DNA of 64,000 nucleotides, from contig NC_089732.1 of assembly GCF_035083965.1 (NCBI RefSeq), positions 16,843,424 to 16,907,423 on the forward strand, written 5' to 3'. Position numbers and translations under genes: made by a program. This document shows positions 1-64,000 of the stretch, one piece after another. The notes beneath the pieces were generated by a model. It worked only from the letters and a program-made list of their open reading frames with translations. It was not told the origin of the DNA and searched no databases. Position 1 is the stretch's first letter. Each line of letters starts with the position of its first letter. The DNA is from Branchiostoma lanceolatum (taxonomy: Eukaryota; Chordata; Leptocardii; Amphioxiformes; Branchiostomatidae).

Positions 1-1147
1 AATGGAAGGTGCGTTTATCCGAGGTGCAATTAAGTGGCTTCTACTGTATAATATAAAACCTCCAAGATTCAACAGTTAACATGTCCTTGTACATGTAGAT
101 ATGTATACATCTCAATAGACTACCTACAACAAATGCAGAAAAGAGCTTGTTGTACCATCATCTGAAGCAACTGCACTGGGTATTCATATGCGATAAAACA
201 CCTTGTGTATACAGCTCAATTAACTAGAACCCCCCCCCCCCAAAAAAAAAATATTCATATAATGTCCTTGCTAGAACAAATGCAGAAAACAGCTTGTTAT
301 AATACCATCATGGGCAGGAACTACACTGGGTATTCATATGCAATGAAACACCTTAGACTATCAACGTTTACGACATATTTGCCAATTTTTGGCATGTTGA
401 CCACCGTCGGAGGGCAATGAAATTTATTGCTTTTTATTTCGAAATCAGGCGAAAATTAATGATCGCCCTGCTGTCATCCATAAAAATTACTTGCTGTGGC
501 TTAACCGGTAATAATCAATGGTAACATGTAGGTGGTCATGCAGGTTCCTTCATTTCCCAACTGTATTATACAGACTGGCTTATTGATAATGATTTTCCTT
601 CAAGAAATAATGTCATGTAGCAAATATTAACAATATACAGTAAATACAGTGATAAATACTACATCTCAATATTGCTGTTTAATACTTGACCAACACAATA
701 TGGAGAATGTATCATGTCTTCATGGCAGTACCTACTGACTTCCTATAGTAAGGAAGTATACCATACAATTGAAACAATTGATACAAAACTGAAGAAGGTA
801 AAAAGAGCACGAGGTCAAAGGAGGAGGGTTTAGGTTAACAAGTATGTACAAGCAATGTAAAAACTGATTAATCAGCACAGGAGCTTAACATTATAAAACC
901 ATTGTTACAGGATAGAGTGGACAAAATCATTATGACAACTTGTCCTGTATTGTTGTAATAAATGCTATCTTTCGCCATTAAACCAAAATTGTATTTCTCA
1001 TATCTTTTTTTATCAATTTGTCCTTCAGAAAGTATAACAAAATCTTCACCAGGAGTCTTTGGGAACATGTAGGTTTAGAATGACTACACATATATCTATT
1101 TACAATACATAAGCTGTAATCCGCTGCATCAACTGAGTTCTGGACTG
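1..1147. other. HDAC3 3' UTR and downstream flank
   Basis: This stretch lies beyond the HDAC3 stop codon at 1148-1150 (minus strand). The part nearest the stop is presumably HDAC3 3' UTR; I could not fix a poly(A) site. The short open frames here have no family resemblance. The left end holds a pair of direct repeats, listed separately. Confidence 0.5.
128..357. repeat. Two direct copies of an ~80-bp sequence, 147 bp apart
   Basis: The block beginning CAAATGCAGAAAA near 130 and running to about 205 recurs near 277-357. Both copies include the phrase ACTGGGTATTCATATGC. They are separated by a poly-C/poly-A tract. This looks like a small local duplication; no element family was recognised. Confidence 0.7.
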
Positions 1148-12688
<11,541 letters not shown>

Positions 12689-12956
12689 CTTGCAAGACCC
12701 TATACTTGTACCAGAAATATGCCATATAAGTTATTTTCATTTCTAAATGTCATCAAAATGACCCTATATCAAATGATTGTAGTAGTAATATCACTTAGAT
12801 AAAAATTGAAAAGCTTGTAACTGATCTTTATATGTTTAATGTATGTATACTCTTCTTTTATAACTTATCAAATCCTAAACATGTGTTGGATTTGGAAAGG
12901 CTATAGGGTCTTGATACGTGGACTTGTTGGGAGGCACTGAAATATTCATCATCACA
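12689..12956. promoter_or_regulatory. Divergent promoter interval of HDAC3 and GADD45GIP1
   Basis: 268 bp separate the HDAC3 start codon (minus, 12688) from the GADD45GIP1 start codon (plus, 12957), so transcription must start in both directions here or inside 5' UTR. The interval is AT-rich rather than a CpG island. CAAGACCCTATA at 12693-12704 is repeated exactly in inverse as TATAGGGTCTTG at 12902-12913; a third GACCCTATA stands at 12760-12768. These could be shared promoter motifs. No experimental start site is visible. Confidence 0.65.
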
Positions 12957-14873
12957 ATGGCGACCTCCATGGCTCGTGAATTCCCAAGATTAGCTTTTTT
13001 GTGCCATTTCAGGAATCTCAGCCCTTGTCTAGGATCTTCTACGGCTTCAAGATATTCTAGGACACAGAATGACTCTTGTGTGCAAGTGGCGAGATACAGA
13101 GCACCGCCGTTCCCGCTGGACAGGAGCAGATACATACCCGACAAGTCCGACCCCAAAACTCCGGAGTTCCAGAAAACGCTAAAGTTTGACCGTAAACTGT
13201 GGGGCCGACATGGGGAGGCGTCAGGTAGGCTCAGCTGATATTCTTACAACTTTGCGCGGTACTGGAAACTGATAATCTGAGTAGAAGCGAAGATGTAGCC
13301 CGGTAACCATACCGTCGTGAGCTTCCCGGTACGTCTACGGTGTTGTGAGCGTTGGCCGCCGCCCAGTATATTGGAGCAAGCCGGGCAATTTTTACGGGGT
13401 TGGTTTCAATTACCTCCTCATGACAATAGTTAGAAAGGTTGGCTAGAAAGTTAGCCTTTTAGAAAAGGCCATTGCTTAGCAATACTTGGGCCGGTAAAAC
13501 ACCCGTCAGCCCTAAGATGATTTCCTACTAACGATATCCAGGCTGGCAAAGATGATTGAAAGAGAGGGAAAGGGGAAACATTATGAGAGGGGGAGTCATA
13601 TGGGATGGGTGAGGGTCAGCAAAAAGCCAGGATGAAGGAAGAGGGGAGGGAAGGATATGAGTGCCTGTTTCTTAAAATGTAACTTTTTCTACATATAATA
13701 AGCATGCCTAGAAAGTAGAAGTACATTAGTGATCTAGGGAATAAAAGAGGGAGTAGAAGAAGAATAGGGAAGGGAGGTAGAACGATTAGTGGCTAAGTAT
13801 TAGAATAATACACTCTAAGGGCAACAGGTAATACATGTACTGCAATTGTGGTAGGGAAAAATGGAGTGTTCGTGGTGTTTTTTTGTTTGCGATTGAAACA
13901 ATGAAGTGCATGGAGAGAAGACAGAACAAGCAGTCTCATGGTGGTTTTAAATTCGCAGCAAAGAGGTTACTGTGAAATCCCTAATCATTAATGCACCAAG
14001 AAAATGACAACATTTAAAGTAGCTGTTTTATTTTCTCAGGGTTGGACCCATCCATCTGTTGGCCAACCAAAGCAGAGCTTGCAGAGATGCAGGTGGAGGA
14101 GAGAGACTGGAACCCAACATTACAGGAGATGCAGCAGAGCATCGCCATCAAGAGGAGTGCAGAGGAGAGCGATCGCCTAGCCAGGTGGGTTAGACAATCT
14201 CAAAAGACTTTGCTAATCGTTTTTGGCTCTCAGAAGTTACAGCGCCAGTAAAAAAAAGGCTCTTAGATAACAAGTTCTACTGTAATTCACTTTATCTTCA
14301 CGGTAGCATAATTTCACAGTAAAGAAAATTTTCACTGAACTTTAACTTCACAGAACAGATGTGTGAAGGAATAGAAAAATAATTACAACAGTTTTTTCAC
14401 GATGATGATAAGTTCACAGTTCAGAGGTGACTGTGAAAACAGTGAACAGAAAGTTTCAGTGAAAGAAACAAGAATTACAGTATTCTCTACTGTACTGCTC
14501 TTTCAGAGAGAAGCGGATCGCAGCGAACATGGCGAGGATGCCGAAGCTCATCGAGCAAGTTTACGAAGAACGCAGACTGAAGAAAGAACAGCTGGAGGAA
14601 ACCAAGAAAAGTAAGGAGCGCCTGATCGCTCAGGCACGTGAGCGGCTGGGCTACAACGTCCACCCCAGCAGCCCCAAGTTTGTGGCCATGATAGAGGAAA
14701 TAGAGAATGAAGAGAGGAAACAGAAGAAGAAGGCGAAGAGAGCGAAACAGGAGGCGATAAAAGAAGCGTTCAAGGCCGCCATGGCTACAGCTGAGGCCGC
14801 GAAAATACAGGACGGAGCGACGATCAACACGGACATTCCTCTTAAACCTCACAAAAATCAAAGTGATCAATAG
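12957..14873 (+). CDS. GADD45GIP1: GADD45G-interacting protein 1 / mitochondrial ribosomal protein mL64 (CRIF1), 3 exons, 259 aa
   Basis: In animals this protein is mL64 of the large mitoribosomal subunit, near the exit tunnel, and is needed to make mtDNA-encoded proteins. Exons are 12957-13224, 14040-14184 and 14507-14873, GT-AG, with phases joining without a break. The first 45 residues are rich in Arg, Ser and hydrophobics and poor in acids, as expected for a mitochondrial presequence. Family signatures are RKLWGRHGEASG (about residue 78 on), WPTKAELAEMQVEERDWNP (about 96), EKRIAANMARMPKLI, then a long Lys/Glu/Arg coiled coil with ARERLGYNVHPSSPKF. The start is the first Met of the frame compatible with a presequence; its context ACAATGGCGACC resembles the YY1-type start element of housekeeping genes. 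It is a little longer than human (222 aa). It shares its upstream region with HDAC3. Confidence 0.95.
13800..14480. repeat. Copies of a TGGTTTTAAATTCGCAG-type foldback repeat
   Basis: Pieces such as ATGGAGTGTTCGTGGTG (13861) and GGTGGTTTTAAATTCGCAG (13940), plus TTCACAGTTCAGAGGTGACTG (14412), belong to a repeat family in which GCGGTGGTTTTAAGTT and its inverse recur. Other copies are at 26375-26560, 26700-26940, 29640-29780 and 37325-37530. They flank exon 2 of GADD45GIP1. Confidence 0.55.
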
Positions 14874-16526
14874 AAACCAAATATTGATAGAACTTTGTTG
14901 TTTTTTCTTATCATGAGCATGTACTATTAGATATTGAATTGCAGTTTTTGTCAATATTAAAGAAAAACCAAGGTGGTTTTATATATAAAACCTCCTTGGC
15001 AAAACTAGGAAGATTAGTTATTTCATGAAGAATAAGATGATTTTGTAGATGATTTTCATAACTGTGTATATTAATAAACAGTCTTTGAAATACCATAAGT
15101 CTACACATTTATGCAGCCATTACCTGTTTAAGATTTATCTTACCACACATCAGTACCTGTCATTGTGGAGTTGTGGCAAAAAAAAGAAAACTGTTGTAAG
15201 GAAGTCACTCTCTTAAATGCCATGGCTTCTTACTCAAGTTATTGGTCATTTTCAAATAAAAGCCCTCTTACATGTCCTAGCCTTGTTTTGTCATCTTAAT
15301 TAATGTAACTATTTAAAAGTCATTTTTCAACGCAGCATATTTGTAGGTACATGTCCATGCACACCTCATCTGCGTTAATTTAAGAGTAATTTGACAGTAA
15401 GCAAGAAAATGGTATGCTATGCATGGCTTTAAGGATTGTGCTGTTTAAAAGTCTATGTCTTCGCTGGTTAAACAAGTTGCTGTCAAGGCCATAGGTTAAG
15501 AGTTTTCAGTGTCCATGTCTTTCTTTGCTGCCAGCACCTCTAATACTATTCACCTATCATATAACATTCTAGGCGTTGGCCGATTCAAAACGAGCGTCCG
15601 TGAATGCAGGTAACGGTATGGTGTGGTTCATCAGACGGTAAAAGCCACACTTTCTTTGCTAAAATGAGACTTTCATACTTTAAACAACTTGCTTTTGTCT
15701 GGGTCTTTGCACCTATAAATCAAGATCTTGATGGATTTGTCTGAAGCTGGAAATGTCGGTAGTTAAGAGGGTGATACACGCCGTTTTGATTACTAAGACA
15801 TGGTCGTATATACGGAAAAAGTCAATAGTGCAGTCAAAATAGGTCAGATCAAGCATACAAATTTGTCTCCGTTATCGCGACAAGTTGGCTAATCTCCTAC
15901 AGTTCTTCAGAGGAATCAGACTTCTGTGGGAAAAGTAACGAGATTTTTCGAGTTAAAGTTGACCTATTTTCCACTGGGTTTTCTATGATTTCGCCATAGT
16001 TTTCAACCCCAAATACGCACTAGATGGGGATTTCGCGGCACCCGTTAGAGGGTTACGTCTTATCCGATGTATGCAAATATAACTACATTGTACTTAGAAA
16101 TGTGCAAATGTCATTAAATTTCAAGTTGAGCAACAAGTAGTCTGTATCACGCAAACTCCAGCTGTCCGGGGGTTTCTCTCCCCTCCGTGGGTGGATAGCC
16201 GTTACAGGCGGCGGGCGGACACGGGGCTTGGTTGAAACCAGGCTAAGCAACAAGGGGACAGCTGTAGTCCTGTAGATATATTAAGGAGAGTGCTGCAGAA
16301 TGGAGGAAAAAGTTGTAGCTTTGGGGAGAATCGCAGAGAATGATAGAGACGCATGGAGAAGGAAGGAGACTGTATCAGAAAGCTACTATAACCATTCCCG
16401 TACTCATACCCCTTCCAGTGCTCAAATCACGCGCGCCAGTAAGAGCACTGGTTGCAGTACTTCAGTCAGCCGTATAGTGTCGCTTTTGAACCGCAGGCTT
16501 CGTCAACATAATTTTGCAAAAAGAAA
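14874..16526. other. Intergenic: GADD45GIP1 3' UTR and EXOSC3 upstream region
   Basis: After the GADD45GIP1 stop there is an ATTAATAAACAG poly(A)-type signal near 15070. From about 15120 to 16500 I see no protein-coding similarity. The last part should contain the EXOSC3 promoter; the start codon context AAAATGGCGGAC (16523-16534) fits a YY1-type element. Confidence 0.5.
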
Positions 16527-19500
16527 ATGGCGGACTCTGTCGGTAAAGTTGTGATTCCCGGCGACGTTTTATCCGAATTTCGGGCCTCCGAGAAAACGTC
16601 TAAAGTTGCACTTGGCCCCGGACTTAGGCAGGAGGGAGAGGAAGTTCTAGTAACGAAAAGCGGGATCCTCCGTCATAAGGAACCCAACTTATACTGGATA
16701 GACTGCCACCAAAGAAGGGTGAGGACTCGCCGCCAGCACACGTGTTATCTTGTTGTTTACACCAAAGACTTGCATTCTTGTTGTTGAATGGTAGTTTTTC
16801 ACGGGTGGCTGCATGATGGCATGTTAAATTAAGATAATCAGCGGTTGTAGCTTATAGCCTCGAATTATCGAGTTACACGAGCACGAATGCATAACGTTAT
16901 ATATAACATGTGAAATTATGTGTTGGGTGGAGGACTGAAAATATTAATTGGCTATTATTTGTGTTAGACGTGGTTGGTTGGTACTCTTCTCTACTCTTCT
17001 CCTCTCACCTGTGGATATTCATTGTCTCTAGTTTAGATACTTTGCTTTTGCACTAGTAACGTTACTTCTTTCTGTATCTCTAATGTTACATGTATAGCCG
17101 GTATATAAGTATAACCACCCTTCAAAGTAACACACAAGCTTCTGTATCTGAGCCTATGTAGCAAAAATAACAGCCTTTAGTTTAGGCGTAACAGAACAGC
17201 TTTGCAGGTACGCTGCACGACAGCAGCTGGTTACATTACACTGAAAGGCCTGTCACACCTTACCTTTGCACATCTAGCTCTAACTTGAATGAAGCTTATA
17301 AAGCTATCTAATGAGAATGCTCCTACAGTACTTGATGACAATGAATTGACAATACATGTACTTCTATGGAAAAACTCATTTTTGAACATGAGTGTTTGAT
17401 GTAATTTGTCTACAGTACATCCCAGCTAAGGGTGAGGATGTTATCGGTGTCGTGACAGTGAAGTCTGGAGACGTGTTCAGAGTGGACATCGGCGCCACAC
17501 AGCCGGCGACTCTGTCATACCTGGCCTTCGAGGGCGCAACTAAGAGGAACAGACCCAACGTGAAGGTATGGTCACCGTTGTGAATGATAAACAATGGAAG
17601 AAAGGATAAAGGAGTACATGTGGATTAGATTGAAACCTTGCAACTTATAAATTGCAGTTTATGCTTCAAATTAATTTTTGAATGGGTTTGCAGAAAAAGC
17701 TGGCCTCTCCACCAGGCCAGTCCACCAGGTCGGCTTCTCAGATACCCCATTCACACCCCCAGAAACTGTTATACACCAGTGCACCCGTGCCCTCAAGCGG
17801 ATTACATCAATATCACATCCATTATATAACATTAGAAGCTACTATAGTTTCTGGGTGGAGACACTGAATTTTGTGTGAGTGGCCTACTGCTGTGTGCACC
17901 AAGGGTCATAACTAGGGGTGGGTACCGGTACAAAAAATTCAGGTCCGGTCCAGGTCCAGGTCCAGAGGGTCAGGTCCAGGTCCGGACCTGTACCTGTACC
18001 TGATTATAGTAGTGTCGCAGTACATCATATTTTGGAGAGCGAGACACACGCAAAAGTCTCCAAACGTCATGTCTGGAACGATATAGTTTCTTAGGTTTGC
18101 ACTTTGTCTCAAAATTATAATTATACTCTTCTCGCCGTCTGTTTACTATTCCTTTAAGTGTTTCTAGGTATGATTCACAGCTAACGTCTTCGAAAACGAA
18201 GTTAAATCTGCTGTTTTGTATTTTCTTAGACCAGTTATGTGGCCGCCTGGTACTATGAATTTTCTAATCGGTCCATAGGCCAGTCCACTGATTTTTTACG
18301 GACCGGTTTTTTTGGACCGGTCCATTAAGAAATACCGGTTTTGTACCGGTACACGGTACCGGTACCCACCCCTAGTCATAACCAATGTCGCATTAGAGGC
18401 AACATCAGATCAGGTCAGGAAGAATGGAACATCGAGCTGTCATACTGACTTTCAAATTGATGACCTTCAATTTTCCCCTGTGATGTTGCTAGATTTATCT
18501 TAACATTCACTCAACATAGATGAAAATGTAATGGTTAGAATCAAATTTAATCCACATTCACTGTGTCAGGGACCCCGGCAGCATTATAATAAATCAAATA
18601 CTGGATATTACTGACTACATGTACTATTATAATACTATGTATACAATATACTACTAGTACTTGGACCTGCGGTAACCTGAAATATTTGTGGGTAATCTAG
18701 CTTTTGGCTTAGGTTGCCCACTGGGTAACGTGGCTATAAAAAGTATGTTGAGTAGAGCTGTGTACCTAAACAAATTTAGGTACAGGTACATGTACACGGG
18801 TTAAGGTACAGGTACCTGAACCTAAACTACTTGTTTGGAAAATGCTAGATTTTCAATAAGGACAAAAGCATGTTTGAACTGGTAAAAACATAATATTTGA
18901 TTGTGCTAGGTATCTTTTATATGAAAACACGGATGAAAATTTGACTCCAGCCATGCAAATGTGTTTTCTGAGCTTTAGAGTGGCTTTAGAGCACTGCCAC
19001 GGTAATTTCATAGTAATTTTATCTGTCAAAGTGGTCATCCCCTGAGTCAGGTCCAGTACCAATACAGCAGGGTCAGGTATTTTGGACATGTACCTAATTG
19101 ATTGTACCCGGTACAGCTCTAATGTCGAGCCCTGTTACTTCGTAACAAGTAAGCTGGCTTCCCATACAGATGCAAAATTGGCTGACTGAAGTTCTAATGT
19201 TAAAAGTTGGCAATCGATATCTGCATGTAACTTGGCAATATTTTGGTTGTTTGTTATCATGTAATTAGTGCTATAGTGCTAGATGTGCTTTTAGATTTTA
19301 GTATAAGGGATAATAATACCTAAAAAAACAGGCTTGTTGCCTGAGTAGGGGTGGATACCGGTTCGCTGGACCTGATTCGGACCTGTATAACATCCAAGAA
19401 CCAAGTCCAAAAAAACATGAAAGCCAAAACCTGAGTCAAAAAAAAACTGAACAAAGCACTAATATATTTTCCTATTTTGTTTGATGAAAAGTGTTTTGAG

Positions 19501-22500
19501 TCTCCCCTCTTACAAAAAGGCATTTGAAGTAAGTGCAACATTCAAATATCAAATACTGGTTTGTCTTGAAAGTCTTCTTAACAAGAAACTTTTAGTTATG
19601 CATGTCAGTCTTAATTCTCTATGCTTGATATTGGTTTAATAAAACAAAACACGTCAACTAGACAGGATCAGGTCCAGGTTCAGGTACGGACCTGAACCTA
19701 AATCTCTGGACCTAAATCTGGACTTGGACCTTATCAAGCCGAACCGGTATCCACCCCTAGTATGCCTGAGTATTTTTTCCCTGTATAAAAAAAAAACAAG
19801 AGTCCGTAGGACACAATTCTCCGTGAAGTATTTAAAGTGTGTACATTGTGGGTGAGGTGTTTGTTAATCTCCTTTGCTAGTGACCTGCTCAGTTGTAAGA
19901 TAAATGCATGAAATGGATATTGATGTCAGGTGTGAAATCACAGACAATTACTATCCTGGTTTATTTTGTTGTATTTGGCGATTAATTGTGTAGGGATGGG
20001 CCATTATACTGGATAATTGTTAATTATGGCCCCAGACTTAATGGTTTGGTCCACTTTATGTCATCTTTATCATGAAGCACTATTTCTCGATTAGAACCAT
20101 CATTTTGTGATACTTTAGTACCTATGCAGCAACGGAATCGTGGGTTGCATGTGGAGCCAGGTGTGAAAAGTGCACTTCGATAAGCGGTAATTAAAGAATG
20201 AAAAGTATTGACCCACACAAATTGCATCTCTGCACAGTCCAAGTAGTGTTTTAGAGCAAGCAAAGAAAAGTGTTTATTTATCTTTTTCTTTCAATGATGA
20301 ATGAATGAATGATGAATGATGAATGAATGATGAATGATGATGAATGATGAATGATTTTATTGGTAAGGAACTCGCGGGCAAACACACCCGAATTACGTCC
20401 TTATTACATACAGTAGTGTTCAATACAGGAGTGTTCAACCTGCTGAAAAGTACGTTTTCACAGCATGGCACAGATAGGATCTAGAAATTCCGGGAAAAGC
20501 CACAAATTTAGATCTAGATGGCCCCTCTTGATCTATGAAGAGTATCAACGAACCATTCAGCCTTACAAGATGTTTCAAAAATTACAAATATGCAGTAAAT
20601 TCTCTTTCAACAATTCATTGCAGGCATGCCTGATCTATATCTATCAACCTACTAAGTATTTGCAATAAAGAAGGCTAATTTGTATTATCGTAACATTTCA
20701 CGGGAAGGTCAAAGGTCACCGGATCTAACAATCCGGTGAAGCACCCGGAAGTGACACTGTCTCCGGCCGGCGCACACTTTTCTGAGAGACATGTCTCAAC
20801 AATCTTTCATCCCCTGCGTAAACTGTTTACATTGTCACAGACTCCGTATTATAAAATACAAGTGTGGTAAGTTTGAAGGTCCAGAGATTTTCCATTTTCA
20901 CACTGTGCTTAAAAGTGCACCGTCCGTCTCGTGCGCACAAACTAGTATGTGAGCTGCGACTTGACACGGCATACTTAATACACAGACAGGAGGTCACTCT
21001 GCGCATGTTCGCAGCTAAAACTCACAATTCCTGTTGCCGCATTGGTATGTAACTTGGTATATCGTTTGCTAGGTTGCGTGTGGTGATGCACGTTGTCTAT
21101 TTTACAATGTAACAGGGACTATACAATCACAGCAAGTAGGGAATCTTTGTACCCCGTATCTGCCTTAAGTATTGCAGTCAAGCGTAACGGGTTATAACAT
21201 GGTCGCTTTGGCAGGGCAGGGGTCCTTGCCATTAATTATAGGGGTGCAATTACGATATTGCATTGACGTTTAAAGTAGTTACCGTGGAACAAAGACAATG
21301 TGCATCACCACGCCGAACCAGGCAAACAATATGCCAAGTTACACACCAATGCGACGACGGGATCGTGAGTTATAGCTGCGACCGCGCAAACAAAAGCACT
21401 CCCAATACTCCCAGAAGGAGGTCTTCCTCCTTCCCGGAGTAATGAATAAAAACGTGTTTTCTTCTGCCCCCCCCCCCCCCTCCCCAGGTTGGTGACCTTG
21501 TGTTTGCCAAGCTGCTGGTAGCTAATAAGGACATGGAGCCAGAGCTGGTGTGTATCGACTCCGGAGGTCACAGCGCCGGGTACGGGGTCATCCCTGCTGA
21601 CGGAGGCTTCATGTTTCACTCTTCACTCAACCTCGTCAGGAAGTGAGTTGTAAATGGATCAATTAGTATGGTTAATTTTGACCCATGTATGCTCCAAGCA
21701 GAGGTTTTGGTCTGGGGGCTAGTACATTTGTAGTGGCTGTGATTTCTTACAACTGCCTGCTAGCCCCCTGATCTAAACCTTTGCTTGGAGAATAGGATCC
21801 AGGGCTGTCTCCAGTCAAAGGAACCATCCCTCCATCCCGGGACGGAAATTTGCTTGCTGTTATGGAAAAAATTCCATCCCTTTCAAAACGTCATGACATG
21901 AAATTGTTGAAAACATATTTTGATGAGCTGATAATTATTGATTCAACAATGAAAATTAACAAGATGGACTCCCAAAAAAATGAGTGAGGAGAACAAAAGT
22001 TAAACCTGGAGATAGCCCTGCTTAGATTACACCTGGTGTGAGTGGATCAAACCTTGCAGTATGGTGTTACTCTTAGGCAGCTTGAACCTACTGTACAAAA
22101 CACCATATCGAACGAATAGAAGACCCATAGAACCCCCTGTTCTATTCAGCCCACCTCCGTCAAAAACAGCGTTGGCAGGGCAGAAATGGCACGTGTAAAG
22201 TAGGGTACGTATATCTGGGACAGGTTTTCCACTGTATTGGTTGAATGCATGCTCAGAACAAAAACGAATTTAAAAAGAAAATAGATTGGTCACTCAAGGA
22301 GAGGAAGCTTGTACCACATGCTGACTAATACTAAAGTCCGCTAGCGAAGAGTTTCGTCTCTTCAGTTACAGTACTGGTGTGTGAAACTGGTTAACTTTAA
22401 AGGAAACAGGGAAGTAAAATGATGCATTTTAATTCTTAGTTACTAAATACCATGCAGCTGTTATGCATGCAGTCAATACAGTGGGAACCCTGTCACAGAT

Positions 22501-23354
22501 ATATGAACCCTGTTTTACACGTGCATCGGCTGCTTGTCAAAAACTGGGCGCTGATGCCCACCGACAACGGAAAGCTATGCGGCGCATACCGCTTTAACAT
22601 TGACCGAAAACATTACGCTGTCACCGCAACTGCACCTACCCCCTCCTTAAACAACTCTACCCGGTGGATACTGCCTTCAACAAAGAAGACATAGCATTCT
22701 TATTTGGGCCGCTCTGAAAGAGTTTCAGTGCCACAAAAGCTAAACCGAAGTCAGTGGCATTATTTTCAACCTAGCCGCGGCGGCCATGTTTGGTCCGTCA
22801 AACCCTGTTTTTGGCGGAGGTGTTCGAAATCGAACAGGGGGCGTGGCTTTGGGATCCGTCTATTACAGTAGTTGCACAGAAGCGCTGGTGGCATTTACAT
22901 GTACAGATTACATGAGTACAAGCGGGTGGGTTTGTTAGACATGTATTTCCTCTTTGATCCCCTTCTTTCTATTACATGTACATGTACTACAGGGATCATA
23001 CAACTTAAAATCTTTAAAATAAATGGAAAAGTTCCTATGGTCTTATACTTACATTTTTACTAAAAGCGCCTGATCATGATGTAGAAATACTAGTATGTGA
23101 CTGAAAAAAATAAACCTGACTCTCCCTCCACCCCTTCCAGAATGCTCTCTCCCAACTGCGACATCCTGAAGTTCCTGGGGAAGAACGTTCCATTTGAGAC
23201 TGCTGTGGGGGTGAATGGACGTGTCTGGGTCAAAGCCAAGACTGTGAAGGACACCATTGTTGTGGCCAATGCCATCGCCAGCTCTGAGCACATGACAAAT
23301 GCCCAAATAAGGACGATGATCCGTCAGCTATTGGACAAACTTTCCGGGTTCTGA
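16527..23354 (+). CDS. EXOSC3: Exosome complex component RRP40, 4 exons, 236 aa
   Basis: S1/KH cap subunit of the RNA exosome, which threads RNA into the nine-subunit barrel for 3'-5' decay and processing in nucleus and cytoplasm. Exons are 16527-16718, 17416-17565, 21488-21642 and 23141-23354; all introns are GT-AG and phases join to 236 codons (human 275, yeast about 240). Residues 1-64 form the N-terminal domain. The S1 domain starts at [19 protein letters not shown] and includes [16 protein letters not shown] and [19 protein letters not shown]. The KH domain starts about residue 166 and holds [12 protein letters not shown], the Rrp40 GxNG-W signature. The ATG overlaps AAAATGGCGGAC. Intron 2 (3.9 kb) has three hAT-like elements; intron 3 has two foldback elements. 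The acceptor of exon 3 follows a poly-C run. Confidence 0.96.
17913..18374. mobile_element. Non-autonomous hAT-like element 1 (8-bp target duplication GTCATAAC)
   Basis: The terminal inverted repeats are TAGGGGTGGGTACCGGTAC at the left and its exact inverse at the right end. GTCATAAC occurs at 17905-17912 and 18375-18382. An 8-bp duplication and a TAGGGGTGG-type end fit the hAT superfamily. The interior holds a GGTCCA-rich degenerate repeat and no transposase frame. It lies in EXOSC3 intron 2. Confidence 0.85.
18753..19121. mobile_element. Non-autonomous hAT-like element 2
   Basis: The ends are TAGAGCTGTGTACC and GGTACAGCTCTA (inverted). The flanks ATGTTGAG (18745-18752) and ATGTCGAG (19122-19129) are an 8-bp duplication with one mismatch. 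GGTACAGGTAC-type subterminal repeats resemble element 1. It lies in EXOSC3 intron 2. Confidence 0.75.
19346..19759. mobile_element. Non-autonomous hAT-like element 3
   Basis: The ends are TAGGGGTGGATACCGGTTCG and its inverse CGAACCGGTATCCACCCCTA. TGCCTGAG occurs at 19338-19345 and again at 19763-19770, three bases past the right end. GGTCCAGGTTCAGGT-type subterminal repeats are again present. It is related to element 1 but has a different interior. Confidence 0.8.
20294..20356. repeat. (TGAA/TGA)n microsatellite
   Basis: An irregular array of GATGAATGAATG-type units is followed by TTTTATTGGTAAGG, a text often found at the 3' end of old non-LTR elements. It lies in EXOSC3 intron 2. Confidence 0.85.
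20706..20718 (+). promoter_or_regulatory. DR1-type nuclear receptor half-site pair (motif only)
   Basis: AGGTCA-A-AGGTCA is a perfect DR1, the arrangement bound by RXR, HNF4 or PPAR class receptors. It lies inside EXOSC3 intron 2 next to a small CCGGATnnnACAATCCGG palindrome. A chance or transposon-borne occurrence cannot be excluded. Confidence 0.35.
21690..21793. mobile_element. Foldback element of the CTCCAAGCAGAG family
   Basis: The left arm GCTCCAAGCAGAGGTTT with CTGGGGGCTAG is matched by the right arm CTAGCCCCCTGATCTAAACC ending TTTGCTTGGAGA. It is about 104 bp, in EXOSC3 intron 3. The ends match those at 30320-30502, but the interior differs. Confidence 0.75.
22112..22866. mobile_element. 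Foldback element with CCCCCTGTTC inverted ends, ~750 bp
   Basis: Left CCCCCTGTTCTATTCAGCCC followed by ACCTCCGTCAAAAACAG is matched inversely at the right by CTGTTTTTGGCGGAGGTGTT and GAACAGGGGGCGTGG. A weaker match continues outward (ATAGAAGACCCATAG against ATAGACGGATCCCAA). There is no long frame inside. It lies in EXOSC3 intron 3. Confidence 0.65.
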
Positions 23355-24059
23355 TACGCCAAGGAAGGAAAAGGATTTCAGTCAACAGTGTATTCCGTTG
23401 GTCAAGATTTTACTTCAGACAGGGAAAGATCCATAAATTAAGACACTTCCAGGAATGTCAGATCTGCAATATGAGATCCATGGATCACAGTTTTTCATAC
23501 AGATGATGGTAAAAAATTATGTTTTGTTACCATTCCAGTTATGTAGTTCTTTTTACCATTACAAACTGTTGATATGCGCAGTTTCAGGCTGTAACCACAC
23601 AATATTTTTTGCTTCCCTTATAACACAATTATGTCTACAGGCTTGTCAAATAAATACACTTTGAAGTAATGCCTCTGTTCCTTTTTCCAGTTTGAAACTT
23701 ACATATGTTTTAAATAGTACATATGTACTATATTTGACACAATAAAACATGAAACTGCACCAATGAAGGACAGAAAAGTCATTACATTGTTTGTATAATA
23801 CAAACTGATTTAGAAATTATTATTTTTTTTAAATATTTTACAATGAAATTGAATTGAATATGAAATGATTGAATTGAATAACAGCGGATGCATGTTTTCC
23901 TAACTTGTTGAAAATCGCAGCTATACTCCTTGACTTGTGGTAATACCACAGGGATATAGAATCAAATTGGTAGGTAAAAAAAATACCTCTGGCAAATAAG
24001 AAACATCGATTATAAAAATAGATAAAAATCATGGAGATTTGGGGTCTTCAGAATCTTGT

Positions 24060-24250
24060 TCAGTCTGTGTTGTTGTTGCACCTTGTAGTGCCAAGTGGAA
24101 CATACATGTAGGTCAGCAAGTTCCCTTGCTGTTTCTGTATCATGGTTTATTTTATAATGGCACCTCCTCAAACATGGGACTCCCTTCTCTCCGAAAGGAG
24201 GAGGAACGCGCGCCTCAGACCTTCTCCTACAAACTTGTTAGCAACCATAT
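24060..24250 (-). mobile_element. Partial SINE, family C
   Basis: CACCTTGTAGTGCCAAGTGG, GCAAGTTCCCTTGCTGTT and CACCTCCTCAAACATGG match the tail half of the family C SINE at 4938-5200. The tRNA-like head is missing. Confidence 0.55.
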
Positions 24251-24259
24251 TAATATAGA

Positions 24260-24570
24260 CACAGTTTGCTGAAACCAGCCCAGGGGAGCCATGACGCCAA
24301 GTTTTATGCCATCCACGCAAGAACCGATCCCCCAATGGAATACCCTGCCTGGCACGGTCGCGACGGTTCCCACCGTTGAGTCTTTCCGTGCCAGGCTGGA
24401 GGCCTGCCCGCCTTAGCCCGGGACCTAAACTCCCCCCCCTACCTGAAGGGGCTATTTGGGGGTACTAGCAATGTAAGATCAACGCAATTCAGAAGTGCAT
24501 GTATCTGAATGAATTATATGTACTTCTGTCATGTTGGATCAAAGAAATAAAAGATTTTGATTTTGAAAGG
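24260..24570 (+). mobile_element. 3' end of a CR1/Jockey-like LINE
   Basis: The frame around 24335-24418 reads QWNTLPGTVATVPTVESF then RARLEACPP and a stop, the typical C-terminus of non-LTR retrotransposon ORF2 (W/N-LP...S-E-F-L). A short 3' UTR follows, ending in AAATAAAAGATTTTGATTTTG. It is severely 5' truncated and unrelated in detail to the LINE at 59871. Confidence 0.75.
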
Positions 24571-24574
24571 TTAG

Positions 24575-24765
24575 ATGTAGACATCCCTAACCGAAGCTAG
24601 GTACTCATTTTCACCTGAGTGAAGTGAGGAAACTCGTGTAAAGTGCCTTTCCCAAGGGTACAACGTCAACGGGACAGATCAGGGAACCCTGGATTCGAAC
24701 CCCATACTTCCGGGTTCTGGGGCCAAACACCCTGCCACTGCGCCACCGCGACGCAACTTGGTCCA
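24575..24765 (-). mobile_element. tRNA-derived SINE, family B
   Basis: On the minus strand GGTGGCGCAGTGGCAGGG (A-box) and GGTTCGAATCC (B-box) are followed by CTTGGGAAAGGCACTTTACA and CCTCACTTCACTCAGGTG, as in the copy at 11611-11992. It is the best preserved Pol III head in the window. Confidence 0.75.
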
Positions 24766-25189
24766 GGCCGAAGCCGCCTGACATGACGATGATAAAAACA
24801 GATAATGAATATTGTGTGCAATAGAACAGTCAAGGTTATACTCAGAGACACCAAACTTGATGGGAAAATGGTTCTGTAACCACCAAGGTAACGTTGCCAC
24901 ATTAGCTTTGAACTTCAAATCGAAGGGCCCAATAGTATTGATCCCTAAGGTTGTGGCTAATGTGCTCCGGTACAGAGGTGTTGCCAAAAACACCCAGCTG
25001 CCGTATTTTGCACGGCATGCAAACAACATCGAGATTAATGTACTATTCTTTATAAAATAGAATTACAATTCTTAACAATTGTTGCTAATAACGTGATAAA
25101 GTTATGTAATATATTAATTTTTACAATATATGATAAGTAACAGTTACAGGTCATTGCGTTTCTTCAGAAGATCAAAGCCTTACATGTGG

Positions 25190-25327
25190 ATGCGCTCAAT
25201 CGTTCGCAGATGTGATATTGTTGTCAGAAAATGGCCGGTAAAAGAAAAATGGGGTGAAAAAAAGCCCACAAAATCTCGTCTTCGCTGTGAAATTGGACCA
25301 CGCTTCTACGGAACAAGCGATGTAAAG
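25190..25327 (+). promoter_or_regulatory. Possible LMBRD2 5' UTR exon with a seven-codon uORF
   Basis: The segment ends at a good donor (GATGTAAAG|GTAAGA, 25327/25328) about 0.9 kb upstream of the LMBRD2 start exon. It contains AAAATGGCCGGT, a YY1-like element usual at housekeeping transcription starts. That ATG opens a frame of only seven codons. This is a guess from position and signals. Confidence 0.35.
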
Positions 25328-26267
25328 GTAAGATTTAATCAACTTCTATATTTCACTATGGTTTGTCTTTGAATTTGCTGACAAATAGTGTTTTTTTGTC
25401 TGCTCTCGAGCGTTGTCAGCTGTTTACGTACGATTCGAGCACAGGTGTCACTGGCACAAAACGGTGGTTTATGATTTTAATTCACTGCTTACAACAAATA
25501 TTCTACAACAAGCTTTTCGTATGTCAAACCTGACGGTATAATTTGATATAGACAGTGACATACGCGTACGCAATGGTCAATGATATATTATTACGTTAAC
25601 CTCATGGATGGGGGGGGGGCGGCCACGTCACGCACTGGAGATGATGTCATGTCCCAAGTGTGGACCATCATATGTTATTACATGAAGGAAAATTATACAC
25701 AACATTTATGACATTTAAAGCACGATCATTGACACTTAATCATTAGCAGGTAAAAGTATCCAGTTATCTGTTGTGGACAAACATATGGGTTTAAAATCAT
25801 GATTTAAAACAATATTTGTTTTGTATACTAACAATTTGGTTTTAGTATGAGGATCACAAATTACTTATTTAGAGGATAAGAACTCCCATGTGTATAAGAA
25901 ATGGTCTCATACCTGTTATTTCCATAGACATATCTCACCAATAATCCTCTTGATGTACATTTCAACTCTGAAATTGTGACGAGGTCAATTTGATGATTAT
26001 AACATAATAAAGTAATTAAGATCATTCTGTCATCAAAGCAGTCTATCTCCTAGCACTTAATGTAAGGAATATTTTCCCTCTACTACTTTTGATGAAAACA
26101 GTCTCCAATTTCATCTTAAGGCAAATGTTCCTGGTTCCAATGTAAGTAGTAAATCGTGCAAAATATAATTGCTTGTTTCCTCCTGCCATGCAGCCTGGTG
26201 CCACATAGATAGACCAGATATCTAAAACAGACAACCGAGGATCTCAGCAGACAACAAGGTCATCACC

Positions 26268-29200
26268 ATGAGTGTGGCTCCGCTGGCAGTGGAGGTAAGG
26301 AACGGTCCATGTGGGAAGGTCACAGGAGGGGGGATTGATTAATTCATACCAGTAGATCTGAAGAGCTACAAATTGTATGGTTTTAATTTCGCAGTAAGGA
26401 GAAAATTGAGTGTGGTGGTTTTAAGTTTGCATTCGAGACAATAGATTAGTAGACAAGGGGGTTACCGGTAGGAGGACAAAACATTTTGCGGTGGTTTCAG
26501 TTCACGGTGAAGAGCTCACCGCAAAAACTGCAATCATAAAATCACCGCAAACATTAATTTTTCTGCATTGGCAGTATCCAGCGTGACCCCTAGCCTACTA
26601 GTAGTCACAAATGTTGTCTGTAACATGGCTGTGGACACTGCGCCATTGATAATTGGATCGTGTTGTACATAGACTAAACACATGTATGCTTAACTGTGAA
26701 AAGGGAAATGTTCTCAGTGATTTAATTTTGCTGCAGGAGAAAATGGAGTGTTCACTGTGGTTTTAAGTTCACAGTTAAAACAAAGGGGTAGGGGAGCAGA
26801 AGACAAAAATTTCAACATTTCCGCCGTGGTTTTGCAACAATTCTGCATTAACGGGGAAACGTCCACTCCGACTGGGAAATGTGGTCTTGACGGTGAAAGT
26901 GCATTAGGTTCACAATATAATTCAGGTTCACAATTCCTTAACATTTGATTAAAGAATTATCATGTAAGCTTTACCATCAACTAGACAGTGACCGAAATTC
27001 TGTCGTTTGCCGTTTTCAGGTTATTTGCGTGTTCTGCCTGGCGGCGTATCTTCTGCACAAGTACGGGAACATCCGCCGTCAGCACGTGCTGGTGACGCTG
27101 GCCTCGCTGGTAGCCTGGTACTTCTCTATGATCATCATCTTTATCCTGCCACTGGATGTCTCCACAGTAAGTATAATTTACATTGATGAAGGTTAGAGGT
27201 TAGAAGTATTATTAGCAATCACTCTAACCATTCAACTTACTTAACTGTATTGAGGAACACTGGTCATAACATTTATGCATGAGGTATGACTATGCCAAGA
27301 AAAAAACAGAGAATGCATGAGGAACGCAACACTCCCACCCTATGTTTAAAAAAAATAATGTCATACACTATACCTTTGGTACTTTTGTATATGTTTGACT
27401 TCAAATTGGTAACACTAACAGTTTTTCTCAAAGGTCTTTCCAGATTTCAAGTGAATGATGTCAAATGATAAAATACCAAACATATGAGAAGGAAATAGTT
27501 CATAGCAGTAAAGAATAATACTTTTTAATAGTTATTATCATTAGTGAGGCCATTGACAAGTCTACTACTAGTAGTAGTACTAGTACTAACAGTAGCAGAA
27601 CAATTTTTGTACATTAAATTGTATATTTGTGTTTAAATTCCTGCTGTGTAGACAAGCCTGTGTCACACAATTGTCTTACTGACCGGAACTTATTGGGGCC
27701 CTCTACTATAGTAGTGATCCAAGGAGGTCTTTATACATGTAACCTCCTTGAGTGATAGAGAGCTACTTGAGAAACTTGATTTAGATATTTTATGATTAGG
27801 CTAATGTGTAAGACATGCTGCTCTGAACTGCTACGAATACCAGCTTTATAGTAACAAACAGTGTGTTCTGCTTTTCTTCCAGACATTTTACAAGATCTGT
27901 CTGGGGAGCATACAGCCCCCTGTCACTCCTGCCGCTATCCTGTCCCCCCCTACAAACGCCACCCCCCACGCCAACCAGTCCTATACCGACGCCCCCTCAA
28001 GCGTCAACGCCACGGTAAACGATGATCAGTCATTGGTCAGGAGGGACGCGCTGTTTGACACGCCCACCTGCCAGGTCCCGTGGAGTTACGTACAGGAACA
28101 CGTGCTGCCCAACATGTGGCATGTGGTGTACTGGACCTCACAGATACTCACATGGTGAGCTAAAGGTCCTGGGTTCGAGTCCTAGCACTAAGGTTTATTC
28201 TGCAATCATCATCTTACTTGGCTCATAAAAAAATACATCAACTTTTAGTTTTCATTTTACATTTGGGAAGGAGGTCAGTGACCTCCTACAGGGGTACTGT
28301 TTTTGTCTTTGTTGAATTTGTGTGTTTGCAGCTAAAACTCAAAATCCTTTCCATGGATTGATAAGTATTTATCAATTTGTTTAAATTTTTGGCATGTTGG
28401 TAGATATTGAGGTCCTGACAAAACATGGTAATTTTGCAAAGGGCACCATAGCAGTATTTTCAGGTTTGGGAGAATTATAGATTGTTTGACACCCCTATCT
28501 TAAAAATACTTTGGTACAGTCAGCTGTCCTTTGCCTAATGGTAGCCTGTGTTATAGAAGCTGGGACCAATACTCTCCAAGCAGAGGTTAGACTCTGGCTT
28601 GCCATATACTGCTGTGATCATGAACTGGTTTTGATTTACAAACAGACTTTTTGTTTAGATGCTAGTTTTATGAATACAAGTTGCAACGTTTCTGAAAAGT
28701 TGATTTCCTATGTATTCACAACATTCCAACAAATCTAATTTCATCCTTTGTACTTTTCCAGGTTGATCCTGCCCTTCATGCAGTCCTATGCCACCTCAGG
28801 AGACTTTACCATCCAGGGTAAGATCAAGACTGCCTTGATCGAGAACGCCATCTACTACGGGAGCTACCTGCTCATCTTCGGGGCTCTACTCATCTATGTA
28901 GCGGCCAGGCCTGATCTGCAGATTGATGGGTAGGTGCTGAACACTTAATCAGTGCAATTATATCATAATCTGGGTCCTTCAGATCCTTAGTGTTTAATGG
29001 TACATAGGGCAGCAAGTTGCTGTTTCAGTAGCAGGGTATATTTTCACAGGAAGGCGGTGTTAGCCCTTCTATATGTACTTTAACGTTCTTGAGGCACCTC
29101 CTCGAACACGGCCCCCATTTTACTTCCCTTCCAAAAGACGGTTGCAATGCTAACCAAGATGTCTGGACCCAGCTGGATTAAACCACTTAGCAACTAATTT

Positions 29201-32200
29201 GAACCAGGTGCTCAACTGTGAGGCTGCTACCAGTTGAGCTACAGGGACATCCCTGTATTGTACATTATAGGTCCATTCTCGACTTATAATGTTTAAAGAG
29301 AGCTCATTAAAACATAAGTCAGACTGATTTAGAAAAAACAACTTTTTGGAGGGAGTATGGGAGCCCCAATAGTAAACACCCAGGATACAAAAAAAGAATA
29401 ATATGCAAGGCAACAGTCTGATCCTGCTTCGCTTCTCTGAGATCTGAGTACTAGTACTAGTGTTGCTAGGAGACAGAGTCATGTTGTTGCTAGGGAACCA
29501 TTTGCCATTGTTGCTACATGTAAGATGCAGGCTGATAATCCTGCATTGTAGTTTTTAGCTAATGGGACAACTGTGCAATATATTGATAAAGGTGATCAAG
29601 TCATCACTGAATACTGTCATTGTTTAATTTTCGTGTTGGTTTCAAAATTAATGTTCATGGTTTTAACAGTGGCCTCTTCACTGCAAACTTAAAACCAAGC
29701 CAAAAATGCTTGTTTCAATGGCGAACTAAAAACCACCACAAACACTCCATTTTCTCCCTACTGTGAAATTAAATCTTTGTGAAGTTAGAGGCGTATACAA
29801 TATGTAGTTTATCAATGGAGGTAATCAAATCATCACTGGATATGTTGTTGCTAGGATACATGAAGCTGTTGCTAGGATATGGTTTGGTACAAGAACCTTT
29901 GTCCTCCCCACCCAGGCCTCGCCTGAAGATGATTGGCATCACGGCCAGCAACACGTGGGGTCTGTTCCTGCTGGTGCTGTTGCTAGGATACGGGCTGGTG
30001 GAGGTGCCGCGGAAGTGTTGGACGTCGTCCAATCGGGAGCAGCTCCTGGCATACACACGCTTCCAGGTGGCCAAACTCAGCACGGACAAGTCCGATGCAG
30101 AGGAGAGTTTGGAAGATGTACTAGAGGTAAGCACTCATTATCGCCCAGGATTGAATGTTGTAGTTTGAATGTAATGTCCCTAGAGTAGAGGTAAAGTTTA
30201 GGCCTGATTTCTAGATAGCATCGACCTTGTCTTGTCTTATTTTGATTCCATATATATCTGTCTTCACCTCATTTAAGTTTCTTACTTTTGGTTAAAAGCC
30301 TACATGGTGAATCACAGTACTCTCCAAGCAGAGGATGGGTTCCGGCAGGTTTTTGACGTGTTTTTAGGCGTTTTTGTCGGGCTTTCTACTTTTTTTTTTT
30401 TTTTTGTCCAGCCAACAAACAAAAATGACAACGTAGAAAGCCCGACAAAAACGCCTAAAAACACGTCAAAAACCTGCTGGAACCCATCCTCTGCTTGGAG
30501 AGCAGAATGACAGATCTTTTTTAGTCACTAACAAAAGGCACTAGTGGATGCTACCTGAAACATCTGACCATTTCCTAAATCTATCCAGTTGCTTGAGTAA
30601 CTGTTATCTTTTGTATCTTATTACCTGGATGTCTAACCTTCATTGACATGATTTCTATTTAGTTATAGCATTATAAATTATGGACTTGAAGGATATACAA
30701 TCATTATATGAGATGTATTTGTTTATTGAAGAATAAGATCAAGACATTTAAACGTTTGTTCAAGTCTAAGAGCATTCAAAGTCTGTGACTGTGTACCGTA
30801 ATTCCTGTCTTCACGTTTTATAGGAGGTATCAAAGGCCTCAGAAGCCATCCGATACAACCATCCCCATAGGAAGTACATGGACACTGTCCTGAGAAAGGT
30901 ACGGGTTCTCTTTTTGGTTCTTCTTTAGTCCTGCAAGTAAATTTGTGCCAATTGCCATCATCTAACATTTATCACTTTAAAACTTTGAATTTGAAAGAAG
31001 ATGTAAAAAAAAAAAAATCCAGTTTATTTCAACTTGTGCAGCAACTGTGTGTGTTTTTACAATTATCAGCGGAAATACCATCCTTTTTTCTGTGGTGTCT
31101 TTACTTCGACTAATTCACTTGTAGAATTATTATTATTTCCAAACTCATATGCCTTATCCAAATTCAAAGTGACCAGTCTAATTTTTAAAGAGCAAAGAAG
31201 GGACCCAAAATAAATATTGGAACAAGTTTTGTCCTTTTCACACCAATGCGTCAATTGGCAGAGTGGCTATGCTAGCTGCCCAGAGATCGAGAGGTCACGG
31301 GTTCAATTCCTGCCATTCTGGCTAGATGTTGTGTTATTGGAAAAGGCCTTTTACACCACTTTAATTAATTTACCCAGGTGTAAAAATGGCTACCTGACTT
31401 CGGTTGGGGAGGTAAAAGGCGATTAAGGAAGAGGGATGGGCTTCCAATAGGGTGCCCTAGTCACAGTGGATGACAACCCACTACCCCTACAGTCTAAAAA
31501 AAGGCTATGGCACTATCTTTACAATTTACCTTTTACCCTCAGGTTCCAGAGGACATGCAGGCTAGACTGAACCGCGGGATGGATGATTACGAGGACTACC
31601 CCGACGGGCGCTCCGCCAGCATCCCGTCCGAGAAGGACCTGGTGGCGCTGCACAGGAAGACGATCCGCGCGGTCACCGGTCAGCACCGCACGCAGATCCA
31701 GTGGGACATCCTGATGGAGCGGGCCTTCGGACTGGAGGACATCGGGGAGAGTGAGAAATGTGCAGATAGGTCAGGGTTTGTTCAAGTCTTGTGGAACCTA
31801 AATATTTCCTAAGACAGTCCAAGGGACGATTCTTTAAAGCCAGGTAACCCCTGTCGATGATAGGATAATCCATTGTGTTATCTAATTTTACAGGCTGTAC
31901 TTTATTCTGGTTGGTTGCTAACGGTAAATTTGATTTGGAATCTGTCCCAAAGATTGGTTTCCAGAATACCTGTAATTGAAAACATCATGAACAAGATAAA
32001 TATTATATAACCTAAACAAAAACTGCCATGACTTATAAACTAGAGCTGACAGAGGACAACCCAAAGTCATTCAAAAGGCTTAAACACATCAATTTGGAGG
32101 ACATGGCAGTAGTCGCACAAAGGCTTTGGAGAAAATTCAGTCAACATGTCTACCTAATATATGCAACAATTTTGTAGGAGGATGTAAAATGTAAGGGAAT

Positions 32201-34799
32201 GGGAAAGATACATTTTATTCATAGAAACAGTCTCCGAATGACGGAAAAAAGTCACCATAATGTTCACCCCCTTTTTCTTTGTTACAGACGATTTCGATCA
32301 ACCTTCCCTCAACATTACACAGGGATCCTGAAGCACATCTGCACACCAACTGTGGGTAAGTCTAACGTTCCACTTAGACTTTGATCAAACTGGACATTCA
32401 GGTACATGGCTTTTGTGGCATTGTGAGAGAGCAACAGAGTGGGGGACAGTTTCGATATTCTGCCCCAGGCCTATACTGTACATACATGTACATGTAGCAT
32501 CTGTCACGACCAGTGGAATAATAGCTCTTCGGTGAGCTAAACTGGTTCGAGATCACTTTGACTTTCAAGCATTTTACCACGGTGACACTAACTTTCCCTC
32601 CGTCCTTTCCCCAGAATGGTACTGGAAGTGCCTGGTGCGACCCTGGGTGTTGAAGGTCCTGACGGTCATCCTGGCCGTCTTCTCCTTCGTGGTCATCTGG
32701 TCAGAGGTCACCTTCTTCAACAAGAAGCCAGTCCTGTCCCTGTTTGCCATCTTCATCAACGTTGCAGCCAAAAACTACGACTACTTTTACATTGAGGTGG
32801 GTGTTTCCTGTTACATGATTGTACAGTGATTAGAGGACAACCATTGTTATATGATGAATACTCAGTCTCTATAAAATATTGACTTACTGCTTTGTGTGTG
32901 TCTGTCTGTGTTTCTGGATATCTGTAGTCAGCATAACATAAAAGCCTGTAGAATGTATTATAATGACATTTGGTATGTGGGTAGCTGTTGGGAATACAAA
33001 GGTCAAGTTTGATTTTTGGCCCCCTGGTGTATGATCTTTGTACTGCAGCAAAGTTTTCAAGTTTTGGATATTTTGTCCTGGACATGCTGTGGTCTTGAAT
33101 TTTTTATAGCAGACATCTTTTGCTCAGTAGGGAAGAACTGGACTAGTTATGTGCTGACCATTTTAATCTCATACTATGGTTGAATATACATTGTACCAAC
33201 CCTCAATGTGTGCTTCAATGTGATTTCAAAGATAATAAAGTGTGTGCTTGCTCTTATATTGATATATTGATTGCTCTTAATATTTTCCAGCTGGCTAGCT
33301 GCTTGACGATCACGTACCTGTGCGTATGTGTGTACTTCACGGTGTTCAGAATCCGCATCTTCAACTACTACTACATCGCACCGTACCACCAGACTGACTC
33401 CAACAGCCTACTGTTCAGTGGCATGTATGTATCAGAATCTTTTGACTGATGTCAGTCAGTCTTATGAAAAATGTTATATAGTGGAGGTATGCCCCTGTAG
33501 CTCAACTAGCCTCACAGTTGAGCTCCTGGTTCCAATTAGTTGCTAACTGGAAGACCCTGGTTCAAATCCTGGGAAGGGCATCTTAGTCGATCGGTGCTGC
33601 ACCCGTCTTTCAGAAATTTGGAGACTCGACCATGTAAAAATATACCCTGCTACCCAAAAACCTTAGGAAACTTGCTGACCTATGTGCCACTAGGAACTAG
33701 AAGGTAATCAACAACAACAATCACTACTATGGCGGAGTTACTGTAATGTTGTTGACCAATTCTATAGCTCTTCATTAGAATTAGCCGTACAATCAAAAGA
33801 ATGGCTGCATGTCAATCAATTTTTTTACATATTTTTTCAAGTGTATTTCTTTGTGATATTTGGAACCCTGACACAGACTTAGCCCCCATTTTGACTTCCT
33901 GTTACTCTGTCCACAGTTTACTGTGCCGTCTAACTCCCCCCCTGTGTCTGAACTTCCTTGGTATGATCCACCTGGACAAACATGTGACAGGGAATGAGGA
34001 CCAAGAGATTGAGACAGCTTATACCTCGGTAAGGTTTGATATGAACTGTCAAATGGAAATATATTCTGCTGAAGATTATCTTGTAGTTATGACACTATTA
34101 ATTTTCATACATCTTGTCTTCAGGAACTGAAATTTAACCTTCTTGCTGTGTAACTATATAACCGAAAGGAAATAGGTTTCAAACGGCTACTTCAGAGTGC
34201 CATAGGTTAATTGATCAATGTTTATAACCTTACATCGCAGTACACATATCCTGTTCATAATAGATCACTATGAATGCAATAAAATGTACTAGTCTTCTTT
34301 GATGTATACCAGAACAAGGGCTCAAAATAACGGGCCATAATATGCACTTTTGTAGGCCCCAAATCAGAGCTATATTGCTATCACGAAAAAACAATCTTCT
34401 TTTTTCTCCGCCACAAAATTGCTAACTCCATTGCATTTACAATAGCATTTAACCCCCCCCCCCCCCCCCCCAATAGATCATGGGCCACATGGATGTCATC
34501 TCCTTCTTGTCTGATGGGTTCTACATCTACTACCCTATCCTGGTCATCGTTGTTGCCTTGGGAACATTCTTCAGCGTCGGCAACCGTTGCCTGGGACTCC
34601 TCGGCTTCCAGCAGTTCATCGGCGATGATGATATGACCTCTGACCTCATTGAGGAGGGCAAGGAGATGATAAAACGAGGTAAGTCTTCCAAAGTTTAACT
34701 GAAAACCTGAAAGCATTTTTCAAGGAGAAAAAGCCACAGTGACTTTTTATTTTATTTCAAATCATTACTCCCATGAGAAATATAGGCATAGTTTTTGGC

Positions 34800-34837
<38 letters not shown>

Positions 34838-37800
34838 ATGTGTGTGTGTAGCTGATGAAATATCTCAAGAAACTCTGGATGGATTGTGATAATATTTGGT
34901 ATGTGGGTAGATCTTCTGAAGGCAAAGGTCAAGATCAATTTTGAAACTCCTGGCGCCCGACCTAGGTACTGCAACAGGACTTCCGGTTTTCGTAGCTTTT
35001 GCCAGGGACTTGATTCATCTTGTTTTTTATGTACCAGTCCCTCTGATAGGTAGATACGTGAGGGTCAGAGACTATTAGCATATATACAACTTACAAGTCT
35101 AACTTTTAAGTTGTACTGTTTCTTAAGTATGTGTGTGTCACATTTAATAGAGGCGTGTCTGCATAGAGGTGCTCGTAAGCTTTATTTGATGATATATCTT
35201 ACATCTCCGTGTCCTTTATGTGTCTTTTCAGAAAAGAGAAAACGACAGAGAGTTGAAGATGGCGAAGCCAGAAGAAAGGTAGGGATGGATACATGTAGAT
35301 GAACCTAAGGGTTACCCTAAAGTAGTGCTAACTTCCCTGTGCTCTAATCATTTGGTAATATTACTACATTTGTAATATTATAGCAAGTGCAAGACATTAA
35401 TATGTTTTCACCATGTTGTTGATATTTGAAATTGCCTTTTTAATGTTATTTGCTGTACAGTTAAACCAATGGGCCGATCACATACATGTAGCCCCACCCA
35501 ACTTGGTCTAAACATAGATATGTAAAAGCAAAATATGAAAATGCAAATATTTGACTGCCATACAGCCATTGGTCGAGCTGATAATTGCCACGCTATCATT
35601 GGCTGAAGTGCTAATTGAGATGGACAGCCAGGATTGGTCCATTATCTTATGATAGGCAACTTGTGATCTGTATTTCCAGTCCTGGCGAGACCGTTACGGC
35701 ACCACGAAGGATCGTGCGAGCTCGTTGCAGAACCGCGATGCCAGCGACAGTGACTCAGGTAGAGGGAGTATGAAGTCAGGTGCTCTATATGGGAAAGGTA
35801 CTTGTCTCTCTGGAATGGTACAGTCAGGTCTTACACAGATGTTGTCTGTTGTATCAATCTCCCAGCATATTTTCCCACTATGCTACCATGTTTTCTGGTT
35901 TCCTTCTCAACTTTTGTTTCAAAGTTGTGTTTGACATTCAGTTACCTTTCCCATCTAGTTTACTTGTGCTTTTACTTTGTTTTCCGGTTCAAATTAAGTA
36001 AACATATTTTCTTTACCCCACTTCTTCCGTTTTGTACCGTTAAAAATGCCTATTTTTGAAAAATATTCTTTGAATTGTTTTGCAGTTATTCCAGACAGTC
36101 AATGAAGTATGTAACTATATTGCAGCTGAAAATGGCAGATATTGAATAATAGCTGTGTAATTGCAAATATATTGTGCTATTGCATAAACTTTGCATTAAT
36201 TTTGTGTTTGCATGCCCCGCTCCCATTCTGTGTGCGTATTGATTTATGCTCCCCTCCTTCCACACCAACAAATACATTCTCCACACTGTTCACATGAATG
36301 TGCCCCCCTCCCACAGACTGCTGTGCATGTGGGGCACAGGCTACTGATCAATATCTGTATTCAAGATAATGTAAAAATAGGCAAATTCAGGGTGTCATAA
36401 TCTTATCCGTGTAACATTCCAGGTTATATCAACTCACCCTGCATAGTAGTCCACTATGTCGATTGTCCTAAAAGTCCAATTTCAACAATTTCTGTATGGC
36501 GGAATATTGCGATGCTGCTGTATTGTTTTCTAAAGACGTCATCAAGTTAGGGACTAACCACTTCAAATAAGGTGTCCACGCAGGCCTTAAAAGATGGACC
36601 AAAATCTTTTTTTACTGACAATTATCAATATCTCATAAATCTAAGATTTCTCTTATAACATAAAAAGAAAAGGTTTTAGTCCTAGATAGGCAGGAACACC
36701 GTATGGCAGAAAAGTGGACCCTGGCACATGCCTATATTCGTACCCTTTGCCAGTTCTCATGTATACATGTGGCCTCCTCCACCATACTGTACAGTCGTTA
36801 ATGAATGTGCCCTCTTGAATGTGCCTTCATCCCTTCCACCAATCCAACTCCCTCCCTTCCTTCCTCCAGAATCCAGTCTGCTGCACAGAATCGCTTCCCA
36901 GCTAGGTAGAGTTTCTTTCTGTCCGACATTTGTTCTTCTTTAACATCTCACATTTTTCCACGCGTGCTGTTGTGTCTGCCAGTTGCAGTGCTTTGATCAC
37001 TCACTTTGTGTATTCAAGCCTTTCAGAGTTAAATGGTGATGTGAAAACTTTCCCCTATAACCAATAAGAATTTCCAGTATCTGTGTAGGGAATGCTCCTG
37101 TTGCCTTGTTCTGTTCCATTGTGATGTTCTCCTTCTGAATAACATTGTTTTATAACAGTTATCCTCTTTTTGCTGACTCTGTAGACTTGTTTAACAACTT
37201 TCCCTGTACATGTACATGCTGTGTTTCTGTAATATCGTTCATGTCTTGCATCTTCCACATCCTATTACCATGCTCATGGTACAGTGTAATGCCTCTTTCT
37301 GTTTGTTTTCACATTACTGAAAATGCAGAAATGTTTGCGGTGGTTTTATGTTCGCGGTTTTCGCAGTGAACACTTCAGCGCAAACTTAAAAGCACCACAA
37401 AACGTTTTGCCCATCTGCCTGACTAGCGCTACAATTGTTTCAAACTCAAACTTAAAACAACTGCGAACACTCCATCTTCTCCCTACCAAGAAATGAAAAC
37501 CACTCAAACTTAGATGCATTTACAGTATTTAGAAACAAGGGCATAGGATCTTATGGTGCTCCCATGATACAATCTTATAAGTTACTGGAATAGATAAAAT
37601 GTAGGCAAAAAAAGTGTGTTTGTAAAATGTCATCTTGCCCACCTACATATACACTCATGGCTTCTTCTTCACTGTTCTTATAATACCAAGCATGTAGAGT
37701 TTTACAGGCAGGTGGATTGCTTTTAAGGTGAGACAACATACATGTAACACAGGTGTGTGTCAGCTTGGCTGTTTGCAGATGTATTCATACGACACATACA

Positions 37801-39013
37801 TTTGTCTCTTCAGCCAAGTACAGCCGTGTGAAGGACAAGGATGACAGTGCACAGGTGGAGCTACTAAAGGCAAGTATACACCTGTCTTTCTTCTGAACTT
37901 AAAACAAAATATCGGAAACTTGATTTTGGTTGATTGTTTCTCCGTAAAGACTTTATTTGATGTATTGTATCATATATCATTTTAAGCTCATCTATTTCCT
38001 TTTACAATGATATCCCATGATTTTGTGGTGGGTTGCCCCAAGAAAGTGCCAAAATTTCCCTGCCGATGTCAGACATTTTGTTTGCAGGGTAATTTCTGAA
38101 TTTTTATTCTTTGACTCACTCGCACAGACAGCTCAGGTATTGGGCTTTATATGAATGTATGATTTTTTTTTGGTTTCAATATGGAATCATTATAAACGGT
38201 AAATGAGCTTTCCAATGAATCAGATATCAAATGTGTTTGATTACAAAAGTGTTCACGGAGATATGATAGATGAATATCAAGTTTTTTGTGCCAAGTTTAA
38301 TTTCAGTGTTGTATATCGGTGGACTCATTCCGTAAGTCTCAAACATAATTCAGTTAGTAAGGAACTGTCTTAAGTTTGTAATCATACTAGAATTGTACCT
38401 TTTATTATTCAAATATAAAACGGTTCCACAGGAATTAATTTAGCTCTCCTGAATATATAGGTTACAATTTTGTCTAACCAACTGGTTGGTTAATTCTCCC
38501 AGGACTCGGAGCCTCTTGACTACGATGACAGCCTTGCTGAGAACGAGGAGTTTGATCGAGCCAAGTACACACGCTCCCAAGCAGGTCTGTGTGAACAGGT
38601 TTTTTCAGGGAACAAATACAGGCCTCATGGCAGCCCTGAGGCCGAATTAACAAGCCAGTTTATCGTATATAATTGATTAAGACATCAAGATTTTAAAACA
38701 TATCATTGTTACATGTCAAAATTACAGCATACTGTGTGCTTCTAATGTTTGCTTGTTTGCGTGGTAAGACTTTGACTACCCAACTGAAAAAGACATGTAT
38801 ATATAGACGATAAAACAACTAGTAACTGTTGGTTTAGCATGATTAAGATAAGTGATTTGTTATAACAAATGTATCAGATATAATCATTCTTTGCGTTTCT
38901 TTTTGTTGTGATTTCCAGGGAGGTCAAGTCGGCAGACCACAGGGTCCCGCTGGACGGGAGGGAGAGGTTACGGGTCGCAGGCTCCGCCCAAAGGCCTGTT
39001 TGACGATGTCTGA
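26268..39013 (+). CDS. LMBRD2: LMBR1 domain-containing protein 2, 18 coding exons, 739 aa
   Basis: Multi-pass membrane protein of the LIMR/LMBR1 family; human LMBRD2 has been linked to GPCR signalling. Exons: 26268-26294, 27020-27166, 27883-28154, 28762-28929, 29916-30126, 30824-30898, 31543-31769, 32288-32355, 32615-32796, 33291-33424, 33917-34028, 34477-34678, 35232-35278, 35680-35758, 36870-36905, 37814-37869, 38503-38584, 38919-39013. Phases join to 739 codons (human 695). Hydrophobic helices start near residue 9 and include [46 protein letters not shown] and [17 protein letters not shown]. Hallmarks are [19 protein letters not shown] and [16 protein letters not shown] basic, Ser-rich cytoplasmic tail ends LFDDV. 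The intron after exon 16 uses a GC donor (AAG|GCAAGT). Exon 12 follows a poly-C tract. The extra length lies partly in a Thr/Ser-rich loop of exon 3. Confidence 0.96.
26375..26940. repeat. GGTGGTTTTAAGTT-type foldback repeats
   Basis: Two neighbouring copies at 26375-26560 and 26700-26940 share TGTGGTTTTAAGTTCACAG or GTGGTGGTTTTAAG with copies at 13860, 29640 and 37330. They lie in LMBRD2 intron 1. Confidence 0.6.
28985..29258 (-). mobile_element. tRNA-derived SINE, family C
   Basis: On the minus strand TGTAGCTCAACTGGTAGCAG (A-box) and a decayed B-box near TTCAAATTAG precede the body with CTTTTGGAAGGGAAG. It is the fullest minus copy. It lies in LMBRD2 intron 4. Confidence 0.75.
29640..29780 (-). 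repeat. GGTGGTTTTAAGTT-type repeat copy
   Basis: AACCACCACAAACACTCCAT and CTTCACTGCAAACTTAAAAC match the inverse of the family seen at 13860 and 37330. It lies in LMBRD2 intron 4. Confidence 0.6.
30320..30502. mobile_element. Near-perfect foldback MITE, 70-bp arms (CTCCAAGCAGAG family)
   Basis: The left arm 30320-30389 and right arm 30433-30502 are inverse copies with one mismatch (TTCCGGCAG against TTCCAGCAG). They start CTCTCCAAGCAGAGGATGGG and contain GACGTGTTTTTAGGCG. The loop is a T-rich run plus CAAACAAAAATGACAAC. The low divergence suggests recent origin or arm correction. It lies in LMBRD2 intron 5. Confidence 0.9.
31240..31515 (+). mobile_element. tRNA-derived SINE, family A
   Basis: The head GGCAGAGTGGCTATGCTAGC and B-box GGTTCAATTCC are followed by the family A body and a CTAAAAAAAGGCTATGG tail. 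The element ends about 30 bp before the acceptor of LMBRD2 exon 7. Confidence 0.75.
32880..33085 (-). repeat. Dispersed repeat related to the 152-bp unit
   Basis: GACATTTGGTATGTGGGTAG and AAAGGTCAAGTTTGATTTTTG are the inverse of motifs in the tandem unit at 3370-3800. It lies in LMBRD2 intron 9. Confidence 0.5.
33486..33700 (+). mobile_element. tRNA-derived SINE, family C (plus orientation)
   Basis: The head CCTGTAGCTCAACTAGCCTC is followed by the B-box GGTTCAAATCC, a CACCCGTCTTTCAGAAATTT body and a CTACCCAAAAACC tail. It is the plus-strand counterpart of the copies at 4938 and 28985. It lies in LMBRD2 intron 10. Confidence 0.7.
34803..35010 (-). repeat. (TG)n microsatellite plus dispersed repeat copy
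   Basis: A TG/GTGT run at 34803-34850 is followed by CTCAAGAAACTCTGGATGG and ATATTTGGTATGTGGGTAG, the inverse of the family in 3370-3800. It lies in LMBRD2 intron 12. Confidence 0.6.
37325..37530. repeat. GCGGTGGTTTTATGTTCGCGG foldback repeat
   Basis: TGCGGTGGTTTTATGTTCGC near 37338 is mirrored by CTTAAAACAACTGCGAACAC near 37450. It is the clearest full-length member of the GGTGGTTTTAAGTT family. It lies in LMBRD2 intron 15. Confidence 0.65.
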
Positions 39014-39180
39014 ATCTGGGGGAGAGGCTATGAGACACAGGTTGCCCCAAAAGGCCTGTTTGACGATGTCTAAGGAGGCCTAGGGAGGCTATGGGTTGCA
39101 TCCTTCACGGATAGGCCTGTTTGAAGATGTCTAAATCAAGGGAGAGGCTTTAGGTCCCAGGCTCCCAAAAGAGTCTAGAC
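38961..39180 (+). repeat. 60-bp tandem repeat spanning the LMBRD2 stop codon, four units
   Basis: Units start at 38961, 39021, 39082 and 39141 with GGAGAGGTTA-like text. The first unit encodes the last LMBRD2 residues up to the TGA at 39011. Unit 2 is in frame past the stop and would read [17 protein letters not shown] then TAA. Unit 3, shifted by one base, would read GGYGLHPSRIGLFEDV then TAA. Unit 4 is partial. The terminal exon has therefore been tandemly copied into the 3' UTR with each copy keeping a stop. Confidence 0.9.
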
Positions 39181-41370
39181 TTCAAGTTAGTACAAATGGC
39201 TCTGAATACTGTAGCAGTAAGGCAGGAGCACTCCACCAGTACTCCTGGACCAGTAGTCTTGCTGGTGGATACGAAGTGCCAAGAGCGTTGATGGCTTTGT
39301 ATGTCCTGTAGTGATGGTTGCATATTTTCTTTCTCTTGAGTCAAACTAGAAGCTTGATGCATTAGGCATGGTCGTAGTTAGACATGTTTGCCTGCCTACA
39401 TGCCCAGGGATGTTTAGCAACAGGATTTCTTGTGAGAATTGTACATAAATATGCAAGAAAAAGTAAAGCCCCCGCGGGACGTTGGGAAGCTCGCTGCAAT
39501 TTGACAGAGCTCTCAACAGATTTCATCACTAAAAAGCGAATCTTTTGTTGTCTTTTTAGTCATACTTGCATGTTTTGCATTGTAAAGTCAGGAGTAACAC
39601 AAAGCCAGTTTAGGACGCAGCAAGGTCCAGTGAGATAGGGGCTTAGATTTGTTAGTGATACAATCGCACCTACCGGTACCAGTAGATCATTCCAACTCAC
39701 CTCAACCACAGTTTTAGGGAACAGGGTTAAGAACTAGGAGTGGTAGCTGCCTTTCTCAGTTTCTGCAAATTGAGATTCACTGTAGAAATGACGTACTATA
39801 AAGCAACATATCATAGTATCCAGATAAAGTCCAGTTTTTTACAGCTCTGTACATAAAAATGCAGCAAAAGGGAGCAGTTCTATATGATGTACTACATGTA
39901 GACATAAATGTGTCGAAAATAGAACATTTACATGGAGACTTAGGCTGTTAAGCCATTCAGGATCATTATAGGACTATCAATATCAATTATGAGAAACTGA
40001 TCTACATATTCTAATGACTAGATCATAACTAAAGCAGATGTACACAGAGGAACAGATAATTTGGTACATGTATACTGATGCTTGTGTAGGCCTGGAGCCT
40101 TCAGCCTGGGTAATGTTTTACTCAAAGTGTTGTTCCTTGACTCTATAACTAATAAGTTAACTCTGCTCTTGTACATACATATTCCACCCTGCATATTGTT
40201 CGTTTTTTTGTTATTTTACAGGCGTGCATTTGCAAAAGGTTTTATTTACAATGCAGAGATGTCGACTACTCAAGTTAAACCAACTTACAATGGTACATAG
40301 CAGTAAGAAATATGCTGTGTATACATTTGTGACCACTTTGCAATATGTGGAGGAAGCAGTTTTGCCTTATAATTCTTATTCTAAAAATCCTGAGGAGACA
40401 CTACCTCATGGTTATATGATATTAGATGTACAATAGAATTCCTTCTTCATTGGATTCAGTGCTACTTGTTGTCCTGCCAATGTATCTGAGGGTAATTCTA
40501 TCTGTTACGCATGTCTATGGTGAATTGTATATTGTAGCTTTAATCACCCTGACTACAATAGAAAAGCTTTCTGTCAATTACTTGTATACAAATATCCTGC
40601 TGGTTAATGAAATATTTGCTTTGCGGGAGGGGAATTGCTGGAGCAGGTGCTGAACTATTCATAAATGCCCCACACAGTATGATGTATGTCAGTCAAGGTA
40701 ACAGATGGTGTTTTCTATAATTAGAAAAAAAGTGTGCTACAGTGCTACCCTGTTAACTCAATTATACGCAACACCAGACAACAACTTTATAATTACACAC
40801 AAAAGGAACATTTGATTTTGACAATACTTGAATCTTGTTTTAGTATAGACCAGTGACTGGTGGCTTGAAGTTAGGAATTTTCTTAAGTTGATTTTGTTGT
40901 CATGTTTTCCATTCTGCAAAATCAGCTCCATATATGGGCAAAAATATCCCACTGTTATACTTGATAGAATACAATGAAATAAAAATTACAAATGATGTAA
41001 ATATCTTAGATAATGATGTAAGCAATGAATTGTTTTGCTTGCTCAAAGGTTGCAAAAAAAATGCCCTTAATATATTCTTAGGTCATGGTGAATTTTGCAC
41101 AGTATATGTACTGTGTTTGTGACAAATTATTGATATGTAATCAAATGTTCCATAATTAGCTTAGAATACTGTCCAGTAAATGCTTGTTTCTGTATGCTTG
41201 ATATTCCTAGGGTTGTGTATGTCATTCTGGCTATATGGTATTTGGAAAATAAGACCATGTTTCCTTCTTGCTTGTAAAAAGATTGTTCTCTGTCTCTCTT
41301 CTTCTATCAGTCATTGGTATTCAGCAGTGAGGTATATATCTGCAAAAGTAAACAAATACGACTTTGTCCG
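39014..41370 (+). other. LMBRD2 3' UTR and downstream sequence
   Basis: There is no coding similarity. The stretch from about 40080 to 41370 recurs in decayed form at 51230-52170, for example TAGCAGTAAGAAATATGCT at 40307 and AAAATAAGACCATGTTTCCT near 41247. AATAAA occurs near 40977. Confidence 0.55.
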
Positions 41371-41382
41371 TGAATAGTTTCA

Positions 41383-41730
41383 TCAGGTTAGTAAGTCACT
41401 GGATGACAAGGCCCTTAGTATACAACAGAGTGTTACAAGCCGACGTTTCGCTGATTGTCCGTCAGTTTTACACACATACATCTTGGTACGTTGATGACGG
41501 TTAGACATACAGGTAATAAGAAACGCCAAAATAGTTGCTGACGCAACTGGATAAGACTTTGAAACAGACGTTTCAGACAGCATCCGCTGTCTTTCGTCAG
41601 TGACTAAGGAAAGAAATGTAGAACCAGGTTTTATACTAAAACTCTGAATAGATATGTTAATGAGGTTAAGACAATTTAGGACGTCTCGACAAAGTCTCAA
41701 TAGAATAACTTGTATAGTATAGTCGTTGCT
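41383..41730 (-). mobile_element. Repeat with hammerhead-like core, possibly a retroelement end
   Basis: On the minus strand CTGACGA (41600-41594), a perfect 7-bp stem AGACAGC/GCTGTCT with a GGAT loop, then GAAAC (41574-41570) recall the hammerhead ribozyme core reported in Penelope-like elements. One extra A follows CTGACGA, so the fold is not canonical. The 185-codon open frame that crosses it on the minus strand has no recognised domain. It lies just beyond the 3' end of the discoidin-SAM gene. Confidence 0.4.
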
Positions 41731-41987
41731 CACGCTTCTAGCATTGTTTGCATGCGTATTTTTGCGGTGTTCCGGATGGAAATTCGGTAATAAAAAGCAG
41801 CGTTTTCTAATATTCATTGGTGTAATTCTAATACACTTGCTACCTCTTATAAATGGCGAATTATTTCGCAAAATTGCCCCCAGAATGTTTGTACCCTTTA
41901 CCATTGTGCCATTTTGTTTATTAATGCTACTATTTTGCATTCACATTACTCAAAAGAAGAATTAGAACATGTGTTTTGTTTGTTTTT

Positions 41988-44900
41988 TTAAATCACGATC
42001 GAAGAGACATAGAAAGAGAGGCAAACCGGGTTGTCCTTCAGCTCCTGCAGGGCCTTTTGTAGTTTTACCCTCGGTCCGATCTCAGGGATGAGCTCAGCGA
42101 GCACAGCGTCGTTCAGACACATGGCCGCGTCTCCATCTATCTTGTGTCCTGAAGATCAGTCATCAGAGAAAAAAAAGTATTAACAAAATTTTGCAAAGCA
42201 AAACATCTTTCCTAATGACAATCTTGCCGTCGAATCCGAACTGATATGGTTAAAGCAGTTGTAGCATCGCACCAAGTCCATTTTGCCTATTTAAGTTTGA
42301 AAAGGAAATACGGAGTAGAACTTTACTTACGCCTAAATGCTGCGGTGTACTGGCCACAACCCTTGGCCCTCAGCAAGTCCACCACGTCGTCCACAGTTAC
42401 AAGGTCTGCGATACTGAAAATGGCCTGTAATACAGTAAATCAAGACCTCGTGGACATTACTTGTATGATACACAAAGAGCTGGTTCCATGAAAAAATAAG
42501 ACACTCCCGAAAGATTACTGTCGTACTGAGGAAGTAACAGCCATTTAATAGATACAAACAGTACAATTGCAAGAAGGGAGTTGGGAAAAATCATAAAATG
42601 TTACCGTTTCATAATGTCTTTCTTCATACAATGTTGTACGCGCAGGATTCTCAGCTGATTCCATGCCGGAGGGAGTATCTGTTGTGACCATGTTGAGGTC
42701 CATCTGGTCACCAATGGGGTCATGTCGCTCTGTAGCGTTTCTCCTCCTTTAAGATATAATTGCTTGTAGCATTACTTGAAACATTCATTAAGCAGTACGA
42801 GGCCATAATATATGAACGTTTTCAATATTACTACAACAGCAATGAAAAACACAATTCAATATGGCATTCTTCTTCTAAAGCAGTTGTATCAATGAACTTC
42901 CTCCAAGTGACCACAGGTTTATTTGAAAGAATTTTAGTCCTTCGTAATGACATAGCAGTGAAATAATATTTTCTGTATACGTAAATAGAGATTCCACTTA
43001 CCTATAGCATATTATCCCTACTGTCACAAGAACGATCACAATCAGGGCAGCCACACTGCCACCAACGATTGGCACGATACTAACACTGGCGGGTGGGCCT
43101 AGAAAAGAAACCATCTTAGCAATGTATGTAATTTTCATAGGCTATACAAATTACATCATTGATATCAAAACCTATTGCATAAGAAAGGGGTCTTACAAAT
43201 TGATATTTCGTAGGTTTCTTCCCTGACAGCCGTTTCCAATGGAATGTTGTCTACCTGTACATTGAGAGAGAGTTAGATCAAAGGCAATGTGTTTTTTAAA
43301 AAGCACTTACCTTTGCTTATTGCCTCTGTGACTTGTATTGATGTGGATGCTACATTGGTTGGCGTGGTCGCTGACATATCTGGACTTGATGCCGTCGGAG
43401 GCAGTTGCCCGGAAGAAAATGTTGGTGGTATGTCTTTGGTCACGATCGGAGTTATAATAGGGGAGGTTGTTGTGTCGAGCGGAGTCGATGCCTGCGTGGT
43501 TGCCAGTGTGTCCAAGGGAGTCGCTGCAGCGGAGGTTGTCTGGATGAGTGGAGTTGTTGCCAATGTTGTTGTTGTATCGGGTGGAGTCGTTGCAGGGAAG
43601 GTTGTTGTGGTTAGGTCTGAAAGATGGCAGATAAAGTTCCGTTTCCTTTTAATACTGATAGAAGACTGGTTCTCAGTGTGAAGCAGATAGACATAGGCCT
43701 TACCATGATATAAACATTAAATGGGCCTGTCAAGACAGCAATCTGTACAGATGCCTTGCTGGTAGCAACGGAAGATACGTCTTCGTTTTTATTCTCTGTT
43801 AAGAAAGTACAATCTTAACACGTCCGACACTTTTTTAAATCACGGAAAGAATTTCAGCGCAATTCTTATTTCTTTCTTCGAAGTCTGTGCGGTACTTTCT
43901 TTCGTATTTTTTTTCGTATTTCCTACTTACCGTCCACTCCAAGTAACTCTATCCTCAGTCTGGGAGCGCCGACGAAACTTTGAGGGTTGATGAGGATATA
44001 CCGTGCGTAGATAATCGAGGTTAAGTTTTGTTGGACGATAGTTTCGTTGTCGCTGTTACCTGTGAAAATCTGAGGGAAAGATATTTGTGACTTGTCTAGC
44101 TGATTGCATGGGTGCAAAGGCCTAGTGGGTAGAGTGTTCGCCTTGCATACGGTAGGTTGTGAGTTCGAACCCCGGCCGGGTTATACCAAAGACTTTAAAA
44201 AAATGGTACATACTGCTTTCTCTGCTTAGCACTCAGCATTTGGCCCAAGGGCTACTGAAATGGAGATGGGCACCGACCTATGTACCATCGGTGCAGGAAG
44301 GAAACGCAAGATGTGGACTCAATTTTAATATAAAACCGCGAGTTTTCCTTATCAACGAGTTTCTTCTCTACATTATGACAACCTGCTTAAATGCCATCAT
44401 CATCATCATGTATGTAAATTCTGCTGTAGTTATGATGCGCTCCTTTTAAACAAAGAAGAAACGCATCATAAACATAAAATCATTGGGGGGAAAACTCTAG
44501 AATTCTAGCAGTTTTACAAATGGATGGAACTGATGAAACTTGATGCATCTACTCTCCGTTTGTATCAGTTTGCAGACAAGAAGAAGTTCTATTAGCATTG
44601 TGGTGAAAATTGGAAGAACGAGACAGAAGAAGATACGTTTATGAAGTTAACGTTTCGCAACACTAACCTTGGCGCTCCCACCATCTTCCGAATAGAGAAT
44701 TAGATTCGTTGTGTTGTCCCGCTGGTATATAATCCTGTAGCTGCCGACGTAGCCATCTCCCTGTCCCTGGGTCTGGATGGCAACAACGTAACGATCGTAC
44801 AATAGATCCACGGCCAGGAACTGGTCTGTACCTTGTGCTGACGGCTGCCATGCACCATCGCCGTTCAGGCGGCCCCTGTACGCCTCGGATCCGTCTAGTT

Positions 44901-47900
44901 GGGATGAAGCTACCATTTGATCATCTTGGATGATTGTATTATCCTGTACCCCAAAGGGCTGGTACAATCCAAATGACACTGTACTTTCTGTAGTACTTGT
45001 CATTATTGTTGTTGTTGTTGTTGTTGTTATTGGAGTCGATACCGGGGAGGTAGTCTGGATGAGTGGAGATGTTGCCAGGGTTGTTGTTGTGTCGGGTGGA
45101 TTCGTTGCAGGGAGTGTTGTTGTGGGCAGCTCTGAAATATGGCACATATGGTTCAGTTTCCTTCCAATACTTATGGGGAACTTGTTCTCAAGGTAAACAA
45201 GAGCTTTTAAAAAAAGCTGGCGTTTCGGCTACGTTTATAAGTGTGAATTGTCTTTTCCCTTTACTTGAAGTAAAATCTGCCAGAGGAAGTCACTCAAGGG
45301 CTGTTCAGTCTATAAGAAAAATTGTCATTTTGGGAAATGAGTACTGTTTTAATAGAGAAAGGCAGATTGGGGAAAGCAATTTTGAAGTTACGTCACTTAA
45401 CTTAAGTGCTTTTGAAAAAGCTGGTCTTGGCCTACAACTTGTACTTATTTGTAAAATGTATAATAGGCTCATTATAAAAGCTATCAATGTAATTATGTAC
45501 ATGGCACGCAATAAAACATAAAATTTGAAAAAGCACCATTGAATCATCAGCACTATGGTAATTAAGTGAAATAGAAGTTCATAACAGCTAAGGTTCTATC
45601 TAAAATGACTACCAAATGTCAAACAAATCAACAGCTACCTCATCCGTATTATTCTGGTTTCCGCATTTACAACATTTCTTCCTTATTTTCCTGGGTAATT
45701 TTGCTAAAATTCATGAAAATTCCCATAGTTTTGTGCCGAGAGGCGCCACTTTCCACGTCCGTGTTGTCTGAATGAAGTCGATACTGAACAATGGAGCATT
45801 TGCTACTGTAACAAAGAATCGCTGTTTTGCAAACAACATCAAGAGCCTCTGTTTACATCGGGGATAGAAGTTTAGTGGCGAGTGTTTTGCAAGAATCATC
45901 TTACCGCGCATAGGAGCCGCTGCACGGTATTTTCCATTACAATGAACAGAAAAATTCGAAAGCCGGGTTTGGAATCTATGAAGTCCTGTTCATAAGACAA
46001 AGGCCTTGTATATATAAAATGAATATTTAAAAATAACAAATATAAAATATTTCTTTATTTATTAATGAAAAAAAATGATATTCATAAATATGATATTGAT
46101 AGATTAATATAATATCAATATATATTTTTGATATTCAATATCTAAAAAGAAAAAAAAATCCATGCACGGAGACGAACCCGGATCTTCTGGGTCCGAAGTG
46201 CTTCGCGTTGCCAGATCGGCCAAGCTGCGGTACGTAACTATTCACACTGGACGTAATGCTATAACCTCACTATATGGTATCATTTATGCCGATTTTTGGT
46301 CGTTTTCTTGACGAAATCATTTTTTTTCTTCTGCAATCTTGTGGAATAGATGTAATATGGTCATTTTTCAGGATATCAAAGTCCGAAACCACAATGCAAT
46401 GATATTTCCGAACAGTTGTAGCAGTTACATGCGGTCGCCGTCCTGTGTCACATGCAAATCTAGCCTGCCTGCATTTTCGTGCTCTCTTGCCATATAAGGC
46501 AACGGCTATACAAGGATTTGAGAACGTATTGCCATATAAGGTCTTATTGTGTGCGACACAGTGTTGAACCAAGCTTCCCTGGTTCCTTCCTTGAAGCATG
46601 CTTGAAGGTAAAAGCCAGGACAATGCGTTCCGGCGCGCATGCGCCGAAACGCAAAAAAAAGCAGTGGAAGTTACCATAATTGATTATATAAGTTTATATC
46701 AACTTTAGTCGGCCTGTCCTGACAGCAATCTGTACAAAAGCCTTGCTAAAGGCAACGGAAGATACGTTCTCGTTTTATTTCTATGTAAGGAAATACCATC
46801 TTAATTTCTTCGAAGCCTAATGGACGTCCGTTTTTATATGAAAAAAAGTTCCATCGCAATTCTAATTTCATTGTTTTAAATCTGTCCGATATTTTATTTA
46901 TTTAGACTTTTTGGGGTATTTTCTACATACCGTCGACTCCAAGTAACTCCATCCTCACTCTTGGAGCGCCGACGAAACTTTGAGGGTTGATGAGGAAATA
47001 CCGTGCGTAGATGTACGAGGTGAAGTTTTGTTGGACGATAGTTTCATCATCGCTGTTACCTGAAATATCTGCAGAAGAGACAAAATACTTGTGACTTGTC
47101 TAGCGGATTCTGCAGGTACACTAAGTCTAGCATGTGGGCCAATTTCAAAAGAAAAGCTTGAACAGGTTTCCTTCTTTAACGAGTTTCTTCTCTACCAGTC
47201 ATGACAACCTGCTGAATTGCCCCCCATTGTTAGATGTATGTAAATTCGAAGAGACGTTTACAAACGTTTATAGCAACACTAACCTTGGCGCTTCCACCTT
47301 CCGAATAGATAATTAGATCCGTTGTGTTGTCCCTCTGGTATATAATCCTGTAGCTGTCGACGTAGCCATCTCCTTGTCCCTGGGTCTGGATTGCAACAAC
47401 GTAAACATTCTTCAGTAGATCCACGGCCAGGAACTGGTCTGTACCTTGTGCTGACGGCTGCCATGCACCATCGCCGTTCAGACGGCCCCTGTACGCCTCG
47501 GATCCGTCTAGTTGGGATGAAGTTACCATTTGATCATCTTGGATGATTGTATTATCCTGTACCCCAAAGGGCTGGTACAATCCAAATGACACTGTACTTT
47601 CCGTAGTGCTTGTCATTGTTGTTGTTGTTGTTATTGGAGTCGATACCGGGGAGGTAGTCTGGATGAGTGGAGTTGTTGCCAGGGTTGTTGTTGTGTCGGG
47701 TGGATTCGTTGCAGGGAAGGTTGTTGTGGGTTGGTCTGAAAGATGGAACACTTTGTTCAGTGTTGTTTCAATTTTGATGGAAACTGTTCCTCGGTGAATA
47801 ACATAGAACTATAATAAGTTACCGTTATGTGAACTTTGATTAGGATTGTCAAGACAGCAATCTTTATTATGCCTTGCTTATAGCAGCGAAATATAGTTTT

Positions 47901-49999
47901 TTTTTCTTTTTAAAGAAATCCTTTTTTTTCGCCATATCTATACATATATGGGTCCCTAACATACGTCAATTTTTTATATCAAAGAAATTGTAATCGCAAT
48001 TCATATTTAGTTGTCTAAAACCTGTTCAATACTTTCTTACGAACTTATGTCGTTCTCTCTACTTACCATCGCATCCGAGCAACTCTATCCTCAGTCTTGG
48101 AGCGCCAACGAAAGTTTGAGGGTTGACGAGGATATACCGTGCGTAGATGTACGGGGTGAAGTTTTGTTGGACGATAGTTTCGTTGTCGTTGTTACCTGTA
48201 AAGATCTGAGAAAATGTTTTTTTTTACCTATCTAGCTGATTGTGCGAATGCACTAGAGTGTTGAATGGTTTCAACACAAAAGCCTGAACAAGTTTCCTTT
48301 ATCGACGCGTTTCTTCTCTGGCAGAGATGATAACCTGCTTTAATACCACCCGTTGTTAGCTACGTGTGAATTCGTCTTTTTGAACAGTTAGTAACGCATA
48401 ATAAACACAGATAGTGGGAAATTAAAGTCTCCTCTATAATTCCAGTACGCATTGTATAAATGTATGGACCCTATTGATAACATCATGATGCATTTCCTGT
48501 TCCCTTTTTTGACAAGTAATACTATACCAGCATTGTGGTGAAACTTGGAAAAAACGAGACAGAAGAAGAAATGATTACAAACGGTAATGACAGCATTTAC
48601 CTTGGCGTCCCCTCCATTTTCCGAGTAGAAAATTAAAGCCGATGAGTTGTCCATCTGGTATCCAGTCCTGTAGGTGCTGACGTAGCCATCTCCCTGTCCC
48701 TGGGTCTGGATAGCAAAGATGTAACGGTTGTACAGTAGGTCCACGGCCAGGATGTCAAAACCTTGTCCTGTGCCCTGCCATGCACCATCGCCGTTCAGGC
48801 GGCCCCTGTACGACTCGGATCCGTTTAGCTGGGATGAAGCTGTCATCTGATCATCTTGGATGATTGTATCATTCTGTACCCCAATGGGTTGATAAAAGCA
48901 TGGTGATGTCGAAGTGGTATCATTCTGTGCGTCTAATGTAAGAAGTAAAAAAAAGTCCATATAATCATCAGGAAAAGAGAAATTAGATCAAACGGACTTC
49001 TGTACTTTCAAAGGGTTCTGTTGGTAAGGCAATTGGTAAGACCAGCATCGCTTAGTAATGCACTTGGAATTCAAAGAAGGAATCGATAGCTGTTTTTTTT
49101 TTCAAAGATAACAAGGTATTCCTTAAGTCACTTGGACACGACAAAGTATAAGGCCCCTGCAAAGTGAAAGCCTGCCGGCAAAGAATGTGTTAAATCCTAA
49201 ATTCTCTGCTTTACTGTATGTTTTTCTTTGATGATGTTTGCAGGCGTGGGCCTTTTCAGCATTAGGAGAACCGGTAGTATCTATAATACGGTGTAAATGC
49301 CGCGTTTATCAATGACAATGGGGTCTCCAGGGGGGGAACACGACACCGGCCTGTGTGCTCAGAATGACTGACAGGCCGTCAAGTTGCGTACCTGCTAATC
49401 GGCTGTCCGTGACGTTTTACCTGCAGGCGTTACCCCTGAATGGGACCGTCCGAGAATGGTGCCAGGTATGAAGCGGCACGGGTGTTTGTCCTGTTTACTA
49501 AAGGGTTTTGGAGAAGTAAATACTTGCCTCAGTCCGAAACGCCGTGTCCCAAGGTTCATTTCTTTCAGCAGCTATTTCTTACCTAGTCTCAATTTACCGA
49601 GCTTGCTATTCAGAGGAACTGGCCTGGGAGACACGCATGCTATTTGTATACATGAGTAATGAGTAAACTATGCTGTCTGTGTCTTGTGTCGCTAAAACTA
49701 TATGTCTCTATATTCAATCGAGGTTTGCTTCGTTCTTGATCTCTATCTCTGCTATCTAGACTTAGGTGGGATAGGAAGGAGATAACTAAATTTCGTATAA
49801 TCTATATAATTTGGAACACATGTACATGTGGCCATGTTCTTTTATGGCAAGGCCATTGAAATTAACATGAGCCTACACACGGAGTGAAAACTATAATAGT
49901 GCACCCACCTGTTACGGACGGTGTCAGGCCAACCAAAATGAAGACAATCCACAGCCAGCATGGCTCATGACGAGGCTGAGATTCCTGGGTGGAATTCAT
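41988..49999 (-). CDS. Type I membrane protein: signal peptide, 3 discoidin (F5/8C) domains, Thr-rich linkers, TM, SAM; frameshift in exon 5
   Basis: No named family recognised. Exons on the minus strand: 49999-49909, 48932-48601, 48205-48067, 47735-47284, 47068-46931, 45131-44668, 44069-43931, 43616-43311, 43098-43002, 42746-42605, 42424-42331, 42148-41988; about 851 aa. The start is the first Met after an in-frame TGA; the h-region WLWIVFILVGL ends exon 1. Each discoidin domain spans two exons: the first half carries ASSQL, GRLNGDGAW, AVDLL and IQTQGQGDGYV; the second half carries ETIVQQN, ARYILIN and RLRIELLG. Thr/Pro-rich mucin-like linkers precede domains 2 and 3 and the TM (exon 9). Cytoplasmic RRRNA and LYEERHYET lead to a SAM domain (VDDVVDLLRAKGCGQYTAAF, KIDGDAAM, IGPRVKLQKALQELK). 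Exon 5 is 138 nt where its sister exons are 139, which breaks the frame. It probably binds extracellular matrix or lipids and signals through SAM; this is inference. Confidence 0.85.
44108..44290 (+). mobile_element. tRNA-derived SINE in intron 6 of the discoidin-SAM gene
   Basis: GGCCTAGTGGGTAGAGTGTT (A-box) and GAGTTCGAACCCC (B-box) form a good Pol III head at 44118-44176, followed by an unrelated body ending near ACCATCGGTGCAGG. It does not match families A-C. Confidence 0.65.
46162..46232 (-). pseudogene. Degenerate tRNA-Arg(TCG)-like sequence
   Basis: On the minus strand CTTGGCCGATCTGG resembles a D-arm, CACTTCGGACCCAGAAGATC resembles the anticodon arm of tRNA-Arg with anticodon TCG, and GGGTTCGTCTCC is a B-box lacking the usual A58. 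A T-run follows directly on that strand, as a Pol III terminator would. Stems do not pair fully, so this is a tRNA pseudogene or SINE head. It lies in intron 5 of the discoidin-SAM gene. Confidence 0.4.
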
Positions 50000-50847
50000 G
50001 CCCAGTTTCTCTCCAACACATCCACACCTCCAACACGCAAAATGTCTACCTCCTCAGATGTCAGCAAACGTCTCTGAATCGGAAACTTTGTCTGAAGCAA
50101 CTTCCCTGTGACGTCATGAGGAAGACATGTCAGTTTTGTTTGTCCGTGCAACTAATGTTACCTAGCACTTGTATGCATGGCTAACATGTATTCTTCTAAT
50201 TGTTAACCTACTAGGGATGTGCCTTTCAGTCATTTCTAAATGAAAAGTGTAAATTAGGGAAGGTAACGCCTTGTATTTTGAATAACAGCATTAGGATAGT
50301 GAAATAAAGGTGAAATCGCATGATCCGACTTTACGCAGGATGTGTTATTCATCTCTTATTATAATCTTAATAGATTCAGACTACATTGAAAACTGTCAAA
50401 GGGTCTTAGCAAACATTGTCTCTTCAAATATTCCTCACCAACATGACACTAAATGTGTGGACAGGGTCGTGTGCAACCACGTCACTCCTTCATCGTATTT
50501 CAAGCTTTTACGTCTGTTTTGATCATACATGAATGGCTCTCCAACATATACAGAATCCCTTCCCGATTGCCTTTTAAAACTATATACATTAATGCACAAC
50601 ACTCATATCATACTTTCCCCTTCTGTCTCAGAATAAAGCTGAATAAAACAGTAACAGTACCTCGGCGACTGACTTTTGCGAAGGGGTTTGAATCGCATAT
50701 ACATGTAGTTAAAAGTGATATAACATTAGATATGTTTAAGATTTTTTAACGTCAATTGTTGCGGTCTAAGCAGATGTAGTGGGGAGGGTGGCGTAACTAA
50801 GTAGCCGACAAAAGGCTTCTAATAAGCACTGATCCTAACGTTGTAAT
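50000..50847. other. Intergenic, upstream of the discoidin-SAM gene
   Basis: It should contain the promoter and 5' UTR of the minus-strand discoidin-SAM gene. I see no coding similarity and no clear repeat. Confidence 0.4.
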
Positions 50848-50965
50848 CTCCAAGCAGATCTAACGTATCCAACCGGCAAAAGGAGTTTTCATAGCCACCC
50901 AAGGGTATGAAAACTCCTCCTGCCAGTTGGATACGGTCTTTGCAGCCGTTAGATCTGCTTTGAGG
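50848..50965. mobile_element. Foldback element of the CTCCAAGCAGAG family
   Basis: The left arm CTCCAAGCAGATCTAACG then TATCCAACCGGCAAAAGGAG is matched by the right arm CTCCTCCTGCCAGTTGGATA and CGTTAGATCTGCTTTGAG. The right arm has a 12-bp insertion between the two blocks. A stray ATCCAAGCAGAATC end lies at about 51077. Confidence 0.8.
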
Positions 50966-51229
50966 TTGGGGGGGGGGTATATTTCGCAGTGTTTTCATGA
51001 GACCCTGTTGCTTCAGGCTTCTCCAACGATATATGAATCCAGCCACGTCCTTTCACTTCAAAGGCTTCTGTAATATCCAAGCAGAATCTTGTCTGTAGAT
51101 ACTTCAATCAAGCATGAATCAGTGCAGTGTTTGCCGTGTGTTCTGCATGAAGTGTTGCTAACTGTTCCTCAACCCAGTGTTTACATCACGTCCGTTCCTT
51201 TTACTGTGATACTGAATTGCCAACTTGTT

Positions 51230-52170
51230 GACGCCTTTAGCCTTTAGCCCAAATAAGTACACCAGTCTACCGTATATATCTGGTTCGTTGACTCTGTTTA
51301 TTGCTGTTTTTGTACACACATATATTCCACCCTGCTTATCATCATCATTCTTTTAGTTTATCTACTCTTCAGCCATAAAAAGTTTTATCTTCAATACAAA
51401 TACGTTGAATATTCAAGATTTAATATAACTATTTCTGGCTGTAGAGCTACTAAGTAACGCATGATATTAGAACACTAACAACCAATTATCATACATGTGC
51501 ATAGCAGTAAGAAATATGCTATGCATATAATTTGTCTACTTTGGAAGGTGCAGGTGAAGCAGTGCCAGATTTGTGTGGTATTTTTTTGTTGTTTTTCTGA
51601 ATTGTGCTGTTTTAGCTGTAGACCAGCACCTATGGTCACTCACCGTGATGATTTGAAGTCAGGATTTTTCTTCAGTTGTTGTTTGACATGTTTTCAGTTG
51701 TGCAAGGTCAACTTTATAGATTGATATAAGATATATACACTCTGTATGCACTAGCACTATTTGCTCTATTCTTGGTTTAATTAACGGAAAATTATAAAAG
51801 ATGTTAATACTTATGTTAAATAATAATGCAATGATTTTTTTGCAATTAATAGTCCTTGATTGTCATATTTCTAGGGTAGATTGCGGCTTGTACAACATGT
51901 TTGGGGGAAAATCTGAATGTGTAATCTTAGTAATGAAGTGTTCAGTAATGTATAGAGGTCGAGTAGAACGAATTTCCGTATGCTTGATATTCCTTCGGTT
52001 AAATAAGTACTAGTAATACTGGCTATGTGTTATCTAGAAAATGAGACCATGTTTCCTTCTTGGCAGACGGAGTCGATCGTGTCTGTCTCTCTCTTTCTAT
52101 CAGTGGTTTCCTACTTCAGCAGTGAGGCATACGTCTGCAATAGTAAACAAATAGAACCTTGAGTCCCACG
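51230..52170 (+). repeat. Decayed copy of the LMBRD2 3' UTR
   Basis: Blocks match 40080-41370 in the same order and orientation: TATTCCACCCTGC, CATAGCAGTAAGAAATATGC (51498), GACCAGCACCTATGG with GAAGTCAGGATTTTTCTT, TATGCTTGATATTCCT, GAGACCATGTTTCCTTCTTG and CAGCAGTGAGGCATA. The copy is shorter and diverged, and no LMBRD2 coding exon accompanies it. Confidence 0.75.
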
Positions 52171-52391
52171 TTCAAGACACTCAGTGATCACAACCAACCT
52201 AGCCTGGGAATCTATTAACCATGCAGTGACACTATAATTCTGGGTAGAGTGTTATTCCAGAAAATTTATCGAAGTTGACTGGCCAGCTATCTAGTACTTG
52301 GTTTGGCTGCGCGTAATGGTTAGGGTAACCTCGAAGAGAAATTAGAGATAGATAAGATGAAAAAATCTAGTGCATCGATATGAAAGGTTAC

Positions 52392-55026
52392 CTTGTAGTC
52401 TTGAATGGTCCGATCTAGGGTTGCCTTAAGCTGCGGGAAAATTGGCCTGTTCTCAGGCAGCGTTTCCCAGCAGGTCTTCATCACATCGTAACTGGGTACG
52501 GAATAGTTGCATCAAGAAAAAAATTGTTAAGTAAAGTTCTACCATAGTCAGGGTGACAGTGTATAAGTCATCTATGCGTATCTCTATGTCGGTGACCAAC
52601 TCTGAATACTTATCTAAGGGAAGAATGAATTACAAAATCGCTTGTTGCATAAAAAAACAGATTCTTAAGTTGAATACAAGACTGCCAACGTACACATTCT
52701 GCGGACACAGGGCAGGTTTCTCCAGCCTGTAGCCGTCTGGCAACAGTTTCATGAGCTCTTTGCCTGTCATCCGGCCGTACGGCTTTTTACCTGGAACATC
52801 AAGTAGTAGTAGGCTTTTGAAGATTTATAACAAAATAACTATAAATCATATAGCACATTAACAGCAAAAAAACATCTCTGGTCATACAACAAAGACTTGA
52901 AGGCAGGTTATTAAATCACAGAATGATATATATCACAGACCAGCAGCTGAAATTGTTGAATAAGTTATTAAGAAATGCAATATCATATTTTTCTTAATGA
53001 TGTGAGATATTCTGACGGAGTAAATTATACCAAGTACATGTTTCAATTGATCCTCTTTTAGAACCAAACTTTACATATGTCACTGATCTTTGTACAGCTC
53101 TTACCCATTGTCATGATCTCCCACAAAAGGATTCCAAAGGACCATCTGAAACATGCAAAATGCACCTACTGTTACACGTACATGTACACCTATAGTATAA
53201 TTGAACGTAACACACATACAGACCTATCTAATGGCTGGTCTTTCAAATATTAACTAGATACAAATGTCTAAAGCGGTCATACGATTATACAAAATAATAC
53301 CTACACATCACTCTGTGTGGTGTACACGTGGTAGAAAAGGGACTCGTATGCGATCCAACGGATCGGAAGCTGGCTCTAAAAAGGGAACAACGTAAAAGAA
53401 GATTATTCAAACAAAACACAAAAGATGATAGACCTTTGCAATTGAATCATATCTAAATAACCACAGCTTCACCCTATACTGTTCAAAATGTAATTAGTTT
53501 TGGAGCATTGTGAAATTAAGAATATGTACCTTTGTACTTTTGACATACTCAGGCTGCTCGTAGATATCACGTGACAAACCAAAGTCTGAGATCTTGGCCG
53601 TCAGGTCCGATCCAAGGAGCACATTCCTGGCGGCAAGGTCACGGTGGACACACTGGATGTATGGAAGAATGATAACAGTAATTTATTTATGCGTGACAGA
53701 AAGCAGGAAACGTTGACAACGTGAAATTTCAGGAATCATGTTCATTATCCATAAAGACTAAAAGGAGTCCTAAACTCCAGAAGGCGGTGTTATTTTCCAC
53801 TAGATTATGTATCAATTAATGCATAATCAGCCGACTTTTTACAGAATTCTGCTTGTGGAAAATTTTACAAGGTGTTTTTTTTTTAATATGATACTCACTA
53901 AACCCATGCAGACCCTACCTAGCCTCTACCAGGCTCCGCCGGATGGCTGGAAAAATAGTAGAAATTGGCCGTAATAGAGTGAATAGTGTGCCAAGGGAGT
54001 TAGCTACGGAGGGAGTACATTCTGCCATCGATATGCCGTGTCCCGACAGGCTCCGTCGATGGCAGAATGTACTCCCTCCGTAGCTAACTCCCTTGGCACA
54101 CTATTCACTCTATTACGGCCAATTTCTACTATTTTTCCAGCCATCCGGCGGAGCCTGGTAGAGGCTAGACCCTACCCATGTATTCCCTATGTGTAAACAT
54201 ACACAACTAATCGTGGATATTTTCGGCATGAATGAGAATGGCTAAGCACGATAAGAAGGCCAATTATTAACAAGATATAAAAGAACACATAGTAAGACGA
54301 GTTTTTCTTAACCTCCATGACATTCTTTTTGTAATCTAACTTTTGTCAGGCCTTGTCAGGCACATTGTATTAGGCCATAGGCTGAGGTTGTTTAATTTAA
54401 TCCATCAGAAAATGAGGGTCACCTGGGGAATTCGGTAGAATACTGAATGCCTTTTGATGCACATTGGACTAGTGGGTACTTTATCGCATACTGAAATTAT
54501 CATCCATTGGAAAATAACTCCCCCCATGGAGTTTAGGACTCCTTTAAAAGCTACAATTTTATGGTAATGTATATATTTTTTTTTAAATCAAAATGACGCG
54601 CTCCCTGTTTGGTGCTTTGTATCACAGTTGGCTATTGCAATAGAGCTTATCGTAGTTCCCACCTTTTCCACACTTAACATTACCTGTATGAGACTTAATA
54701 ATTTCCATAATCCCTTGTGATCACAACCGTGACTTGAACTTTGGAAACAGCTATAACTGCAGTAGATAAAACCATCCTCAGATCCCAATGTATCTATATA
54801 TATATCAATACATGAACTTGTCATTGACTGTGTTTCTACAAAATGTAGTGCATGGTAAGGAATTTGGAATCAAAACCAACAACTTACAGCCCTTTTACAA
54901 ACTTTACGAAAAGTGTTTTGTGTACCTGCATGGCAGCCAGATGACTCATCCCGTTCGTGATGTCTATACCAAACATTATGAGTTGGTCCATCGGTAGCTG
55001 AATCCCGGAGGTGGCGATGAGTTTGT
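52392..55026 (-). CDS. Receptor-type tyrosine kinase, C-lobe only (partial; 5' exons beyond the window)
   Basis: Six exons on the minus strand: 55026-54926, 53652-53530, 53375-53305, 53145-53105, 52790-52694, 52491-52392 (177 codons, phases join). The order is helix E ([16 protein letters not shown]), catalytic loop [17 protein letters not shown] at the activation loop start, tyrosines in [35 protein letters not shown], then [12 protein letters not shown]. The HRD, DFG and APE-equivalent motifs are intact, and HRDLAARN marks a tyrosine kinase. By eye it is nearest the Tie/FGFR-like receptor kinases. The N-lobe and any ectodomain must lie right of 64000, behind at least 9 kb of satellite. The last exon ends AAG|GTAACC. 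Without splicing, 23 more codons follow before a stop; a splice to a small tail exon is also possible, so the C-terminus is uncertain. Confidence 0.88.
53919..54167. mobile_element. Perfect foldback MITE, ~112-bp arms, 8-bp target duplication GACCCTAC
   Basis: The left arm 53919-54031 starts CTAGCCTCTACCAGGCTCCG; the right arm 54056-54167 is its inverse with no mismatch that I can see. The loop is 24 nt. GACCCTAC occurs at 53911-53918 and 54168-54175. The 8-bp duplication would fit hAT or a similar superfamily. It lies in an intron of the kinase gene. Confidence 0.9.
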
Positions 55027-55029
55027 CTA

Positions 55030-58000
55030 GGGCACTTGGCGGGTATTTGAGGAAATGAAATCACTTTACTTTCTCATTCATGGTTAGGGAGTAATAGCTG
55101 ACCAAAGTTACGCCCCCCACTCCATACTTATAAAGCATTATAGACCAATTCAGTGCTCCGGTCTGAAATTCAACCTCTTTATCAGAATGTTCAAACTTTA
55201 CATTGAAATGATAGGGCACTTGGCGGGTATTTGAGGAAATAAAATCACTTTACTTTCTCATTCATGGTTAGGGAGTAATAGCTGACCAAAATTACGCCCC
55301 CCACCCCATACTTATAAAGCATTATAGACCAATTCAGTGCTCCGGTCTAAAATTCAATCTCTTTATCAGAATGTTCAGACTTTACATTCAAACGATGTGG
55401 CACTTGGCAGGTATTTGAGGAAATGAAATCACTTTACTTTCTCATTCATGGTTATGGAGTAATAGCTGACCAAAGTTACGCCCGCACCCCATACTTATAA
55501 AGCATTATAGACCAATTCAGTGCTCCGGTCTAAAATTCAATCTCTTTATCAGAATGTTCAAACTTAACATTCAAACGATAGGGCACTTGGCAGGTATTTT
55601 AGGAAATGAAATCACTTTACTTTCTCATTCATGGTTAGGGAGTAATTGCTGACCAAAGTTACGCCCCCCACCCCATACTTATAAAGCATTATAGACCAAT
55701 TCAGTGCTCCGGTCTAAAATTCAATCTCTTTATCAGAATGTTCAAACTTTACATTCAAACGATAGGGCACTTGGCAGGTATTTGAGGAAATGAAATCACT
55801 TTACTTTCTCATTCATGGTTAGGGAGTATGGCTGACCAAAGTTACGCCCCCCCACCCCATACTTATAAAGCATTATAGACCAATTCAGTGCTCCAGTCTA
55901 AAATTCAATCTCTTTATCAGAATGTTTAAAATTTACATTGCAATGATAGGGCACTTCGCGGGTATTTGAGGAAATGAAATCACTTTACTTTCTTCTTCAT
56001 GGTTAGGGAGTAATAGCTGACCAAAGTTACGCCCCCCACCCCATACCTATAAAGCATTATAGACCAATTCAGTGCTCCGGTCTAAAATTCAATCTCTTTA
56101 TCAGAATGTTCAAACTTTACATTGAAATGATAGGGCACTTGGTGGGCATTTGAGGAAATGAAATCACTTTACTTTCTCATTCATGGTTAGGGAGTAATAG
56201 CTGACCAAAGTTACGCCCCCACCCCATACTTATAAAGCATCATAGACCAATTCAGTGCTCCGGTCTAAAATTCAATCTCTTTATCAGAATGTTCAAACTT
56301 TACATTAAAACGATAGGGCACTTGGCGGGCATTTGAGGAAATGAAATCACTTTACTTTCTCCTTCATGGTTATGGAGTAATTGCCGACCAAAGTTACGCC
56401 CCCCACCCCATACTTATAAAGCATTATAGACCAATTCAGTGCTCCGGTCTAAAATTTAATCTCTTTATCAGAATGTCCATCCTTTATATTCAAACAATAG
56501 GGCACTTGGCGGGCATTTGAGGAAATGAAATCACTTTACTTTCTCATTCATGGTTAGGGAGTAATTGCTGACCAAAGTTACGCCCCCAACCCCATACTTA
56601 TAAAGCATTATAGACCAAGTAAGTGCTCCGGTCTAAAATTTAATCTCTTTAGCAGAATGTTCAAATTGTACATTCAAACGATAGGGCACTTGGCAGGTAT
56701 TTGAGGAAATGAAATCACTTTACTTTCTCATTCATGGTTAGGGAGTAATTGCTGACCAAAGTTACGCCCCCCACCCCATACTTATAAACCATTATAGACC
56801 AATTCAGTGCTCCGGTCTAAAATTCAATCTCTTTATCAGAATGTTCAAACTTTACATTCAAACGATAGGGAACTTGGCAAGCATTTGAGGAAATGAAATC
56901 ACTTTACTTTTTCATTCATGGTTAAGAAGTAATAGCGGACCATAGTTACGCCCCCCGCCCCATACTTATAAAGCATTATAGACCAATTCAGTGCTCCGGT
57001 CTAAAATTCAATCTCTTTATCAGAATGTTCAAACTTAACATTCAGACGATAGGGCACTTGGCGGGTATTTCAGAAAATGAAATCACTTTACTTTCTCATT
57101 CATGGTTAGGGAATAATAGCTGACCAAAGTTACGCCCCCCACCCCATACTTATAAAGCATTATAAACATATTCAGTGCTCCGGTCTAAAATTCAATCTCT
57201 TTATCAGAATGTTCAAACTTTACATTCAAACGATAGGGGAATTGGCGGGCATTTGAGGAAATGAAATCACTTCACTTTCTCATTCATTGTTAGGAAGTAA
57301 TAGCCGACCAAAGTTACGTCCCCCACACTATACTTATAAAGCATCATAGACCAATTCAGTGCTCCGGTCTAAAATTCAATCTCTTTATCAGAATGTTCAA
57401 ACTTTACATTGAAATGATAGGGCACTTGGCGGGCATTTGAGGAAATGAAATCACTTTACTTTCTTATTCATGGTTAGGGAGTAATAGCTGACCAAAGTTA
57501 CGCCCCCACCCCATACTTATAAAGCATTATAGACCAATTCAGTGCTCCGGTTTAAAATTCAATCTCTTTATCAGAATGTTCATCCTTTATATTCAAACGA
57601 TAGGGCACTTGGCAGGTATTTGTCAATGAGGAAATGAAATCACTTTACTTTCTCATTCATGGTTAGGGAGTAATAGCTGACCAAAGTTACGGCCCCCACC
57701 CCATACTTATAAAGCATTATAGACCAATTGAGTGCTCCGGTCTAAAATTCAATCTCTTTATCAGAATGTTCAAACTTAACATTCAAACGATAGGGCACTT
57801 GGCGGGCATTTGAGGAAATGAAATCACTTTACTTTCTCATTCATGGTTAGGAAGTAATAGCCGACCAAAGTTACGCCCCTCACCCCATACTTATAAATCA
57901 TTATAGACCAATTCAGTGCTCCGGTCTAAAATTCAATCTCTTTATCAGAATGTTCAAACTTTACATTCAAACGATAGGGCACTTGGCGGCCATTTGAGGA

Positions 58001-59870
58001 AATAAAATCACTTTACTTTCTCATTCATGGTTAGGAAGTTATAGCCGACCAATGTTACGCCCCCAACCCAATACTTATAAAGCAGTACTGACCAATTCAG
58101 TGCTCCGGTCTAAAATTCAATCTCTTTATCAGAATGTTCAAACTTTACTTTCAAACGATAGGGCACTTGGCGGGCATTTGAGGAAATGAAATCACTTTAC
58201 TTTCTCATTCATGGTTAGGAAGTAATAGCTGACCAAAGTTACGCCCCCCATCCCTTACTTATAAAGCATTATAGTCCAATTCAGAGCTCTGGTCTAAAAT
58301 TCAATCTCTTTATCAGAATGTTCATCCCTATATCCAAACGATAGGGCACTTGGCAGGTATTTGAGAAAATGAAATCACTTTACTTTCTCATTCATGGTTA
58401 GGAAGTAATAGCCGACCAAAGTTACGCCCCCCACCCCATACTTATAAAGCAGTACTGACCAATTCAGTGCTCCGGTTTAAAATTCAATCTCTTTATAAGA
58501 ATGTTCAAACTTTACATTGAAATGATAGGGCACTTGGCGGGCATTTGAGGAAATGAAATCACTTTACTTTCTCATTCATGGTTAGGGTGTAATAGCCGAC
58601 CAAAGTTACGCCCCCCATCCCATACTTATAAAGCATTATAGACCAATTCAGTGCTCCGGTCTAAAATTCAATCTCTTTATCAGAATGTTCAAACTTTACA
58701 TTCAAACGATAGGGCACTTGGCGGCCATTTGAGGAAATAAAATCACTTTACTTTCTCATTCATGGTTAGGAAGTTATAGCCGACCAATGTTACGCCCCCA
58801 ACCCAATACTTATAAAGCAGTACTGACCAATTCAGTGCTCCGGTTTAAAATTCAATCTCTTTATAAGAATGTTCAAGCTTTACATTGAAATGATAGGGCA
58901 CTTGGCGGGCATTTGAGGAAATGAAATCACTTTACTTTCTCATTCATGGTTAGGGTGTAATAGCCGACCAAAGTTACGCCCCCCATCCCATACTTATAAA
59001 GCATTATAGACCAATTCAGTGCTCCGGTCTAAAATTCAATCTCTTTATCAGAATGTTCAAACTTTACATTGAAATGATAGGGCACTTGGCGGGCATTTGA
59101 GGAAATGAAAACACTTTACTTTCTCATTCATAGTTATGGAGTAATAGCTGACCAAAGTTACGCCCCCCACCCCATACTTATAAAGCATTATAGACCAATT
59201 CAGTGCTCCGGTCTTCAATTCAATCTCTTTATCAGAATGTTCAAACTTTACATTCAAACGATAGGGCAATTCGCAGGTATTATAGAAAATGAAATCACTT
59301 TACTTTCTCATTCGTGGTTAGGGAGTAATAGTTGACCAAAGTTACGCCCCCCACCCCATACTTATAAAGCAGTATAGACCAATTCAGTGCTCCGGTCTAA
59401 AATTCAATCTCTTTATCAGAATGTTCAAACTTTACATTCAAACGATAGGGCACTTGGCGGGCATTTGAGGAAATGAAATCACTTTACTTTCTCATTCATG
59501 GTTAGGAAGTAATAGCTGACCAAAGTTACGCCCCCCACCCCATACTTATAAAGCATTATAGACCAATTCAGTGCTCCGGTCTAAAATTCAATCTCTTTAT
59601 CAGAATGTTCAAACTTTACATTCAAACGATAGGGCACTTGGCGGGCATTTGAGGAAATGAAATCACTTTACTTTCTTATTCATGGTTAAGAAGTAATAGC
59701 TGACCAAAGTTACGCCCCCAAAACTATACTTATAAAGCATTATAGACCAACTCATTGTTCCGGTCTAAAATTCAATCTCTTTATCAGAATGTTCAAACTG
59801 TACATTTAAACGATAGGGGACTTGGCGGGCATTTGAGGAAATGAAATCACTTTACTTTCTCATTCATGGT
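55030..59870. repeat. Satellite array, ~184-bp monomers, about 26 copies
   Basis: The monomer runs from GGGCACTTGGCGGGTATTTG through GAAATCACTTTACTTTCTC, GACCAAAGTTACGCCCCCCA and CAGTGCTCCGGTCTAAAATT to the next GGGCACTT. Starts are at 55030, 55214, 55398 and so on (183-184 bp). Local higher-order structure is visible: a variant with GCGGCCATTTGAGGAAATAA recurs about 736 bp apart (near 57985 and 58721, four monomers). The array lies in a kinase-gene intron, and its left edge touches the exon at 55026. Confidence 0.97.
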
Positions 59871-61720
59871 TCTTCTTCTTCTTCTTGTGGTTATGTGCAC
59901 AACCTCATCATGCTGAGGGCTACGGCACAGTATTTTGGTCAAGGTCAATTAGGGCACTGGTTGCTCGCAGTCTACTAGTATTTGTGTTTTGTGTCCGGTG
60001 TTCTCTGTCCCCTGGCTCCTCAGAGGGCAGGGGCGCCACTCCCTGACCGTCACCCGGTGCTGGGGGACGGCGAGTACCCGTCAATGTGAGTAAAGAGTTA
60101 ATGTAGGGTAGTCTTGAAGGCTTCTAGGGTCTGGGCCTTGACAGCATACTCAGGTAGAGTGTTCCATTCACGTGCTGTCCTTGGATAGAATGAGTTCAAG
60201 TGGTAGTCTGATTTTGAAATTGGTATGCGGTATGCCAGACTGTTCTCGGTGCGGGTTGGTACTTTGTGTCCTTTGGTGGTGAGGGGCATCTCTGATGCTA
60301 CAATATTTCTCTGAATCTTGTAAAACATGTGGAGTCTAGCCTGCCGTCTTCGCTCTGCCAGCATGTTCCATTCAAGTGTGGTCAGCATACTAGAAACACT
60401 GGACTGTCTCCGATAACGGTGGAGCACGAAGCGTGCTGCTCTTTTCTGTACAGCCTCTAAGTTCCTGATGTTCTTTTGGGTGTATGGATCCCAAACTGTT
60501 TGACAATATTCCAAGATTGGCCTCACTAAAGTCTTGTATGCCCGAGCCTTCACATTTGGGTTTGAGATATTTATGTTCCTTCTCAGAAAGTTCAAAGTGT
60601 TTGTGGATTTTGAGGCTACTTGGTCTATGTGTTGATCCCAGCGCAGATCTTTACATATTGTCACTCCCAAGTATTTGACACTACTCACATGTTTGAGAAC
60701 ATGGCCATGTAGTGTGTAATTGTATATGATGGGTGTTTTCTTTCTAGAGATGGTCAGAACTTCGCATTTGTCTGGGTGAAATTCCATACTCCAGTTTTCT
60801 TCCCATTTAGTCAGTGTATCAAGGTCGGCTTGGAGTCTCTGAGCATCCATGTGATTGGACACTGTCATGTAAATCATGGTATCATCTGCAAACAAGCGAG
60901 CAGTGGATTGTAGGTTTTCGGTTATGTCATTTATATAATACAAAAACAAGCACGGACCTAATACCGATCCTTGTGGCACACCTGATAGCACATCAAGTTT
61001 GCTGGAGGTTCAACCCTCGACAACCACAGACTGGGTGCGTTGGTGGAGGAAGTCCTCTATCCAGCCCAGAGTTTCTGGTTCGATGCCATAAAACTGCAGT
61101 TTTCTGATGAGAAACCTTGTCGAAGGCTTTGGAGAAGTCGAGCACGCAAACGTCTGTCTGTAGGCCATTTTGCATGTTGGTGGTGACTTCATGGATGAAC
61201 TCTAGTAATTGGGTCTCGCGCGATCTTCCAGGTCTGAAACCATTTTGAAGTTTATAGAAGAGGTTGTGGTGTTCGGCGTGTTTCATAAGGTTGCTGCAGA
61301 CGATATGCTCCATAATCTTTGAGCATATACAGGTGAGACTGATTGGCCTATAGTTGGCCTTGTCATATCTCTGTCCCTTCTTAAAAATGGGAGCAACATT
61401 TGCGTGTCTCCAGTCGACCGGGACAGTTCTTTCCTGTAGAGACTTTTGGAATATGCGAGTAAGGGGGTCTGCAAGCTCCTCACAGAGTTCTTTGAGGATG
61501 CGGGGGCTAATGCCATCAGGACCGCTAGCTTTTCCTGGGTTAAGCTTCTGTAGTAGTTTTAAGACTCCGGGTTTTGTGATATTTACCCTTGGCATGAGCT
61601 CTGTCTTCTTTCCTCGCTGTTGTAGTGTAGGTATGTTTGTGGTTTCTCTAGTGAACACTGATTGGAATTGAGCATTTAGGATCTCTGCTTTTTGTCGTGA
61701 ATCTGTAACGAGCTTATGGA
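59871..61720 (-). mobile_element. 5'-truncated CR1/Jockey-like LINE with broken reverse transcriptase
   Basis: On the minus strand the frame opens inside the region before the RT and continues through NPGKASGPDGI, NYRPISLTCICSKIMEHIV, NGFRPGRS and DVCVLDFSKAFDKVSH (61658 down to about 61107). After a frameshift near 61100 and a stop near 61010 it resumes with SGVPQGSVLGP, the catalytic LFADDTMIYM, VKYLGVTI and a C-terminus WNTLPEYAVKAQTLEAFKTT (60991-60098). The 3' end is a GAA/TTC microsatellite at 59871. ATGGTT on both sides, within satellite monomer text, is the likely target duplication. It is not active. Confidence 0.92.
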
Positions 61721-63196
61721 ATGGTTATGGAGTAATAGCTGACCAAAGTTACGCCCCCCACCCCATACTTATAAAGCATTATAGACCAATTCAGTGCTCC
61801 GGTCTAAAATTCAATCTCTTTATCAGAATGTTCAAATTTTACATTGAAACGATAGGGCAATTGGCGGCCATTTGAGGAAATGAAATCACTTTACTTTCTC
61901 ATTCATGGTTATGGAGTAATAGCCGACCAAAGTTACGCCCCCCACCCCATACTTATAAAGCATTATATACCAATTCAGTGCTCCGGTCTAAAATTCAATC
62001 TCTTTATCAGAATGTCCATCCTTTATATTCAAACGATAGGGCACTTGGCAGGTATTTGAGGAAATGAAATCACTTTACTTTCTCATTCATGGTTAGGAAG
62101 TAATAGCCGACCAAAGTTACGCCCCCCACCCCATACTTATAAAGCATTATAGACCAATTCCGTGCTCCGGTCTAAAATTCAATCTCTTTATCAGAATGTT
62201 CAAACTTTACATTCAAACGATGGGGCACTTGGCGGCCATTTGAGGAAATAAAATCACTTTACTTTCTCATTCATGGTTAGGAATGTATAGCCGACAAAAG
62301 TTACGCCCCCCACCACATACTTATAAAGCATTATAGACCAATTCAGTGCTCCGGTCTAAAATTCAATCTCTTTATCAGAATGTTCAAACTTTACATTCAA
62401 ACGATAGGGCACTTGGCGGGCATTTGAGGAAATGAAATCACTTTACTTTCTCATTCATGGTTAGGGAGTAATAGTTGACCAAAGTTACGCCCCCCACAAC
62501 ATACTTATAAAGCATTATAGACCAATTCAGTGCTCTGGTCTAAAATTCAATCTCTTTATCAGAATGTTCATCCTTATATCCAAACGATAGGGCACTTCGC
62601 AGGTATTATAGAAAATGAAATCACTTTAATTTCTCATTCATGGTTAGGAAGTAATAGCCGACCAAAGTTACGCCCCCCACCCCATACTTATAAAGCATTA
62701 TATACCAATTCAGTGCTCTGGTCTAAAATTCAATCTCTTTATCAAAATGTTCATCCTTATATCCAAACGATAGGGCACTTCGCAGGTATTTGAGAAAATG
62801 AAATCACTTTACTTTCTCATTCATGGTTAGGAAGTAATAGCTGACCAAAGTTATGCCCCCCCAACCCATACTTATAAAGCATTATAGACCAATTCAGTGC
62901 TCCGGTCTAAAATTCAATCTCTTTATCAGAATGTTCAAACTTTAGATTCAAACGATAGGGCACTTGGCGGGCATTTGAGGAAATGAAATCACTTTACTTT
63001 CTTATTCATGGTTAAGAAGTAATAGCTGACCAAAGTTACGCCCCCAAAACTATACTTATAAAGCATTATAGACCAACTCATTGTTCCGGTCTAAAATTCA
63101 ATCTCTTTATCAGAATGTTCAAACTGTACATTTAAACGATAGGGGACTTGGCGGGCATTTGAGGAAATGAAATCACTTTACTTTCTCATTCATGGT
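61721..63196. repeat. Satellite array, second block, about 8 monomers
   Basis: Same ~184-bp monomer as at 55030. The last two monomers (about 62960-63190) share private variants with those just left of the first LINE (about 59640-59870), for example CCCCCAAAACTATACTTATA and CAACTCATTGTTCCGG. Confidence 0.95.
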
Positions 63197-64000
63197 TCTT
63201 CTTCTTCTTCTTGTGGTTATGTGCACAACCTCATCATACTGATGGCTACGGCACAGTATTTTGGTCAAGGTCAATTAGGGCACTGGTTGCTCGCAGTCTA
63301 CTAGTATTTGTGTTTGTGTCCGGTGTTCTCTGTCCCCTGGCTCCTCAGAGGGCAGGGGCGCCACTCCCTGACCGTCACCCGGTGCTGGGGGACGGCGAGT
63401 ACCCGTCAATGTGAGTAAAGAGTTAATGTAGGGTAGTCTTGAAGGCTTCTAGGGTCTGGGCCTTGACAGCATACTCAGGTAGAGTGTTCCATTCACGTGC
63501 TGTCCTTGGATAGAATGAGTTCAAGTGGTAGTCTGATTTTGAAATTGGTATGCGGTATGCCAGACTGTTCTCGGTGCGGGTTGGTACTTTGTGTCCTTTG
63601 GTGGTGAGGGGCATCTCTGATGCTACAATATTTCTCTGAATCTTGTAAAACATGTGGAGTCTAGCCTGCCGTCTTCGCTCTGCCAGCATGTTCCATTCAA
63701 GTGTGGTCAGCATACTAGAAACACTGGACTGTCTCCGATAACGGTGGAGCACGAAGCGTGCTGCTCTTTTCTGTACAGCTTCTAAGTTCCTGATGTTCTT
63801 TTGGGTGTATGGATCCCAAACTGTTTGACAATATTCCAAGATTGGCCTCACTAAAGTCTTGTATGCCCGAGCCTTCACATTTGGGTTTGAGATATTTATG
63901 TTCCTTCTCAGAAAGTTCAAAGTGTTTGTGGATTTTGAGGCTACTTGGTCTATGTGTTGATCCCAGCGCAGATCTTTACATATTGTCACTCCCAAGTATT
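63197..64000 (-). mobile_element. Second copy of the LINE (runs off the window)
   Basis: It is nearly identical to 59871-60672, with the same satellite junction and the same (TTC)n tail. It encodes the same 190 C-terminal residues ending EAFKTTLH. A one-base deletion in the GTGTTTTGTG run and a few substitutions are the only differences I noticed. The offset to the first copy is 3326 bp at the junction. Confidence 0.92.

Follow-up and report, generated by a model that had tools for sequence, protein, structure and literature searches.

The 64,000-nt stretch of Branchiostoma lanceolatum DNA analysed here (the window) probably encodes, judging from its sequence, a kinase-less receptor with an F5/8C ectodomain, a single transmembrane (TM) segment and a SAM tail. 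The origin of this gene is probably tied to a receptor tyrosine kinase (RTK) that adjoins it upstream on the same strand. The reading that we favour, with somewhat better than even confidence, is that of a single-pass F5/8C receptor which would be assembled through its SAM domain, phosphorylated in trans and used in adhesion or as a co-receptor, with an RTK-tied origin.

The predicted gene comprises 12 exons on the minus strand (49999-41988); in the splice model it runs from an ATG at 49999 to a stop codon that ends at 41988. Exons, frames and profile matches were computed. Introns of the models used start with GT and end with AG in all cases (11/11), and phases across the junctions are compatible with these sites, exons 4/5 excepted. 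The sequence-only reading had joined the exons into one architecture; exons 4/5 break the frame at homologous sites. Lancelet gene models are reportedly error-prone (PMC4967905; further literature is PMC6485061, PMC6071037 and PMC8662651). In the window as a whole, no structured RNA was found at gathering score and no tRNA by ARAGORN in its bacterial setting. WHIM1 matches in a satellite region were ignored, no stretch passing.

In the ectodomain, each F5/8C unit is divided between a front and a back exon, all on the minus strand (splice model, Pfam). Domain 1 is encoded by exons 2 (48601-48932) and 3 (48067-48205), each contributing a Cys, domain 2 by exons 4 (47284-47735) and 5 (46931-47068), and domain 3 by exons 6 (44668-45131) and 7 (43931-44069). 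Exons 4 and 6 also carry Thr-rich linkers. Exon 8 (43311-43616) encodes a Thr/Ser/Pro-rich stalk, assigned from the splice model, composition and homology: its start is homologous to the linkers in exons 4 and 6, which ties the stalk to the F5/8C heads. Threonine makes up 43% and 43% of the two linkers, bearing out their earlier description as Thr-rich and mucin-like, and 30% of the stalk. The Pfam profile F5_F8_type_C (PF00754) matches two stretches of the 654-residue model lacking exons 4-5 (9.8e-29), and the F5/8C and SAM matches both exceed the Pfam cut-offs. Two Cys occupy the expected disulphide positions in unit 1, and none do so in units 2 and 3. Synonymous change, also computed, is in excess between the repeat units: pN is below pS in 3/3 unit pairs (Fisher p 0.009, 0.004 and 0.024), with dN/dS of 0.28-0.60. 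In some pairs the ratio is near 0.6, so that constraint there is weak, and it can be distorted by gene conversion from one unit to another.

If exons 4 and 5 are spliced where units 1 and 3 have their counterpart sites, the reading frame is lost (exon 5 by consensus measures 138 nt, against 139 nt for exon 7), and this junction was dropped. Because of this frame loss, the allele is possibly damaged, or the sequence in error. An in-frame domain 2 is obtained either from another donor, 47298, which scores 4.6 where the homologous one scores 7.8, or from a pyrimidine-poor acceptor at 47087; the middle unit alone then matches Pfam at 3.7e-15 and 8.2e-14, respectively. Skipping exons 4 and 5 together also leaves the frame intact and gives the 654-residue protein. 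Of the three F5/8C domains claimed by the sequence-only reading, the middle one therefore needs a non-homologous splice site or gets skipped. The frame lost at the homologous sites could also be taken as the mark of a decaying gene, the break in unit 2 making it a pseudogene. We hold this to be very unlikely, in view of the in-frame alternative splice sites present for exons 4/5, the open state of the remaining exons and pN < pS between units 2 and 3.

A profile search of the PDB placed factor V/VIII, neuropilins, lactadherin, retinoschisin, discoidin-2 and CASPR2 nearest to the F5/8C units, all ahead of DDR1, which ranks last, 60th, in the best 60 of 66 matches. With domain 3 alone, DDR1 scores 42.7 bits and lactadherin 57.9 bits; here DDR1 equals some single factor V/VIII domains, and lactadherin and neuropilin-2 score higher. 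The earlier label 'discoidin' holds only in the broad F5/8C sense, and the nearest F5/8C relatives in these searches are not DDRs. Pfam gave no match to CUB, MAM, EGF, ephrin-binding or fn3 domains in the gene model (E up to 0.1), and NCBIfam profiles gave none in the ectodomain piece. The gene thus differs from the neuropilins, lactadherin and factor V/VIII, whose C domains are its nearest F5/8C sequences in the PDB, in being without their CUB, MAM or EGF modules (Pfam). Neuropilins are co-receptors without a kinase. Neither they nor lactadherin or factor V/VIII are known to have a SAM tail.

Kyte-Doolittle analysis of an 846-residue model supports the signal peptide and single TM segment proposed from the sequence. 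The two best hydrophobic windows are the TM-like segment (2.72), encoded by exon 9 (43002-43098), and an N-terminal core at residues 14-32 (1.61), encoded with the start codon by exon 1 (49909-49999). The juxtamembrane motif LYEERHYET was found again in exon 10 (42605-42746), which ends in phase 0 and is flanked by two weak splice sites, its acceptor being AAG and its donor scoring 4.6. The cytoplasmic part consists of a short segment with two tyrosines, then the SAM domain, whose first part lies in exon 11 (42331-42424, phase 0 start) and second part in exon 12 (41988-42148), together with a tail ending SSIVI and the stop (splice model, Pfam); AATAAA follows at 41917-41922, 66 bases past the stop. 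Kinship of the TM and juxtamembrane region to ErbB or Eph TM models was considered and left unused, the matches falling under curated cut-offs.

The C-terminal SAM domain passes its own profile check, with Pfam SAM_1 values of 1.1e-7 in the 654-residue model and 3.4e-9, above cut-off, for the SAM piece alone. Its nearest PDB sequences are Sfmbt, BicC1, Shank2, Polyhomeotic-like 3 (PHC3) and Ph, at modest scores (best E 1.9e-4); no Eph receptor SAM occurs among the 29 distinct PDB sequences that match the piece at E up to 10. Several of the SAMs among these best matches polymerise, which makes signalling by SAM assembly plausible for this receptor. The end of the tail, I-V-I, presumably resembles a class II PDZ ligand. 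The absence of a kinase noted earlier held in the gene model and in the three minus-strand frames of 39800-43001 (Pfam, E up to 1), and tblastn for C-lobe remnants gave no match better than E 20 within 40000-50000.

These results bear on how the gene compares with known receptors. It shares with DDR1 and DDR2 an F5/8C ectodomain, a single TM segment and juxtamembrane tyrosines, but has no detected kinase, carries a SAM domain and two or three F5/8C units on mucin-like linkers, and scores closer to lactadherin, neuropilin and factor V/VIII. With Eph receptors it shares the single TM segment, juxtamembrane tyrosines, C-terminal SAM and I-V-I tail end; in contrast, its model contains no ephrin-binding domain, fn3 or kinase (Pfam), and its SAM is nearer to Sfmbt, BicC1, Shank and Ph. 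The rank of DDR1 and the 0/29 count for Eph lend no support to a protein with its front from a DDR and its back from an Eph receptor, and a DDR-Eph hybrid origin was discarded in view of the nearest F5/8C and SAM relatives, with the domain 3 score of DDR1 as a reserve. No F5/8C plus single TM plus SAM architecture without a kinase was evident among the open-licence PMC matches listed, by titles and abstract openings, which agrees with the earlier failure to match the architecture to a named family.

The neighbouring RTK was recovered as a kinase C-lobe of five in-frame exons on the minus strand (52392-53652; exons 53652-53530, 53375-53305, 53145-53105, 52790-52694 and 52491-52392; splice model). 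It matches PF07714 at 1.3e-55 over profile positions 123-258 of 258, with Tie2, FGFR3 and Ret nearest. The raw translation had raised the suspicion of a pseudogene, which was dropped once the five exons proved to share one open frame. At the APE motif the kinase has AYE, which is not disqualifying because an EGFR chain in the PDB match has ALE at the same place. Pfam found no SAM domain in 50000-54199 and no RTK ectodomain or 5′ part within the 64,000 nt; NCBIfam matched the kinase piece with bacterial kinases only, far under their cut-offs. The last kinase exon (exon E, ending at 52392) ends in phase 0, and a terminal exon (TYASLLK and stop, from 52134) and 3′UTR occupy 51304-52161 on the same strand. 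Amphioxus tyrosine kinases were reportedly the subject of a study by D'Aniello et al. in 2008.

A counterpart of this terminal exon and 3′UTR recurs, colinear, 0.65 kb past the SAM exons (40163-41366, minus strand), with an acceptor, an open tail and AATAAA at 40246. The blocks 41366-40163 and 52161-51304 are 63-78% identical (best E 1.2e-37). The open part of the second terminal exon (41307-41339) reads IYTSLLNTND and stop, in a phase that fits exon 10. A reverse transcriptase lies nearby. The degree of identity, the common strand, the presence of two copies in the window and that nearby reverse transcriptase would all suit a mobile element or repeat, silent on ancestry, the gene then being an ordinary exon-shuffled receptor. 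We consider this unlikely, as the 5′ edge of the homology falls 20-27 bases ahead of an AG acceptor in both copies, both stay open over 7-10 codons, in the frame required by phase-0 donors, and have AATAAA near the far end, and no inverted repeats were found at the ends of the 41366-40163 block.

Around the exon start, a 40-column window (20 bases either side) has 35/40 positions conserved against a mean of 24.7, joint best in the alignment. Such conservation, like the AATAAA at 40246, would fit a main product lacking the SAM domain: exon 10, ending in phase 0, would be joined through the acceptor at 41340 to the exon at 41339, giving HYET-IYTSLLNTND-stop. The tail would then be 10 residues long and the SAM-bearing form minor. 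This is quite unlikely, since the SAM exons have above-cut-off profile scores, fit each other in phase and are followed by an AATAAA of their own, since conservation is equally high in a UTR window near 41270, and since the junction of exon 10 with 41339 is predicted from phase. The phase-0 end of kinase exon E and the phase-0 opening of both terminal exons would also allow the RTK itself to use alternative last exons, at 52134 or 41339, with the F5/8C-SAM gene in between. Transcription of the RTK would then need to run past the poly(A) signals of the RTK and through an entire same-strand gene, and tandem duplication is simpler; we find this reading highly improbable.

A probable tie of the gene's origin to the RTK is suggested by the recurrence of the RTK terminal exon and 3′UTR directly behind the gene. 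The two neighbours are adjacent, on the same strand and share this homologous end, but the RTK has a kinase and no SAM match. The gene may be a tandem relative of the RTK minus the kinase exons, or a gene with two alternative tails. A bolder version, which we put forward tentatively and with more doubt than belief, is that of a former RTK with an F5/8C ectodomain: a tandem copy would have lost its kinase exons, which stood between the juxtamembrane and terminal exons, and received two phase-matched SAM exons instead, the old terminal exon would serve as an alternative tail, and SAM-tailed and short-tailed forms would act on the kinase-bearing sister as partner or decoy.

Against the favoured single-pass receptor stand the weak splice sites of exon 10, the frame loss at exons 4/5, the modest PDB scores of the SAM and the weak constraint in some unit pairs. 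For this receptor, we infer the following mode of action. Two or three factor V/VIII-type F5/8C heads on mucin-like stalks would bind a ligand on a surface or in the matrix, be it a sugar, collagen or a lipid, and binding would cluster the receptor. The SAM domain, similar in sequence to polymerising SAMs, could hold the cluster together or recruit a SAM partner. The juxtamembrane tyrosines would be phosphorylated by a kinase encoded elsewhere. Binding, clustering and phosphorylation in trans would together make the receptor an adhesion molecule or a co-receptor, perhaps alongside the neighbouring RTK.

A receptor exterior combined with an assembly module in place of the enzyme would constitute a natural test of signalling by clustering only. 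If the reading of the recurring RTK exon is true, the locus would moreover keep a record of how a receptor parts with its kinase, the sister gene, the relic and the replacement all lying within about 14 kb.

Assembled from splice sites on the minus strand, the receptor gene starts at 49999 and stops at 41988, with introns of 976, 395, 331, 215, 1799, 598, 314, 212, 255, 180 and 182 nt when the consensus exon 5 is used. The sequence-only reading had joined F5/8C domains to a C-terminal SAM domain without a kinase. Both profiles were recovered with Pfam from a 654-residue model lacking exons 4 and 5: F5/8C at 9.8e-29 in two stretches and SAM_1 at 1.1e-7 (3.4e-9 for the SAM piece alone). The two best hydrophobic windows are one TM-like and one signal-like, and the linkers and stalk contain 30-43% Thr. 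Four tyrosines lie in the 132-residue cytoplasmic part, and two of these belong to the juxtamembrane segment LYEERHYET, which is present as proposed. This architecture is present in the DNA.

All three F5/8C units (1, exons 2-3; 2, exons 4-5; 3, exons 6-7) match Pfam, the middle one at 8.2e-14 or 3.7e-15 depending on splice form. The claim of three such domains held for the units but, at the homologous splice sites, not for the frame between exons 4 and 5. Exon 4 ends in phase 0, as do exons 2 and 6, and the consensus exon 5 is 138 nt, one base less than exon 7 (139), hence a frame shift at the homologous junction. A donor AAG|GTGGAA at 47298 (score 4.6 versus 7.8) restores the frame with the normal acceptor and gives 846 residues; an acceptor at 47087, with a poor pyrimidine tract, is a second way out, and skipping both exons, which keeps the frame, a third. 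The shift is possibly a sequencing error or an allele. Exon 10 is the second weak point, with an AAG acceptor and a donor score of 4.6. One paper argues that odd architectures in lancelets are often due to errors in gene models (PMC4967905).

Synonymous change exceeds amino-acid change in all three unit pairs: pS 0.112 and pN 0.047 for units 2-3 (Fisher p 0.009), 0.277 and 0.156 for units 1-3 (p 0.004), 0.275 and 0.171 for units 1-2 (p 0.024). Across parts of the units dN/dS is 0.28 to 0.60. Parts of the introns were duplicated along with the units, and neither unit 2 nor unit 3 has a Cys pair like that of unit 1. Two intronic stretches (44104-44190, box-B-like GTTCGAACCCC, and 46158-46240) look tRNA-like by eye, possibly tRNA-derived SINEs; ARAGORN, run in its bacterial setting, reported no tRNA in the window.

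Searching PDB with a profile built from units 1 and 3 gave 66 matching sequences; among the best 60, factor V/VIII come first, then neuropilins and lactadherin, and DDR1 fills the last row. Because summing favours chains that have two C domains, single-domain scores matter too: domain 3 alone gives 57.9 bits for lactadherin, 42.7 for DDR1 and 42.5 to 45 for some single factor V/VIII domains. With an E limit of 10 the SAM piece matched 29 distinct PDB sequences, 25 of which also fall within a limit of 1; a few are non-SAM proteins and none is an Eph. Sfmbt (1.9e-4), BicC1, Shank2, Polyhomeotic-like 3 and Ph lead, followed by ANKS and Scm proteins. The SAMs of Shank, BicC1 and Ph polymerise.

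The same strand carries, upstream of the receptor, five exons of a receptor tyrosine kinase (RTK) gene, 53652 to 52392, that join in frame into a kinase C-lobe (PF07714, 1.3e-55, profile positions 123-258 of 258); the APE motif of this kinase reads AYE (53375-53305). The top place of an EGFR chain in the PDB list is due solely to its two kinase copies (119.5 bits apiece); when scores are taken per domain, Tie2, FGFR3 and Ret stand closest among the best 60 of 733 rows, at 165-173 bits. No Pfam match to an N-lobe or ectodomain was found on this strand up to 64000. That region contains a 184-bp satellite (55028-59871 and 61721-63197; 26.3 and 8.0 copies, 92% match), with RVT_1 reverse-transcriptase-like stretches between the arrays (60101-61724, 63426-64000); by eye, the open frame 63426-63998 resembles a copy of part of the one at 60101-61009. 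A palindrome lies at 53919-54168 (113-nt arms, 100% complementary, 24 nt apart), and the stretch from receptor exon 1 to the RTK 3'UTR carries a second inverted repeat at 50845-50967 (72% over 104 columns).

The last RTK exon, from 52134, encodes TYASLLK before its stop. Behind the SAM exons, the block 41366-40163 is colinear with 52161-51304 in the same orientation (three pieces, 63-78%, best E 1.2e-37). In both copies homology starts 20-27 bases upstream of an exon whose acceptor reads TTTGTTTACT[T/A]TTGCAG; the exon in the block behind the SAM reads IYTSLLNTND-stop, in a phase matching exon 10, and in both places an AATAAA lies beyond the exon (40246 and 51302). The -20 to +20 window at the exon start is joint best of 550 aligned bases (35/40 versus a mean of 24.7), equalled by a UTR window near 41270. 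Acceptor-like sites (8 of 12 pyrimidines) occur about once per 157 bases hereabouts; the copy at 41340 passes and the RTK's own, with 7/12, narrowly fails. Taken by itself, the acceptor is therefore weak evidence. Frame, the same position in two places and AATAAA thus make the case for the block as a putative duplicated RTK terminal exon, although it is possibly a mobile element. The stretches 30510-30643 and 41494-41619 are copies of each other in inverted orientation (73.5%), perhaps a short mobile element. If the block is a duplicated exon, it follows that the receptor gene descends from an RTK copy, occupies the former site of one, or has an alternative tail in common with the RTK. Descent is opposed by the search for kinase remnants, which found none (no tblastn match to the C-lobe better than E 20 within 40000-50000, no Pfam match in 39800-43001), and the RTK ectodomain was not found in the window. 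The rival explanations of the locus overlap, and their probabilities need not sum to one.

Elsewhere lie genes for a histone deacetylase (7900-10950, minus strand), a GADD45GIP1-like CR6_interact protein (14463-14870, plus) and an LMBR1-like membrane protein (31300-36100, plus).

All domains of the receptor are already known singly; their order was not encountered in the literature searched. Every step of binding and signalling is what we infer from these domains: the best reading would be an adhesion receptor or co-receptor whose F5/8C heads may bind a surface ligand, whose SAM would stabilise receptor clusters and whose tyrosines may be phosphorylated in trans.
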